Below, one piece after another: positions 1 through 64,000 of a stretch of 64,000 nucleotides of DNA. A program made the translations under genes and the position numbers. Each line of letters begins with the position of its first letter. Position 1 is the stretch's first letter. The notes below the pieces were generated by a model that was given only the letters and a program-made list of their open reading frames with translations, was not told where the DNA came from and did no database searches. The stretch comes from Pseudomonadota bacterium (GTDB taxonomy: Bacteria > Desulfobacterota > Desulfobulbia > Desulfobulbales > JAGXFP01), in contig JAHJAA010000009.1 of NCBI GenBank assembly GCA_018814305.1, forward strand, positions 1 through 64,000. Direction: 5' to 3'.

Positions 1-140
1 ACCGCAACCAAAGATAATCGGCTATTGGGAATAACCTTCGCTCTTGTACGAAGCGAACAATACTGAAGAGCCTTGTGCGGGAAAACCGCACGCAGGGATC
101 TGTGAGAGGGCAGTCGGGTAACTGGCTGGTCTATCTTAAT
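1..140 (+). mobile_element. 3' end of a group II intron (domains V and VI)
   Basis: Positions 74-108 fold as a group II domain V: GAGCC opens the stem, a GTGCGG/CCGCAC helix is capped by a GAAA-type loop, a two-base GC bulge follows, and the helix closes with GGATC. Domain VI follows at about 109-133, with a CAGT/ACTG inner helix and TCTA near the end; the A at 133 could be the branch point. The consensus 3' end (A followed by a pyrimidine) puts the boundary near 140, although 134 is possible. The preceding bases are probably the end of domain IV. The reverse-transcriptase ORF and 5' half would lie upstream of this window. The intron is on the plus strand, antisense to the large gene that ends here. 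Confidence 0.75.
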
Positions 141-3100
141 TCCGGAATAAAGAGGTCAACTGCACTGTCCTCGTTCCTTAAGCGATATTCGTAGCCGTCT
201 TCCGGTCGATAGATCTGCAAGGCACTATGAATATCTAAATACAGTGGGAAGAAATCTACCAAATCCCGTATATTGCCGACCATATATTCGCCAGCAGTTA
301 CATCGTTCATTTGTCCGGTGGTGCGGCCATTTGTTAAATCCGATTGAATAAATATATCATCCAGATCACCATTAGTGCCCGGCAGGTCGTTCTTGCTGCT
401 GCCTATACCGCTGACATCAGCCCCATTATCGTTATCGTCATTCACCCAGAACCGCCATGGTTCAGATTCGGTGACCTTATCTCGATCATCATTATCGATC
501 TTGCCGTCCCGGTTGTAATCCGGAACCATATCGATCCGAAAGACAGAGATCAATAACCGGTCCATCTCCGTGGTCACCCCTTCGGGGGAGATATATTTTG
601 TCACGAGTAACGTTTGTCCTTCGTTGTTAGTAGGCCTTACCCCTTCCAGATAGATCGAAGAAGGCAACTCGCCTAGGCTTTTGATATCATGACCCAAAAC
701 AAAGATTTTCAAGGAATCTAGAATACCTTTGGCTTTGGGACCGAGCAAGAACGCATCCGCCCCCTTATCTTTAGAACTCCATACCCGAACCTGATTCCCG
801 CCTTGGATTAACTCCAGTTCCACCATGCCTTCCTCGGAGAGACCCGTAGGGAGACCGGTTAGATGAACTTCCACAAGGTCATCGTCACTCACCGGGGTTT
901 GAACACCTTGGTTGTCTACCACTTGCATGGCGTCATCATCCGTACCAGCAATACCATCAGCATTAAATCCGTCGTTGGAGTCAATCACACCATCCCGGTC
1001 ATCATCGTCGATATTGACTGGTACCACCAAGCCCAATCCCAGGGCCTCGAGGGGATCGTCCTCCGAAAATTCTCCATCATGGTTAAGATCAGCCCTAAGG
1101 TCCAGAGCAATTGGTTTGAGTTGCATATAATCACTTGCTATCTCCACTGCGTTCGAGCCCTTGTTCAAAACCACTCGGGCCAAATACTCGGTATCGGAAT
1201 CAAAACGGAAGCCCCGGGCCAGGGTGACGAATCCGGTGCCGCTTCGTTCGGCATCGATATACCGCACCGGTTCCGGTTTCTCTTTACCGGCCACCTTTTT
1301 ACTGATCTCCACCATCGCGGTACCAGAAGTGTATTCCGCCGGTTGAATGGTGTAGTTGATCTCCGTGTCAGCAGTTGCGTAGCTGTCCTTATTGATTGGG
1401 ATAATATATTCGGTCTTGGGCAGTTCGATATCAACGGCATAGACATCCTTGGTGATGGTGACTTCCTGCAGTGGATACTTCACCTTATCGACGAAGCAGG
1501 CACTGGGTGTCTTACAATCGTCAAAAACCCGATTGATTTTCTTTGTGGCGTTGCCGGTTATGGTCACGGTCTTCTTCCCAGGGATCTCTCCCACCAGGTA
1601 ATCATCAATGGAAAACAGCCCGTTCGCATGGTCCGTTACTTCCTGCCCGTCAAAGTTAACCGAGGCTGATTCAAACCAGGTATCGATCCGGTATTCACGG
1701 GTGCCTAGGGGAACGAGACAAATATCCGTGCCTGAGGAAGGACAGAGAACGGTCCTTTTTTCCACCTGCTCGAGCTCGGTAACCAAGTACATTCTGGCCT
1801 CCATCTTCATGGTGGTACCCACCTTGGACGCGTTGATAGTGTTACCGAATTGATCGGTTAAGCTGATCTCTTTCAAAACCAATTCACGTTGGGGGCCGGT
1901 ATCACCGTAACAGTTGCCAAACGGTTTGGCGGTGATGGTCACTGTCTGCGGAGGAAGACCCTCAGCGGTCACTGTTATCGGATAATCAGCCCCCGGGATA
2001 CCACCCAAAATAACCTGGGCAGCTGAGCCGAAATCCCAGGTGAACTCATTTAAGATTGTGACTCCACAATCTCCGTAGACCGGGATATTATTTTTGAGAC
2101 AAGGATCAGAGATCGAGACCAATTGCCCCTGACGGTCATCAACATTGGCGACACTACAGTTCCACCATGATTGGGCATTCTTCATTTCGTACGTTATCGG
2201 CACATTGCTGACCGAGTTGCCGTATTGATCCTCCACCTTGACCTTAATGGTATCCGACCAGGTTAATATCTCTCCTGGCTGGCCCTTATTCACATTTGTA
2301 ACGGTCATTGTTTTTGGTACGTCTGGCAGACCGAAGACCGTCATCGGGGTAATGATTCGAAGACCACGTGCAGTATAGGCATCGATCAGATTTTCACCTG
2401 CAATTCCGCTATGGGGAGAGCTGTACCAGGTGGTCGGATTATCGCTGACATGCTGCCCTGGGGTAAAGGAAACCGAGGCGATACCATTTGAATCCGTATG
2501 GATATGATCGTTGGACAAGGCCCCACCCCCTGCCAGGACGGTAAAATAAACCATTACCCCTGATACCGGTCGACCGGTACTATCTCGAGCCATGACCTGA
2601 AGTTGCTGACTCATGGGTTTCCCGACAACCCCATTGCTGGTCAGAGACGGCGCCAAGACTACAAGCTCCACGGCAGAATCCGGATAGCGATTAACCTCAC
2701 CCTGGAAAGGATGACTTACAGGTTCTTTAATCTCATCCGGCCAACGATCCGGATTCACCGCCGTCATCCCGCCGGCGATCATCCCGGCGAGCATATACCC
2801 GGCCTCGCCGGAGACGGGATCTTCTTTAATATAGGCGTACCCCAACCAGTCTTCGAAGTTACTTTGAAACGGCGGAACAATCACCCGTTGCCCCATCCAG
2901 GCCGCGCTGGCGATATCTTCGGAGATATTTTCCGGCAGAGCCAGTCCTGGGAGTTCAGACTCAAAGTTTGATTTATCCAGAACCAAGGGAGTGAGGCTGT
3001 TCTGATTCGAGAGCCCCAGGACCCGGGCGGTGGAGACCGAGGCCACGTTGAAGCCCTCTTCAAAGACCCGATGCTCCAGGACCGAACCGGCCAGGGAGGA

Positions 3101-5059
3101 GAGCTGCATGAAGGGGCTTACGTTCTCGGGGTTCCCTGCGGCTTCAATCACCCGAAAGTCCGCGTCAAAGGAGACACCCCGCCAGTCGAGGCCGTGGACC
3201 ATATCCAGGAGGCGGATCACATCCACCATGTTGCTGACCGTGACCAGGGTCGGCATGGGGTGGGTGATGGTGAGACCGAAGAGTTCGGCCAGTTCCTGCT
3301 CGCTCTTGTTCCACTCATCAATCTGGGCCATGGCTCGGGAGAAGAGCAGACCCTCGGCGGTGGGATAAGTTTCAGGTTCGGGCGTTATCGCCTGTTGGCC
3401 ACTCAGGCCCATCACCGTCAGATTGCCGATTATCAGATTATTGGTCACCTTCTGGGTCCGGTTCGGGGCGATCAGCTCCACGGTGATGGTGAAATCCTCA
3501 CCCACCGGCAGACCCTCGGTGCCGATCAGGGTCCGGTCACCGTTCACGGTCAGAACCGGCCGGAGATGGACCAGATACGATGGGGTGTTGGCGAGACCGC
3601 CGTAGGAGTTGATGATCTCCTGGTCATCCACCGTGGCCGGTTCATAGGTGATGGCCAGGGAACGATTGGAAAGGGACGAGAGCGGTAGGGTGCCGTCCAG
3701 AATCGTGGTTTGATTGTGGTTGGCGGTAAAGCGGACCTGGTGGACCAGTTCCTCCGGCAGTTGGGTATATTCCCCGGTGACCACGATCTGCTCGAACTGC
3801 ATGGTGTTTGGGAGGATCTCCAGGATCTCCGGGGAGAAGGTTTGGTGCCGTAAGAGATCATCATAGACTGTCCCGGTTGCCGTGATGGTTTCGTGGAGAT
3901 AGTCCAGGACGGAACCGTCGTGATCGGTTGCTAAGTAGGCGTCTCGGAGTTCGGCGGGATCGATCTCTGAGGGAAAGGGTTGCGGGGTATTGATCGTTAC
4001 CGTGGAACCCATCTTGATGTGGGTATCGAGCCCCAGCCAGGTCTTGCCCTGGCCGTCGATCACCACCCCCCGGTAATTGGCGTAGGGGATCCGGGCCTCG
4101 ACCCAGATATGATCCACCCGGATATTGGCAACTCCCCCGCCTTCGATCACCGGCTTACAGGGAATCCCGGCCTTTTGGAAGAAGAGAACCAGCTCATTGG
4201 TATCATCGATCCCGGTCAGGGCCTTGATCCCGGCAAGATCGGGAAAGAACTCAATCTCTCCCCGGACAAACCGGGCCGGAAAGCCGGCGGCCCGCAGCAG
4301 GGCAACCAGCAAGGAGGCCTGATCGGCATCATTGCCAATCTTTTGCCGAAGGGTCTCCTCCGCCCCCTTCATCAGCCCCCAGTACCACTCGCTCCTAATA
4401 TTGTTCTTGACCCAGGCATAGATCTCCACCGGACTCCAGTGAAGCGACTCGGCCAGTTGCGCGATTTCCTGGGTAATCGGGGCCTCAGGACTTGTCGCCG
4501 TATCCGCTGCCACCACGGTTCGGTTGCCACCGCGATAACCGGGTACAACCTCCGGCTCTACCAACGGGTACTTCCCCGGCAGCCGGAGATGGCGGTACGG
4601 CAAGGCCCCCAGCAGCGGCAGGGTTCGCTCCGGGAGGATCTGATCGAAATGGAATTTGAGGTCAGCGATAGTTAATTGGGGGACTGTATCGTCGGGCAGG
4701 CGGTCGATGGTGGTGAGGTAATCGTCCAGATACCCCAGGTACTTCTCGACCATCTCCTGTTGCCGGGTCTCTGCGGTTTCACCGATATTGGCGGTCACCT
4801 CATCCCGGGCCTCGAATTGATCCCGGAGACGTTCATGGTTGGTGCGGATCGTTGCGGCCAGTTCCTTTAACCGAGCGATCTGAGTCGTCACCCCCTGCCC
4901 TGCCTTTTGCCGGGCATCGATCACCAGAACCACCGACTGGCTCAGGGTCAGGTCGTGCTGGATTGCCCGTTCCACCGTCAAGTCGGCACTAAGGACCGAT
5001 CCGGGGGCAAGGGCGGCGGAGAAAAGGACGAGGGCAAGTATGTGGAATAGTCGGGTCAT
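131..5059 (-). CDS. Very large exported protein with transglutaminase-like fold, Ig-like and calcium-loop regions; 3' end cut by intron
   Basis: 1642 residues. A signal peptide (about 1-25) is followed by a helical region to about 140. A transglutaminase-core-like segment (about 205-350) keeps the His (HIWVEARI) and Asp (LGLDTH) parts, but the place of the catalytic Cys reads GNDADQA. A bacterial Ig-like (Big_1 type) domain lies at about 793-870, with further beta-rich segments after it. Asp-rich EF-hand/dockerin-like loops are near 1325 (DLNHDGEFSEDD), 1353, 1515 (DYNRDGKIDNDD) and 1540. It is probably secreted or surface-anchored and calcium-binding; its substrate is unknown. The last two or three residues and the stop codon are formed by group II intron sequence, so the native C-terminus is probably missing. 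Strong RBS evidence is lacking; the start was chosen from the signal peptide. Confidence 0.8.
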   Translation of the reverse strand: MTRLFHILALVLFSAALAPGSVLSADLTVERAIQHDLTLSQSVVLVIDARQKAGQGVTTQIARLKELAATIRTNHERLRDQFEARDEVTANIGETAETRQQEMVEKYLGYLDDYLTTIDRLPDDTVPQLTIADLKFHFDQILPERTLPLLGALPYRHLRLPGKYPLVEPEVVPGYRGGNRTVVAADTATSPEAPITQEIAQLAESLHWSPVEIYAWVKNNIRSEWYWGLMKGAEETLRQKIGNDADQASLLVALLRAAGFPARFVRGEIEFFPDLAGIKALTGIDDTNELVLFFQKAGIPCKPVIEGGGVANIRVDHIWVEARIPYANYRGVVIDGQGKTWLGLDTHIKMGSTVTINTPQPFPSEIDPAELRDAYLATDHDGSVLDYLHETITATGTVYDDLLRHQTFSPEILEILPNTMQFEQIVVTGEYTQLPEELVHQVRFTANHNQTTILDGTLPLSSLSNRSLAITYEPATVDDQEIINSYGGLANTPSYLVHLRPVLTVNGDRTLIGTEGLPVGEDFTITVELIAPNRTQKVTNNLIIGNLTVMGLSGQQAITPEPETYPTAEGLLFSRAMAQIDEWNKSEQELAELFGLTITHPMPTLVTVSNMVDVIRLLDMVHGLDWRGVSFDADFRVIEAAGNPENVSPFMQLSSLAGSVLEHRVFEEGFNVASVSTARVLGLSNQNSLTPLVLDKSNFESELPGLALPENISEDIASAAWMGQRVIVPPFQSNFEDWLGYAYIKEDPVSGEAGYMLAGMIAGGMTAVNPDRWPDEIKEPVSHPFQGEVNRYPDSAVELVVLAPSLTSNGVVGKPMSQQLQVMARDSTGRPVSGVMVYFTVLAGGGALSNDHIHTDSNGIASVSFTPGQHVSDNPTTWYSSPHSGIAGENLIDAYTARGLRIITPMTVFGLPDVPKTMTVTNVNKGQPGEILTWSDTIKVKVEDQYGNSVSNVPITYEMKNAQSWWNCSVANVDDRQGQLVSISDPCLKNNIPVYGDCGVTILNEFTWDFGSAAQVILGGIPGADYPITVTAEGLPPQTVTITAKPFGNCYGDTGPQRELVLKEISLTDQFGNTINASKVGTTMKMEARMYLVTELEQVEKRTVLCPSSGTDICLVPLGTREYRIDTWFESASVNFDGQEVTDHANGLFSIDDYLVGEIPGKKTVTITGNATKKINRVFDDCKTPSACFVDKVKYPLQEVTITKDVYAVDIELPKTEYIIPINKDSYATADTEINYTIQPAEYTSGTAMVEISKKVAGKEKPEPVRYIDAERSGTGFVTLARGFRFDSDTEYLARVVLNKGSNAVEIASDYMQLKPIALDLRADLNHDGEFSEDDPLEALGLGLVVPVNIDDDDRDGVIDSNDGFNADGIAGTDDDAMQVVDNQGVQTPVSDDDLVEVHLTGLPTGLSEEGMVELELIQGGNQVRVWSSKDKGADAFLLGPKAKGILDSLKIFVLGHDIKSLGELPSSIYLEGVRPTNNEGQTLLVTKYISPEGVTTEMDRLLISVFRIDMVPDYNRDGKIDNDDRDKVTESEPWRFWVNDDNDNGADVSGIGSSKNDLPGTNGDLDDIFIQSDLTNGRTTGQMNDVTAGEYMVGNIRDLVDFFPLYLDIHSALQIYRPEDGYEYRLRNEDSAVDLFIPELR

Positions 5060-5064
5060 GGGAT

Positions 5065-5097
5065 AGTTATAAGTTTAAAGTTTTAAGTTATAAGTTG
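5065..5097. repeat. Heptanucleotide tandem repeat (AGTTWWA, about 4.5 copies)
   Basis: Read on the plus strand the units are AGTTATA, AGTTTAA, AGTTTTA, AGTTATA, then AGTT. The tract lies just upstream of the 1642-residue protein gene, between its start and the small ORF before it. Its role is unknown; such heptads resemble short tandemly repeated intergenic sequences in other bacteria. Confidence 0.7.
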
Positions 5098-5103
5098 CTG
5101 ATA

Positions 5104-5316
5104 TTACGAATCGGATTTGTGATTCGAACCATCATCTCCATGGTTTTTCTGGTCGTCATGATCATTTTTCTCACTGCAGTTGGTGGTTCCAGTGTAGAAG
5201 TACCAGCGGCTCTCCTCGATCTTGAGAAGTTCGTCCAATTGGAGACGGAGAGCGAGAATATCGATGGAATCAAGGGTACGATGAGCTGATGCATATATTC
5301 CACTGTTGATACTCAT
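5104..5316 (-). CDS. Possible small hydrophilic protein with His/Asp-rich tail
   Basis: 70 residues. The first 45 look protein-like, with a leucine-rich helix (about 15-35), and the C-terminal 25 are rich in His, Asp, Asn and Lys (KNDHDDQKNHGDDGSNH), which could bind metal. AAAGG lies six bases before the ATG. It sits 45 bases upstream of the large exported-protein gene on the same strand, so the two could be cotranscribed. I recognise no family, and a 64-codon ORF overlaps on the other strand, so coding status is uncertain. Confidence 0.35.
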   Translation of the reverse strand: MSINSGIYASAHRTLDSIDILALRLQLDELLKIEESRWYFYTGTTNCSEKNDHDDQKNHGDDGSNHKSDS

Positions 5317-5362
5317 TTAGGCCTTTTCAAGGGATATAGTGATGGAATAAATTCCTGAGATA

Positions 5363-5433
5363 ATGCCTCACAATAATTATGATCAAAAAAAGAGCATGTA
5401 TGTGTGTTTTTGTCAATATTTATTGTGAGGCAT
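5363..5433. repeat. Perfect 14-bp inverted repeat with 43-base spacer
   Basis: ATGCCTCACAATAA at 5363-5376 is exactly complementary to TTATTGTGAGGCAT at 5420-5433. Three more pairs follow inside after a mismatch. In minus orientation a TTGACA hexamer (5411-5416) lies just inside the right arm, about 95 bases before the small ORF at 5316. It may be a paired operator or a degenerate mobile-element end. I see no gene elsewhere in 5317-5659, apart from a short hairpin (5629-5645, GATGTC/GACATC). Confidence 0.7.
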
Positions 5434-5659
5434 AAAAAGGCGTGATTTGTTGCACAGGGTTGAGGGTCGAATAACGTGGGTGGAGGGAGAAAGATGTCAG
5501 TCTTGAGGCGTATTGATTTTGTTGTGAATAACTTGAAAGGCTGGTTGGCTGATCATCATGATCTGGGTTGGACAAAATCTTGGGTCCCTGGATGGGAAGG
5601 GGGCAATTCAGCGAGGCAGGGTGCTCTTGATGTCAGAAAGACATCCCTGGAGGGAGGGA

Positions 5660-6907
5660 TCAAGATAACGCGCGGGTTTGCCGGCGGAGCAGGTCATGGC
5701 GTCGCCAGTTCTGGGTGATCGGTTCCGTGATCAGGTGAACCCGATTACCGGGATTGGCCTTGTCAAGGGCATCACCATCTTCGTTCTTGATTTGTTTGAC
5801 TTGGTAAAAAGAGGAGCTGAGGCCGGGGCCCAGGTGTTCCACCGTTTCGCCAGGGAACAGGGGATTGCGGATTTCGATCAGAGCCGGATCTCCTTCCTGT
5901 TCGATGATCCCCACCGGCTCATGGCTGGGGATGATTCGCGGTGAAAGATAGAGCATTTCAGTTGCCCCAGGGGGGGCATTGAAGAAATTTTCCGTGACGC
6001 CTCTGGTGCCGACCTTCTGCAGCTCTTCCATGAAAGATGGTGGGAGATTCGGCCATTGACCGGTGGATGGATCCGCCCCGTGTCTGATCAACTCATCGAT
6101 GGCCGCTCGGTATACCCGAACCACACCTCCCACATAGGCCACGGTCTTCATCCGTCCCTCGATCTTCAAGGAGTCAATTCCGGCCGCCAGTAGTTCGGGG
6201 ATGCGGTTTAACAGGCAGAGGTCCTTGGAGTTGAAGATATAGGTGCCGCGACCATCCTCTTCAACCGGGAAATATTGGCCGGGCCGTTTTTCTTCGACCA
6301 GGGCGTAACTGTATCGGCAGGGATGGGCACATTCGCCGCGATTGGCACTGCGTCCGGTCAGATATGAACTGAGCAGGCATCGTCCTGAATAAGAGATGCA
6401 GAGGGCGCCATGGACAAAGACCTCGATTTCAAGATCGGTGGCGTCCTTAATGGCCGCGATCTCTTCCAGGGAGAGTTCCCGGGCGGCGTTGATTCGTTTG
6501 ACGCCCTGGTCCTGCCAGAAGCGGGCACTGGCGGCGTTGGTGACATTGGCCTGGGTGCTGAGATGAATCGGCAGTTCAGGAACCTCTTTTTGAGCCAATG
6601 ACAAAATCCCCGGGTCGGCGATGATCAGGCCGTCCACCCCGGCCTGACCCAGGGTTGCCAGATAGCCGGGCATGGATGCAAAATCGCGGTGGTGCGCCAG
6701 GATATTGACCGTGACATAGACCTTGACCCCATGGGTGTGGGCATAGGCCACGGCGGTGTCGATTTCGGTATTGGTGAAATTTGTGGCATGGGCGCGGAGA
6801 CTAAACTCTTGCCCTCCCAGGTAAACGGCATCGGCCCCATAGTGGATGGCGGTTTTTAGCTTTTCGAGATTGCCGGCCGGGGCCAGGAGTTCGGGGCGAC
6901 TACTCAT
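5660..6907 (-). CDS. Peptidase U32 family protein, TrhP/YegQ-like (tRNA uridine hydroxylation)
   Basis: 415 residues from the ATG at 6907, chosen over an upstream ATG because CAGGAG lies eight bases before it and the family N-terminus (SSRPELLAPAGNLEKLK) starts there. It shows the U32 barrel sequence GADAVYLGGQEFSLRA and the Cys-bearing core (HGALCISYSGRCLLSS, then RGECAHPCRYSY), followed by SLKIEGRMK. Known relatives (E. coli TrhP and RlhA) are not proteases in practice but are needed for 5-hydroxyuridine in tRNA or hydroxycytidine in 23S rRNA. Length and the small C-terminal beta domain fit TrhP better than RlhA. It lies downstream of the polysaccharide operon with a 211-base gap and is probably functionally unrelated to it. 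Confidence 0.85.
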   Translation of the reverse strand: MSSRPELLAPAGNLEKLKTAIHYGADAVYLGGQEFSLRAHATNFTNTEIDTAVAYAHTHGVKVYVTVNILAHHRDFASMPGYLATLGQAGVDGLIIADPGILSLAQKEVPELPIHLSTQANVTNAASARFWQDQGVKRINAARELSLEEIAAIKDATDLEIEVFVHGALCISYSGRCLLSSYLTGRSANRGECAHPCRYSYALVEEKRPGQYFPVEEDGRGTYIFNSKDLCLLNRIPELLAAGIDSLKIEGRMKTVAYVGGVVRVYRAAIDELIRHGADPSTGQWPNLPPSFMEELQKVGTRGVTENFFNAPPGATEMLYLSPRIIPSHEPVGIIEQEGDPALIEIRNPLFPGETVEHLGPGLSSSFYQVKQIKNEDGDALDKANPGNRVHLITEPITQNWRRHDLLRRQTRALS

Positions 6908-7118
6908 GATAAAGGCTCCTGGGTAGGCGTTTCCTGCCAAGTTCATGGGGTATAGCCCATGCAGTTTGATTGATCACAGGGGCTCCCAAGGAAGAGTAAC
7001 GTTCTGCTCCAAAATCAATGAAGGTAGAGGGCATAGAGGTACGCAACATATGATGGCCCGGGAATACGTTGAACATGATTTCGTCTCGGGTCACACTCTG
7101 GTTTGACTCGAAGGTATT

Positions 7119-8324
7119 TTACTGATTGAGCCAGCCAAGATTTTGTATTTTGGTAAAAACAACATTACTGAGGATTTCGTGGCCGGTTTCGTTTGGGTGG
7201 CATGTGTCCGGGAAAAGAATCTTCAGATGTTTCTTCTCAGCAAGAAGTTCTTTGCCATAAATATTTTCGAGTTGTTTGATTCGGGAATCCGCCAGCTCTG
7301 ATTCTTTGATCCCGCAGGATTCGTCTTGGAGAAAACTATAAAAATCAAAAAAAGGGAGATCATGTTTTAAGGCAATACGTGTGGTTGTCTCAATATAGTT
7401 TTTGCTCGCACAAATTCCAACGATCAGGAGTTTGATTTGATTTTGTTGGGTCAGAAGGATAAATGATTCCAGCTTCGCCTCATATTCACCTAAGGGAATT
7501 CTTGGAGGTAAGGATGGACTTTTTTCGGGACCTTCTTCGATCGTTGAAGAAGTCGGCTTCAGCCGGGAAATGATCATCTCCATGAGTTGAAAGGTTTTAA
7601 GCCGAGAAATATAGTACCGGCTGGTGCCTATTGGTGATTGACGAGCAGCTTCAACCTCTTTATCCGGCATGTTGACCGGAACATCGGCATTTGATGTCGG
7701 GTCAAGGATGATGAATGCAGGCTTTTTATCTGATTTGATAATTCGCTTAAGAATTTTGAGATGCTGGGATAGGGCATATCCGGGTGCGGCATAATTAGTA
7801 AAATTTATGCATTGATCCGTCGAAGCCCTGATCAGCTCTGGAATTCGCCCCCCCAGCGTTTTTTCGTAATCGAGACCCCATCCGAAAAAAGACGAGCCGC
7901 CCAAGGCGGCAATATTGATTTTGTTAACAGTCTGTTCCGGACAGGGCGCGGGGCTGTTTGCCGGGATACGATGGCCATGTTGATCTGTAATGATTTCCCA
8001 GTTGGGAAAGGGGGCCAACAATTTTTCACCGGAAAGGTCGTAAAAGCGGACAGTAAGATTTAAATTCGATCGTAACTTATAGAATAAAGTGAGGTCTTCT
8101 TCATACGCCTGGGTATCATCAGAAAGTTTTCCATCTTGTCGCAGTTCGCTTTTCAAGGCGCCGAGGACACTCGGTGTATTTTTCGCCCAGAAGGGGATTC
8201 CAACGCCGTTTTCATAAAAAAGTGCTGAAAAACCGATTACGTTCAGAGTGATTTCGAAAATTCCCAGAAAAAAAAGGACCGATAAAAATGGTAATAAAAT
8301 AGTTACAGTATTCTTTTTTTTCAT
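7119..8324 (-). CDS. Membrane-anchored SGNH/GDSL-type hydrolase
   Basis: 401 residues. One N-terminal transmembrane or signal-anchor segment (about 7-30) precedes an extracytoplasmic domain. Block I is GGSSFFGWGLD (about residue 144), giving the nucleophile Ser, and the C-terminal block DTCHPNETGHE (about 373) gives the Asp/His pair. Such proteins act as esterases, acyltransferases or deacylases; here it is the last gene of the polysaccharide operon, 23 bases after the radical SAM gene, so adding or removing an acyl group on the glycan outside the membrane is a reasonable guess. The substrate cannot be read from sequence. Confidence 0.75.
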   Translation of the reverse strand: MKKKNTVTILLPFLSVLFFLGIFEITLNVIGFSALFYENGVGIPFWAKNTPSVLGALKSELRQDGKLSDDTQAYEEDLTLFYKLRSNLNLTVRFYDLSGEKLLAPFPNWEIITDQHGHRIPANSPAPCPEQTVNKINIAALGGSSFFGWGLDYEKTLGGRIPELIRASTDQCINFTNYAAPGYALSQHLKILKRIIKSDKKPAFIILDPTSNADVPVNMPDKEVEAARQSPIGTSRYYISRLKTFQLMEMIISRLKPTSSTIEEGPEKSPSLPPRIPLGEYEAKLESFILLTQQNQIKLLIVGICASKNYIETTTRIALKHDLPFFDFYSFLQDESCGIKESELADSRIKQLENIYGKELLAEKKHLKILFPDTCHPNETGHEILSNVVFTKIQNLGWLNQ

Positions 8325-8347
8325 AGGTGGACCGGAGCAGTTAACCC

Positions 8348-9784
8348 TTACGATAAAAAGGCGAGGGTGCGGATCGCCGCCCCCAGTCTGCGAAAGTCAG
8401 GACCCTGGCCGGATTCTGCCGGGCAGAAAAAATTGTTCAGGTGAAAGCGTACGATTTCACCCTTCTTGGCTGGTCGTGGCAGGGTGAAGCTGTATTCCCG
8501 CCATTCGCCAACCCCGTTGGTGATCAAATTTCCGCAGGAGTCATCACCAACGGAGATTTCAATTTTTCTGGTCTCCAGGTTGTTCGGGAGTTCTGGAAAC
8601 ATGGCAAAAAAACGTACGGTTGATGAGGTGTTGGGGACTATCAGAGAAAAACGTGGTCCGGTCCAGCGGAAGTGAAATTCGTCCTGGCCTTCAAGACTGA
8701 ACCAGCCATTCAGGAGGAGTTTGTCATTTCCTGAGTTAAAATCAATCTCCCTCGGGAGGATTCCACCTTCGAGGCGGACAGTCGCGCTCTTCAGGATGGT
8801 ATATTCACGCTCAAGAAAGTCTTCCTCCATCGCAATGTTGGTCACCACCTGGCAGTCATTCCAGCAGCCTCCGCAGGCCAGTTGACGGATCGTTTCTCTG
8901 GCTTTTTCCGCTTCTGGAGATTGCCAGATCTCAGAAAGCCGGGTTTGATGAAGATTTCCGATGGGCCGCATCATCACCGGGCAGTTGGGAAAGACGTTGC
9001 CGTAGAGGTCGATGACCATTCCTGAGTGTAAGGCCTGGCAGGGCAGGTCCCGTTGGTTGCCCCGGGCATACTCGGTCATTTTCCGCCAAAAAACAAGTTG
9101 AGCCGGGGAGTGGTTCGGTTTCTTGATTTCACGGGTCAGGATCGTCTCCAGTTGCCGGTCGATGGCGGAGAGGTGCTCGTGGTCAATTTGGTACATCGCC
9201 TGATTGTCTTCGTTGGAGTAGGCCCCGCCGGAATATGCCAGGCGGGTACTGAACAGGGCGCCATGTTTTTCAGCCAGATCATAACAGGCCAGGAGTTGAT
9301 CGGTGTTCAAGCGATTGACGGTGAAGGAGATCAGTCGCCGAATCCCAAGTTCTTCCAGGTCCAGAAGAAGTTTCAGGGTTTTGAGGTAAGCTCCTTCAAT
9401 ACCCCTGACCTCGTCGTTCACCGCACCGATCCCGTCCAGGGAAAGCTGTACGGTAAATCGGTCCCGGTTGTTACGTGAACGAAGGGAGTCGACCAGTTTA
9501 TCGCTGTTGAGGGCGTTGGTGGTTATGGTCACATGTTTGTCGGGGGGCAGAATATCCAGGAGCTGCCAGGTCAACGGGGCAATGGTTGGTTCGCCACCGG
9601 CCAGCCCAACCCCTGAACAACGGATGAAGATCGGGTCGTTCATCAGACGTTCCAGGATGGCTGTGTCCATCTTTTCATGGCTTGGAGGCTGCAGTTTCCC
9701 CTGCCAGATCCCGCAATTCCTGCAGCGTGAGTTGCACCGGTAGGTGGTAAAGAAATTGATATCCGGAGGAGTCTGGGTCTCCAT
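8348..9784 (-). CDS. Radical SAM/SPASM-like protein with C-terminal beta domain
   Basis: 478 residues. C17, C21 and C24 (CNSRCRNC) form the radical SAM cluster motif, and GLAGGEPTI follows. A SPASM-like Cys set sits at about 249 (CQALHSG), 266 (PNCP) and 303 (CGGCWNDC), suggesting extra Fe-S clusters. From about 345 the protein continues as a beta-rich domain that I do not assign (WFSLEGQDEFHFRW, then WREYSFTLP), resembling carbohydrate-binding-like jelly rolls. Its ATG overlaps the stop codon of the upstream gene (TAATG), so translation is likely coupled. The context suggests a sugar or sugar-linked peptide modification for the exported glycan; the reaction is unknown. Confidence 0.8.
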   Translation of the reverse strand: METQTPPDINFFTTYRCNSRCRNCGIWQGKLQPPSHEKMDTAILERLMNDPIFIRCSGVGLAGGEPTIAPLTWQLLDILPPDKHVTITTNALNSDKLVDSLRSRNNRDRFTVQLSLDGIGAVNDEVRGIEGAYLKTLKLLLDLEELGIRRLISFTVNRLNTDQLLACYDLAEKHGALFSTRLAYSGGAYSNEDNQAMYQIDHEHLSAIDRQLETILTREIKKPNHSPAQLVFWRKMTEYARGNQRDLPCQALHSGMVIDLYGNVFPNCPVMMRPIGNLHQTRLSEIWQSPEAEKARETIRQLACGGCWNDCQVVTNIAMEEDFLEREYTILKSATVRLEGGILPREIDFNSGNDKLLLNGWFSLEGQDEFHFRWTGPRFSLIVPNTSSTVRFFAMFPELPNNLETRKIEISVGDDSCGNLITNGVGEWREYSFTLPRPAKKGEIVRFHLNNFFCPAESGQGPDFRRLGAAIRTLAFLS

Positions 9785-12700
9785 TATTTGTTCCCTTTAT
9801 CGATCAGGGCGATCAGGGCATTCTGCACCACCCGGGGCGAGAACCGTTTTTCGATCAGGGCCATGCCGCCCAGGGAGAGCTTTTCCCAACGCTCGGGATC
9901 CCGATAGAGGGCGACAACTTTGTCGGCAAAGCCTTGAGCGCTGTCAGCGATGAGGGCCTCCCGGTCGTTGGTGACTCCAAGACCCTCGGCACCCACCGAG
10001 GTCATCACCACCGGGAGACCAAAGGCCATGCTCTGGCCGATTTTACCCTTCACCCCGGCCCCGTAACGCAAGGGGCAGACAAAAATTCTGGCCTCCGCGA
10101 AAAAAGGGCGAACGTCTTCCACATAGCCGGTGACAGTAATCTGCTCTCCGGTCAGGGCCAAGACTTTTTCTGTAGGATTGCTGCCAACTATGGTGAGGGG
10201 AATTCGAGGTAGTTTGTCCCGGATCAGTGGGAGGATCTCCCGAACAAACCAGACAATTCCGTCCTCATTGGGGGTATGGTCGAACCCTCCGATAAACATC
10301 AAACCTTGCCTCTGGGAAAAGGGCCGATCGATTTTTTCAACGCTATGAATATTTGAGATCAAGGAGACCTTGTCGACAAAGCCCATTTTTTCGAGGACGC
10401 CTTTTTCCACATCACTCACCACCAGGACATCGTCGGCCTGGTTGATTAAAAAGAGCTCCATGTCCTTGACTGCCTGTGAGGCTGGAATTCCTTCGATTTC
10501 CTCCCGTCGTTCTTCCCGGAGAAAATGGAGGTCAACCGTATCATAGATGACCCGCGCCTCAGTGAATCTCTTGGCCGCATAGATGAAGTCGATTGCCACA
10601 TGGGGGCGGGACAGGATTATAATATCAATATTGAGTCCATGGAGCTGACTGTAGGCGTCAAAGTCCATGGGGCCGTACATGGTCTCAATACCCATCCTTT
10701 GGAGGTTCCTCGAATACCGGTCATGGTATATGAGATTATGGGGCCAGAAGACGATCTTGTAGTTAAGTTTGTTCAAAATGTTGAGGAGGGTCAACATTCG
10801 TAAGGAGCCTGAATCCTTGTCAAAGGTAGGTGCATAGTGATCCATGACCACAACCCTGTGCTGCTTGCCTCGTTCTCGGGCCAGGTAGAGGGCTTCAGGA
10901 CCGGTGAAATGATCTGCTTTGAGTACCTCACGCCATTTCTGGAAGAACTTTTCATGGTTGATCTGCTGAAACCGCTTATAGCCCTTGGTAATATCGGTTC
11001 CCGCCGAGGCCCCTTCCAGGTGGATGATTTCGGCCTCGGGCTGGTAGACCACTTTGTAGCCTTTGGCGCGGGCGGCGAAACAGAGGTCCGTATCTTCGTA
11101 GTACGCCGGGGCATATCTGAGGTCAAATCCGCCCAATTCCAGCCAGAGTTCCCGCCGGATCAAGAGGCAGGCCCCGGAGCAATAATCGACTTCCTTGAGG
11201 TAATTGTATTGGGGCAGGGACGGATCGTCTTCACGGCCATAGTTCCAGCCGGTTCCATCCTGCCAGATGATTCCTCCTGCCTCTTGGAGACGACCGTCGG
11301 GAAAGACCAGTTTTGCCCCGACCAGGCCGACTTTTTCATCGACCAACGGGGCGACCATGGCTGCAAGCCAGTCGGCGGTTACCAGGGTATCGTTGTTTAA
11401 GAAGAGAATGTTTTTGCCGGAAGCTGCTTCAGCCCCCTGATTACAGGCCTCGACAAAACCCTTGTTTTTCTGATTGCGGATGAGCCGGATGCCGGTCATG
11501 GCCCCAAGGATCTCTGATGTTTCCTGGTCGGATGCGTTATCGACCAGGATGACTTCATAGGGGATGGACGAGTGTTCCATGATTGACTCCAGGCAGTTGA
11601 AGGTCATGATTCCCTTATTGAAAACGGGGATGACGATGCTGACTTCGATCTCCTGGAAGGCTGGAAACTGTAAGGGGCGCCAAGGGGGAATCTCTGGAGC
11701 AGGGGGCTCCTCTGTAACTGTCGGGGGTTCTTCGGTTGCAGCCGGGGCCTCCTCTGGCACCTGGGTCTCGGGGATTTGCTCTTCCTCCTCAGGTAAAGTG
11801 GTCTCGGTCGGTGTGGGCTCTTCGGGCGTGGCCGGGGCTATCAGCTCCGGCGGTGTGAGTGGAAGAGGTTCTGGAGGATTGGGTGGGGTAACTTCCGGTA
11901 ACTCAGAGACGGGCGCTGAGGGTACGGCTTGGCTGGGTGGCGATGCCAGGGAAACCCGGAGAAACGGCTGGGTCACTGCCCGTAAGGAGCGGTGATAGAT
12001 TCTTCGGCGGAGACTCCCCTCCGGGAGGAGAGTGTTAAGGATCCGCCGGTACCGGGTGGCTATCCGCCAGATCAGGGATTGCTCTATTTCCATCAGGCGG
12101 GCGGAAAGTGAGGTGTTCTGGGCCTGAAGGTCGTTGTTGATTGCCCATGCATCCTGGTTGGCCTGGTTGAGGCTGATGATCTCTTCGCGCAGTTGGGCGA
12201 TCTCATCCCGAAGAAGAGCCGCTTTGAATTCAAGAGACTGAACGGTCTCCCGGAATTCATCAGCCTGTTTTTCTAAATTTCCGGTATGGGTCTGGTAAAG
12301 GGTGATGGCTTCAAGGTACTGGGTGTTGGCTTTTTCCAGGTGGGTATTGTTGGTCTGGAGCTGTTCATTGTTGGCCTGGAGCTGCGCAATGGTCTGCTGG
12401 GCCTGGTTCTGCTCTTGGGTCAGTTTGCCGGTGCGCCGGCGAAAATGGACCGCATCCAGTTGGGCATTTTTTAACTCTTCACTTTGGTGGGCGAGATGTT
12501 TTTGATATCCCTTGTGGGTTTCGGCAATCTCTCTTTCCAGGCGGAGTTGTTCGTTCCGTAAATTCTCCCGGTATTCCTTGGCCATTTTCATGTATTCAGA
12601 TTCATGGCCTTCGGCCAGCATGGCCTTCAGGGAGGTAAGTTCCTTGAGATTGTCCTGCATCTCTTGTTCCAGGCGGTCGGCTCGTTCCTCCTCTGCCCGG

Positions 12701-13410
12701 CGAGCGTCTTCCAGGCCGGCGCGCCCTCCTTTCTCGTCAGTGAGGCAGGCCTTGATCACAAACTGGTAGGTCTGGAACTCGGGATTGACTTTTTCCAGAT
12801 AGGCGGTGACATCCCTGGGATAACTGTCCCAAGGGGTCTTCATCTCCGTATCCCGCGGGTGGATTATGATTCTCTGGAGACGTGAGATGTAAAAACCCGC
12901 CTCATCAAGGAGGATGGTAATCGAATCTTTATCGAAAAAGTGCAGGTGGGTTGCATCCAGCAGACCTTGCTGCCGGTATTGCCAGCGGCCGTCGAGGATC
13001 TCCAGGCCTATTGAGCCATGGGCCCCATTGGGCAGAGAAAGAATAATACAGCCGTTGGGGGCGAGTAGACGGGTCAGGCGGGCGAGTAATTTACCGGCGT
13101 CTTTTAAGTGTTCCAGGACATCGGCCATGACAATCACGTCAAAACGTCGGATCGTGAAGATTCGGGTGAGATCCAGGGTTTCGATATCGCCGATGACGAT
13201 TTCCTGGCAAAAGGGCCGGGCTAAAGTAGCCGCCTCTGGATCAATCTCAAGGCCGTATACCCGACAGTTCAGTTCCGTTTTCAGGTAACGGGTCATATAG
13301 CCGGTGGCACAACCGATTTCCAGGACGTTTTTGTCCCGATCGATCATCTTGAGGATCTTGCTGTGGGTGGTGTTATCGTTCGATATATCAATCGTGTAAT
13401 CGTAAACCAC
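9784..13410 (-). CDS. Fusion: SAM methyltransferase, coiled coil, GT2 and GT4 glycosyltransferases
   Basis: 1208 residues from a GTG start preceded by GAGAGA. Domains in order: class I methyltransferase (about 15-225; VLEIGCATG at 29-37, VMADVLEHL near 95); long coiled coil rich in Gln, Glu and Leu (about 228-448); Arg-rich and Pro/Glu/Thr-rich linker (about 460-575); GT2 domain (about 585-835; SIVIPVFNKG, FLNNDT as the DxD-type motif, YYEDTDLC); GT4-like GT-B domain (about 850-1208; HYAPTFDKDSG, then VCPLRYGAGVKGK). It lies downstream of wzm and wzt-type genes. By analogy with the methyltransferase-coiled-coil protein WbdD and its polymerase WbdA, it may build and cap an O-polysaccharide in the cytoplasm. 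That role is inferred. Confidence 0.85.
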   Translation of the reverse strand: MVYDYTIDISNDNTTHSKILKMIDRDKNVLEIGCATGYMTRYLKTELNCRVYGLEIDPEAATLARPFCQEIVIGDIETLDLTRIFTIRRFDVIVMADVLEHLKDAGKLLARLTRLLAPNGCIILSLPNGAHGSIGLEILDGRWQYRQQGLLDATHLHFFDKDSITILLDEAGFYISRLQRIIIHPRDTEMKTPWDSYPRDVTAYLEKVNPEFQTYQFVIKACLTDEKGGRAGLEDARRAEEERADRLEQEMQDNLKELTSLKAMLAEGHESEYMKMAKEYRENLRNEQLRLEREIAETHKGYQKHLAHQSEELKNAQLDAVHFRRRTGKLTQEQNQAQQTIAQLQANNEQLQTNNTHLEKANTQYLEAITLYQTHTGNLEKQADEFRETVQSLEFKAALLRDEIAQLREEIISLNQANQDAWAINNDLQAQNTSLSARLMEIEQSLIWRIATRYRRILNTLLPEGSLRRRIYHRSLRAVTQPFLRVSLASPPSQAVPSAPVSELPEVTPPNPPEPLPLTPPELIAPATPEEPTPTETTLPEEEEQIPETQVPEEAPAATEEPPTVTEEPPAPEIPPWRPLQFPAFQEIEVSIVIPVFNKGIMTFNCLESIMEHSSIPYEVILVDNASDQETSEILGAMTGIRLIRNQKNKGFVEACNQGAEAASGKNILFLNNDTLVTADWLAAMVAPLVDEKVGLVGAKLVFPDGRLQEAGGIIWQDGTGWNYGREDDPSLPQYNYLKEVDYCSGACLLIRRELWLELGGFDLRYAPAYYEDTDLCFAARAKGYKVVYQPEAEIIHLEGASAGTDITKGYKRFQQINHEKFFQKWREVLKADHFTGPEALYLARERGKQHRVVVMDHYAPTFDKDSGSLRMLTLLNILNKLNYKIVFWPHNLIYHDRYSRNLQRMGIETMYGPMDFDAYSQLHGLNIDIIILSRPHVAIDFIYAAKRFTEARVIYDTVDLHFLREERREEIEGIPASQAVKDMELFLINQADDVLVVSDVEKGVLEKMGFVDKVSLISNIHSVEKIDRPFSQRQGLMFIGGFDHTPNEDGIVWFVREILPLIRDKLPRIPLTIVGSNPTEKVLALTGEQITVTGYVEDVRPFFAEARIFVCPLRYGAGVKGKIGQSMAFGLPVVMTSVGAEGLGVTNDREALIADSAQGFADKVVALYRDPERWEKLSLGGMALIEKRFSPRVVQNALIALIDKGNK

Positions 13411-13459
13411 TGTTTCTCTCGCTGATTTTGCGTGTGGGAGGCGCAGGCGGCTCCCCTTG

Positions 13460-14098
13460 CTATCTTGGTAATGGTGACGGTTTCAAACATTGCAGGAGTC
13501 TGGTGAAGAGTGGCGTCTCCTTCCTTGAAGCGGTTTCTCCTCGGTATTTTATGATCCTGGCCGGGTTGCCCACGACCACCGCCTGGGGGGGGACATTCTT
13601 ACAGACCACGGATCCTGCCCCCACCACCGCCCCATCACCTATCTCAACCCCCTGGAGGATGATCGCCCCGGCCCCGATCCAGGCGCCGCTCCCGATGATA
13701 ATTCGACCATAGGTAAGGCCCTGGTGCTGAATCAGTCGGTCTGGATCGTGAATTTGGTGCCCGGCGCTGATGATACAGGCATTGGCCCCGATCATGGCAT
13801 AGTCACCGATGGTCAAGCCGCCTTCGCCAGACAGGTAGCCACCCGCATTAATCAAAACATGGTCTCCGATGATGATGGAGGCCTGGGGGTTGGCCCCCAA
13901 ATCGCCAAGGACCAGGCGATTTCTTGGATAGATGATGCACTTGGAACCGATATACAGCCCCCGGCCGTCACCTTGGGGGTTCTCTTGTACAATCTCTACC
14001 CCTGGATGGATAACGGTATCTTCACCGATCCCATCGATTCCTTCAAGAGTAATTGGGTTATCGTTCACATTCGTTTCCAAAGAGGTGGAGGCCTTCAC
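13460..14098 (-). CDS. Left-handed beta-helix (hexapeptide repeat) acyltransferase
   Basis: 212 residues with GTG start; its GTGA overlaps the stop of the upstream ABC ATPase gene by four bases. Hexapeptide repeats such as [24 protein letters not shown] and [10 protein letters not shown] run from about 40 to 175, followed by the family tail [23 protein letters not shown] carries the conserved His region of WbbJ/Maa/NodL-type acetyltransferases, which use acetyl-CoA. It is probably an O-acetyltransferase for a sugar of the exported polysaccharide; the acceptor is unknown. Confidence 0.85.
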
Positions 14099-15450
14099 TC
14101 AAGTTGTTTTCCGATTGCTCCGGTAAACTCCTGGAGGATGGTGGTCGGGGTTCGGATCAGGCCATAGCAGTGATGGGGGGATTCCATGGTGAAAACCTTC
14201 ATGTTTTCAAGCCAGTCGTAGGCAGTGTGATGTTCGAGGGTGCCATTGCCGAAACCGGCACTGATTGCAAAACTGCCGGAACGAAAATGGGGGAGGACAA
14301 AGGCGAAGGTCACCTTCACCGTGGTTCCTTCCGGGCAGGGTTTTAGATGGAATCCCTCGGCATCGGTATTGGTCTTGATCAGTTCATTCCCCAGGAGATC
14401 TTTGATGACAAAGCCTGCCATGGGCATCTCGATCCTCTCCTTACAGCGAACAACCAGGGAGAAACGAATCTGGTCGCCCCCGGTGAAGGTTTGCCGGGAG
14501 CGACCGGTTCCATCGGCCAGGGAAAAGCCGATAATCTCTCCGGTTCGATTACCGAATCGTCGGTCGAAACGGGTTACTTCTTCAAGATCAGGTTCGGTTA
14601 CGATTTCAGACTCAACGGTTTGTGGCGAGGGAGATGGTTGGTGCGGTTCGGAGTACTTATCTTCGGCGTTCCAGATAATTTTATAGTACTCCTGAATGAC
14701 TTCATCGGGATCACCCATGCAGACAATCCGACCTTGTTCGAGGAGAATCGCCTTGGTACAAAGTTTTTGGACGGCGCCGATGTCATGACTGACAAAAAAA
14801 ATGGTTTTACCCTTTTGTTGGATTTCGCGGATTTTGCTCATACAGCGATGTTGAAAAACCACATCTCCAACCGCCAGGGCTTCATCAACCAACAGGATAT
14901 CAGGGTCAACATTGATCGCGGTGGCAAAGGCCAGGCGGACAAACATGCCGCTTGAATAGAGTTTAACGGGTTGATCGATGAAGGGGCCGATCTCGGCAAA
15001 TTTTTCGATATCCGCAAACCGCTCGCTCATTTCCTTTTGAGTCAGGCCAAGGATCGAGCCGTTCATGAAAACATTTTCTCGGCCGGTGAAATCAGGATCA
15101 AAGCCGCTGCCCAGCTCAAGCAGCGCGGCAACCCTGCCGGTGACCTCGAGCTCACCGGAGGTCGGGGTGAGGATCCCGGCAATCATCTGCAGCAAGGTGG
15201 ATTTGCCGGAACCGTTCCGGCCAATGACGCCCACGGTGCTGCCCTCATCAATGGATAGCGAGATTTCCCGTAAGGCCCAGAAGTCCTGATGATAGGAGCG
15301 GCGGCCTCGCCAGAGGGCCTCTTTCAGACGGCTCATGGGATCCGAGTAAAGCCTGAAGCATTTGGAGATATTCGTTGCCCGTATTCTTGATTCCATTCGG
15401 GTTTCCGTCCTTGGTGACCGAACTCCTGGTGGAGTCCCCTCGGGTAGCAT
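14095..15450 (-). CDS. wzt: O-antigen/polysaccharide ABC exporter ATPase (Wzt type) with cargo-binding C-terminal domain
   Basis: 451 residues from the ATG at 15450, which overlaps the preceding stop (TGATG); an internal ATG at 15396 with AAGGA upstream is an equally good start and sits closer to the domain edge. Nucleotide-binding domain: Walker [10 protein letters not shown] (about 75), signature LYSSGM (about 163), Walker B ILLVDEAL (about 187) and H-loop FVSHD. From about 270 a beta-sandwich domain typical of Wzt follows, which in E. coli O9a recognises the terminal cap of the finished glycan. Together with the permease at 16899-17717 it exports lipid-linked polysaccharide across the inner membrane. 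Confidence 0.9.
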
Positions 15451-16775
15451 CAAATATCACAGAGAGTAATCCGCTCGCCCTTACTCTCGTGGCGGAGCCG
15501 GATCTCTTTGGAAAGTTCCTGAAACTCATGAAACTTGGCACTGAGATCCTCCCGGGAAATGGTCGGGAGTTCCAGAACCGAGTTGTCGTAAAGGCTGGTG
15601 GCGTAAGAGCTTTTGATTAGACCCTGTTCCACGCAGTCATCGTAAATTCCGGTAAAGGGAAAGGGTTGGTAGAGGGAAACGCTGACAAAATGCGGGTTGA
15701 TAATCCGGTTTAACTCCATGGTGTCATCAATGGTCTGGGGGGTCTCGCCGGGAACCCCGACGATATTGAAGGTCCAGACCTGAATCCCTTCGGCCTGGGC
15801 TTCCCGGCAGGCCTGGATGATCCGTTCGTTGCTCACCTGCCGCCCCATGACCTTCCGGCGGATTTCATCATTGCCTGATTCCACTCCCAGGTAAATCAGG
15901 GATAGCCCGGCCTTTTTCATCATCCGGAATCGTTCCTGATCCATGGTTTCGGCCCGGATGAAACAGGCAAAGGGGTAATTGAATTCAGCGGTATACATCT
16001 CGAGGAACTCCTGGAGCCACTTTTTATTGACCCCGAAGGCCTCATCATAAAAGTTCATGGTACTGAACTCGAATTGAGCGCGGAGCTGACGGATCTCCCG
16101 GATGACGTTCTCCGGGCTTCGCTGCCGCTCGTAACGGCCTTTGCCTCGATACAGTTTTTTGATGGCGCTGTTGGAGCAGAAGCGACAGTTGTAGGGGCAG
16201 CCCCGGCTGGTGATAAAAACCGGTTCGGTTTTGCTCTCTTTGAGCAGTTCGTCATAGGGGACGATTGAGCGGTCGGGGAAGGGCAGGGAGTCCAGATCCT
16301 CGACCAGTGGGCCGATTTCATTCCGGATGACCAGACCCTGACTATTCCTGGCCCAGATGTTGGGGATGGTGGAGAGCTCACCACCGGAAGCCATCCGCCG
16401 GAGAAGTTCCAGCAGGGCGTATTCTCCCTCACCACGACAAAGTAGGTCCACCGCCGGTTCGGCAATAACTTCTTCCGGGATGAAGGTGGCATGGGGACCG
16501 CCGCAGATGATCGGCGTGGTAAATCTGGACTTGATGATCCTGGCGTAGTTTTGGGTATACTGCCACTGGAGGGTCACGGTGGAAAAGCCGATCAGGTCCG
16601 GGGCAAAGGATTCCACCTTGGCCAGTAGATCCGCCTCGGAAATTGCGTCTTGAATATAGAGTAGATCCGTCTCATGACCCTTTTCCTTGAGGCAGGCGGA
16701 GAGGGTTCCGATTCCATACGGGAAATGCCGGATATTTTTGGTGCCGATATTATGATAGATGAAGAGTATTTTCAT
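15450..16775 (-). CDS. B12-binding-domain radical SAM enzyme
   Basis: 441 residues from the ATG at 16775; an upstream in-frame start exists, but MKILFIYHNIG is the normal beginning of the B12-binding fold. The N-terminal B12-type Rossmann domain (about 1-130; FSTVTLQWQY, CGGPHATF) is followed by the radical SAM domain with CPYNCRFC (about 190). The class includes methyltransferases, ring-contracting enzymes and others. Lying between wzm and wzt genes, it probably alters a sugar or nucleotide-sugar of the exported glycan, for example by C-methylation. The precise reaction cannot be told. Confidence 0.8.
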   Translation of the reverse strand: MKILFIYHNIGTKNIRHFPYGIGTLSACLKEKGHETDLLYIQDAISEADLLAKVESFAPDLIGFSTVTLQWQYTQNYARIIKSRFTTPIICGGPHATFIPEEVIAEPAVDLLCRGEGEYALLELLRRMASGGELSTIPNIWARNSQGLVIRNEIGPLVEDLDSLPFPDRSIVPYDELLKESKTEPVFITSRGCPYNCRFCSNSAIKKLYRGKGRYERQRSPENVIREIRQLRAQFEFSTMNFYDEAFGVNKKWLQEFLEMYTAEFNYPFACFIRAETMDQERFRMMKKAGLSLIYLGVESGNDEIRRKVMGRQVSNERIIQACREAQAEGIQVWTFNIVGVPGETPQTIDDTMELNRIINPHFVSVSLYQPFPFTGIYDDCVEQGLIKSSYATSLYDNSVLELPTISREDLSAKFHEFQELSKEIRLRHESKGERITLCDI

Positions 16776-16783
16776 TTTTTTAT

Positions 16784-16900
16784 GAGGCAGGAGACAGGCA
16801 GTTGACTGTAGCTCGCCGGTCTGTTCACGCCATGAATTAAAATTTAATAATATTGAAGAAAGAACGCTCAAAAATTATTTTGTCTTCTGTCTTCTGCCTT
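16784..16900. repeat. Small intergenic element flanked by inverted heptad repeats
   Basis: GAGGCAG-GAGACAG-GCAG (16784-16801) is largely complementary to TGTCTTC-TGTCTTC-TGCCTT (16881-16900), so the 117-base stretch between the ABC permease and the B12 radical SAM gene can fold as one hairpin. The right arm overlaps the permease stop codon. It may limit transcription or stabilise mRNA ends between cotranscribed genes. Confidence 0.55.
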
Positions 16901-17717
16901 ACAATACATCAGCAAAGGCCTTCTTGCTCCGCATGAACCAGAAAAAGCCCAGCTGAAAGGTCACCAGCGACAGGGCCAGGGCTGCAAAGTACCAGGGCCA
17001 ATCGGGGTAGCTGCCCCACAGCATCACCCTGCGGGAATCTTCCACAAAGAGGGCTATGGGATTTAATTGGCAGTAAACCCGAATATCCGCAGGGATGGAT
17101 TCCAATGGATAAAATATCGGTGAGAGGAAAAAAAGCATGGTGATAATCAGACCCACGCTTTGGCCCACATCACGGATAAAGACCCCCAGTGCCGAAAGGA
17201 AGTATCCTATACCCAGGGAAAAGAGCATAACCGGAAGCCAGACAACCGGCAACAGAACAATGGTCCATTGGAACTCAAGGGTTGAGATGGCGATCCCGCA
17301 GAGCAGAATCATCATGCCGAAGAGGGCGTGAATAACCGCGGCGAACAGTTTCGTCAGGGGCAGAATTTCCAGAGGAAAGATAACCTTCTTGACATAATTC
17401 GTGTGGCTTAAGATCAACCCCGGCGCAGCATTTGCCACCTCCCCGACGATGTTAAAGGTCAGAATGCCGACAAAGAGGGCCAGGGCGAAACTGAGGCGCC
17501 CCCCCTGGGGACTCATCCCCCATTTGGCCTCAAAGATAACGGAGAAGACAAAGGTGTACACCGCCAGCAAAATCAGGGGCTGAATAAAGGCCCAGGCCAG
17601 GCCGAGATACGAGCCCTTGTACCGTCCGAAGGCCTCTCTTCGAGTAAATTGGCCGATGAGGTGCCGGTGTCGGAAGAGGTGGCAGACTGCGGTGAAGGGG
17701 TTAAGCAACGACGGCAT
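16899..17717 (-). CDS. wzm: Polysaccharide ABC exporter permease (Wzm type)
   Basis: 272 residues, ABC-2 family. The N-terminal amphipathic region with RREAFGRYKGSYLGLAW is typical of Wzm and TagG proteins, and about six transmembrane segments follow (for example LILLAVYTFVFSVIF, MMILLCGIAIST). It forms the channel partner of the Wzt-type ATPase at 14095-15450, although the B12 radical SAM gene separates the two. It starts five bases after the Sel1-repeat gene, so that gene and the exporter are probably cotranscribed. Confidence 0.9.
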   Translation of the reverse strand: MPSLLNPFTAVCHLFRHRHLIGQFTRREAFGRYKGSYLGLAWAFIQPLILLAVYTFVFSVIFEAKWGMSPQGGRLSFALALFVGILTFNIVGEVANAAPGLILSHTNYVKKVIFPLEILPLTKLFAAVIHALFGMMILLCGIAISTLEFQWTIVLLPVVWLPVMLFSLGIGYFLSALGVFIRDVGQSVGLIITMLFFLSPIFYPLESIPADIRVYCQLNPIALFVEDSRRVMLWGSYPDWPWYFAALALSLVTFQLGFFWFMRSKKAFADVL

Positions 17718-17722
17718 CCCGG

Positions 17723-18631
17723 TTATTCCGTGACCTGGTCATTGTCTTTTGGTTGTTGGAGAGGTTCTGGCCCATCCAGTTGGGGAACTTCCTCCTCCGG
17801 TAAGGGTGGCGCAACGATCACGCCTCCGTGTTTATAGAGGACCGGTTTACCGTCAAAGTTGCCATCGTCCTGTTTAGGCGGGGCAAGGGGAGTGATCTGA
17901 TTGTCGGCTTCTTCCCAAACGGCCAGAATATCCTTGGCTTTCTGATCTCCAAGGTCGGCGGCTTTACGCATGATCTCTTCGGCCTTGAATTGATCCTTGG
18001 TGAGCCCACCTTTTCCTTCGAAGTGGAGAAAGGACAGGTGCATAAGGCCTGAGACATGGTTCTGGTCGGCGGCTTTCTGATACCATTCCCGGGCCTTGAT
18101 TGGGTCCTTAGTGAGTCCTCCTTCGCCATTATAGGTCATAACCCCCAAGGTGTCCTGGGCCATGGGATTGCCCTGGTTGGCTGATTTTTCAAGGAATTCC
18201 CGGGCCTTTACTTTGTCAATTTCAACTCCTTCGGCCCCGAAGTAGTAGATAGTGCCCAGCATGAATTGGGCGACATCGTTGTTTTGGGCTACCGAGACCT
18301 CGAAAAGCTTGACTGCCCGGGGCACGTCTTTGTCCAGGCCACCCAGGCCGTTATAGTACATGACGGCCAATCGGTTTCGCGCCTGGTCGTTGCCGCCGGC
18401 AGCGGCCTTTTCATACCATTGCCGGGCAAGGGTAAGATCCGGGGTCAGCCCATCACGTCCTTCCTCATGGGAGAGTCCCAGGGTGAACTGGGCCTCGGGG
18501 CTGCCCTTGATCGCATAAAGGCGGATTTCATCAAGGGTCAGGGCTCCAACCGGGTTGACCATGATGAAAAAGGTGGTCTGAAGGAGAATCAAGAATGTCA
18601 GTAATCCTGGGCTGTAAGGTGTTTTGTTCAT
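17723..18631 (-). CDS. Exported Sel1-repeat protein
   Basis: 302 residues. A signal peptide or anchor (about 8-30) is followed by five or six Sel1-like (SLR) repeats, most carrying an extended loop with the pattern GxGGLxKD before the next helix (YNGLGGLDKD, YNGEGGLTKD, FEGKGGLTKD). The C-terminus is Pro/Glu rich. AGGAGG lies six bases before the ATG. Such repeats usually form protein-interaction scaffolds. As the first gene before the Wzm/Wzt operon it may organise envelope export, but no specific partner is visible. Confidence 0.85.
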   Translation of the reverse strand: MNKTPYSPGLLTFLILLQTTFFIMVNPVGALTLDEIRLYAIKGSPEAQFTLGLSHEEGRDGLTPDLTLARQWYEKAAAGGNDQARNRLAVMYYNGLGGLDKDVPRAVKLFEVSVAQNNDVAQFMLGTIYYFGAEGVEIDKVKAREFLEKSANQGNPMAQDTLGVMTYNGEGGLTKDPIKAREWYQKAADQNHVSGLMHLSFLHFEGKGGLTKDQFKAEEIMRKAADLGDQKAKDILAVWEEADNQITPLAPPKQDDGNFDGKPVLYKHGGVIVAPPLPEEEVPQLDGPEPLQQPKDNDQVTE

Positions 18632-18797
18632 AAGGAACCTCCTGTTTATTGGACTGCGTCATAGCGAAGATGAGTAAATTAGAGTGTCAGTTCGGCTGGT
18701 TTCGTTGAGGAGAGAAGTTTCGTGGAAGAAATTCTCTATGAAAGCATGGAATTCCGATGGCCTACGTTGCTCTTCATATATATATTTTCACTTGCAT

Positions 18798-18826
18798 TTG
18801 CAAGAAGAACATTTTAGTCTTATACT
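18798..18826 (+). promoter_or_regulatory. Sigma-70-type promoter for the TPR gene
   Basis: TTGCAA (18798-18803), a 17-base spacer and TATACT (18821-18826) match the housekeeping consensus. Transcription would begin near 18833, about 80 bases before the TPR gene. The 281-base divergent interval 18632-18912 holds no other gene I can support; no clear promoter for the minus-strand Sel1 gene was found. Confidence 0.6.
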
Positions 18827-18912
18827 CCTGTTTGTGTCGTTATCCCCCGTGTGCCGGCTTCCCCGGCCTATCCCCTACCTGTTCCTTACAACCTTTGGAG
18901 AATACCCTGATT

Positions 18913-19920
18913 ATGCAGATCTATAAAAGATTATTTCTTGTTGCTTTGTTTTTTTTGAGTTCCCTGCCGGTTATGGCCTGGGCGGCAAATGATGACGGTT
19001 CCGTCAAGGACCCGACCAAGACTGCCCAGGAGTTCATGGCCAAGGGTATTGAATCAGCCAGGTCCGGTCAAATTGACCAGGCCCGGACGGCCTTTGAAAA
19101 CGCCACCCGGATTGCCCCAGAACTGGCACCCATGGCCTGGGCCGGTTTGGGTATGGCCCTTGGTGGCCAGGGCCGTTGGCTGGAGGCTGTGGTTGAATTT
19201 AAAAAGGTCGTCGCTTTGCAACCGGCAGATATGAGGGCTCATTTTAATCTGGCCAATGCCTACCTCTCGGCCGGGGAGCGTGATCAGGCCATTGGCGAGT
19301 ACCGCAACATGATTGAACTTGATTCGAAGCTGGACTGGGCCCATTTTAATTTGGCGTCTCTGTATCTCCAGAAAGAGGAGACCAGCAGCGCCATCGAAGA
19401 GTTTGAAAAGGCCGCCGAACTCAATCCCGCCTTACCGGCATCCTACGAAAAGCTCGGAGTATTGTACGATCAAGTCGGGATGACCGAGAAGGCTATTGCC
19501 GCCTATGAAAAGGCTATTGAACTTGCCCCCCTGAACGGAACAACCCAGTACAACCTTGGGGTTGTTTACCTGAAAAATGGCGATGTCTTCAAGGGGGAAG
19601 CGGCCTATCGGAAGGCCATCGAATTGATGCCAAATAACGCTGAAGCCTACAATAATATCGGGACAATTTATCTTTCCCGTCAGGATCCCCAGGGAGCCAT
19701 TCCTTTTTTCTTGAAGTCGGTGGAACTGAAACCGGATCTTGAACAGGGCCTGATCAACCTGTCGGTTTCCTACCGGGATATCAAGGATTTTGAATCGGCC
19801 TTGCTTTATGCCCAAAAAGCCAAGGACATCGGGATCAATCGCGCTCAGGTTTTGATTGAGAGTATTCAGCGAAAAATGGCCGAAAATCAAGGCGTCAAGG
19901 ACGCTTCTCCGGCCCAATGA
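18913..19920 (+). CDS. Exported TPR-repeat protein
   Basis: 335 residues from the ATG at 18913 (GGAG 12 bases upstream), chosen because the signal peptide starts there; the reading frame is open further upstream but that part is not protein-like and contains the promoter. After the signal peptide (cleavage near AWAAND) about eight TPR units run from about 35 to 320, for example LDWAHFNLASLYLQKEE and AYNNIGTIYLSRQDPQGA. It is probably a periplasmic scaffold. It is followed 38 bases later by a small exported protein gene on the same transcript. Confidence 0.85.
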   Translation: MQIYKRLFLVALFFLSSLPVMAWAANDDGSVKDPTKTAQEFMAKGIESARSGQIDQARTAFENATRIAPELAPMAWAGLGMALGGQGRWLEAVVEFKKVVALQPADMRAHFNLANAYLSAGERDQAIGEYRNMIELDSKLDWAHFNLASLYLQKEETSSAIEEFEKAAELNPALPASYEKLGVLYDQVGMTEKAIAAYEKAIELAPLNGTTQYNLGVVYLKNGDVFKGEAAYRKAIELMPNNAEAYNNIGTIYLSRQDPQGAIPFFLKSVELKPDLEQGLINLSVSYRDIKDFESALLYAQKAKDIGINRAQVLIESIQRKMAENQGVKDASPAQ

Positions 19921-19958
19921 TCTCCTCTGACACCATTTTAAAAAAACTGGGAGCTGTT

Positions 19959-20396
19959 ATGAAATATAGATATTTTCCCCTGCTCGTGATGGGTCTGTTG
20001 CTGTTTGGGGCAAACTTCCTGTCTGCTATACCTGTTGATGCGGCGCCACTGTCCAGCGCCGAGGCCCTGCAGGAGAGGGTCAACGCCCTCTGGCAGGCCA
20101 AGCAGGAGAATGATTGGGAGAAAGTGTATGGGATGTCTGACCAAAAATTCAGGAAAACCGTGACCCAGAAAAAGTTCCTCCAGGGGAGATCCATGGTCAT
20201 TAACGGATATTCCATCTCAACGGTTGAGGTCGATCCGGACAGTCAACTCAAGGGGGCCAGCCTGGTCATCTTCAAGACCATTAAATTTGCCATGCCCTTT
20301 GAAATCAGTATCAAGGATGAATGGGTTAATGAGGATGGGGTCTGGAATGTGAAACTCTCTGATCCCAGGACCCCTTTTGACACGATGACTCAATAG
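19959..20396 (+). CDS. Small exported protein, possibly NTF2-like
   Basis: 145 residues from the ATG at 19959 (GGGAG six bases upstream); an earlier in-frame ATG at 19917 overlaps the TPR stop but lacks an RBS and delays the signal peptide. The signal peptide (about 1-27) is followed by a helix with WQAKQENDWEKVYGM and a beta-rich half, a pattern common in NTF2-like or DUF4440-type folds. I do not recognise a precise family. It is the last gene before a palindromic element and a terminator. Confidence 0.7.
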   Translation: MKYRYFPLLVMGLLLFGANFLSAIPVDAAPLSSAEALQERVNALWQAKQENDWEKVYGMSDQKFRKTVTQKKFLQGRSMVINGYSISTVEVDPDSQLKGASLVIFKTIKFAMPFEISIKDEWVNEDGVWNVKLSDPRTPFDTMTQ

Positions 20397-20399
20397 TTC

Positions 20400-20533
20400 C
20401 CGTCCAGAAACGGTCTTTTTGACCGATAGCGGTGTTACTTCGTTGCCGAAAAGTGCTCACGTACTTGAGTACGCTCCGCTTTTTCGTCATCCTCGCGCCT
20501 TGCTCTCGACCAAAAATCCTCGTTTCTGGATGG
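20400..20533. repeat. Long intergenic palindrome A
   Basis: CCGTCCAGAAACG (20400-20412) pairs with CGTTTCTGGATGG (20521-20533), and imperfect pairing continues inward to a centre with GTACTTGAGTAC. It is one of four such elements in the window and lies between convergent genes. Confidence 0.7.
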
Positions 20534-20563
20534 AAACTAAATAGATCTTTTCGGGCTGTTTAT

Positions 20564-20603
20564 AAAAAAGGGGGCCGTCCTGCCAAGGACGGCCCCCTTT
20601 TTT
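20564..20603. terminator. Bidirectional intrinsic terminator
   Basis: An 18-bp perfect stem (A6G5CCGTCCT against AGGACGGC5T6, GC-rich core) with the four-base loop GCCA lies between converging genes. The A tract and T tract make it work on both strands, ending the TPR transcript (plus) and the DsbA-like transcript (minus). The rest of 20397-20703 holds only palindrome A. Confidence 0.9.
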
Positions 20604-20703
20604 ATTGTTTTGTTTCTTGCCCTTGAACCTTGGAACTCGGGGGAGTTTTTGGTCAAGACCTGCGGCATCGCTCTCCGACATAGCGATGACCGATGCGGTG
20701 CGC

Positions 20704-21759
20704 TTATTTTTGTAATGTTTTATCGATAATAGCGGAGAACTCCTCAAGCGGCTGGGCCCCTTTCACCATTATTCCGTTGATGAAGAAGGTCGGGGTTGAG
20801 TTTACTCCGGCCCGGTTGCCATCAGCCAGGTCAAGGTCGATTTTGTCCTTAAAACGACCTGAGTCAATACATGATTTCAGTATTTCCATGTCCAGGCCGG
20901 CCTTTTCGGCAAACTCCGGGATGGTAGACTCAGCCAGGAGGGTTTGATTCTCGAACATGATATCATGGAGCTTCCAGAACTTTTCACTGGACTGGTCGTT
21001 GGCGCAGAGACCATATTCCGCGGCCATTCTGGCGTATTCGTGGGAGGGGAGGGGGAAATTTTTGAAGATCAGACGAACCTGGTCGCCGTATTTTTCGAGA
21101 ACTTCGGCGATGGTGACTGCCGCTCGGGAGCAATAGGGACATTGGAACTCAGAAAATTCGACGATGGTTACCTTGGCATCGAGAGCACCCTTGGATTGAT
21201 CCTCCTTGGTTACTGGAATTTCCACCTTCGGTGCCTCCGGCTGGGTCAGATAAACTTCCACCGGATTTTCCCGGGTTGCCTGTTCCAGCCAGAGGTCGAT
21301 GGCGGATTTCCGCTGCAGATCGATCAGATAGGCCTTGATCCGGTCTCGAAGTTGCTGGTTCACTTGATTCTGAGGGACCTTTCTTTCCAGGATAAAGTCG
21401 GTGATCTCTTTCTCCGAAGGCTCTTGAACCTTTATAATGTATTTCTGTAAAAAGGCCTCGGAGCCGAGCCCCTCGCTTCGTGGGTCCTCCTTGATCAACC
21501 GCTCAAGGAGGATGCTCTTCAGCTGATTCATCTTGAGATCAAAGGCCTTCTTTTCGGCGTCGAAAAGTTCCTGCTGGATGTTTTTGCCCACCTCTTCGGT
21601 GGAGATCGATATGTTTTTGAATTTGGCCGCCAGATTCTGGTCAGTGGAACGCTTGTAGATGAAATTTGCTTCCGCCGCTGCCGGTTGGGGACAGGGCAGA
21701 ACCATCATCCCGCCGATGAACGGCAAGAGGGCCAGCCCGATGAGTGTTGATTTCTTCAT
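20704..21759 (-). CDS. DsbA-family thiol oxidoreductase with helical N-terminal domain
   Basis: 351 residues; GGGAGA precedes the ATG. The signal peptide (about 1-29) is followed by a SurA-like helical region (about 45-180) and a thioredoxin-fold domain with CPYC at about 205 (EFSEFQCPYCSR) and the cis-Pro loop STPTFFING. This matches Thioredoxin_4/DsbA-like exported proteins acting on disulfides in the periplasm. Many exported proteins with Cys pairs are encoded nearby (for example 26566-28470), which could be substrates; that link is an inference. Confidence 0.85.
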   Translation of the reverse strand: MKKSTLIGLALLPFIGGMMVLPCPQPAAAEANFIYKRSTDQNLAAKFKNISISTEEVGKNIQQELFDAEKKAFDLKMNQLKSILLERLIKEDPRSEGLGSEAFLQKYIIKVQEPSEKEITDFILERKVPQNQVNQQLRDRIKAYLIDLQRKSAIDLWLEQATRENPVEVYLTQPEAPKVEIPVTKEDQSKGALDAKVTIVEFSEFQCPYCSRAAVTIAEVLEKYGDQVRLIFKNFPLPSHEYARMAAEYGLCANDQSSEKFWKLHDIMFENQTLLAESTIPEFAEKAGLDMEILKSCIDSGRFKDKIDLDLADGNRAGVNSTPTFFINGIMVKGAQPLEEFSAIIDKTLQK

Positions 21760-21787
21760 TGGATATCTCCCTTATTAATAGTTATAA

Positions 21788-21966
21788 GGGGCTCAGAAAA
21801 TGCTGATATACCATAACGCATCCCGCCTTCGGGCCATCTTGGGTCGCGCCTCAATCGCAAAATCCTCGGCGTAGCGCTGCTACGCCTGTGGTTTTACTCA
21901 ATCGACGCAACCCAACCTGACCCAAATTCGGGCGTGATCCAGGTACATCAGTATTTTCCAAGTCCC
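21788..21966. repeat. Long intergenic palindrome B
   Basis: The outer arms GAAAATGCTGATATACC and GGTACATCAGTATTTTCC are complementary with few mismatches, and pairing continues inward to a centre GCGTAGCGCTGCTACGC. The element fills most of the gap between the DsbA-like gene and the candidate selenoprotein gene. Confidence 0.75.
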
Positions 21967-22008
21967 TAATTAAAGAGTGTCGGCCAATCCGGCCGAAAGG
22001 TTAAGGTG

Positions 22009-23064
22009 TTATTGGAAAGACCCTGGTGCCTCAGGATCGCTCGTACCTGCTTCTAATTTTTTCCTTTTTACTTCATCAACAAATTGCTGGGGGGTCATGG
22101 ACAGGTATTTGGTGTCCAGACCGTTAAGCTGATCTTTTTCCAGCTGCCGGCGTTTGGCCTTTTCAATGTCCTTCTCCTGGTCATGGAAATCGGCCATCAT
22201 CTGGAGCGCCCTGCTGTCTTCGGGGGTAGTGTCACCCAAGGCAATAACCTCGCCGTTGATCTCGGTGATTCGATGATCATCGGAGATTTGTACCCTGAGA
22301 AGGCCAAGGAACTCACCCCCCAGACTGTTTTGGACAACCGTTGTGCCGTTGATCGTCTCCGGACTCTGGATAAGCTTTCGCCCATGGGCCGCCACGGCCA
22401 CGTCCACCCCCTCAACATCATTGAATTGCAGCAGATTGACTGTTCCCTGGTAACCAAGATGGGAGAGTAAAATAACGATGTCTGCCTGTTTACGGAGCTG
22501 GGGGAGAATCTTCTGTAAATCGTCAACGGGATTGCCTGCGGTATCACCCTCTTTTAGGGTGTCCTCTGCCGGGAGGAAGGTTCCAGCGGTTATCCCGGTG
22601 ATGGCCACGGTCAGCCCACCGACCTGCTTGATTAGATAGGGGACGACGCCCGGCGGGCCGATGAGGTTGGCCGAGATCATCGGTACCTCTGCCTTTGCCG
22701 AAAGTTTGGCGAAAAAATTCCGGCCGAGGCTCAGTTCACCATCGGCAATGTTCATGGCATCGTAACCCATCAAGGCCATGGCGCTAAGGATGGTTTCCGC
22801 CCGGAGCTCGTCAGCGGTTTTACCTTTTTTAAAGGAGTCACCACCGTCAACCAGAATGACGTTAGCATTTTCCTGTCGAATACGATTGATCTCGCCAGCC
22901 CGCCGGGCCAGCCCACCTTTCTTTTCGTGTCAGCCGCAGGGATCAATAAATCCGTCGTTGTCGGCGGTGTACAAAATCACTAGCTCGGTTGAGCACCAGG
23001 CTGGCCTGGGTGAAAACGGGGCGACCAGGAGGGCGAAGAGAAGGGTGAGGATGAGTAGGCGCAT
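22009..23064 (-). CDS. Metallophosphoesterase-fold (5'-nucleotidase-like) exported protein, candidate selenoprotein (Sec45 at TGA 22930-22932)
   Basis: 351 residues if codon 45 (TGA, 22930-22932) is read as selenocysteine. The start at 23064 has GGAG six bases upstream and a signal peptide. The frame gives PCG-TGA-HEKKGGLARRA; from memory, Cys is usual at the TGA position in related 5'-nucleotidase-like proteins (PCGC), but I could not align them. The frame then stays open for 306 codons. Other fold blocks are VDGGDSF, LLSHLGYQG, AAHGRK and VVQNSLGGEFLG; the first metal motif reads DND instead of DxH. An 8-bp hairpin with a GGC loop lies at the SECIS position. If no Sec machinery exists in the genome, this would instead be a nonsense-interrupted gene. 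Confidence 0.7.
22894..22912 (-). promoter_or_regulatory. Putative bacterial SECIS hairpin
   Basis: On the minus strand GCTGGCCC-GGC-GGGCTGGC forms eight pairs (two G-T wobbles) with a three-base loop starting in G. The loop begins 26 bases after the TGA, inside the 16-37 base range described for bacterial SECIS elements. Confidence 0.55.
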
Positions 23065-23244
23065 TTATTACTCCATGTGGTAGATAATTAAAAAAGGATA
23101 CCCGAAAGGGAGGCCTCAAATATGAATAATCATAGGGGCTGTCCTTGCTGATCCCTGCAGTACAAGCTGGTTCGTGTTGTGAAATCCTTGGATCGATGAA
23201 GGATTATCTATACTTAGATCAAAGGTGGAAGTCATGTTTTAGGT

Positions 23245-25674
23245 TTATCTTAATGTCGTTCCACTGATCATGGGACTATTCAGACCTCCTATGGCGTAAA
23301 CCCCGGCCAGCCCTGGTCCGGAAATGGTGGTAAAGGTAACATGAGAGATAACTTGGTTGTTGCTACCAGCCAGGTCACGGATGGTCAGGATCTTTTTGCT
23401 TTGGGGCGGGATGGTCAGTTCAAGCGAAAGGTCAGACCTTTGAATACCCGCATTATCAGTTGGTTCAATGAGCACGGAAACCATTTCGGTCAGGGAGGGA
23501 TTGAACAGGGCGAAACCGGTCCACCAGGCATTGTTTGACGCCACGTGGGGCAGTGTCAGTTTTTGGCTGATATCATCTTGATCCAGGAGCGGGTAATAGA
23601 GGTCATCCCCGGAAGTGGCCAAGATACTGAAGCCGGCAAGATCCTGCTCGCCCTTGATCATCATCGCTGAGCGGTTAAGCATTGAATCAGAGACGCCCGG
23701 GAAAAGCCCATTGATTTCCACGGTGGTTTTTTCAAAGGGATTCAGAGTGAGAACCGTCGAAGTGAGGTCGCCGAGATCGACCAGGGTGAGGGTAACTGAG
23801 TTAACGGTATCAGCGACATTGATTAAGGTGAGTGATTGGTTCCAGGAGCCCTTGGCGACCACCTGGGGAAGAAAAAAACTTCGATTGATCCCCAGGGATC
23901 CTAGGGCCTCAGCTTTGGCAACTCCGTTTTCAAGCCATTCGGTATGGGGTTGGATGAGCCCGTTATTTTCGGTCGCGACCAGGACCCAACCGTGATTCTC
24001 ATCATCGATAAAAGGTGAGGTGTTGGCATCGTACTCCAGGGCGCGATTTGCCGGGACCATCAGGGAGGTGGTATCGACTAAAACCCCGTTGGCTGCGTAA
24101 ATTGTAAGGTCGGCGTTTAGGTCGGTCATGGTGGGATTATAAAGCCCCCACTTGACCGAACGGGAATAATCCTGGCTGGTGGAAGTATCGGGAATAACCA
24201 GGCGTGAGCGGGAAGGAGAGGTGCCATAACAGGACATGTTTTTTCCGTAATACCCAAAAAGATTCATCACCGCCAGGGGCGAGGAGGCCAGAATCTTGAC
24301 TCCGGTCAACTGATTCTGGTCGAGGGGAAGAACCTCAAAGTCACTGGTCAATACGGTTTGTTTTTGTCCCGGGGCCAGGGTGAATGGTCCCAGGTAGGTG
24401 GCCAGGGGCAGTCCGTTCTGGTCATAGCCCACCACCATGATTTTTTCGGCGGTGTTTCCCTGGTTATTGGTGATGGCAAAACCACCCCAGCCGAAGCCCT
24501 TCTGGATTTTTGGGTTGGCGAATTCAAAGGTCTTTTTTAGATCAAAATTAAGGGAGTAGATTCCCTCCGGACCATAGCTGTCTGCAGTAAAGGTCAGAGT
24601 GTACGGCGGTGATGTCACCGGTAGGATGATTTCTTGAGATGTGCTGGTCAAGAAGGTCTCATCGGCTATCAGCCCAGTTGCGTCCCGGATTTGCAGCCGG
24701 ATTGACGCTTTGGCGTTGAGGTCTTTTGAGGTCTTTAGAGAAATAGTATCACCCAAATCGGCCTCAATCTGATAAACGTCACGGTCCAGCAACAACAACA
24801 GGTAATCACCGGGATGCAAGCTACCAGTTTGCTCGGATTCAAGATCGTCGTCCCTGGTTCGGGCCAGATCGCGGATCAGGTCGCAGTCCAGATAGGGATT
24901 ACTGGTGTCTTGGGTGATCGGCAGGACCAGTTGTTGGGGATGGTCGTAGACACTCAACCCGGTCCATTCACCTCCGGTGATTTCGGTGCCGGTTTTGAAG
25001 AGATTATAGGTGTAAGTCTTGGTAAGCACCTTGGTCCCCATGAAATCCGGGTCAACCTGATCATCGGCATACCAGATCCGGCAGGTGACACTTTCAATGC
25101 CCCCGGAAGTATTCGAGGTCAGCTCATACCGGTAGACCGGGTAGTTCCATACTTCATCTGAAGGGTCAAGTTCAGCGTAGAATGAGATTCCTTGTTTGAT
25201 ATAGCGGAGGAGCCAGGTGTGAAATACCCTGGGATCAAAGGCGTTTTCACGGAGTTCAATATCATCCTTATGGCAGTAAGTAACCAGCCCTTTTTTATCC
25301 CCGACCTTATACAAAACCTTATCGAGAATGGAGGGCTGGAAATCGATATCCTCGGAAACGGCAGCTGCGGACCAGGCCCCACAAAAGCCGTACCAACCGG
25401 GAGCTGTCGGGTCATAATTATTGTCGAGATACCATTGGGTGGCCGGGCCCCGGCTGATCCCGCTGGTGAGAGTATCGTATTTTTCCAAAGGGGCCGGGTG
25501 ACCGTCATAATCGATGCCGGTGGCCAGTCCTCCGTAAACGGTGGGCCACCAGTAGCCGGACCAAGCAGTGAAATTCGCCGTAGCGGCATCAGTGGCCGCA
25601 AAGGTGAGCGAAGGGACCATCACCCAGGGCAGCAGCGCTATGATCAGCCAACGAAAGGGGGAACAAGAAGCCAT
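23245..25674 (-). CDS. Exported protein with papain/transglutaminase-like N-terminus and repeated beta modules
   Basis: 809 residues. The signal peptide (about 1-27) is followed by a region with WSGYWWP and YGFCGAWSAAAV (Cys near 95), resembling TGase-elicitor or papain-like active-site blocks; a His/Asp partner is not proven. A beta region follows at about 275-385. From about 390 to 809 lie four related modules of about 100 residues with the pattern WxGFxxxN, for example FGWGGFAITNN, VKWGLYNPT, GSWNQSLTLIN and AWWTGFALFNPS. It is probably secreted or surface-located. The start is uncertain because no good RBS is visible. I do not know a specific function. Confidence 0.75.
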   Translation of the reverse strand: MASCSPFRWLIIALLPWVMVPSLTFAATDAATANFTAWSGYWWPTVYGGLATGIDYDGHPAPLEKYDTLTSGISRGPATQWYLDNNYDPTAPGWYGFCGAWSAAAVSEDIDFQPSILDKVLYKVGDKKGLVTYCHKDDIELRENAFDPRVFHTWLLRYIKQGISFYAELDPSDEVWNYPVYRYELTSNTSGGIESVTCRIWYADDQVDPDFMGTKVLTKTYTYNLFKTGTEITGGEWTGLSVYDHPQQLVLPITQDTSNPYLDCDLIRDLARTRDDDLESEQTGSLHPGDYLLLLLDRDVYQIEADLGDTISLKTSKDLNAKASIRLQIRDATGLIADETFLTSTSQEIILPVTSPPYTLTFTADSYGPEGIYSLNFDLKKTFEFANPKIQKGFGWGGFAITNNQGNTAEKIMVVGYDQNGLPLATYLGPFTLAPGQKQTVLTSDFEVLPLDQNQLTGVKILASSPLAVMNLFGYYGKNMSCYGTSPSRSRLVIPDTSTSQDYSRSVKWGLYNPTMTDLNADLTIYAANGVLVDTTSLMVPANRALEYDANTSPFIDDENHGWVLVATENNGLIQPHTEWLENGVAKAEALGSLGINRSFFLPQVVAKGSWNQSLTLINVADTVNSVTLTLVDLGDLTSTVLTLNPFEKTTVEINGLFPGVSDSMLNRSAMMIKGEQDLAGFSILATSGDDLYYPLLDQDDISQKLTLPHVASNNAWWTGFALFNPSLTEMVSVLIEPTDNAGIQRSDLSLELTIPPQSKKILTIRDLAGSNNQVISHVTFTTISGPGLAGVYAIGGLNSPMISGTTLR

Positions 25675-25725
25675 ACTAGTAGAGTCCGAAAATCCAAATA
25701 TTATTAAGCAGAGGGAAACACAGCA

Positions 25726-26430
25726 TCAGGGTTTAACCGTCAGGGATGTTCGCCATGATTTTCTGGTTGGGGTTTCATCATAAAGCCAGAAGGGTTCTCC
25801 GGTTTTCCAGAGTTGGCGGATCATTGGTTGGTCCGTTTTTATGATGGAAATTAAAGTGAACTCCTGATGGGTGTTGCCCTGGATTGTGTCTGGAGTTAGC
25901 ATCCCTGCTGCCAGGGCCTCGTCTGGTGAAAATGGCAGGAGCGTGCGGATTATCGTTGAAGAAAAGGTGGTGTCAGCCACCGTTGTTTTCAGGTTGAGTT
26001 GTCCTTCTTGAACGTTTAAAGAACCAAGCTGGTCATAGGGGGCTGGAAAGCCGGTGGAAAGGAGAATCGGGCCGTGAACCGATTCCTTAATTTCTATCGT
26101 CTGGTCTCCTCTTTGTAATCGTTTGGTGATCACGGTGACCAGGTTCATTTTATTGTAATCAAGGAGGATCAGGGGAGCCGAGTCAAGTTGTTTGCTAATC
26201 GAAACATTCCCCTGGTCATCTTCCCGGAAGATCCAGTCAATTGATTGGTGCCATTGGCCGGAAGTGTTGTCCAGGTAAACAGAATGGACCGTCGCTTCGT
26301 GATAGGGAGCAGCCAGGGCGGTTGCCTGCAGGAAAAGGTAACCACAGAGTAGATAAATGAAAGGGGTAATGAGCCTTAGCAGTAAAGATTCTCTGGTGGG
26401 CAAAGAAATAAATGTGGTCCAGGATAGCAT
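25726..26430 (-). CDS. Exported protein of unknown function
   Basis: 234 residues. One hydrophobic signal segment (about 17-40, ending in ATALAAPYH) precedes a beta-rich exported domain without recognisable motifs. The gene ends 51 bases before the 809-residue protein gene on the same strand and follows a strong terminator, so the two may form a pair. The start codon is uncertain; no Shine-Dalgarno sequence is clear. Confidence 0.6.
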   Translation of the reverse strand: MLSWTTFISLPTRESLLLRLITPFIYLLCGYLFLQATALAAPYHEATVHSVYLDNTSGQWHQSIDWIFREDDQGNVSISKQLDSAPLILLDYNKMNLVTVITKRLQRGDQTIEIKESVHGPILLSTGFPAPYDQLGSLNVQEGQLNLKTTVADTTFSSTIIRTLLPFSPDEALAAGMLTPDTIQGNTHQEFTLISIIKTDQPMIRQLWKTGEPFWLYDETPTRKSWRTSLTVKP

Positions 26431-26482
26431 TTTTGTATCTCACAAACAGCAAGGGGGCAGCAGGGAACGATCTAAGGAGGGG

Positions 26483-26516
26483 AAAAAAAAGGGGGGGGAA
26501 TGAATCCCCCCCCTTT
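26483..26516 (-). terminator. Intrinsic terminator of the 634-residue surface-protein gene
   Basis: Read on the minus strand: AAAGGGGGGGG, loop ATTCATT, CCCCCCCCTTT, then a run of T. The perfect stem has an eight-base homopolymeric G/C core and sits 50 bases after the stop of the upstream gene. Confidence 0.9.
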
Positions 26517-26565
26517 AACAGTACTTACCTATCAGAGTAGAGCGTTGATCCGCTCGATTCTGATC

Positions 26566-28470
26566 TTACTGCCAGGCACCAGCGCTTTGGACGTAAGCGG
26601 TGTAGCCGGTTCCTTCATCACCATTACCGGTGAAGGCGAAACCACCACCCAAGCCAAAGGTACAGGTAGCAACGACGGCCACGTTGGCATCACCAACATT
26701 GCCGGTACCAGCGGTCAGGTTAGAGAGCAGGGTAGCCAAGGCGCCTGCATTCCACTGTCCGGCAGCTGCGATGCTCGGGGTGGTATAGGATGCGGTGTCG
26801 CCGTCGCCATCGGTGAAGGCCAGGGTACAGGTCCCGGCTGCGGCAGAACCGTTAACCACGGTGAAGCCGCCCCACCAACCCGCAATCGAGCCGTCCATCG
26901 GAGGCAGGAAGGGGTAGAGCAGGATGGTACCGGTACCGGCTGCAATCGCCGGGCAGGTGGTGACGAAGGTCCCAACGGTCCGGGACTCGGTGAAGATGTT
27001 ACCACAGGGGTACTTGTCCAGAGCGATGGTGAAAACAGCCTCGACGCCGTTGCCGATGATGGAGGTATCATATACCATCAGTGGGAAATCGACAAACAGG
27101 GTGTCATAGGTATCGATACCGGTGATGGCACCGACTCTGCCGGTGGACAGACTGCTCACCCGCTTGCTGGTAGAAACGGCACAGCTACCTGCATCAAAAC
27201 CGGTGGTTGAACCGGTAATTGCAAAGGCGGCAGGAACTGCAGTACCACCAGCAATACAGCCGGTGTCTTGGGTCTGGGACGGAGTATAACCGGTAAGTGC
27301 AACACCAGTCCCGCTGAAATAGACCCCGCTGGAGGCTGTCACGGTCATGTCATAACGATCGCCAGGATCGCCAAAGGGAGAGGCGGCATTGACCAGCATA
27401 CGATTGCCGGTGAACGGATTGGCGCTGTTGGTGGTACAGTAGCCAGTAGGGGCGACTGGAACGGCGGCCATGGTATCTTCGTAATCAAAACTACACTTGC
27501 CCTGGTCACCAATAAGGAGGTTGCCGGTGGCCGGTTTGGCGGTCTTGCCGGAGCAGCTGATCAAACTGATTGCATTGTTTGAAGCGGTATGGGCCAACTG
27601 GGAGTCACCGGTGAAGGTCAGGAAGCTGTTCAAAGAGTTGAAACTGGTGAACATCAGATCACCGCTCATGTTTTCAGCATTGACACACAGGGTGTTCTCA
27701 GCATTAGGAATGTTGTGAGGAGCGGGATACGCAACACCATCATTCAAGGCGATTTCGTCAGTGGTTACATCGCCCCAAACCGTAGCAACACCAGCAACCA
27801 GGGCGGTATTGGTGCCCGTGTTGTTGAGGACGACAAAGCCGTTGTAAGGCTTACCATCAAGCAAACGCATGGTTAATGATGAGTCAGCAGCAACCGTCAG
27901 GGTATCGGTCAAAGTAGCCGCATCGGTGGTTCCATAGACTTTAACCCAGACGCGACGACCATTGGCCGGAGCGCTGACATGGAAGACAACATTTGCCGCA
28001 ACGGTAGCAGCGCCGACATTAGAAACGGTGTTGTTGGTGTAAGGACCAGCGGTTGCGTTGATAGCGAGGCCGGGAAAGGCACCCATGCCAGTCAGGAATG
28101 CATTGGCGTTAGCGATTGTGGTTCCAGCGGCAGCGGCAAGAGGAAAGGCTGCTAAGCCGGCCGCAGTCGAAGTGGCAGGATAGGTGATGTTAAACGCCTC
28201 ATTTCCTATCGCCCGAGCTGAACCGATCATGTAATCGATGCCGGGTGAACAGACGTAGGTGTTGGTGGGCAGATCCATGTACAACCAGTCACCCTCGGTC
28301 AGGATGGTACCAGCGTCAAAGGTCATGGTGATGGAACCAACCTGCTCGCAACTCTTCTTGATGATCGCCGGTGAGGTCAGGGTGACCTGGGCGGTATCAG
28401 CCGCCTGGGCGGTTGCCGCAAATGCCAGCATGGTCCCGGCAAGGGCAAGACTTTTAAATACTCTTTTCAT
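26566..28470 (-). CDS. Abundant-type exported protein, Ala/Thr/Gly rich, possibly surface layer
   Basis: 634 residues. GGAGG lies six bases before the ATG, and the signal peptide is classic (cleavage after TAQA). The mature chain is rich in Ala, Thr and Gly, with very low Lys/Arg and paired Cys residues. The C-terminal part has WWGGFTVVNGS, related in pattern to the modules of the 809-residue protein. Strong RBS, strong terminator and biased composition suggest high expression, as for surface-layer or matrix proteins. I recognise no named family; the function is unknown. Confidence 0.75.
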   Translation of the reverse strand: MKRVFKSLALAGTMLAFAATAQAADTAQVTLTSPAIIKKSCEQVGSITMTFDAGTILTEGDWLYMDLPTNTYVCSPGIDYMIGSARAIGNEAFNITYPATSTAAGLAAFPLAAAAGTTIANANAFLTGMGAFPGLAINATAGPYTNNTVSNVGAATVAANVVFHVSAPANGRRVWVKVYGTTDAATLTDTLTVAADSSLTMRLLDGKPYNGFVVLNNTGTNTALVAGVATVWGDVTTDEIALNDGVAYPAPHNIPNAENTLCVNAENMSGDLMFTSFNSLNSFLTFTGDSQLAHTASNNAISLISCSGKTAKPATGNLLIGDQGKCSFDYEDTMAAVPVAPTGYCTTNSANPFTGNRMLVNAASPFGDPGDRYDMTVTASSGVYFSGTGVALTGYTPSQTQDTGCIAGGTAVPAAFAITGSTTGFDAGSCAVSTSKRVSSLSTGRVGAITGIDTYDTLFVDFPLMVYDTSIIGNGVEAVFTIALDKYPCGNIFTESRTVGTFVTTCPAIAAGTGTILLYPFLPPMDGSIAGWWGGFTVVNGSAAAGTCTLAFTDGDGDTASYTTPSIAAAGQWNAGALATLLSNLTAGTGNVGDANVAVVATCTFGLGGGFAFTGNGDEGTGYTAYVQSAGAWQ

Positions 28471-28589
28471 GAAATTCCTCCGTTAGATAATACGTTTGTT
28501 GTAACTTCGACAGTACTACTTGGTTCAACTAACTTTTTTTGATATCGCGAAATCAAAAAAAACACAACTACAAACAGCCAAAGAGTCAT
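28467..28589 (-). CDS. Possible 40-residue single-pass membrane protein
   Basis: An ATG at 28589 opens 40 codons: a hydrophobic N-terminus (TLWLFVVVFFLIS), then RYQKK and a polar tail. Its TGA overlaps the ATG of the 634-residue protein gene (ATGA), which suggests translational coupling. AAGGAGG is present but 14 bases before the ATG, which is long, and lies in the loop of a weak GACA/TGTC hairpin. The ORF could also be chance in an AT-rich leader. Confidence 0.35.
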   Translation of the reverse strand: MTLWLFVVVFFLISRYQKKLVEPSSTVEVTTNVLSNGGIS

Positions 28590-28714
28590 TTTTTTTCGGG
28601 ACACCTCCTTGTCTTTTAGTTTGTCTAATAAAACTTTTAGCCAGTATTTCTTCTGGTGGCTCTCAATCCTTGCAGGACCTGCAGGGATGAAACTAACTAT
28701 AGAATGTGGAAATC

Positions 28715-30145
28715 TTACTGTTCGTTCAGGTCAATGTCAAACCAAACATTATGATTTTGGACATTTTTTTCAATAAATTGCAGCGCTTCCGTTGAACTGA
28801 ACAGAATAATCAGATAATAACCAGGTTTGACTCGACTATTGATCTGGCCCTCCAGGTCGGAACGCAGATGGCGCCCGGCCCCGTAGTAGATCACCGGCTG
28901 GTCTGCCACCCCTTCGCCCGGGGTATACAATCCGTCATGGTTGGCATCGCGGTAAACCACGCCCATGAGGGTCGGGTAGGTTTGCTCCTGCTTCTGGACC
29001 AGATCCACGGTGGCCAGGTAATAGCCGTGGCGTTCCCCGCTGAGATCGGTCATTTCAGCCAGGTCTATACTGACCCCGACGGTGTCCGCCAGGGGATGGT
29101 AGAGTGAGGGGAATTTGCAACCGGTCCCCTGGTCGTTGATTAACAGTTGGGCCAGCAGTTCCTGGAGGGCCTGTTCCGGAACGGGGTAGTCCTCGGTTGC
29201 CACCCAGGCGATACCCTCGGTGGCGGAGAGGCCCGGCAGACCGGCCTCGGCAATCCGTGTCTCCAGGGTGGTGCCATTGGGGGAGAGCGGGCCGACATAA
29301 TCGTAGTTGATCATCTCCGTGGCGTGAAGCTGAGCGGTCTCGGCCAGGATCGGTTCGCTGATCATCGGGGGCAGACCCAGCGGGTTTGGGAGCGTTGAAT
29401 CAGGACACTGGGCGCGATTGATTTCCAGGAAGGTCTCGGTCTTGACCGGTTTGACCCTGGCCTGGTTAATTAGCAGCACAAGTTCGCGTTCCAGGGTGGC
29501 CAGATGTTCCCTGGTGATCTCATCCGAGGCAAAGTCACAGGTGGTCAGGTAGGCGTTATAATCTCGCCCCCCCAGTTCCATTTTGCCTGAGCCCATGGCG
29601 AGTCCCACCGTGCTGATCAAGGGATTTAAAAGATAGCGGGGCTCGGTGCGATCCGGATTCAGTTCGTCAAGAAACATATTACGAAAAAGATGTTCCACGG
29701 CCTGGTCCGGGGTAATCAGGTTGACAAAGCTCAAGAGTCCCAACGTCTCACCGACCAGACTGGCCTGGTACCCGGCGTTGGCCAGCCGTTGGCGGACCGT
29801 GGTGCCGTATGCCCCGTCTTTTTCATAGTATTGATTGCGGAACATCTCGTCGGTGTGTAATTGGGCCGTCAGGGATAAGCGATCATTTTTGGTGAGACCG
29901 GGTAGCCCGGAGGTCAGAACCTTGGTCAGTTCCGGTAGGTCGGCCAGGACCTGAGCAGGGTTTAATCCCAGGGCTGCCGCGGTGGTCAAGGGGGACCGAC
30001 GGGCTGCGTTTATCAGGGTCAGGAGTTTAGCGGTCTGTTGCTCATGGTTGGCGGCAGCCAGGGCGGAACGAGCCGCGCCCAGGCCGGTCAGCATGAAAAG
30101 AGCAAGCAGGAAGCAGGTTGCATTTTTGATGGTTAAATGATTCAT
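28715..30145 (-). CDS. Exported protein with two CAP/SCP-like domains
   Basis: 476 residues from the ATG at 30145, chosen because the signal peptide (MNHLTIKNATCFLLALF) starts there; a further upstream start at 30193 is possible. Two SCP/CAP-like units are seen: about 35-215 (LLTLINAARRSPL, LSLTAQLHTDEM) and about 220-400 (LVLLINQARVKPV, ETAQLHATEMINYD, VGVSIDL). The C-terminus (about 400-476) is a small beta domain with YRDANHDGLYTPGEG, an EF-hand-like loop. CAP proteins are secreted and have diverse roles; the role here is unknown. Confidence 0.75.
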   Translation of the reverse strand: MNHLTIKNATCFLLALFMLTGLGAARSALAAANHEQQTAKLLTLINAARRSPLTTAAALGLNPAQVLADLPELTKVLTSGLPGLTKNDRLSLTAQLHTDEMFRNQYYEKDGAYGTTVRQRLANAGYQASLVGETLGLLSFVNLITPDQAVEHLFRNMFLDELNPDRTEPRYLLNPLISTVGLAMGSGKMELGGRDYNAYLTTCDFASDEITREHLATLERELVLLINQARVKPVKTETFLEINRAQCPDSTLPNPLGLPPMISEPILAETAQLHATEMINYDYVGPLSPNGTTLETRIAEAGLPGLSATEGIAWVATEDYPVPEQALQELLAQLLINDQGTGCKFPSLYHPLADTVGVSIDLAEMTDLSGERHGYYLATVDLVQKQEQTYPTLMGVVYRDANHDGLYTPGEGVADQPVIYYGAGRHLRSDLEGQINSRVKPGYYLIILFSSTEALQFIEKNVQNHNVWFDIDLNEQ

Positions 30146-30193
30146 CGTCAAAAAAAATACCGCGTGAGTTACGTTGCCGGGCGTTACGCCCAA

Positions 30194-30669
30194 TAAAATC
30201 GAGGATGACTTGAAGTGGCTGCAAGATTAATACCAGTCCGAAAAAAAACAAGACACTCCCGGGAGATAGTTTGCCTTTTACTGAAATCTGAATGGGGTGA
30301 TGGGTAGATATCTGTCGATTATTCAAGGGGTTATTGAAGGTTGCAACGGAGAACTCGGTTTGGGGGCATCACCATGCCAGCTGGTGGCGGCAAGGAGCAA
30401 TGGATTGTCCAACCAAGTATCGTTGGCTATATTCAGCCAACTCTGTTTATATCTAGCCACCGGAAAGGAGCTGACCGGTCGAATTCAGCAGAGGGTCGGT
30501 GGCCTGCGATTCTGGGGGAACCTCTTGTTCCGTACCGTGCAATACTATGGAGGAGCCTCAAGGCACTGGAATCATCTCCGGGACAGTGGGGTGATGGGTG
30601 CCCTCTCTATTCCATCCTTCTGGCGGTCGTTCACTCATTTGGAATATTTCTTGCTTTAAAGGCAGCTTC
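30194..30669. other. Intergenic stretch upstream of gspE, no gene assigned
   Basis: This 476-base region separates divergent genes. Two overlapping plus-strand ORFs (30297-30659 and 30341-30673) look composition-driven and show no family features. I found no riboswitch consensus, tRNA or clear promoter, although it must contain the T2SS operon promoter. Confidence 0.5.
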
Positions 30670-32184
30670 ATGAATCTATTATCACGAATTGACTACCCCC
30701 GGGAACCGGTGGTTCTGGCCAACCTGACCCTGAAGTATATGAAGCAGGCCCGCTTTGTTCCGCTGCGGTTTGTTGACGAAGAGCTCCATATCGCCCAGGC
30801 GGAGATCGATGATGCGGCCACGGTTCAGGCCCTGGAACTGGCTTGTGGTTGCAAGGTTGTTCCCCATCACGGCCGGCTTGATGAGGTGATGGAGGTCATT
30901 GAACAGCTCTATGGAGTGAACAGTAAATCGATTAATTCGATCATCGAGGAGGCGGATAAGGATCTGGCCGAAGTCATTGTCGGTGGAGACGATGACGTGG
31001 GGCATCTCCGTGATCTGGCCCAGGAGGCCCCGATCATCCGGTTGGTCAATCGGCTCATTGTCAAGGCGGTGGAGATGCGGGCCAGCGATATCCACTTTGA
31101 ACCGTTTGAGCATCGCTTTCGGGTTCGCTATCGGTTGGACGGTCTGTTGCAGGAGGTCGAGTCGCCGCCGGCCCGGCTGCAGGCGGCGATTATCTCCCGG
31201 GTCAAGATCATGGCCAGGCTGGATATCTCGGAGCGCCGCCGTCCCCAGGACGGCAGGATTAAACTGAAGATCGGTGATCGGGAGATCGATTTCCGGATTT
31301 CAACCATCCCCACCCATTATGGAGAGAGTCTGGTCCTACGGATTCTGGATCGGGAATCCCTGGTCTTGGATCTTGCTGTTCTGGGGTTCCCTGAGAATCT
31401 GCAGGCCGAGTGGGATGCCCTGGTTGCCAACCCTTACGGAATGATCCTGGTCACCGGGCCAACCGGCAGCGGCAAGACCTCGACCCTCTATACCACCCTG
31501 GATAAGATCAATACCCCGACCCAGAAAATCATGACCCTGGAGGATCCCATCGAATATCAGCTGGACGGGATCAATCAGATTCAGACCAATCCGAAGATCG
31601 GCTTTAACTTCGCCAATGGGCTGCGATCCATTGTTCGGCAGGATCCGGACATTATTCTGGTTGGGGAGATCCGTGACCAGGAAACTGCCCAGATTGCCGT
31701 CCAGTCCGCCTTGACCGGGCATCTGTTGTTTTCCACCCTCCATACCAACGATGCCGCCGGCGCCATTACTCGTCTGCTGGATATGGGGATCGAGAATTTT
31801 CTGCTTTCATCCACCCTGCTCGGGATCCTGGCCCAACGGCTGGTCCGGGTGATCTGTCCCCATTGTAAAGAAGAGATGGCCCCGGATGCCAAGTTGCTCC
31901 GGGCCATGAAGCTCCCCCCGGAGGAGACCGAGACCATGGTCTTTTACCAAGGGAGGGGCTGTGACGAGTGCCGCCATACCGGATTCAAGGGGCGCATTGC
32001 CATCTTTGAATATCTGTCGGTGGATGATGAGATCAGAAGGGAGATCCACCGGGAGTCTAGCACCGAAGTGATCCGGGAGACCGCCTTGAAGAAGGGCATG
32101 GTCACCCTGCGCCAGGATGGCTGGCACAAGGTTCGTGAGGGTATAACCACCGTTTCCGAGGTGTTGCGGGTAACCATGGGGTGA
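30670..32184 (+). CDS. gspE: Type II secretion ATPase GspE
   Basis: 504 residues from the ATG at 30670 (AAAGG upstream). An N-terminal MshEN-like domain is followed by RASDIHFEP, Walker A GPTGSGKTS (about 262), Asp box, Walker B IILVGEIRD (about 327) and a tetra-Cys zinc site (CPHC about 396, CDEC about 431). It is the cytoplasmic hexameric ATPase that powers pseudopilus assembly. It is the first gene of the T2SS cluster, but two glycan-type genes separate it from gspF. Confidence 0.9.
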   Translation: MNLLSRIDYPREPVVLANLTLKYMKQARFVPLRFVDEELHIAQAEIDDAATVQALELACGCKVVPHHGRLDEVMEVIEQLYGVNSKSINSIIEEADKDLAEVIVGGDDDVGHLRDLAQEAPIIRLVNRLIVKAVEMRASDIHFEPFEHRFRVRYRLDGLLQEVESPPARLQAAIISRVKIMARLDISERRRPQDGRIKLKIGDREIDFRISTIPTHYGESLVLRILDRESLVLDLAVLGFPENLQAEWDALVANPYGMILVTGPTGSGKTSTLYTTLDKINTPTQKIMTLEDPIEYQLDGINQIQTNPKIGFNFANGLRSIVRQDPDIILVGEIRDQETAQIAVQSALTGHLLFSTLHTNDAAGAITRLLDMGIENFLLSSTLLGILAQRLVRVICPHCKEEMAPDAKLLRAMKLPPEETETMVFYQGRGCDECRHTGFKGRIAIFEYLSVDDEIRREIHRESSTEVIRETALKKGMVTLRQDGWHKVREGITTVSEVLRVTMG

Positions 32185-32197
32185 GGGTTCGAGATCC

Positions 32198-33697
32198 ATG
32201 GGTGACATACCCTTCAATACCCATGTTTATACAATGATAAATGTAAATAAACAGAGTAATCAGATCAATTATGGAACACTTTTCGGCGTTGTTTTTGCGA
32301 TCAAGTGGTTGATCTATCTGGTTGATTCGAATGTTCAATTCTTTATTGGAGATTCGATAAGTTATATTCATACTGCCCGGACTGGTTGGATTCCGGAGGA
32401 TCGTTCTTTTTTGTACGGTTTTTTCATTCGCTGGATTTCATCCGTCAGTCATTCGTTGTCCTCAGTGGTTGGTGGGCAAATTTTGCTGAGTGGGATTGTC
32501 GCTGTAGGTCTCGGATTTATCTTGAAGGAGTATTTGTCGGTCCGGAAGGGGATAGCACTATCCTTTGCCATTATTTGTGCATTGGAACCCCTTCAGCTCA
32601 TGTTCGAGCGGTATGTGATGACGGAATCAATCTGTTTGGCTGTGTTCGTGCTCTATCTCACGATGGTCCTTGGTTACCTGAAACGACCACGGTTTTTTGC
32701 CATTGTCGGGATTTCCGGACTGGGAGTTCTGCTGATCGCTTTTCGGATTTCATTTTTACCGGTGGTTGTCATCGGTGCATTTCTGATTCCGCTGCTGGCT
32801 GCCCGGGAAAAAATCCAAAAGTTGTTTTTTGCGGCCCCCGGAACTGCAGGTGAAAAAAGAAAAATAGCCTGGGCTCTGGGGCTCCATCTGGTGTTGATGG
32901 GAGGGGGGACCCTTGGGGGATTGCAGGGCTACCAATATCTTAACGGTGCCCTTTCGGAAAAAAGGCCGGCCTTTCAATATGAGAATGGATTTTTTTTGAT
33001 TGCATCATGGGCGCCTGTTCTGAAGAAGCAGGATTTCCCCATTCAAGAAGAGGCCGATGCAATTTTTGATAATCTCCCCTTTGATTTGAAGGATTATCGA
33101 TTCCGCGAAAGTCAACGGTGGCTCCCGGATTGCCTGGTGGGTAGGATTAAGGCTCGCTTTAAGGAACCGGGTCGGGCCAATCAGTTGAGTCTTGAAACAG
33201 CCAGGAACGCCTTGAAGAGAGACCCTTTGGGGGTTATCAATCTGGCTTGGCTGACCTACCGTGATTTTTGGATTTCTGCTCAGTTGGATGAAGCATTGCA
33301 CTGGGATCGTGGTGAACGGCCATTACCGAAAGAATTTTCCACCATTCTTCTTAAAGATTACTCTCTGAACGCTGAGGACTTCCCCCAGCGCAAGACTTTA
33401 ACCAATCAGTACTTTTTTCACGCGGTGCCATGGTATTACATTGTGCTTCTTCTTCCCGTTATTGTCCTGCTCACCTTATTTTCCTGCCGGGAGGGGCAAA
33501 TGATGCCTTTAGGGTATCTGGGAGGGGTGGTCGGTCTTCTTTTTCTCCTTTCTTTCGGGGTTGTTTCTAAAACGGTCGTGCGGTATCTGCATCCTTTGGC
33601 CTGGTGTGTTTTGTTGTTTTTTGGGGTTTTGGTTAATAATTATATGATTTTATTGGAAAAATATATAAGAAGAGTGGCAATGGAGCAAAAGAGTTGA
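32198..33697 (+). CDS. Multi-pass membrane protein, possible GT-C-type glycosyltransferase
   Basis: 499 residues with about ten to twelve transmembrane segments. An early loop has GDSISYIHTA, and FERYVMTES lies in a later loop, reminiscent of PMT/ArnT-like GT-C enzymes, which use polyprenyl-phosphate sugars. The first ATG follows GAGGG; an internal ATG at 32234 is an alternative. The sequence is visibly richer in A and T than the gsp genes on both sides. With the next GT2 gene it forms a likely lipid-linked-sugar pair. Family assignment is tentative. Confidence 0.6.
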   Translation: MGDIPFNTHVYTMINVNKQSNQINYGTLFGVVFAIKWLIYLVDSNVQFFIGDSISYIHTARTGWIPEDRSFLYGFFIRWISSVSHSLSSVVGGQILLSGIVAVGLGFILKEYLSVRKGIALSFAIICALEPLQLMFERYVMTESICLAVFVLYLTMVLGYLKRPRFFAIVGISGLGVLLIAFRISFLPVVVIGAFLIPLLAAREKIQKLFFAAPGTAGEKRKIAWALGLHLVLMGGGTLGGLQGYQYLNGALSEKRPAFQYENGFFLIASWAPVLKKQDFPIQEEADAIFDNLPFDLKDYRFRESQRWLPDCLVGRIKARFKEPGRANQLSLETARNALKRDPLGVINLAWLTYRDFWISAQLDEALHWDRGERPLPKEFSTILLKDYSLNAEDFPQRKTLTNQYFFHAVPWYYIVLLLPVIVLLTLFSCREGQMMPLGYLGGVVGLLFLLSFGVVSKTVVRYLHPLAWCVLLFFGVLVNNYMILLEKYIRRVAMEQKS

Positions 33698-33787
33698 GTT
33701 CTGGCGGAAGCGGAAGCTATGGATGATCACTTTATTGATTGTCAGCGATCGTAAGGATTTGATTGGAAATATAGAAAGGAGCAGGAA

Positions 33788-34801
33788 TTGGCATCGTATC
33801 TTTCCCATGACTCGGGTAGTAGGAGCAGCGTTGTCGACGAGGATTTTTCCGGCTATACCTTGGCTGTTTTGATCCCGTGTTACAACGAAGAGGGCACCGT
33901 CGGCAAGGTCGTTTCCGAATTTAGAAAAGCACTGCCGATGGCGGAGATCTTTGTCTATGATAACAATTCAACCGACGGTACCCGGGAAGCGGCCTTGGCG
34001 GGCGGTGCGGTTGTCCGGTCAGAACCTCTGCAGGGCAAGGGGAATGTTATTCGGCGAATGTTCAGTGATATCGAAGCTGATATTTATCTGATAGTTGATG
34101 GGGATGATACCTATCATGCTCCGAGCGCTCCCCTTCTGGTGCAGCGTCTTCTATCCGACCACCTTGATATGGTGAATGCCTCGAGAATTTCTCAGGTAAA
34201 ACAGGCCTTCCGGCCGGGACATCGGTTCGGGAATATTCTGTTGTCCCGGATCGTTGCCGGCATCTTTGGGGATCGCATCAAGGATATGCTGTCAGGATAC
34301 CGGGTTTTTTCAAGACGGTTTGTGAAATCGTTTCCTGCCTTGTCAAATGAATTTGAAATTGAAACGGAACTGACTGTTCATGCCCTTGAACTGCGGATGC
34401 CGATTGCGGAAATTGAGACACCATATAAAGAAAGGCCGGCTGGTTCGTTCAGTAAATTAAAAACCGGCCGTGATGGAGTCCGAATTTTGAAAATGATTGC
34501 CGCGGTGGTGAAAGAGGAGCGGCCCTTGCCGTTTTTTAGTTTGCTCTTCGCAATTTTGGCCTCGGTCTCGGTGATTCTAGCTGTGCCGATTTTTATGGAA
34601 TATCATGCAACCGGTCTGGTTCCCCGTTTTCCCACGGCTATTTTGTCGACCGGGATGATGCTGCTTGGGTTCCTCTGTTTGGGTTGTGGTTTGATTCTTG
34701 ATACGGTAACCCACGGACGTCGGGAAATGAAAAGAATGTTGTACTTGTTCTATGGGGATACCTCGTCTCTACAGACAAACAGTCGGCGGATCGGAAGTTA
34801 A
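33788..34801 (+). CDS. GT2 family glycosyltransferase with C-terminal membrane segments
   Basis: 337 residues from a TTG start with AGGAG seven bases upstream. The GT2 core shows LIPCYNEEGTVGKV, YDNNSTDGT and the DGDDTYH metal motif (about 106), and ends with two hydrophobic segments (about 250-310). This layout matches dolichol- or undecaprenyl-phosphate sugar synthases. It likely feeds the membrane protein encoded before it, perhaps modifying an envelope glycan or a secreted protein. It ends 14 bases before gspF. Confidence 0.85.
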   Translation: MASYLSHDSGSRSSVVDEDFSGYTLAVLIPCYNEEGTVGKVVSEFRKALPMAEIFVYDNNSTDGTREAALAGGAVVRSEPLQGKGNVIRRMFSDIEADIYLIVDGDDTYHAPSAPLLVQRLLSDHLDMVNASRISQVKQAFRPGHRFGNILLSRIVAGIFGDRIKDMLSGYRVFSRRFVKSFPALSNEFEIETELTVHALELRMPIAEIETPYKERPAGSFSKLKTGRDGVRILKMIAAVVKEERPLPFFSLLFAILASVSVILAVPIFMEYHATGLVPRFPTAILSTGMMLLGFLCLGCGLILDTVTHGRREMKRMLYLFYGDTSSLQTNSRRIGS

Positions 34802-34815
34802 TATCGGTACCCACT

Positions 34816-36045
34816 ATGCCATTTTATGAATATAAAGCCAGCGATCTGTCGGGCAAGATCTTCAAGGGAGGCCTGGAGGCGGCGGATGACCAGGGTGCCC
34901 TCGATGAACTTGACGGGTTGGGATATATTCCCATTAAAATCCGCGCCATTGCCGGGGAAAAAAACGGCAGCGGCGACCGAGGATTACCCCTTGTCCTGCA
35001 GAATGTGTTTCGTCGATCCAGGTCCCGGGAGGTCACGGCCTTTACCCAGGATCTGGCCACCCTGCTCAAGGCGGGGTTGCCCATTGACACGTCCTTGCAG
35101 ATTTTGATCGATACCGCTGCCACGGACTTTAGTGGTACGGTGCGGGAAATTTTGTTCACCGTCCAGAAGGGGCAATATCTGTCCGATGCCCTGGCTCAGC
35201 ACCCTGAGGTCTTTAACCGCTTCTACATTAATATGGTGAAAGCCGGTGAGGCGGGCGGGGTGCTGGATGATGTTCTGGAAAGGCTGGGTGCTTTTCTGGA
35301 GTCTTCCCAGGAATTGGTCGATTATATCAAGTCGGCCATGCTCTATCCGCTCTTTCTGCTGGGGGTGGGGTCGTTGTCAATCCTCGTCCTGTTGACCTTT
35401 GTTATTCCCCGGTTTTCAGTGATCTTTCAGGATATGGGGACGGCTATTCCCATGGCGGCCCGGATCCTCCTGGGGGTGAGCGATGGCCTCAAGACCTGGT
35501 GGTGGCTCATGCTGGTCGGCACGGTGGTCGTGGTCGCCGGTTTTATGGTTTATACCGCCAGCGGTCCGGGACGGGCCTGGCTCGATGGCTTTAAGCTGAA
35601 GATCCCTCTGCTTAAAGACCTGATCAAGAAGCAGGAGATAGCGAGGTTCAGCCGGACGCTAGGTACTCTGGTTCATAGCAATGTCCCGATTCTTCAGGCC
35701 CTGGAACTGGTTCGGGATATCATCTCCAATCAAGTGATTGCCGATTCTCTGGGAGAGGTCCACAGCCGGGTTAAAGAGGGCGGTAAGTTGGCCCGCCCCC
35801 TGGCCGCGATCGGACTTTTTCCACCCATGGCCATCCAGATGATCACCGTGGGTGAGGAGACCGGGAAGCTCGATGAGATGTTGTTACGGGTGGCGGACAG
35901 CTATGAGAAGATTGTCCGAAATCTGGTGAAAAAGTACGTCGGACTTATCGAACCGGTGATGATTCTGGCCATGGGGGTGATGATCGGTGGGATTGTCATT
36001 ACCATGCTCATGGGGATCTTCAGTATGAATGATTTGCCGTTTTAG
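34816..36045 (+). CDS. gspF: Type II secretion inner-membrane protein GspF
   Basis: 409 residues, two T2SSF domains (about 70-195 and 270-395), each cytoplasmic helical bundle followed by a transmembrane segment. The N-terminus MPFYEYKASDLSGK and VGEETGKLDEML near 350 are family hallmarks. It forms the platform that interacts with the ATPase GspE and the GspL subunit. A 122-base gap follows before the toxin-antitoxin pair. Confidence 0.9.
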   Translation: MPFYEYKASDLSGKIFKGGLEAADDQGALDELDGLGYIPIKIRAIAGEKNGSGDRGLPLVLQNVFRRSRSREVTAFTQDLATLLKAGLPIDTSLQILIDTAATDFSGTVREILFTVQKGQYLSDALAQHPEVFNRFYINMVKAGEAGGVLDDVLERLGAFLESSQELVDYIKSAMLYPLFLLGVGSLSILVLLTFVIPRFSVIFQDMGTAIPMAARILLGVSDGLKTWWWLMLVGTVVVVAGFMVYTASGPGRAWLDGFKLKIPLLKDLIKKQEIARFSRTLGTLVHSNVPILQALELVRDIISNQVIADSLGEVHSRVKEGGKLARPLAAIGLFPPMAIQMITVGEETGKLDEMLLRVADSYEKIVRNLVKKYVGLIEPVMILAMGVMIGGIVITMLMGIFSMNDLPF

Positions 36046-36167
36046 TCCCTTACCAGTGGTTTTTTTTTAATAAACGTAAACCTGCAGTTAAGGCACTTAT
36101 CCAGGGCCTTAATTTGCTTTCCAGTTTATCTGGGTCAGGGCGAAGGTTGAACTGTAATTGGAGGTAA

Positions 36168-36383
36168 ATGAAAATGAGTACAAAAGAACTTCTTGGGGAG
36201 GCCTTGAAACTTAATTCTTTTGAGCGTTTTTCTCTTGTGGAAAGTTTGCTCAAAAGTCTTGATGAACCGGACAGGGAGTTGGGTGAGATATGGGCGATAG
36301 AAGCTGAAAACAGGCTGCGCGCCTATCGAGAAGGTACGATGGAAGGAATCCCGATGGAGGCGATTTTTAGGGAAAAATCATGA
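36168..36383 (+). CDS. Antitoxin of a RelE/ParE-type module
   Basis: 71 residues, acidic, with the addiction-module pattern LKLNSFERFSLVESLLKSLDEPD and a C-terminal tail typical of unstable antitoxins (PF09720-like). GGAGG lies four bases before the first ATG; an ATG six bases later is possible. Its stop overlaps the toxin start (ATGA). It probably also binds DNA weakly or as a complex to repress its own transcript. Confidence 0.8.
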   Translation: MKMSTKELLGEALKLNSFERFSLVESLLKSLDEPDRELGEIWAIEAENRLRAYREGTMEGIPMEAIFREKS

Positions 36384-36670
36384 AGGTTGTTTTTATTAAA
36401 AAGGCAAAGCAGGAACTTGAGGATTCAGTTTGTTTATATGAGCTGGAATTTACTGGACTTGGCAGGAGATTTAAGGAGGAAGTGCGCAAGGCGGTTTTGC
36501 GAATCAAAGACTACCCTTTTGCCTGGTCGGTCGAGCGTGGTGATGTGAGAAAATGTGTTCTTCATAAGTTCCCCTTTAAATTGCTGTATGCCGTCGAGGA
36601 TGAATATTTGCTGGTGATTGCTTTGGCGCACCAGCATCGTAAACCCGACTACGGGATCGAGATATCATGA
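36380..36670 (+). CDS. RelE/ParE-family toxin
   Basis: 96 residues. VVFIKKAKQELEDSVCLYE, FKEEVRKAV and the C-terminal core VRKCVLHKFPFKLLYAVED are characteristic of the ParE/RelE superfamily. Members cut mRNA on the ribosome or poison gyrase; which is not clear here. Its stop overlaps the start of gspH (ATGA), so the module is embedded in the T2SS operon and coupled to it. Confidence 0.85.
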   Translation: MKVVFIKKAKQELEDSVCLYELEFTGLGRRFKEEVRKAVLRIKDYPFAWSVERGDVRKCVLHKFPFKLLYAVEDEYLLVIALAHQHRKPDYGIEIS

Positions 36671-37221
36671 AGAAGACTGGCAGTCGGCACGGAGTTTCAC
36701 CGTCCTTTCTCTCTTCTCCCTTCTGCTATTTCCATTCCCAAAAGGCCTTCTCTCTCCTGGAATTGATGGTTGTGATGGTGGTGATCGGGTTGATCACTGC
36801 GGTGACGGCTCCCAACTTCGGCCGGGCGCTGGCACCGCTCCAGGCCCGGAGCAGTGTCAAGAAAATTGCCGCGATCCTGCGGTATGCCCGGAGTCAGGCC
36901 GTGACCAGACAGGGGATCTACCGGGTCCATTTTGATTTTCCAGGTCGGGAGGTGGAGTTGCGGGCCGATCCAGCCGTGACCCCTGAGGCTCCAGCGGGAG
37001 GGACTCCTGGAATAGCCCGAAGCGAGATCTATACCCTGCCGGAAAACGTTACCTTCCAGACTGCGGGGGGGGGAGCGGCGCTCCTTGCTGATACGGTTTA
37101 TGCCATCAGTTTCTATCCCGCAGGGAATTCCAGCGGCGGCGAGGTGACCATTACCGGTCGGAGCGGGCACGCCTATGGGGTCAAGGTTGATTTTATCACC
37201 GGGATTACCGAGGTGTTCTGA
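36667..37221 (+). CDS. gspH: Pseudopilin GspH-like
   Basis: 184 residues. A long leader (about 27 residues) precedes the prepilin motif KAFSLLELMVV, with Glu at mature position 5. The residue before the cleavage site is Ala, not the usual Gly. The GspH-type C-terminal domain follows (about 55-184). It overlaps the toxin gene by four bases. GspH is one of the minor pseudopilins at the tip of the pseudopilus. Confidence 0.8.
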   Translation: MKKTGSRHGVSPSFLSSPFCYFHSQKAFSLLELMVVMVVIGLITAVTAPNFGRALAPLQARSSVKKIAAILRYARSQAVTRQGIYRVHFDFPGREVELRADPAVTPEAPAGGTPGIARSEIYTLPENVTFQTAGGGAALLADTVYAISFYPAGNSSGGEVTITGRSGHAYGVKVDFITGITEVF

Positions 37222-37266
37222 GGGAGAAGTGAGCGGGATTGAAGTCTTTGTGATCACGGTAAAATA

Positions 37267-37755
37267 ATGAAATCGGTTGCATCGAAACAAAGAATTTTGC
37301 GGCGGAGGAATGGAGGGGGCTTTCCGTCCTTTTTCCCACCATCTGCCCCCGGTCTTGCCGCCGGGTTCACCCTTATGGAGATTATGGTGGCGGTCTTGGT
37401 ACTGGCCATCGCCCTGACGATGATTATGCAGCTCTTGGCCGGAGGGTTTCGCTCGGAAAAGCTCTCTGAGGATTACTTTGAGGCCGTGGTTTGCGGACGG
37501 GGTGGAATGGAGTCAATTATGCTTAAGAAGTCGCTTGCCGCCAGGACCATGACCGGTTCCTGTGAGGGGGGGTACCATTGGCAGGCGGTTATTGCCCCGG
37601 ATGCGGTCCAGGTGGAAGGCAAGGTGCGGAGTGGTCTGGTCCCGTTTCGGATCGATCTGGAAGTCCTTTGGCCATCCGGTCGGGCCAACAGGTCTTTTCG
37701 GCTGGCCTCATTGCATCTCGCCCAACCAGAGCAAGAGGATGGACGTGCGCAATAA
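37267..37755 (+). CDS. gspI: Pseudopilin GspI-like
   Basis: 162 residues. The prepilin motif AGFTLMEIMVAV lies after a 33-residue basic leader, longer than typical. GspI forms the tip complex with GspJ and GspK. Its last 17 bases overlap gspJ. Confidence 0.75.
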   Translation: MKSVASKQRILRRRNGGGFPSFFPPSAPGLAAGFTLMEIMVAVLVLAIALTMIMQLLAGGFRSEKLSEDYFEAVVCGRGGMESIMLKKSLAARTMTGSCEGGYHWQAVIAPDAVQVEGKVRSGLVPFRIDLEVLWPSGRANRSFRLASLHLAQPEQEDGRAQ

Positions 37756-38383
37756 GGGCTTTACCCTGTTGGAATTGATGCTTTCCATGACCATCATGGC
37801 GGTGATCGCCGGGATCTGTTTCGGGGTTTTTCATCTGGGGGTCAGGGCCTGGGAACAGGGGGAAACTCGGGTGATCGCCAATCAGCGGTTACGGATTATC
37901 CCCGAATTGCTCAGGCGTCAGTTGGCTTCGGTTTCCTTGCCGGAATGGATCCGCCGAGATCGTCGTTTTTGGTTTTTTTCCGGGACGAGCCGGTCGCTTG
38001 AATTTTTTTCACGGATCTCCCTCTTGACCCAGCAGGACGAAGGGGGGGCCTTGGTCCACTATCGGGTCCGGTCCGATTCGGCAGGACGGGATACCCTCGA
38101 GCTGTATGAAATGGATCTTCTTCACCTCCGCCAGTTGGGGGGGGATGTGCCGGTTTTGACCGATGGAGATTTTCAAGGGTTGGTTTCCGGCTGGCACTCT
38201 GTGGTTTTTGCCTATCTTGGCCCGGAGCCGTTGAATCCAGAAGATGATCCTTGGGTGGGGGAATGGGACTCCACCACCAGAAAGGGAATCCCCCGGGCAG
38301 TGCGGGTATCCGTGCAATCGCGGGCCGGGGGGGGGCCATTGGTCTGGATTATTCCTCTGGCCGTAACCCGTGATGATGGCTGA
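37739..38383 (+). CDS. gspJ: Pseudopilin GspJ-like
   Basis: 214 residues from the ATG at 37739, inside the end of gspI; longer open frame upstream is not protein-like. A short leader MDVRNKG precedes FTLLELMLSMTIM. GspJ-type domain with VHYRVRSDSAG and MDLLHLRQLGG. It partners GspI and GspK. Confidence 0.8.
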   Translation: MDVRNKGFTLLELMLSMTIMAVIAGICFGVFHLGVRAWEQGETRVIANQRLRIIPELLRRQLASVSLPEWIRRDRRFWFFSGTSRSLEFFSRISLLTQQDEGGALVHYRVRSDSAGRDTLELYEMDLLHLRQLGGDVPVLTDGDFQGLVSGWHSVVFAYLGPEPLNPEDDPWVGEWDSTTRKGIPRAVRVSVQSRAGGGPLVWIIPLAVTRDDG

Positions 38384-39434
38384 ATCATTGGATATGAAAG
38401 TTGCTTTTCGATCTGGATGCTCCCAGCAGGGAATCGTCTTGTTGACGGTCCTCTGGATTCTGGTTCTGCTGGCCGTGATGGTCGGGCAGTTCTGTTATTC
38501 CATGCGGACCGAGTTGAATGTTACCCGGAATCTCCGCGATGAGACTGTGGGGTATTATCTGGCCCGGGCCGGGATAAACCTTGCCACTCTTAAGGTCATC
38601 GACGGGATTTCCGGGGATATTTATCTCCCGGATGGGACGGATGGCGAAGAAGGGTCGGTCTGGCGGATCAATCAGGAGATTTCCCCGATCCCGTTTGGCG
38701 GGGGGCGGATTCAGGTAAAGATTGACAACGAGAGCGGGAAAATCAATATTAACGAGGCTGATGTTCTTCTGCTGCAGATGTTGTTCAAATCATTCGGTAT
38801 TCCGGGGGACCAGGAAGCCACCATTGTCGAATCCATCCTGGACTGGCGGGATATGGATAATTTTCACCGCAACTATGGTGCCGAGAATGATTATTATCAG
38901 AATCTGCCCCAGCCCTACGCTTCGAACAATGGCCCTTTTCGTTCAATAGAAGAGCTCCTCCTGGTCAAGGGTGTGACCCGGGAGTTATGGCAGATGGGCC
39001 TTGGGCGGATGGTCACCGTCCAGAGTGACCTGGTCGAAAATACCTTGATCATGGGTTCTACCCCTGAAGATGAGGAGAAGCGAAAAATCAATATTAATGC
39101 TGCTCCGCCCGAGGTTCTGCGGTGTTTTCCTGGGATGACCAAGGAGATTCTTCAGGCGATCACCGAATATCGCCGGGAGCGGGATTTTGAGACGAAGAAT
39201 CAGTTCCGGCGTCTGGTCGGCGATTTGATGTTTCAAAAAATATTACCGTATATTTCGGTCCGAAATTCTTCATATTATACCATTCGGGCCACTGGGTTGC
39301 CGGAGGGCACTCAGGTCAGATCCACAGTTGAAGCCTTGGTTCGGCTTGATTCACGGAAGGGAACGGTCCGGGTGATCAACTGGGTTGATTATATTGATCC
39401 AGGCAGGGGAGAGGCAGTGGCTGATGGGGTGTAG
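38373..39434 (+). CDS. gspK: Pseudopilin GspK-like
   Basis: 353 residues from the ATG at 38373 (GTG at 38370 and ATGs at 38376 or 38394 are alternatives). It overlaps gspJ by 11 bases. The leader ends QQGIVLLTVLWILVLLAV; mature residue 5 is Leu rather than Glu, as is normal for GspK. The large domain has the paired helical regions INEADVLLLQML and INAAPPEVLRCF and the sequence LVKGVTRELWQMG. GspK caps the pseudopilus tip. Confidence 0.85.
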   Translation: MMAESLDMKVAFRSGCSQQGIVLLTVLWILVLLAVMVGQFCYSMRTELNVTRNLRDETVGYYLARAGINLATLKVIDGISGDIYLPDGTDGEEGSVWRINQEISPIPFGGGRIQVKIDNESGKININEADVLLLQMLFKSFGIPGDQEATIVESILDWRDMDNFHRNYGAENDYYQNLPQPYASNNGPFRSIEELLLVKGVTRELWQMGLGRMVTVQSDLVENTLIMGSTPEDEEKRKININAAPPEVLRCFPGMTKEILQAITEYRRERDFETKNQFRRLVGDLMFQKILPYISVRNSSYYTIRATGLPEGTQVRSTVEALVRLDSRKGTVRVINWVDYIDPGRGEAVADGV

Positions 39435-39479
39435 GTGCCGGCGGTAGGCCAAAGTTGACTTTTTTTCGGGCGCGGCCCG

Positions 39480-40853
39480 GTGAGTGAGACAATGTTTAAT
39501 AGAAACAGCATAGGGATAGAGATTGACCGGGAGGGCTGTGTGCTGGTTTGGCTGCAGAGCCGATTCCGGGAAGCGGTCATGATGGCCCAACGGTCCTGCC
39601 CCTTGCCCGCTCTGGGCGGCAGCGAGGACCGGCAGCGGGAGGTTGCGACTCGGCTTAAAGAATTTATTGGGGAGAACGGGATCGATTCTCCGGAAATTTA
39701 TCTGGCCCTGCCCACGGAAACGGGAATCGTTCGTGATCTTCAGTTTCCCCTGGCCGTGAAGGAGAATTTTCGGGAGACCATCCGGCTGGAGATGGAGAAG
39801 TATATCCCCCTGCCGGTTGATCAAATTTATTATGATTGGCAGATCATCGCCGAAGATAAAAAGAACAAGCAGTTGACCATTCTCCTGGTCGTGATCAGGA
39901 AGGAGGATCTTGATCCATGGTTGCGGATGTGCCGGGAATTTGAGCTTGGGATCTCCGGGATTGAGCTTACCGCAACTGCCCTGGCCAACGGACTTGCCGG
40001 AATGATCGGGAAACCCGCCCGGGAGGCGGCTGTTTATTTCCATCCGGGCAGTGATCGGACCACTCTCTGTCTGTTGTCCGGGGGGCAATTGCTGGCGGCC
40101 AGGACTGTGGTCGAGACGACTCTGTCTCTGCCGGAACTCCTGGCGCCGGAGCTGAAGATTGCCCGGGAGCACGGGGTGTTGGCCGGTAAACCGCTGGGGA
40201 TTATGATCGGTTCGGAGGCGGTTCGGTTTGGGTCGGAGATCCCCGGTTCCTCTGAAATTGGCCCGGTTGTGCCCCTTGCTGATTCGCTGGGGGCGGTGGA
40301 GCAACTTGCCGCCTATGGTCTGGCCAGAAAAGGACTTGGTCGGGTGTCCAGCCGGATCAACCTGATGCCGACTGGCCAGCGTAAGCGGCCGGATCGCCAG
40401 GTAATGTATCTTGTTATCGGTCTGTTGGCGGTCAATATTTTTCTCTTTATGGGCTGGGCAGGGAGCTTGATAATTCAAAGTAAGCTCGATAATACCCGGC
40501 TTGACGCGGAGATCAGCAAACTATCGGACCGGACCAGGGATCTTGTCGTGATCGATCAGCAGGTCCGTGAGGCTCGGACGAAGATCGCGCTGCTCAGTGA
40601 CTTCCAATCAGGCCACCCTGCTGCGGCCGATTTGATGCTTGAATTGTCCCGGATTTTGCCATCTTCCGCCTGGCTGGATACGTTGACCATCAAGGGAGGA
40701 AAAATCGAAATTTCCGGGCGTGGCGAGTCGGTTGCCGATCTGGTTACTCTGCTGGAAGCCTCCGATGTTTTTAGAAATGCCGCGTTCCTCTCCACCATCA
40801 TCAGGGGGCAGGACGGTAAGGAAAATTTTAAGATCCAGATGGAGATCGAGTAG
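39480..40853 (+). CDS. gspL: GspL-type protein (PilM-like actin fold plus PilN-like region)
   Basis: 457 residues from GTG at 39480; ATG at 39492 is also possible. The cytoplasmic N-terminus (about 1-300) has an actin-like PilM/GspL fold (GIEIDREGCVL, LEMEKYIPLPVDQI). A transmembrane segment at about 309-328 is followed by a coiled segment and a periplasmic ferredoxin-like part with LSRILPSSAWLDTLTI as in PilN. GspL links the ATPase to the inner-membrane assembly. The gene is followed by palindrome C. Confidence 0.85.
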   Translation: MSETMFNRNSIGIEIDREGCVLVWLQSRFREAVMMAQRSCPLPALGGSEDRQREVATRLKEFIGENGIDSPEIYLALPTETGIVRDLQFPLAVKENFRETIRLEMEKYIPLPVDQIYYDWQIIAEDKKNKQLTILLVVIRKEDLDPWLRMCREFELGISGIELTATALANGLAGMIGKPAREAAVYFHPGSDRTTLCLLSGGQLLAARTVVETTLSLPELLAPELKIAREHGVLAGKPLGIMIGSEAVRFGSEIPGSSEIGPVVPLADSLGAVEQLAAYGLARKGLGRVSSRINLMPTGQRKRPDRQVMYLVIGLLAVNIFLFMGWAGSLIIQSKLDNTRLDAEISKLSDRTRDLVVIDQQVREARTKIALLSDFQSGHPAAADLMLELSRILPSSAWLDTLTIKGGKIEISGRGESVADLVTLLEASDVFRNAAFLSTIIRGQDGKENFKIQMEIE

Positions 40854-40869
40854 GTCGAAGGGAAGGGAA

Positions 40870-41061
40870 GATGGCGTCGTAAAAAGTCCGATCTACCGCG
40901 TCGTAGCGCGTTTTTGCTCTCTCGGCATACCACATGTATGGCCTCACTCGCAGGTAAGCGAACGATGTGAGACTCCGAAAACACACTACTCCTCGGAGTC
41001 TACGCTTACCTGTAGATCGAAATCTTTACTTAGCCATCGATTTACTTTTTACGAGACCATC
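40870..41061. repeat. Long intergenic palindrome C (inside the T2SS operon)
   Basis: GATGGCGTCGTAAAAAGT (40870-40887) pairs with ACTTTTTACGAGACCATC (41044-41061). Inside are nested arms CGATCTAC/GTAGATCG, CAGGTAAGCG/CGCTTACCTG and GACTCCGA/TCGGAGTC. The element sits between gspL and gspM; the RBS of gspM lies at its edge. Confidence 0.75.
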
Positions 41062-41073
41062 AAGGGAATATCA

Positions 41074-41658
41074 ATGACTTTTTATATCCAACAGAGACGA
41101 CCACTGATCCTGCTGGTCATCGCCAGTATTCTCCTGGTGATGGTGGCCCTGAATTTTCTGCTCCCGATTGATCTGGGGGGGGGCGGTGGGGAACTGGCCG
41201 GGAAGGAAATGCGGATCGTCAATCTGGAGCAGCGTCTTGCCCGGAAAGGGGTGTTGCAGCAGGAGTTCCTCGAACTGAGTCGACAGTTGGCGGGAGCCGA
41301 GACCGGTTTGCTGAATGGTCGGACTCCGGCCCTTGCCGCGGTGGATCTGCAGAATCGTCTCACCGAACTCGTCACCGGAACCGGCGCGGCCATGACCTCT
41401 CAACGGGTCCTGCCCTCTCCTCGGCAGAACACTACAACGCCTTCGCCGTATGTGGAAATTCCCGTACAGATTGCTGCTTCATTGACGGTTCGTCAGCTCA
41501 AGGATTTGTTATACGGGATCAGTGCTTCTCCGGTTTTTATGCAGATCCGTGAGGCTGAAGTCAGAGTGGTCAAGCAGGAGGAAGGAATTCTGCTGGCCAC
41601 CCTCACTGTCTCGGGGGTGATGCCCATGGTTGAAGAGAGCAGGGAGGGAGCCCAATGA
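41074..41658 (+). CDS. gspM: GspM-type (PilO-like) protein
   Basis: 194 residues from the ATG at 41074 (AGGGA upstream); the open frame further upstream lies inside the palindrome and gspL and is not real. A short cytoplasmic N-terminus is followed by one transmembrane segment (about 11-33), a coiled coil and a small periplasmic domain (about 95-190), as in GspM and PilO. It pairs with GspL in the inner-membrane platform. Confidence 0.8.
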   Translation: MTFYIQQRRPLILLVIASILLVMVALNFLLPIDLGGGGGELAGKEMRIVNLEQRLARKGVLQQEFLELSRQLAGAETGLLNGRTPALAAVDLQNRLTELVTGTGAAMTSQRVLPSPRQNTTTPSPYVEIPVQIAASLTVRQLKDLLYGISASPVFMQIREAEVRVVKQEEGILLATLTVSGVMPMVEESREGAQ

Positions 41659-42380
41659 AGCGTCTGGTCCTGCTGTTGGTTCTGTTCGTGGCCGCCCTGG
41701 TTTTCTCCATTAAGATTTACGGGGTCTGGACCGGGGATCGGGTTGAAGTGAAGCCTGCCGCATCCCAGGCGGCCGTTGCTTCGGTTGGGAAATCGTTCTT
41801 TCGGCGGATGCCGCAACCCCGGGGGGCGTATGAGCCCATCACCGGTCGGAATCTATTCTCTCCTCTTCGACAGGAGGTGATCCCCCCGGTTGAAGAGCTT
41901 GCCTCGCAAGCGCCGGTGGTGGCAGCCCCCGAAATCAAGGAAGTGAAAATAGCCGGCCGCGAGATCGTGCTTTTTGGCACCATGTCTCTGGGGACCGGGC
42001 AATCGGCCTTGATCAGTAATCCATTTAAGTCCGAGGATGACTCCAGGGAGAATCGATGGGTGAAGATTGGTGATCAGCTCGCCAACCTGCAAGTGGATGA
42101 TATTCAGCGTGATCGGCTGATTTTACGGGAAGGAAATAAGCGGTATGTCATCCTGTTGCGTGATCAGACGAAACCGAAAATCGCCAAGTCCGGGGAGCCT
42201 TCGGCCACGGTGTCGAACCGGAGCCAGCCCACTGTGGTTTCGACGGATGTTGCTCCTGTGAACACTTCGGTCGGTAAGGCCTCGATTGGTTCCGGCCCGG
42301 CGGGCAAGACGGATAAACAAGAGGGGGATGAGTATGTGATTGTCAATACCCCCTTCGGTCCTCAGAGAATAAGGAAATAG
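41655..42380 (+). CDS. gspC: GspC/PilP-like inner-membrane linker protein
   Basis: 241 residues; overlaps gspM by four bases. One N-terminal transmembrane segment (about 3-22) precedes a homology-region-like beta domain (about 60-175; ITGRNLFSPLRQ, LFGTMSLGTGQSALI). The tail is low complexity. GspC connects the inner-membrane platform with the secretin GspD, encoded next. No PDZ or coiled-coil domain is seen. Confidence 0.75.
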   Translation: MKRLVLLLVLFVAALVFSIKIYGVWTGDRVEVKPAASQAAVASVGKSFFRRMPQPRGAYEPITGRNLFSPLRQEVIPPVEELASQAPVVAAPEIKEVKIAGREIVLFGTMSLGTGQSALISNPFKSEDDSRENRWVKIGDQLANLQVDDIQRDRLILREGNKRYVILLRDQTKPKIAKSGEPSATVSNRSQPTVVSTDVAPVNTSVGKASIGSGPAGKTDKQEGDEYVIVNTPFGPQRIRK

Positions 42381-42388
42381 AACCCGTG

Positions 42389-44629
42389 ATGAAAAAAAAT
42401 TGGAAATTCATTCCTCTTGTGGTGGCTCTTCTGGCGATCGTATTCTTGCCGGGGTGCGCACTCCTGGATTCCTCGGCAGAGCGAAATGAGCTGGAGATCT
42501 CTTCGTCGACCAGGGCGATGTCCGCTCCAGTCGGGGAGTTGAATCCCGATATGCCGGCCGTGCCGGAGAGTTCGGCTGGGAGCCCGTCCTCTGTGGAGTC
42601 GGCACCAAACCCCTTTCAGAACGAGCTGAAGACAAGCCGGATCCAAGCGCCCGAAGCATCCCGGAGCGGCGCCGGACGTACCTCGCCGTTTGGCGGGGGG
42701 GAGACCGATAATCCGAGTGTTCCCCTGGAGTCGGTTGAAATTCAGCCCCAGTCCCAGGGTATTCAACAGTCCGATGGTGGGATGGTGCTTAATTTTGATC
42801 AAGCCGAGCTTGCCGATGTGGTTTTGGCCTTCGCGGAAATGTTGAAGATCAATTACATGGTTATTGCCGAGCTCAAGGGGCAGGTCACCATCCAGACCAG
42901 TGGAGCCTTGAACGATGGTGATCTGCTGGGGCTTTTTTATCAGATTCTTGAGGCCAATAAACTTACCGCAGTCAAGGAGGGTGATCTCTATAAGATCGTT
43001 CCGGTTAAAGAGGCGGCCAGATTCTTACCGGAGATCCGGACCGGTTCTCCGGGGGTGGGAGCGACCACTCCGGGGGTTCTGATCCAGGTGGTGCCGTTGA
43101 AATATATCAGCCCCCAGGAGATGATCAAAATTCTGACTCCGTTTTTATCGACGGAGGGGAGCATCATCAGTAACGAGACTTCCCGCACCCTGGTGATTGT
43201 AGATCAGCGCCTTAATCTGTTGAAAGCCATGCAGCTGATCATGACCTTTGACGTGGATCTGTTTGCCACGATCAAGTATCGATTTTTTCAGCCCCGGAAC
43301 GTCCCCGGTAAGGATATTCTGCCTCTGTTGACCAAGTTTATGGGGCTGTACAATAAGAATACCAAGGAAGAGGTCGAGTTCTTCAGTCTAGAAAAAATCA
43401 ACAGTATTCTGGTGATTACGAGCAGTGATCGGATCCTGGCTCGGGTTGAAGAGTTGATGGGCGAGCTGGACAGACCTGGCCAGGAGGTCGAGTCCCATAT
43501 TTATATCTACTTTTTGAAAAACAGCCAGGCGGAGGATATGCATACCCTCTTGACCGCGATTTTCACCGGGACGGCTCCGGAGGAAAAGAACTCCGGCAAG
43601 GATGAGGCCCAGCCCGAAACTGCGGCTGCCGCCAGTGGGCCGAATCCCTTTGGTCCGAAGACGGCGGCTGCTCCAGCGACTGGGGCAGTGAGTGGCCCGG
43701 CCAGGGCAATCAATGCGGCTGATTTTGGGACGGGGAGTCTTCGCGGGCAGGTCAAAATCAATAAGGATGAGATCCGGAACGCCCTGATTATCGAGGCGGT
43801 CCCCAGTGACTATCTGATCATCGAAAAGGTTCTGAAACGCCTGGATATTCTGCCCCGGCAGGTATTGATTTCGGTGAACGTGGTTGAGGTGCAGTTGGAT
43901 GACCAGATGGATCTCGGGGTGGAGTGGTCCTGGAATAAGGTTAACAGCGGGACCCCACAACCCAATTTTTGGTCCATGGTGGCGGGATCCTCAGGACTCA
44001 GTTACATGATCGGTGAGACCAATAAGTGGAACGCCGCGCTCTCTGCCCTGGCCCAGAAGAAAAAGGTCAATATTCTCTCTTCACCGACCGTTCTTGCCTC
44101 GGACAACAAGTCCGCCAAGATAGATATTGCCACCGAGATTCCGGTGGCCAGCGCCCAGATCCAATATGATGATGCCAATGGCAACAAGACCCAGACCGAT
44201 ATTCAATATCGAAATACCGGGGTGTTGCTCGATGTGACTCCCCATATCAATGAGTATGGCCTGGTCAGTATGGAAGTAAGTCAGGAGGTCAGTGAGCAGG
44301 CCTCCTCGGTGAGTGTTGGTGGAGGCTCCTATCCCTCGTTTTTTAAACGTTCCGTCAGTACTACCTTGACCGTCAACGACGGTCAGACCGTGGTCATCGG
44401 TGGATTGATCCGGGAGACCAAATCCAACTCCGACAGTGGGGTGCCATTTCTGGCTCAACTCCCCTTGATCGGCTGGATTTTTGGCAGGACCGGCGACAGT
44501 GTGTCCAAGACCGAGTTGATTATCCTGATCACCCCCAAGGTTATGGCGAATCTGGAGGATGTTGATGCGGTCACCCGCGAGTTTTCGCGAAAACTCGGTT
44601 ATGAACCCCGTCGTGCTCCTGCTCTGTAA
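42389..44629 (+). CDS. gspD: Type II secretion outer-membrane secretin GspD (lipoprotein)
   Basis: 746 residues from the ATG at 42389; a GTG at 42386 is the alternative. Lipobox LPGC places the lipidated Cys at 23, so it may reach the outer membrane without a separate pilotin. N0 domain starts near 135 (LNFDQAELADVVLAFAE), N1 to N3 follow, with an Ala/Pro-rich insertion near 395-440, and the secretin domain starts near 490 (QVLISVNVVEVQLDDQMDLG) and ends near 735 with LIILITPKV. It is the outer-membrane channel of the system and the last gsp gene. Confidence 0.9.
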   Translation: MKKNWKFIPLVVALLAIVFLPGCALLDSSAERNELEISSSTRAMSAPVGELNPDMPAVPESSAGSPSSVESAPNPFQNELKTSRIQAPEASRSGAGRTSPFGGGETDNPSVPLESVEIQPQSQGIQQSDGGMVLNFDQAELADVVLAFAEMLKINYMVIAELKGQVTIQTSGALNDGDLLGLFYQILEANKLTAVKEGDLYKIVPVKEAARFLPEIRTGSPGVGATTPGVLIQVVPLKYISPQEMIKILTPFLSTEGSIISNETSRTLVIVDQRLNLLKAMQLIMTFDVDLFATIKYRFFQPRNVPGKDILPLLTKFMGLYNKNTKEEVEFFSLEKINSILVITSSDRILARVEELMGELDRPGQEVESHIYIYFLKNSQAEDMHTLLTAIFTGTAPEEKNSGKDEAQPETAAAASGPNPFGPKTAAAPATGAVSGPARAINAADFGTGSLRGQVKINKDEIRNALIIEAVPSDYLIIEKVLKRLDILPRQVLISVNVVEVQLDDQMDLGVEWSWNKVNSGTPQPNFWSMVAGSSGLSYMIGETNKWNAALSALAQKKKVNILSSPTVLASDNKSAKIDIATEIPVASAQIQYDDANGNKTQTDIQYRNTGVLLDVTPHINEYGLVSMEVSQEVSEQASSVSVGGGSYPSFFKRSVSTTLTVNDGQTVVIGGLIRETKSNSDSGVPFLAQLPLIGWIFGRTGDSVSKTELIILITPKVMANLEDVDAVTREFSRKLGYEPRRAPAL

Positions 44630-44640
44630 ACGATGATGAC

Positions 44641-44665
44641 CCAGGGGCACCTGGAAATTATTTTG
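44641..44665 (+). terminator. Weak terminator-like hairpin after gspD
   Basis: CCAGG-GGCA-CCTGG is followed by AAATTATTTT. The stem has only five pairs, so it would attenuate rather than end transcription. Confidence 0.35.
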
Positions 44666-44760
44666 CTGGTGCAGCTTGAATGTCCCCGGCCGAAAGACCC
44701 TGTTCTTCGATGTTTTCATGGCCAGGCGGGTTGAACCCCGCAATGTGTGAATAGTCCGAC

Positions 44761-45717
44761 ATGTGCCGACTTTTGAAACAGATCTGTTACCCGTTGACCG
44801 TCATGCTGGTTTTCTCCAGCCTGCTGTTGGTTCGACCCGGGATCGGTTTCGGGGCGGAGAGGTGGCTGGGAAAGGGTGATGCCGCCATTGTAGTGGCTGG
44901 CAAAATTCGACCGTATCTTGAGGCCCGGGACGGGGCCCTCATGGTCCTCAAAGACCAGGGGGAAGTCTCGGCCGATTCCTTTATTCTCACTGATTATTCC
45001 GAGTCAGGGCGTTCTTCCCTGCTGTCCGACATTCTGAATCACCATTACCGCTTTATTATCGCCATCGGCCCGGAGGCCGGTCGATTCCTTGCGGAGATTC
45101 CCCCGGAGTTGGAATTGCCACCGGTGGTCTTTTCCATGATGTTGAATCCGGAAAAAATTATCGGGCCTGGCGGCTGCGGGGTCTTTTTTAATATTCCCCC
45201 AGCAGTCCAAGTCGACCGGATCAACCGGGCTCTCCCTTCTGTGAAGCGGATTGGGCTTCTCTACGATCCTTCACTGAATAATGATTTTATGGCTGAAGCC
45301 CAGGCGGCGGTTGCCGATCAAGATTTTCGCCTCGTCCCCCTGACCGTTTCATCCAAAAAGGATTTGCCCCGGATACTCGGGAGTAATTGGGACAACATTG
45401 ACGGCCTTTGGTTGATCCCCGACCGGACCGTCATCTCGGAAAGTATCGTCGGCTACCTGATCAAGGAGGCCTTTCTCCATGGGGTGCCGACCATTGGATA
45501 CAACAGGTTTTTTGCGGATTCCGGGGCGTTGCTTTCATTTTTCTTTGATTACGGAGAGTTAGGGGAACAGGCTGCTGCTCTAGCCTTGCATGGGAATCAA
45601 GGAGAGGTCTGCGGGTGGCAGACGCCCCGATTTCACCAACAGCTCAACCGTGAGGTGGGAGTCAAACTCGGGCTAACGCTTGCCGATCCCTCCGGTAATG
45701 AAGGTGGGATGCCATGA
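44761..45717 (+). CDS. Periplasmic substrate-binding protein (ABC_sub_bind type)
   Basis: 318 residues. The signal peptide (about 1-31) is followed by two lobes: FIIAIGPEAGRFLAE, PPVVFSMMLNPEKII, KRIGLLYDPSLNNDF and GVPTIGYNRFFADSGALLSF are typical of the PF04392 family. No permease or ABC ATPase gene follows; the stop overlaps the histidine kinase start (ATGA). It therefore probably serves as the ligand sensor of the two-component system rather than as a transport component. The ligand is unknown. Confidence 0.8.
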   Translation: MCRLLKQICYPLTVMLVFSSLLLVRPGIGFGAERWLGKGDAAIVVAGKIRPYLEARDGALMVLKDQGEVSADSFILTDYSESGRSSLLSDILNHHYRFIIAIGPEAGRFLAEIPPELELPPVVFSMMLNPEKIIGPGGCGVFFNIPPAVQVDRINRALPSVKRIGLLYDPSLNNDFMAEAQAAVADQDFRLVPLTVSSKKDLPRILGSNWDNIDGLWLIPDRTVISESIVGYLIKEAFLHGVPTIGYNRFFADSGALLSFFFDYGELGEQAAALALHGNQGEVCGWQTPRFHQQLNREVGVKLGLTLADPSGNEGGMP

Positions 45718-47108
45718 AGCGGGTCGGAATCCATATCTGGCTGATTCTGGCAGCCGTCATTTTGATGAGTTCCAGTTTGGGCGCTTTTTTTGCGGGGATC
45801 AGTCTCTTTTCTGATTTCGCCCATAAACGATTTGAGGAGCGAACTGTTTTTCTTGCCCGCTATCTGGCCTTAAACTCAGAGCTTGGTATTTTGATCGGTG
45901 ACCACATGATGTTGGCCGAACTTGCCGAAAATCTCTTGAGTCAGGAGGATATTGTTCGGGTGGAGATCACCAGCCGGGAAGGAGACCAGCTGACCAGTGT
46001 GACCTCGCCGGCTTTTCATGGAAACGGGGGGAAACTCCTGCGGGTTGTCGTCCCGGTGGAGGTCAAGGGGGGGGCGGATCGGTCAAATCCTTTATCTCTT
46101 GAAGAGCAGGGGCTGCCTTCGGAGGTAATCGGACAGGTCTCCATTGATTATACGGTTGCGGGGATCAATGCCATGGTTGGGGTTATTCGGGATCGGTTTT
46201 ATCTCCTCTCTGCGGGGTTTGTGACGATCTCGCTGCTGATGTTTGTACTGTTGTCCCGATTCCTGGCCAAACCTGTGCGTAATTTGGTTTTTGCGGCTCG
46301 TGAGGTTGCTCGGGGCAATTTGGACCTGCGAGTTACACCGGGCAACCTTTCTGAGACAAGGGAACTGGCCGAGGCCTTTAATGCCATGCTTGATTCATTG
46401 CAGCAAAGTAAGCTTGCCCTCGAAAAGGCGACTCAGGAAATGGTTCGTCAGAAGACCTTGGCTGAACTTGGTAAATTTTCCATGATGATTGCCCATGAAG
46501 TGAAAAATCCCCTGGGGATCATCAAGAGTTCACTTGACCTGTTAAAACAGGATCTGCAACTCACTTCCGACAATCTTCTGGTTGATTATATCGAGGATGA
46601 GATTCATCGGATGAATCGGTTGATCGAAGACTTTCTTAGCTTTGCCCGGCCGGCCTCCCCCAGTTTTCGGGAGTCTGATATCAATCAACTCATTCGAGAG
46701 TGTGTCATCCGGTTTGAACTTCAACCCCTGGGGAACGGGGTTGATTTCCGGCTTCATCTGCCGGAGGGGGGTTGTCTGTTGAAGATCGATCCTGATCTGA
46801 TGACCCGGGTGTTCAGTAACATTCTGAAGAATGGCCTGGAAATGAGCCGGGGGCAAGGTGGAATTGACATTGTCGCCGAGGATCGTAACAATGAATGGGT
46901 CTGCCGGGTCAATGACCGGGGGCCGGGAATTCATCCCGCTGATCTGGAGAGGATTTTTGAACCGTTTTTTACTAAGAGTGCCAAGGGAACCGGGCTGGGG
47001 CTTGCTTTTGCCGCCCAGGTGGTGAATGGCCATAATGGCCGGATCGAGGCGGAAAATTTGCCCGGCGGTGGTGCTTCATTTATTATAACCCTTCCCAAAG
47101 AGAACTGA
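45714..47108 (+). CDS. Membrane sensor histidine kinase
   Basis: 464 residues. Transmembrane segments at about 8-30 and 160-182 flank a periplasmic sensing domain; HAMP (about 183-235); HisKA with phosphoacceptor His261 (MIAHEVKNPLGIIKSS); HATPase_c with NILKNGLEMS, DRGPGIHP and GTGLGLAFA. It follows the periplasmic binding protein with a four-base overlap and ends two bases before its response regulator gene, so these three work together. Confidence 0.9.
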   Translation: MKRVGIHIWLILAAVILMSSSLGAFFAGISLFSDFAHKRFEERTVFLARYLALNSELGILIGDHMMLAELAENLLSQEDIVRVEITSREGDQLTSVTSPAFHGNGGKLLRVVVPVEVKGGADRSNPLSLEEQGLPSEVIGQVSIDYTVAGINAMVGVIRDRFYLLSAGFVTISLLMFVLLSRFLAKPVRNLVFAAREVARGNLDLRVTPGNLSETRELAEAFNAMLDSLQQSKLALEKATQEMVRQKTLAELGKFSMMIAHEVKNPLGIIKSSLDLLKQDLQLTSDNLLVDYIEDEIHRMNRLIEDFLSFARPASPSFRESDINQLIRECVIRFELQPLGNGVDFRLHLPEGGCLLKIDPDLMTRVFSNILKNGLEMSRGQGGIDIVAEDRNNEWVCRVNDRGPGIHPADLERIFEPFFTKSAKGTGLGLAFAAQVVNGHNGRIEAENLPGGGASFIITLPKEN

Positions 47109-47110
47109 TT

Positions 47111-48463
47111 ATGGCCCATATACTCGTCGTTGATGATGAAGAAAAAATGCGCCACCTGCTCTCGATGATGCTCGGTCGGGCCGGGTATCAGGTGGACCAG
47201 GCCGCCAATGGTTTGGAGGCGTTGAACAAGGTCAGGGATTGTCCCTATGATCTGGTTATTTCAGATATCAAGATGCCGGAAATGGATGGGTTGACTTTAC
47301 TCGAGAAGCTTACTGAGGAAAAGATCCTTTGTCCGGTGGTTTTTATCACCGCCTTTGCCACCATCGATTCGGCGGTGGATGCCATGAGGCGGGGGGCGAT
47401 CGATTATATTACCAAGCCGTTTGATGATAAACGGATCCAGCTTACCATTGAAAGAGGGTTGCATCTTTCCCGGATTTTGGCGGAAAACCGGGAGTTGAAA
47501 CAGCGTCTTGCCGAAAAGACAGGCGTCGGAGAAATTATTTCCGCGTCCAAGGAGATGGAAAAAATAATCACGCTGGCCCGGAAGGTGGCGCCCAGTGATT
47601 CTGTGGTGCTTCTTCATGGTGAATCTGGAACCGGTAAAGAGTTGCTGGCCAGGTTTATCCATCAGCAGAGCCGTTGTGGTAAGGGGCGTTTTGTGCCGGT
47701 GAATTGTGCCGCCATTTCGGCAAATCTGGTGGAATCAGAATTGTTCGGGCATGAAAAAGGGTCCTTTACCGGTGCGGATCGGATGGCCATTGGCAAATTT
47801 GAATTCGCCGATGGCGGAACCCTCTTTCTGGATGAAATCGGCGATCTTCCCGGCGAGGCCCAGGGCAAGCTCTTACGGGTTCTGCAGGAAAAAAAGGTCC
47901 AGCGGGTCGGCGGTCATGCTGAGATTCCGGTGTGTGTCAGGATCCTGTGCGCCACCAATAGGAATCTTGAAAAACTTGTTCAGGAAGGACGGTTCCGGCA
48001 GGATCTTTATTTCCGGATTAATGTTTTTCCGTTGATGCCGCCCCCGCTTCGGGAGCGAAAGGATGATATTATTCCGCTGGCCACTCATTTCCTGGCCAGG
48101 TTGGCCGGAGGAGAAAAGATTGAGCTGACCGACGGGGCCAAGCGGGTTCTGCTGGGGCATCAATGGCCCGGCAATGTTCGTGAATTGGCTAATGCGGTCG
48201 AGCGGGCCTATATTCTGGATGGTGATCGGGGGTGTATTTCGGCGGCTACCCTTTCTTTTTTGGTCCAGGCTCGAGGTCAATTGGAGGCGGCCAACGGTTT
48301 CATGATTCCCGCCGAGGGGATCCTGTTTGATGAGGTGGAGATCGATTTTGTCCGGCAGGCCTTGACGATGGCCAGCAATAATCAGACTGCGGCCGCCACC
48401 TTGCTTGGTTTGAGCAGGGCCAGGTTCCGGGTTTTGCTGGCCAGGATGAAAGGTGAAGAATAG
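47111..48463 (+). CDS. NtrC-family sigma-54-dependent response regulator
   Basis: 450 residues. Receiver domain with phosphoacceptor Asp52 (VISDIKMPEMDG) and switch Lys in TKPFDD; AAA+ domain with Walker A GESGTGKE (about 171), the sigma-54 contact loop reading GSFTGAD (usual GAFTGA) and GTLFLDEIGDLPG; C-terminal Fis-type helix-turn-helix (QTAAATLLGLSRARFRVLL). It probably activates the adjacent TonB receptor or other uptake genes. I could not find a convincing sigma-54 promoter in the 142 bases before the receptor gene. Confidence 0.9.
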   Translation: MAHILVVDDEEKMRHLLSMMLGRAGYQVDQAANGLEALNKVRDCPYDLVISDIKMPEMDGLTLLEKLTEEKILCPVVFITAFATIDSAVDAMRRGAIDYITKPFDDKRIQLTIERGLHLSRILAENRELKQRLAEKTGVGEIISASKEMEKIITLARKVAPSDSVVLLHGESGTGKELLARFIHQQSRCGKGRFVPVNCAAISANLVESELFGHEKGSFTGADRMAIGKFEFADGGTLFLDEIGDLPGEAQGKLLRVLQEKKVQRVGGHAEIPVCVRILCATNRNLEKLVQEGRFRQDLYFRINVFPLMPPPLRERKDDIIPLATHFLARLAGGEKIELTDGAKRVLLGHQWPGNVRELANAVERAYILDGDRGCISAATLSFLVQARGQLEAANGFMIPAEGILFDEVEIDFVRQALTMASNNQTAAATLLGLSRARFRVLLARMKGEE

Positions 48464-48605
48464 GCACCTGTGGTAACCGGGAGGTATTTGGGCAGTTTTT
48501 TATCAACTGACCATCCGGAGGTCGTTGACAAGGTGAGCGGTCCGGGGCTATTTCCAGCTGGATGGTCCAAGGAACAAAAAGGATGGATGGTTTTTACGGA
48601 ATGAG

Positions 48606-50648
48606 ATGATAATGGCAAAATCTCTTAACACCATAGTGGTTTTATTCTTCCTGTGGAGTGGAGCTGATCCCGCTTTGGCGGCTGATCCCGGCCTCAGCGA
48701 TGGTGAAGACACCATGCTGATGTTTGTGGGGGAAAGCCTTGATGCCATGACCATTGCCTCCCGGCGGGAGGAAAGTGCGTGGCAGGCCCCGGCCGTGGCC
48801 CAGGTGATCAGCCGTGAACAGCTTTTTAGCCACGGGTATGGCACCGTCGGGAGGGCCCTGGCCTCCATGCCTGGTTTTCATCTGGCTGAAAAACCGTGGG
48901 GGACGACCCCGTATCTTCGGGGGATTTCAAACTCTACCTTGTTCCTCTATGACACGGTACCGCTGGACGCAGACAGTGATAAAACCGTCCACCAACTCGA
49001 TGAAAATCTGTCTCTTGCCTCGATCAAGCGGATCGAAATCATTCGAGGGCCCGGATCGGTGCTCTGGGGACCGGATGCCTTTGCTGGAATTGTCAATCTG
49101 GTCCCAATGACCGGACGAGATTTGGATGGAGTCGAGACCGGGGCTTCTTTTGCTCCCGGCGAGCAGGGTGGCGGTTTTTATGTGAATATGGGGCATGGTG
49201 GTGCGCTTTGGGACGGTTTTTTCTCGCTCAGTGGCAGCAGTCTGTTGAACGATGGAGAGAGTGATATCGTCAGGTTCTGGGGGGAAGATCCCCTGGCACC
49301 GGTACCGGTCTCCGAACGCTATGGTAACGCCCGGCCGGGGCGGAGCGAGGCGGTCGAGGCCAGTGCCCAGTTCGGTTATCGTGATCGCGTGCGGATCAGC
49401 GGGCGGGTGAGCGATACTCACGATGCATATGCGATTTCCGATCAGCAGAATGGGACCTGGATTGAGGAGAGAGGGACCCAGTCGTCCTTTGTGAAGCTGG
49501 AAGTTAATCGACCTTTGGATCTGCTCTCAACGGTTCGACTGACCGGATTCTATACGCTCCTTCGACCTCAATACATGATTATTGATCGGGAGTTTGTCGT
49601 CACCGAAAAGACCAGCTATGCTGAGCTGATTTATGATCGTTCCCTGTTCACCGGTAGCGGCCTGTTGACTGGTGGGATTTCTTTTCGAGAGAAACGGGTC
49701 AAGGATGCCCCGGTTTGGGAAAGCTATCTGCCCGAATTTCTCGGCCCAGGCAATACCGATCTGTTGCCTCTCCTGTTTGAAGAAAATTATGGTGACTCAC
49801 TCTGGTCTGGTTTTGCCCAGTACAGTCATACGGTTGGCAGATTAAAGGCCTGGCTCGGCATGCGTTTTGATGATCATGACCTGTATCAGGATAATATGAG
49901 TTACAACAGCGGGATCGGCTACGCACCATCGTCCACGGTGATTACCAAACTGCTCTATGGTACCGCCTATCGGACCCCTTCCTCCCGACAACTGTTTGTC
50001 AGTGAAAAGCCGCCCCAGGAAAAAATTGCTACCGTGGAGGCCTTGGTGGGCTATAGCCCCTCACGGATGATGAATTTTACCGTGGTGGCTTTTACCAGCA
50101 CCATCGAGGACCACATCAAGGAAGATCCGTATGCCCAGCTTTCCTTGCCGAACCGTCAGGAGATTAACGGCATCGAGCTGGAGGGTCGAGTGACGCCGAA
50201 GGATAATTTGAGTCTTTCGGCGAATCTTACCGTCATGGATAACAGCGGTCCCAGCGAGACCTATCATCTGTTGAGCGCGGTTTACGTCCGTCCGGACGGT
50301 TCACTGGAAAATATATATGAGGATATCGAATCTCCCTATGATACCGGTCCGAAGACGATTTTTAACCTTGCCGCCACCTGGTCACCGTTCGATGCTCTGG
50401 CCGTTGTGGCTGATTTGAACTATGTGGCGCCCCGGCACCTGATTCTTGGGCGAACCGGGGAGACCCGGGAAGCGCCGAGCCGTTGGGTTATGGACCTGAC
50501 CGCCACAGTTCATGATGTTATCCAGGGATACGAGCTTAGTTGTGAGGTCGGGAATCTCTTCGATACCCACTATCAGACTCCGGGGGTTTATGGCCTGATC
50601 GATGGCGATCCCTTCTCCTTGACCGTTATTCTTAGGAAAAAATGGTGA
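48606..50648 (+). CDS. TonB-dependent outer-membrane receptor
   Basis: 680 residues from ATG at 48606 (ATG at 48612 possible). Signal peptide (about 1-26); plug domain (about 45-170) with APAVAQVISREQL, VGRALASMPGFHL and IEIIRGPGSVLWGPDAFAG; 22-strand-type barrel to the C-terminal aromatic FSLTVILRKKW. It imports a ligand using TonB energy; metal chelates, cobalamin or glycans are options. Its ligand may be that of the binding protein and kinase encoded before it. Confidence 0.85.
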   Translation: MIMAKSLNTIVVLFFLWSGADPALAADPGLSDGEDTMLMFVGESLDAMTIASRREESAWQAPAVAQVISREQLFSHGYGTVGRALASMPGFHLAEKPWGTTPYLRGISNSTLFLYDTVPLDADSDKTVHQLDENLSLASIKRIEIIRGPGSVLWGPDAFAGIVNLVPMTGRDLDGVETGASFAPGEQGGGFYVNMGHGGALWDGFFSLSGSSLLNDGESDIVRFWGEDPLAPVPVSERYGNARPGRSEAVEASAQFGYRDRVRISGRVSDTHDAYAISDQQNGTWIEERGTQSSFVKLEVNRPLDLLSTVRLTGFYTLLRPQYMIIDREFVVTEKTSYAELIYDRSLFTGSGLLTGGISFREKRVKDAPVWESYLPEFLGPGNTDLLPLLFEENYGDSLWSGFAQYSHTVGRLKAWLGMRFDDHDLYQDNMSYNSGIGYAPSSTVITKLLYGTAYRTPSSRQLFVSEKPPQEKIATVEALVGYSPSRMMNFTVVAFTSTIEDHIKEDPYAQLSLPNRQEINGIELEGRVTPKDNLSLSANLTVMDNSGPSETYHLLSAVYVRPDGSLENIYEDIESPYDTGPKTIFNLAATWSPFDALAVVADLNYVAPRHLILGRTGETREAPSRWVMDLTATVHDVIQGYELSCEVGNLFDTHYQTPGVYGLIDGDPFSLTVILRKKW

Positions 50649-50700
50649 TTTTTGCAGAAGGCAAACCTGATCGCCTGGGCGGGATGGATAGGTTCATGAG

Positions 50701-51789
50701 ATGACATGTTCAAGCTGCAATCCAGGCCCCGGTGCTGTAGTGGCTGTTGCCATGAGCGGCGGGGTGGATAGTACGGTCACCGCAGCCTTGATGAAAGAGG
50801 TGGGGTACCGGGTCCGGGGGGTGTTCATGTCCCTGGCCCAACCGGATCGTGAGGTCCAGGCTGCCCGGGCGCGGGCCATGGCGGAACGTTTGGGTATTCC
50901 CTTTGAGGTTATCGATTTAAGCGACGAATTCGACCGACTGGTGCTCAGCTATTTTCGGGACGGCTACTCCCGGGGGATAACGCCCAATCCCTGTGTGGTA
51001 TGTAATCGGACCATCAAATTCGGCTTGCTTCTGGACCGGGTTTTGGCTGGTGGCGCTGATTATCTGGCCACTGGCCATTATGTTCGGAAGGTACTTGCCC
51101 CGTCCGGTGGATTCAGGCTTTCCCCGGGATGTGATCCCAATAAAGACCAGTCCTATTTTCTTTGTTTACTCAACCAGGACCAGTTGGCTCGGGTAATTTT
51201 TCCCCTTGGTGAAAAGGTTAAGGCAGAGGTCTATGATCTGGCCGCCGGGTTGGGACTTCGCTATGCCAGGAGTGAAGAAAGTCAGGATGTCTGTTTCCTC
51301 AAAGGGCAGGACCTTGCCACCTATCTTGGCGGAGTCGGGCTTTCCGGGCAGCCGGGGGGGATCGTGACCCTGGTTGGCCGGGAAGTTGGGCGACATCAGG
51401 GAATTTCCCATTTTACCATCGGCCAGCGACGGGGCCTGGGTATCCCCGATGTGACCCCTTGGTACGTGGTCGCCATTGATCCCGGGACCAATCAAGTGGT
51501 GGTGGGTAAGGACAATGATCTTTTTCGGGCGGGGTTGATTATCAAACCGATGAGCTGGGCCGGGGGAGAGTTACCTGACCTTGGAGCCTCATTTACGGTG
51601 AAAATCAGGTATCGGCATCGAGCCGTCCCAGCCCAGCTCAAACTGGGGCATCATCAGGAAATCATCATTCAGTTTTCCGAACCACAACGGGCCATCACCC
51701 CGGGGCAGTTTGCCGCGGTCTACCAGGGCGATTTGTTGCTGGGTGGGGGCCCGATTCAACTGGTTCCAGCAGGCTCCAGTACCTCGTAA
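50701..51789 (+). CDS. mnmA: tRNA 2-thiouridylase MnmA
   Basis: 362 residues. PP-loop AMSGGVDST (about 17-25), NPCVVCNRTIKFG with one active Cys near 99, KDQSYFL, and the second catalytic Cys in ESQDVCF near 197, then TIGQRRGLG. It thiolates U34 of Lys, Glu and Gln tRNAs using ATP and sulfur delivered by an IscS-type relay. Length is usual for the family. It lies 52 bases after the TonB receptor and probably has its own transcript. Confidence 0.95.
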   Translation: MTCSSCNPGPGAVVAVAMSGGVDSTVTAALMKEVGYRVRGVFMSLAQPDREVQAARARAMAERLGIPFEVIDLSDEFDRLVLSYFRDGYSRGITPNPCVVCNRTIKFGLLLDRVLAGGADYLATGHYVRKVLAPSGGFRLSPGCDPNKDQSYFLCLLNQDQLARVIFPLGEKVKAEVYDLAAGLGLRYARSEESQDVCFLKGQDLATYLGGVGLSGQPGGIVTLVGREVGRHQGISHFTIGQRRGLGIPDVTPWYVVAIDPGTNQVVVGKDNDLFRAGLIIKPMSWAGGELPDLGASFTVKIRYRHRAVPAQLKLGHHQEIIIQFSEPQRAITPGQFAAVYQGDLLLGGGPIQLVPAGSSTS

Positions 51790-51848
51790 CCCATCAAGTT
51801 TCGCGAGTTTTGTTGCGGCCCAGGTTCTTGACTAATTTCCGGAAACAT

Positions 51849-52039
51849 ATATATATGAGCCTTTTACAAAATGAACATCTGCTCCGATCGGCTAAAAATA
51901 CCCTCTGCGGCGTCTTCATTATGAAATCGTCCTCGCCGTAGCCCTGCTACGCCTTCAGGCGATTTCATAATTCATCCTTGCATAGGATATTTTTCTCTCG
52001 ATCTCGCTACGACGTTCATTTTGCAAAAGGTTTATATGA
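51849..52039. repeat. Long intergenic palindrome D
   Basis: The arms GAGCCTTTTACAAAATGAAC and GTTCATTTTGCAAAAGG are complementary, with further AT pairs outside, and imperfect pairing continues inward to a centre GCCGTAGCCCTGCTACGCC close to that of palindrome B. It fills more than half of the 355-base gap 51790-52144; nothing else is recognised there. Confidence 0.75.
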
Positions 52040-52144
52040 AAAATTCATTTTCGGTCGGCGATCATCGGTTCCCGGCCAACTTTTTTTATGGATTCCAGGT
52101 GGCACAGATATGCAGGGTGCGGGTTTCAGGAAGATACATAACCT

Positions 52145-53464
52145 ATGAATGATTTTCCCAGAAAGAGAGTGGCCCTTGCCACCCTTGGCTGCAAGGTAAA
52201 CCAGTTCGAATCCGCTTCGTTCCAGAGTGATCTGGTTGATCACGATGTGGAAATGGTGCCTTTTAATCAGTCGGCCGATCTTTATATCATTAATACCTGT
52301 GCGGTTACCGCCCGGGCTGCCGCCCAATCCAGGCAGTTGGTTCGACGGGCCCTGCGGAATAATCCCCAGGCGAGGTTGGTGGTGACTGGTTGTTATGTCC
52401 AGATCGGTTCCCAGGAGATTCTTGATATTGTCGACCAGCCTCTCTGCCTGGTGGGGAATGGTTTTAAAAAGGATCTGGTTAAAATAGCCCTGGCGGAGGA
52501 CCATTGTGATCTGGAGATGTTCATGGGGGATATCCGGCAACGTCGAGAAATCTCCCCCATTGAAGTCCGGCGTTTCGGTGATCGGACCCGGGCCTTTCTG
52601 AAGATTCAGGATGGCTGTGATAATTTCTGTACCTACTGTATTGTGCCCTTTGCCCGGGGGCGCAGTCGCAGTCTCTCCCCGGATCTGGTTCTCCGGCAGG
52701 TCGGGATCTTCGCAACCCAGATGTATCGAGAGATCGTAGTCACCGGTATCCATACCGGGATGTACGGTCGGGATCTCTCTCCAGTTTCAGGTCTGGTTGA
52801 TTTACTCGGAATGTTAGTTAGTGAATATCCCCTTCGGTACCGGATCAGCTCGTTGGACCCGGGTGAGATTCATCAGGATCTCCTGCAGTTCATGGCGGAG
52901 GAGGAGATGATCATGCCCCACCTGCATATCCCCTTGCAGAGTGGCGATAACCGGATCCTCAAACAGATGAATCGTCATTACCAGCGGGAAGATTTTGCTG
53001 AGCTCATCGCTCAAATTCGTGAGGTCCTCCCGGAAGCGGCCATCGGGGTTGATGTCATGGCTGGGTTCCCAGGGGAGGATGAAGAGGCCTTTGAAAATAC
53101 CTTGAATCTTTTATCTGATTTGGAGGTGACCTACCTCCATGTCTTTCCCTATTCGCGACGCCCCGGAACCATGGCGGCGGAGATGGACGAACAGGTTCTC
53201 AAAAAAGACAAGGATCAGCGGGTTGCCAGACTCCGCGAGTTGGATCGGGTCAAGAGAAAAGCGTTTTATGCCTCGCAGCTTGGCAGGACTCGAGAGGTGC
53301 TTGCCGAGGATTCTGGCCGGCGCAAGGATTCAGTCCTCAGGGGATTCACGGATAACTATGTGCCGGTTCGGTTTGAGGCCGACCGGGATGTTGCGAATAC
53401 GGTCGTCAAGGTCAAGCTGGAGACCCTGGCGGAGGACGGCGTTGCCGGGAGTCTGGTAAGATGA
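52145..53464 (+). CDS. mtaB: tRNA t6A37 methylthiotransferase MtaB
   Basis: 439 residues. The UPF0004 domain holds three cluster Cys (TLGCKVNQ near 16, INTCAV, TGCYVQ), the radical SAM core has CDNFCTYC near 158, and a C-terminal TRAM domain starts near 370. KVNQFESASFQ fits MtaB rather than MiaB or RimO. It adds a methylthio group to t6A at position 37 of ANN-decoding tRNAs. Its end overlaps cinA by four bases (ATGA). Confidence 0.9.
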   Translation: MNDFPRKRVALATLGCKVNQFESASFQSDLVDHDVEMVPFNQSADLYIINTCAVTARAAAQSRQLVRRALRNNPQARLVVTGCYVQIGSQEILDIVDQPLCLVGNGFKKDLVKIALAEDHCDLEMFMGDIRQRREISPIEVRRFGDRTRAFLKIQDGCDNFCTYCIVPFARGRSRSLSPDLVLRQVGIFATQMYREIVVTGIHTGMYGRDLSPVSGLVDLLGMLVSEYPLRYRISSLDPGEIHQDLLQFMAEEEMIMPHLHIPLQSGDNRILKQMNRHYQREDFAELIAQIREVLPEAAIGVDVMAGFPGEDEEAFENTLNLLSDLEVTYLHVFPYSRRPGTMAAEMDEQVLKKDKDQRVARLRELDRVKRKAFYASQLGRTREVLAEDSGRRKDSVLRGFTDNYVPVRFEADRDVANTVVKVKLETLAEDGVAGSLVR

Positions 53465-54702
53465 TCGGCGAGATCATTGCCATCGGGGACGAATTGACCT
53501 CTGGGCGGATACTGAATACCACCAGCTATTTTGCTGCCAGTCAGTTGTTTGCGGCCGGGCACGAGGTGGCGGCCATGACCACCATCGGTGATGATCCGGT
53601 CCTGATCGGCACGACCTTGCTCAATTCTCTGCACCGGGCAGATTTTGTGATTGTGACTGGTGGCCTCGGCGGAACCAGTGATGATCTGACCACCGAGGCG
53701 GTGGCCGACGCCCTGGATCGGCCTTCAACCTTCTATCCGGAGATTTTGGAGCAAATCAGGACCCACAGTAAGAATGCGCCGGAGCAGGTTCGACTTTCCC
53801 TGGAAAAATTGGCCTGGCTGCCGGCCGGAGCCCATGCCCTCAAGTATGATGCCGGGATGGCCGGTTATTTTCTGGTCCATGAAGGGAAACCGATTTTTTT
53901 CCTCCCGGGGATTCCCCATGAGATGAAACAGCTCCTGGTTGAAACGGTCCTTAGTCGACTGGCGGTCTGGGAAGGGGAGGATGCTCGGCTGGTCCGGCAG
54001 CGGGTTTATCGGGTGGCCGGACTCAGTGAGACCGAGATTAATGATCTGATCGGGCGGGGCGGAGATGATGACAAGCGGATCAAAATCGGGTATTACCCTG
54101 TCTTCCCTGAGGTGCAGGTCAGTCTGACTGTTGCCGCCGGAAATGAGCCGGAGATCGATGCCCTGTTTGCCGCGGCCGATGGCCGGATTCGCCGGATTCT
54201 TGGGCTCAATATATTCGGCGGCCCGGATGAAACTCTGGAAGGTGTGGTGGGGCAGAGCCTTGGTCGGTGCGGACTTTCTTTGGCAGTGGCCGAATCGTGC
54301 ACCGGGGGGCTGATTGCCCATCGGATCACCAGGGTTGCCGGCAGTTCGGTCTATTTTTATGGTGGGATTGTTGCCTACAGCAACCTTTTAAAAGAACAAC
54401 TACTGGGCGTTTCCGGTACAACCATTGCTCAATTCGGAGCGGTGAGCGCTGAAACGGCGCGGGCCATGGCTGAGGGTGTTCGTCGGGTTACCGGGGCTGA
54501 TCTGGGCCTTTCGGTTACCGGAATAGCCGGCCCCACCGGCGGGAGCCCTGATAAACCAGTGGGTACCGTTTGCTTTGCCTTGGCCACCAACGACGGCTGC
54601 CGCGAATATAGATTCCTTTTTAATGGAGACCGGAATCAGGTCCAAGAGGCCTCCTGTCTGACCGGGCTCGATCTGATCCGTCGTCATTTGGCCGGTGGGT
54701 AA
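53461..54702 (+). CDS. cinA: CinA: MoCF-like domain plus nicotinamide-nucleotide amidohydrolase
   Basis: 413 residues. The N-terminal COG1058 domain (about 1-170; IAIGDELTSGRILNT, TGGLGGTSDDLT) acts as an ADP-ribose/NAD-related pyrophosphatase in studied members; the C-terminal PncC domain (about 255-410; AVAESCTGGLIAHRI, GIAGPTGGSPDKPVGTV) deamidates NMN. Placement directly before recA is common in bacteria. It starts within the mtaB stop codon. Confidence 0.95.
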   Translation: MIGEIIAIGDELTSGRILNTTSYFAASQLFAAGHEVAAMTTIGDDPVLIGTTLLNSLHRADFVIVTGGLGGTSDDLTTEAVADALDRPSTFYPEILEQIRTHSKNAPEQVRLSLEKLAWLPAGAHALKYDAGMAGYFLVHEGKPIFFLPGIPHEMKQLLVETVLSRLAVWEGEDARLVRQRVYRVAGLSETEINDLIGRGGDDDKRIKIGYYPVFPEVQVSLTVAAGNEPEIDALFAAADGRIRRILGLNIFGGPDETLEGVVGQSLGRCGLSLAVAESCTGGLIAHRITRVAGSSVYFYGGIVAYSNLLKEQLLGVSGTTIAQFGAVSAETARAMAEGVRRVTGADLGLSVTGIAGPTGGSPDKPVGTVCFALATNDGCREYRFLFNGDRNQVQEASCLTGLDLIRRHLAGG

Positions 54703-54860
54703 CCGTTTTTTGTTTGGCTATGGAAGGTATCCTGAACTCGAGAGAATTTGAGTGGATATCAAATATAATGGTGACTTTGGCTGAGGCCTGAAGGTTCGAT
54801 TTTTTTGACCAGTGAAGATTATTTAGGCATTTTAGAATTCTAATTTTTTCCCAGGGAGAG

Positions 54861-55907
54861 ATGACCATGGCTGTGGCCAGTGATAAAGGCAAGACCCTTG
54901 ATTCGGCAATCCTTCAGATCCAGAAGCAGTTTGGCAAGGGATCGATCATGCGGATGGGGATTGATGTGGTGGAACCGATTCCGGCGATTCCAACCGGTGC
55001 CTTGAGTCTGGATATCGCCACTGGGGTTGGTGGTATTCCCAGAGGGCGAGTGACTGAGATCTATGGACCGGAGTCGTCGGGTAAGACCACCCTGGCCCTC
55101 CACGTGATTGCCGAGGCCCAGAAGCGTGGTGGTACCGCTGCCTTTATCGATGCCGAGCACGCCCTTGATATTACCTATGCCGAACGGCTTGGGGTCAATA
55201 TTGACGATCTGCTGGTCTCCCAGCCCGATTTTGGAGAACAGGCCCTGGAAATCGCCGAGATCCTGATCAGGAGCGGTTCCGTGGATGTGATCGTGGTCGA
55301 CTCGGTGGCGGCACTGGTCCCCAAGGCCGAGATCGACGGTAACATTGGAGACTCCCACGTTGGTCTCCAGGCCCGGCTCATGTCCCAGACCATGCGGAAG
55401 ATGACCGGTATTCTCAATCGGAGCCATACGGCCCTGGTCTTTATCAACCAGATCCGGATGAAAATCGGGGTCATGTACGGCAATCCCGAGACCACCACCG
55501 GGGGGAACGCCCTGAAGTTTTACAGCTCATTGCGGATTGATATTCGTAAGTTGGCTACGATCAAAGATGGAGCGGAAGTGATCGGCAACCGGACTCGGGT
55601 TAAGATCGTTAAAAATAAGGTGGCGCCGCCCTTTAAGATTGTGGAGTTTGATATCGTGTACGGCGAGGGAATTTCCAAGACCGGTGATCTGCTCGATATG
55701 GCCGTGACCCAGGATATCGTCGAGAAAAGCGGTTCCTGGTACTCCTTCAACGGCGAGCGTATCGGGCAGGGTCGGGAGAACTCCAAGGCCTATTTGAAAG
55801 ATCATCCCGAGATTATGACTGATATTGAGGAAAAGGTTCGGCTCGGATTTGGGCTTGGGGCTGTGAAATTGGCCGCGATTTCGGATGATGATTCCATTGA
55901 TGATTGA
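54861..55907 (+). CDS. recA: Recombinase RecA
   Basis: 348 residues; GGGAGAG lies before the ATG. Walker [10 protein letters not shown] (about 69-77), [18 protein letters not shown] (L1) and [12 protein letters not shown] (L2) are intact, and the C-terminus is acidic (ISDDDSIDD). It performs DNA strand exchange and co-protease activation of LexA. I found no CTG-N10-CAG-like LexA box in the 158-base upstream gap, so SOS control is unproven here. Confidence 0.98.
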
Positions 55908-55941
55908 AACCACCCGATATTGGGACATTAACCAGTTAACC

Positions 55942-55960
55942 GGGCCAAAGGGCCCTTTCT
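55942..55960 (+). terminator. Weak terminator-like hairpin between recA and alaS
   Basis: GGGCC-AAAG-GGCCC is followed by TTTCT, just before the alaS start. The five-base stem is strong but the U tract is poor, so partial read-through into alaS is likely. Confidence 0.35.
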
Positions 55961-55966
55961 AAACCA

Positions 55967-58633
55967 ATGAATATAACGAAAACAATGACCGGCAACGAGA
56001 TACGAGAAAAATTTTTAAGGTACTTCGAGTCCCAAGACCACACCCTGGTGGAAAGTTCCCCTCTGGTCCCCCATGATGACCCGACCCTGTTGTTCACCAA
56101 TGCGGGTATGGTTCAGTTCAAACGGTTGTTCATGGGCGAGGAGAAGCGGGATTATGTCAGGGCCGCCACCTCCCAGCGTTGCGTGAGAGCGGGGGGGAAG
56201 CACAATGATCTTGAAAATGTGGGATATACCGCAAGGCATCATACCTTTTTCGAGATGTTGGGGAATTTTTCCTTTGGGGATTATTTCAAAGAGGATGCCA
56301 TCCGCTTTGCCTGGGATTTTTTGACTCAAGAAATCGGTCTAGACCGTGATCGGCTCTGGATCTCAATTTTCGAGGATGATGACGAGGCCTTCAGCCTCTG
56401 GCAAAAAGAGGCCGGGGTGGCCCCGGAACGCATTGTTCGGATGGGTGAAAAGGATAACTTCTGGGCCATGGGCGACACCGGACCTTGCGGGCCATGTTCC
56501 GAGATTCATATTGATCAGGGCTCCGCGGTTGGTTGTGGAAAGCCCGAGTGTCAGCTTGGTTGTGACTGTGATCGGTTCCTGGAGATTTGGAATCTGGTCT
56601 TCATGCAGTTTTATCGCTCCGAGGAAGGCAGCATGACATCATTACCCAAACCCAGTATTGATACCGGGATGGGGCTTGAGCGGATTGCCGCAGTGGTCCA
56701 AGGGAAGACGACCAACTATGACTCCGATTTATTTACCACTATTTTTGAGGCCATCGCCAAGGTCTCAGGGAAGGAATATGGTAGCGAGTCCAAAAATGAT
56801 ACGGCCATGCGGGTTATTGCCGATCATGCCCGGGCCACTACCTTTTTGATTGCTGACGGAGTTTTACCATCCAATGAGGGGCGAGGGTATGTCCTGCGGC
56901 GGATCATGCGGCGGGCAATCCGTTACGGTCGGACCCTGGGGATGGAAAAGCCATTTCTTACCGCGATTACCGAGGCGGTCATTGCCCAGATGCGTGAGGC
57001 TTATCCTCACCTGAAGGATTGCGCCGCCCTTCTTTATAAAGTGGTCCAGAATGAGGAGGAACGGTTTCTCGAAACCATCGATCATGGTCTGGTCATGCTC
57101 AATAAGGAGTTGGACCGGATGGCGACGGGTGGTGATACCGTCATCACCGGCGATTTTATTTTTAAACTCTATGACACCTTTGGCTTCCCGGTGGATATCG
57201 TGCGGGATATTGCCCTGGAAAAAGGGCTTCGTGAAGATCAAGATGGATTTCATCGGGCCATGGAAATCCAGCGGAAACAGTCGAAAAAATCATGGAAAGG
57301 ATCGACCTTGAATGAATTGGGCAGTGGCGCCAAGGCTCTGTTGGCAGAGGGGGGCAAAGCGCGGTTCATTGGCTACCGGTCCCTGGACGGCCTTGGGGTG
57401 ATCAAGGGGTTGATCGGTTCCGATGGCGCGGCCCTCGGTCAGGCCGGAGAAGGGACACTGGTCGGGATTTTTTGTCCGGAGACCCCGTTTTATGCTGAAT
57501 CAGGCGGGCAACTCGGTGATCAGGGTGAGATCCGCGGTCGAAATGGAGTGGCGCGGGTGGTCAATACCATTTCAGTGGGAGATGGCTTAATTCTCCACCA
57601 GGCAGAGATCGCCTCGGGTTCCCTTCTTGTGGATGAGGAGGTAGATTTATTGGTTGACCGGGGGCGGCGGCAAAGAACCGCCAACAATCACACCGCAACC
57701 CATTTACTTCAGGCGGCGTTGCGCGAGGTGTTGGGTGATCATGTCCGGCAGGCGGGGTCTTTAGTCGGCCCTGATCGTCTCCGCTTTGATTTTACCAATT
57801 TTGCTCCTCTTTCTCCTGAGGAAATAAGGCACGTTGAGGAGATTATTAATCAACGGATTCGAGAGAATCAGACCGTTGATACCCAAGTCTCGGATCGGGA
57901 GACGGCTATTACCGATGGGGCAACGGCTCTATTTGGTGAAAAGTATGAGGATCAGGTTCGGGTGGTCAAGGTCGGCGAATTTAGTAAAGAATTGTGCGGT
58001 GGAACCCATGTGGGGGCAACCGGAGAGATCGGTCTAATCAAGATCATCAGTGAGAGTGGGATTGCAGCGGGGGTTCGGCGAATCGAGGCGGTTACTGGGG
58101 CCGGGGCGCTGGAACGTTTCCGTGAGGTTGAAAAACGGTTGCAGAATATTGCCGAACGGTTGAAAGCCAGTCCCGAGGAATTGGAGGAAAGGATGGAGCG
58201 CCTCCTGGCCCGGCAAAAAGAACTGGAAAAAGAGTTGACCCGGGTGACGACCCGTCAGTCCGTGGATAACCTTGATTCCCTTTTGGCCGGAGCTCGGCAG
58301 GTGAACGGGATTACCGTGGTTACGGCCCGATTGCAGGTTGATGGTCCAAAGACTATGCGGGAGGTGGGCGATCGACTTCGGGAAAAACTAGGTACGGGTA
58401 TTGCCGTGCTCGGTGCGGTTTTCGGAGATAAGGTCAGTCTCCTGGCCTTGGTCAGTGCCGACCTTACTGATCGTTACCATGCCGGTAATCTGGTTAAAGA
58501 GATTTCCGGCATGGTTGGAGGAAGCGGAGGGGGACGTCCGGATATGGCTCAGGCTGGCGGGACCATGCCGGACAAGTTGGATAATGCCTTGGCTGGAGTC
58601 GACGATGTGGTTGCGAAACAATCAGCCGTTTGA
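55967..58633 (+). CDS. alaS: Alanyl-tRNA synthetase
   Basis: 888 residues, full length. The class II catalytic core includes FTNAGMVQFK, RHHTFFEMLGNFSFGDYF and TGPCGPCSEIHID; editing domain with NHTATHLLQ and CGGTHV; coiled coil near 710-750; C-terminal oligomerisation (C-Ala) domain with GGSGGGRPDMAQAGG. It charges tRNA-Ala and edits Ser and Gly. The insertion CGKPECQLGCDCDRF near 188 adds Cys residues that could bind metal, as in other AlaS proteins. Confidence 0.97.
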   Translation: MNITKTMTGNEIREKFLRYFESQDHTLVESSPLVPHDDPTLLFTNAGMVQFKRLFMGEEKRDYVRAATSQRCVRAGGKHNDLENVGYTARHHTFFEMLGNFSFGDYFKEDAIRFAWDFLTQEIGLDRDRLWISIFEDDDEAFSLWQKEAGVAPERIVRMGEKDNFWAMGDTGPCGPCSEIHIDQGSAVGCGKPECQLGCDCDRFLEIWNLVFMQFYRSEEGSMTSLPKPSIDTGMGLERIAAVVQGKTTNYDSDLFTTIFEAIAKVSGKEYGSESKNDTAMRVIADHARATTFLIADGVLPSNEGRGYVLRRIMRRAIRYGRTLGMEKPFLTAITEAVIAQMREAYPHLKDCAALLYKVVQNEEERFLETIDHGLVMLNKELDRMATGGDTVITGDFIFKLYDTFGFPVDIVRDIALEKGLREDQDGFHRAMEIQRKQSKKSWKGSTLNELGSGAKALLAEGGKARFIGYRSLDGLGVIKGLIGSDGAALGQAGEGTLVGIFCPETPFYAESGGQLGDQGEIRGRNGVARVVNTISVGDGLILHQAEIASGSLLVDEEVDLLVDRGRRQRTANNHTATHLLQAALREVLGDHVRQAGSLVGPDRLRFDFTNFAPLSPEEIRHVEEIINQRIRENQTVDTQVSDRETAITDGATALFGEKYEDQVRVVKVGEFSKELCGGTHVGATGEIGLIKIISESGIAAGVRRIEAVTGAGALERFREVEKRLQNIAERLKASPEELEERMERLLARQKELEKELTRVTTRQSVDNLDSLLAGARQVNGITVVTARLQVDGPKTMREVGDRLREKLGTGIAVLGAVFGDKVSLLALVSADLTDRYHAGNLVKEISGMVGGSGGGRPDMAQAGGTMPDKLDNALAGVDDVVAKQSAV

Positions 58634-58725
58634 TTGCTGTAATTCAAGTTATTTCAACCAGATAACGCTGTTTATGAAGATGAGTGATCCAGGGCTGTTT
58701 AAGGGGTAAAGTGTAAGGAAAATGA

Positions 58726-58754
58726 TTGACAGCCCAAAATTTATGCGTTAGTAA
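58726..58754 (+). promoter_or_regulatory. Possible sigma-70 promoter of the ATP synthase operon
   Basis: TTGACA (58726-58731), a 17-base spacer and TAGTAA (58749-58754) are near consensus. Transcription from here would give a leader of about 310 bases before the first atp gene. The rest of the 442-base gap 58634-59075 holds no gene I can support. Confidence 0.45.
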
Positions 58755-59075
58755 TCCTTCATTTCACTGAGCAGTCATTCATTTATTGATGTACTGATTC
58801 TGGCGAAGAAATAAACAGGTATTGTTACCAATCTATCTGCCTTGCCCACTGTAGGGCGGTTCATGCGGATGTCCGGTGCTTTTCTCGGGGGAGATATTGT
58901 ACTTAAGGTGCCATGGGCTGCGTGTGATTTTTCCGAAAGAGTTTACGGAGTATGCCGAACAGTATAGTATCCGCGGGGGCCGGGTAGGAAGTTTTTTTTT
59001 GCCGTAAGGAATTTCGGCCAATGGTCGATTTGATTTTTTCGTTATGTTTTTAAAGGTTCTTTCAGGGAGCAAATA

Positions 59076-59501
59076 ATGATTACCATTGATTTGACCATGT
59101 GGATTCAGATCGCCAATATTCTGATCATGATCGTGATCATGAATATTGTGCTGTACAAACCAATCCGATCAATTCTCGAGGAACGGGAAAAGCGGATCGG
59201 TAGTTTTGAGAAAGATATCGAGGAATTTCATAAAAATGCCAAATTACGGCTCAGTGAGTTCGAAGAAAAACTCAATAATGCCAGGACTCGAGCCAAAGAC
59301 GAACTTGAACAGGCCAGAAGTACAGCTCAGTCTTCGGGGGCCGAAACCGTGGGGGCGATCCGCAAGGAAGTTGATACGGGGAAGGCTGCTTCCCTAAGTG
59401 ACCTTCAGACCCAAATTGCTTCGGCAAGAACGGAACTGCAGGGTCAAGTTGCTGGTTTTGCCGGCTCCGTGGCTGAAAAGATTTTAGGGAGGGGCCTGTA
59501 A
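59076..59501 (+). CDS. atpF': ATP synthase F0 subunit b'
   Basis: 141 residues. A single N-terminal membrane helix (ANILIMIVIMNIVLYKPI) is followed by a long Lys/Glu helix forming half of the peripheral stalk. It differs from the next gene product, so the stalk is a b/b' heterodimer as in several Desulfobacterota and cyanobacteria. No signal peptide-like leader. Its stop overlaps the next start (TAATG). Confidence 0.9.
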   Translation: MITIDLTMWIQIANILIMIVIMNIVLYKPIRSILEEREKRIGSFEKDIEEFHKNAKLRLSEFEEKLNNARTRAKDELEQARSTAQSSGAETVGAIRKEVDTGKAASLSDLQTQIASARTELQGQVAGFAGSVAEKILGRGL

Positions 59502-60118
59502 TGAAATTTCTTAATGGTAAGAAGCTTGGTGGCGTCTTTATGGCTGCTGTCATGGTTTGCGGATTCGCGGCCCTGGCTTTTGGTTCCGGCGGAGAAGGTT
59601 CGGCAGCAGGTGGTCATGGCGAGGGGAGTTTTCCCCAGGCCAAAGTGATGGATCTCCTCTGGCGCGCGTTAAACTTCGCCGGTTTGGTTATTATTCTGGT
59701 CTGGGCTTTGAAGAAGCCACTCTCCAATGCCTTGAGCGGTAGACGACAGGGCATTATCGAAAAATTTGAGGATCTTGAGAGCCGCAAGGCGGATGCCGAG
59801 CGGATCTATAAGGAATATGAGGCCAAGTTGGCCGGGATCGATGCCGAGGTTGACGCGATTGTCAGTGCTGCGGTCGCCCAGGGGCAGGTTGAAAAAGATC
59901 GTATCATTGCTGATGCCCAGCGGGCTGCCGGTGATATCAAAAGGCAAGCCGAAATGGCGATCCAGCATGAGTTTGCCGAGGCTCGTCTCCGGCTCCGGAG
60001 TGAAATTGCCGAGGAAGCGGTATTGATGGCTGAATCTATCATTAAGCAGAATCTACAGGCAACGGACCAGTCCAGACTTGTTGAAGATTATCTCGAAAAG
60101 GTGGGAGCTATCCAGTGA
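59501..60118 (+). CDS. atpF: ATP synthase F0 subunit b
   Basis: 205 residues. An extra N-terminal hydrophobic segment (about 12-27, possibly a signal peptide) and a Gly-rich linker come before the usual membrane helix (about 53-68), then the long stalk helix (KKPLSNALSGRRQGIIEKFEDLE). It overlaps b' by one base and the delta gene by four bases. Confidence 0.9.
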   Translation: MKFLNGKKLGGVFMAAVMVCGFAALAFGSGGEGSAAGGHGEGSFPQAKVMDLLWRALNFAGLVIILVWALKKPLSNALSGRRQGIIEKFEDLESRKADAERIYKEYEAKLAGIDAEVDAIVSAAVAQGQVEKDRIIADAQRAAGDIKRQAEMAIQHEFAEARLRLRSEIAEEAVLMAESIIKQNLQATDQSRLVEDYLEKVGAIQ

Positions 60119-60660
60119 AAAATACGGTTTTAGCAAAACGATATGCCAAGGCCCTTTTTGCCGTCGGTAAAGAGGAGAATGCCCTTGAGGAATATAGCCG
60201 GTCTCTCACCGAACTTGCCGGGTTGTCCGTTGAGATTCCCGAGTTGTTGGATGGTCTGACCAATCCACAGTATCCCCAGGACGTGCGTGAAAAAGTGATG
60301 GTCTACCTGGTTGGAGTGATTCAGGCTCCCCAGTTGATGGTCAATTTTTTAAATCTCCTGGTTCTGAAAAGACGGGCTAATGTCCTGTCGGATATCGCTG
60401 AAGTTTTTCAGCAGATGGTTGATGCCGAGAACAATCGCTGCCAGGGGATTGTGGTCTCTGCCACAGAGCTCGGAGCTGAGCTTAACGAAAAAATCAAGGC
60501 CACTTTGGAGAAATTGACCGGCAAGCAGGTCATTATGCAGAATCAAGTGGATCCTTCGATTATCGGCGGCATCGTAGCCAAGGTAGGGGATTTGGTGCTT
60601 GATGGCAGTATCAAGACGCAATTAACGGGTTTAAAAGAATCCATAAAAGGGAGTGAATAA
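60115..60660 (+). CDS. atpH: ATP synthase F1 subunit delta
   Basis: 181 residues from a GTG start in a GTGA overlap with atpF. The OSCP/delta domain begins with AKRYAKALFAVGKEENALEEY and ends with PSIIGGIVAKVGDLVLDGSIKTQL. It joins the peripheral stalk to the alpha subunits. Alpha starts four bases after its stop. Confidence 0.95.
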   Translation: MKNTVLAKRYAKALFAVGKEENALEEYSRSLTELAGLSVEIPELLDGLTNPQYPQDVREKVMVYLVGVIQAPQLMVNFLNLLVLKRRANVLSDIAEVFQQMVDAENNRCQGIVVSATELGAELNEKIKATLEKLTGKQVIMQNQVDPSIIGGIVAKVGDLVLDGSIKTQLTGLKESIKGSE

Positions 60661-60663
60661 GCA

Positions 60664-62187
60664 ATGCAGATCAAAGCCGAAGAGATTAGTCAGATAATCA
60701 GGGGGCAGATCAAAGACTACGAAAGTAAAGTCGATCTGAGTGAAACCGGAACCGTTATCTCCGTAGGTGACGGTATTGCCCGGGTCCATGGTGTTGAGAA
60801 TTGTATGGCCATGGAACTTCTTGAATTCCCCGGTGGGATTCTTGGCCTGGCCTTGAATCTTGAAACAGATAATGTCGGTTGCGCCATTCTTGGGAGTGTT
60901 ACCGGGATTAAGGAAGGCGATATCGTCAAACGGACCGGTAAAATCGCCGAGGTTCCGGTTGGACCGGCCATGGAAGGTCGTGTTGTTGACGGTGTTGGCA
61001 AGCCCATTGACGGGCAGGGACCGGTCAATACCACCGAAACCCGCAAAATCGAGGTTTTGGCCCCTGGCGTCATCGCCCGTAAAGGTGTCCATGAACCCTG
61101 CTATACCGGTAGCAAGGCAGTTGACGCCATGACCCCGGTGGGCAAGGGACAACGCGAACTGGTCATTGGTGATCGCCAGATCGGGAAAACCGCTCTGTGT
61201 ATCGATGCAATTATTGCCCAGAAAAATACCGATGTTCACTGTATCTATGTGGCCATAGGCCAGAAAAAATCAACGGTTGCCCTGGTGGTTGAGGCTCTGC
61301 GCAAGAACGGCGCCATGGATTACACCACCGTTGTAGCCGCCTGTGCTTCTGATCCTGCCCCCATGCAGTATCTGGCAGCCTTTGCCGGCTGTGCCATGGG
61401 TGAGTATTTCCGGGATAATGCCCAGCACGCTTTAATTATTTACGATGACCTTTCCAAACAGGCGGTTGCCTACCGTGAACTTTCCTTGTTGCTCCGCCGT
61501 CCGCCAGGACGTGAAGCGTATCCCGGTGATATTTTCTTCAACCATTCGCGACTCCTCGAGCGGGCCTCCAAGGTCAATGATGAACTTGGCGCCGGCTCTC
61601 TTACCGCCCTGCCGATTATCGAGACCCAGGCCGGTGACGTTTCCGCCTATATTCCGACGAACGTTATTTCCATTACCGATGGTCAGGTTTATCTTGAGCC
61701 GAACCTGTTTTTTGCCGGTGTCCGACCGGCCATCAACGTCGGTCTGTCGGTTTCACGGGTTGGTGGTGCCGCCCAGGTCAAGGCCATGAAACAGGTGGCC
61801 GGTACCCTCCGACTCGATTTGGCCCAATACCGTGAACTGGCCGCCTTTGCCGGATTTGGTTCTGATCTTGATGCTGCCACCCAGGCTCAGTTGACCCGCG
61901 GTGAGCGTCTGGTCGAGATCTTGAAACAACCCCAGTATCAGCCGCTGACCATGGAAAAACAGGTAACCATCCTTTTTGCTGGTACCCGTGGGTTCCTTGA
62001 TACCCTGCCGGTGAACATGCTGGCCGATTTTGAGAAGGATCTGTTTGCCCATGTGGCAAACAGTGCTCCGGCGATATTCGATACCCTGATTGAAAAGCAG
62101 ATGATTGATGGTGATCTTGAAGCGTTGATGAAGAAAACCATCGGTGAATTTGTGGAGTCATTCAAGGGTGCTCGAGGATTGAAATAA
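60664..62187 (+). CDS. atpA: ATP synthase F1 subunit alpha
   Basis: 507 residues. Beta-barrel N-domain, Walker [10 protein letters not shown] (about 169), [16 protein letters not shown], and the arginine finger region [10 protein letters not shown]. It forms the alpha3beta3 head with beta. Preceded by GGGAGTG. Confidence 0.97.
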
Positions 62188-62210
62188 CTGGACGCCGGGG
62201 GTAACTTCCA

Positions 62211-63083
62211 ATGCCAAGTCTCAAGGATGTAAAGACAAAGATCCAGGGAGTCAAGAAGACCTCTCAGATCACCAAGGCCATGAACATGGTGGCGGCGTCC
62301 AAGCTGCGTGGTGCTCAGCAGAAGATGGAAAATTTCCGTCCCTATGCGGATCAATTTAATGCCGCCATGACCAGCCTGTCGGGGAGTATGGAAACCTCTC
62401 AGTTCCCTCTGATGGAGTCAAGGGCGGTTCAGTCCGTTGAATTGGTTGTTGTGACTTCTGATCGTGGGCTGTGCGGGAGTTTTAATTCCAATATTCTTAA
62501 AACTGCCGAAAAGACCATTAAGAGGCTGGAGTCTGAAGGGAATACAGTGAAACTGGTCTGTGTCGGCAAGAAGGCCAACCGTTATTTCCGGAAATCAGGT
62601 AAGGTCAGAAAGGCCTTTGTTGATATCATGGGTAATTTTCAGATGTATAATGCCCGGGAAATCGCTCAGGACGTAGCGGCAAATTTCCTGGCTGGTGGCT
62701 CCGATCAGGTTCAGTTGATTTATGGCTCCTTTAAGAGTGTCGGCGTTCAACGGCCAGCCAGCCGTGACTTCCTGCCAATTCGACCGGTAATCGATGAAGC
62801 AGCTGCTAGCGGAACTGAGGGGGTTGATTATATTTATGAGCCTAGCCCCACCGAAATCATGGATGTTCTTCTGCCGCTTTATTTAAATGTCATGGTTTAT
62901 CATTCCATGCTTGAAGTTGGCGCCAGTGAACATGCTGCACGGATGAATGCCATGGATAATGCTACCAAGGCCTGCTCCGACATAATTAAAAACCTTACCT
63001 TGATCTATAACAAGGCACGACAGGCCGGAATTACCGCCGAATTGATGGATATCGTCGGTGGTGCCGAGGCCTTGAAGGGATAA
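62211..63083 (+). CDS. atpG: ATP synthase F1 subunit gamma
   Basis: 290 residues. The N-terminal rotor helix (LKDVKTKIQGVKKTSQITKA) and the C-terminal helix (ARMNAMDNATKACSDIIKNL) form the coiled rotor; TSDRGLCGSFNSNI is the usual core motif. GGGGG lies upstream of the start. Confidence 0.97.
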   Translation: MPSLKDVKTKIQGVKKTSQITKAMNMVAASKLRGAQQKMENFRPYADQFNAAMTSLSGSMETSQFPLMESRAVQSVELVVVTSDRGLCGSFNSNILKTAEKTIKRLESEGNTVKLVCVGKKANRYFRKSGKVRKAFVDIMGNFQMYNAREIAQDVAANFLAGGSDQVQLIYGSFKSVGVQRPASRDFLPIRPVIDEAAASGTEGVDYIYEPSPTEIMDVLLPLYLNVMVYHSMLEVGASEHAARMNAMDNATKACSDIIKNLTLIYNKARQAGITAELMDIVGGAEALKG

Positions 63084-63094
63084 GAAATTAATAC

Positions 63095-63135
63095 GAACCG
63101 CAGCATTTTGACTCAAGCGGTTCTTCTTTTTTTTG
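63095..63135 (+). terminator. Terminator-like hairpin between atpG and atpD
   Basis: GAACCGC (63095-63101) pairs with GCGGTTC (63117-63123) across a 15-base loop, and a T-rich run follows. It lies inside the operon before the beta gene, so it may lower or adjust downstream expression. Confidence 0.6.
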
Positions 63136-63164
63136 TAAACGATAGGAATGCTGAGGAGGCTTGA

Positions 63165-64000
<836 letters not shown>

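Follow-up and report, generated by a model that had tools for sequence, protein, structure and literature searches.

We found a gene that most probably encodes an exported selenocysteine (Sec) protein with a decayed metal site and a selenol or thiol role in a secretion-linked gene cluster, a reading to which we assign a probability of about 0.85. The gene lies in a 64,000-nucleotide stretch of contig JAHJAA010000009.1 (positions 1 to 64,000; assembly GCA_018814305.1), hereafter the window, from a bacterium of the Desulfobulbales. Judged from sequence, Sec is almost certainly inserted at codon 45. SelB and tRNA-Sec would decode UGA-45 as selenocysteine, aided by a hairpin 26 nt downstream, and the predicted product is a bare catalytic domain of the UshA/SoxB type that would be exported. 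The classical two-metal phosphoesterase site seems to have decayed in this family, with retention of Sec, or of Cys in some relatives. Sequence and fold alignment place Sec in the loop that joins strand 1 to helix 1, close to the UshA/CD73 metal site. The likeliest role would be periplasmic selenol/thiol chemistry, either redox or sulfur transfer, although we offer this specific assignment only tentatively. Such chemistry may serve a conserved cluster of exported proteins tied to a type II secretion system.

The gene and its recoding elements are as follows:

22009-23064, minus strand: gene of 351 codons for the UshA-like selenoprotein; the product has a signal peptide and a UshA/CD73 catalytic-domain fold, without a heme domain
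22930-22932, minus strand: in-frame TGA at codon 45, the Sec of a PCGU motif; relatives align TGA or Cys with it
22894-22912, minus strand: SECIS-like hairpin with an 8-bp stem and a GGC loop, with covariation over 38 relatives

The TGA is the sole internal stop of the frame, which ends with TAA at codon 352. Ahead of the TGA, the translation reads as a signal peptide followed by a segment ending in DGFIDPCG; past it, the frame continues HEKKGGLARRAGEI. When the bases of the 306 codons downstream of the TGA were shuffled 20,000 times, the frame never remained open. A GGAG motif stands directly 5′ of the ATG. The initial annotation had described a TGA at codon 45 that interrupts an otherwise intact frame, preceded by a signal peptide and a PCG-ending segment; the coordinates, the 306 open downstream codons and the translated segment all agree with that description. 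We also considered an alternative genetic code with TGA as a sense codon and rejected it, as TGA is an ordinary stop in the window, terminating 16 of its 40 long open reading frames.

The genome carries the components needed for Sec insertion, for which a search had been proposed. A tRNA-Sec with anticodon TCA scores above the Rfam cut-off, and SelA is present (624 bits). SelB is represented by two homologues over the cut-off (L039, G000:C10; L040, G000:C19), just one of which adjoins the tRNA-Sec gene. There are also two copies of SelD, one with an in-frame TGA of its own (L055).

The protein is a member of a short, heme-less branch of the UshA-like CxU selenoproteins (COG0737). Its closest model is NF041198 (UshA_like_PCGU; 162.6 bits, cut-off 275; E 1.3e-47 over 298 residues). 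It also matches NF049981 (UshA_like_Sel_2; 59.1 bits, cut-off 140), and SoxB and 5'-nucleotidase models score between and below these two, at E ~1e-22. The metallophosphoesterase fold first read from the sequence is borne out by an AlphaFold model (pLDDT 90) and by Foldseek, which matches it to the CD73/UshA catalytic domain (E 6.6e-25), with the whole domain present. As in other members, a CxU motif follows strand 1 of the UshA-type domain and precedes GGL. With NF041198 the protein shares the PCGU motif, the Sec column, the UshA-type N-terminal domain and a signal peptide. It differs in lacking the tetraheme cytochrome domain at the C terminus that most of the long members seen carry (it has no CXXCH motif), in having four rather than five residues from Sec to GGL, and in keeping more metal ligands. 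A second UshA-like copy in the same genome (C24) scores 566 bits against NF041198 and has four CXXCH motifs. Five short relatives that also have four residues from Sec to GGL score 170 to 195 bits against NF041198, below its cut-off of 275. In a quick tree with modest support, the rows nearest to the window protein are L148, L228 and L059. The short single-domain form and the equivalent place of Sec are also features of NF049981 (UshA-like (seleno)protein family 2); however, the motif listed for that family is CxxU (PMC13188914), whereas ours is CxU. SoxB thiosulfohydrolase and the UshA/CD73 5'-nucleotidases share the catalytic-domain fold and overall alignment. In contrast to these enzymes, the window protein has no second domain, its catalytic His and several metal ligands are replaced, and it has Sec.

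The initial annotation did not count this family among described selenoproteins. That view must be given up: UshA-like CxU selenoproteins were listed by 2008, with 76 in marine metagenomes (PMC2398784), and are also found in PMC9312934 and PMC13188914 and in the NCBIfam models NF041198 and NF049981. In a limited literature check, we found no assigned function for UshA-like selenoproteins, and no mention of the heme-less branch, of the exclusion between Sec and metal ligands described below, or of the gene cluster. Within the scope of that check, these three elements appear to be new. Because the short branch falls below the NCBIfam cut-offs, model-based annotation may miss the Sec codon and truncate the gene.

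Relatives place the TGA on a single, conserved column. Across 151 aligned rows, the window TGA aligns with a column that is TGA in most and Cys in 10. The set retrieved without requiring TGA has U at this column in 55 of 79 rows and C in 9 of 79. An order-wide search with the protein, in which stops were read through, found a relative in 233 of 258 genomes, and most of these relatives contain a single TGA. The nearest relatives, from a Desulfosudis MAG (L148, 40% identity) and a Deltaproteobacteria MAG (L228, 36%), have TGA at the same codon; both were retrieved by a DNA pattern that required TGA. That pattern had 115 matches, among which about 60 loci held true relatives, and since it is biased to TGA by construction, it was left out of estimates of Sec frequency. 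A protein-based scan of the genome contigs gave no match, because its query carried Cys for Sec and such a stretch back-translates to Cys codons, so that TGA relatives are missed. Cys had been expected at position 45 in homologues, and the aligned relatives have both residues, including LCGC and PCGC forms in L061, L076, L092 and L173. Sec and Cys also swap within the same gene cluster (PLRLU-KGETLGG in L233, PTQMC-GGVHAGG in L234 and PTLAC-GGELQGG in L235). As separate observations, a Candidatus Eisenbacteria contig (L173:172-3083) has a tandem TGA copy and Cys copy of a heme-type UshA-like gene, and four loci (L166, L191, L205 and L225) have two TGA copies each of the UshA-like gene.

The hairpin gives evidence of another kind. 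Its stem pairs 22912-22905 with 22901-22894, and the GGC loop begins 26 nt 3′ of the TGA, within the bacterial SECIS range, at the position first reported. On its own sequence, its stability is unremarkable (z −0.47; P = 0.06 against synonymous recoding). When 121 TGA genes were scored, their best hairpins within the bacterial SECIS range averaged 17.1, compared with 9.0 elsewhere in the same genes, an excess that is partly due to the conserved codons of GGLARRA; the mean z against synonymous recoding was 1.3. We found that the hairpin is conserved in relatives with compensatory changes. Over the 38 relatives with the same spacing, there were 24 double-compensated cells, compared with 6.8 after shuffling, and the covariation score was 0.307, compared with 0.169 (none of 500 shuffles was as high). 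The signal was lost when the pairing partners were slid. Pair 27-33 has nine CG/UA switches and pair 24-36 has five pair types. Both join third (wobble) codon positions, so their covariation cannot stem from the protein sequence. The significance of this predicted element therefore comes from comparative covariation and not from the fold energy of a single sequence.

These observations bear directly on whether the TGA is simply a nonsense mutation, leaving a pseudogene or a short N-terminal fragment only. A stop codon is indeed present, and we found no orthologue with more than 40% identity to the window protein for a direct test of selection. Nevertheless, we consider this explanation highly improbable, as the TGA falls on the one alignment column that holds TGA or Cys in dozens of relatives, the remaining frame is intact with a confident predicted fold, the SECIS hairpin is conserved and the Sec machinery is present. 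The relatives are likewise full-length, and we see no sign of the pseudogene that had been named as one possible refutation. The initial selenoprotein reading is thus upheld by the machinery, the TGA/Cys column and the covarying hairpin together. What the Sec residue does is a separate matter, for which the metal ligands are informative. We scored the full phosphoesterase ligand and catalytic set at eight positions (D, H, D, N, H, H, H, H), which from established knowledge of these enzymes carry the two-metal site and catalytic His of UshA/CD73. The 126 Sec rows keep 0 to 4 of the eight and the 10 Cys rows 0 to 3; rows with neither residue keep 6 to 8. Across the aligned relatives, no row combines Sec or Cys at the site with an intact phosphoesterase ligand set, which suggests that Sec accompanies a replaced chemistry. 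The window protein reads D, D, D, D, G, H, H, R at these positions and so lacks an intact two-metal set. D35, D76, H202 and H227 are kept, and Asp stands at 37 and 108, where His and Asn are usual; the DND motif pointed out earlier is D35-N-D37. These residues, the complete catalytic domain and the matches to SoxB and 5'-nucleotidase models would favor a functional hydrolase that depends on metal and resembles a phosphoesterase or SoxB, with Sec serving as an extra metal ligand or tuning the site. However, the catalytic His (109) is Gly and the His at 229 is Arg, and the heme branch, with far fewer ligands than the window protein, still retains Sec. We regard such a hydrolase as unlikely, although a residual metal site is possible in the branch of the window protein. 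Ordinary phosphatase activity has probably been lost. The earlier proposal, which preferred a redox or metal protein to a phosphatase, is plausible; the ligand loss favors it without amounting to proof.

The C43-G-U45 motif raises a further alternative, in which a selenenylsulfide forms reversibly between Sec45 and Cys43 and the protein acts as a thiol-disulfide oxidoreductase partner of a DsbA-like protein, whose gene (20704-21759, minus strand) adjoins on the same strand. Against this, the upstream Cys of PCGU is absent from several Sec relatives (SGU, PLRLU), which indicates that Sec probably acts alone. In addition, the conserved cluster neighbors do not include the DsbA-like gene, and we rejected its product as a functional partner. 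We consider the selenenylsulfide reading improbable, somewhat more so than the hydrolase, and prefer an exported Sec protein with a decayed metal site. The DsbA-like protein itself has a CPYC motif, with Cys and without TGA, and weakly matches NF041057 (Rcas_1661 thioredoxin-like (seleno)lipoprotein; 103.5 bits, cut-off 190).

The surroundings of the selenoprotein gene are as follows:

19917-20396, plus strand: exported protein, 159 aa, family 3 (9 loci), no Pfam or NCBIfam match
23245-25674, minus strand: transglutaminase-like exported protein, 809 aa, PF16683 at 32.5 bits (cut-off 25)
25726-26430, minus strand: exported protein, 234 aa, family 2 (11 loci), no Pfam match
26566-28470, minus strand: exported protein, 634 aa, no Pfam match
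28715-30193, minus strand: CAP-domain exported protein, PF00188 (4 loci)
34816-44629, plus strand: type II secretion-like genes (T2SSF, T2SSK, PilN/PilM-like, secretin)

The gene for the 809-aa protein lies 180 bp upstream of the selenoprotein gene on the same strand, and its product falls into one similarity group with the 634-aa protein. Homologues of the 809-aa protein are rare, occurring in 16 of 395 genomes of the phylum and 3 of 253 of the order, with the window's own genome counted. A UshA-like gene adjoins such a homologue at 14 of 18 loci, 12 with TGA and 2 with Cys (L234 and L235). Among the remaining four, L245 and L262 are short contigs, L263 matches the query only partly, and L253 has no UshA-like gene within 19.5 kb of its 809-aa homologue. 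In the cluster, the 234-aa family recurs at 11 loci, the 159-aa family at 9, a secretin at 6 and the CAP protein at 4; besides the window, the loci with the secretin homologue next to the cluster include L235, L254, L255, L257 and L262. By gene order, the selenoprotein gene belongs to a conserved, rare cluster of exported proteins, at several loci beside a type II secretin. It is conceivable, though we hold it rather doubtful, that an undescribed system of exported proteins linked to type II secretion has the UshA-like selenoprotein as its dedicated enzyme, whose Sec or Cys, on a repurposed metallophosphoesterase fold, would modify or mature the secreted partners. That proposed system would comprise the transglutaminase-like protein, the CAP-domain protein and three further families that match no model. 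Together, the exclusion between Sec and ligands and the tight, rare cluster make the function of the family testable, and the cluster names candidate partners. At L254 to L261, heme-type UshA-like selenoproteins with four CXXCH motifs fill the cluster slot that is held in the window by the heme-less copy.
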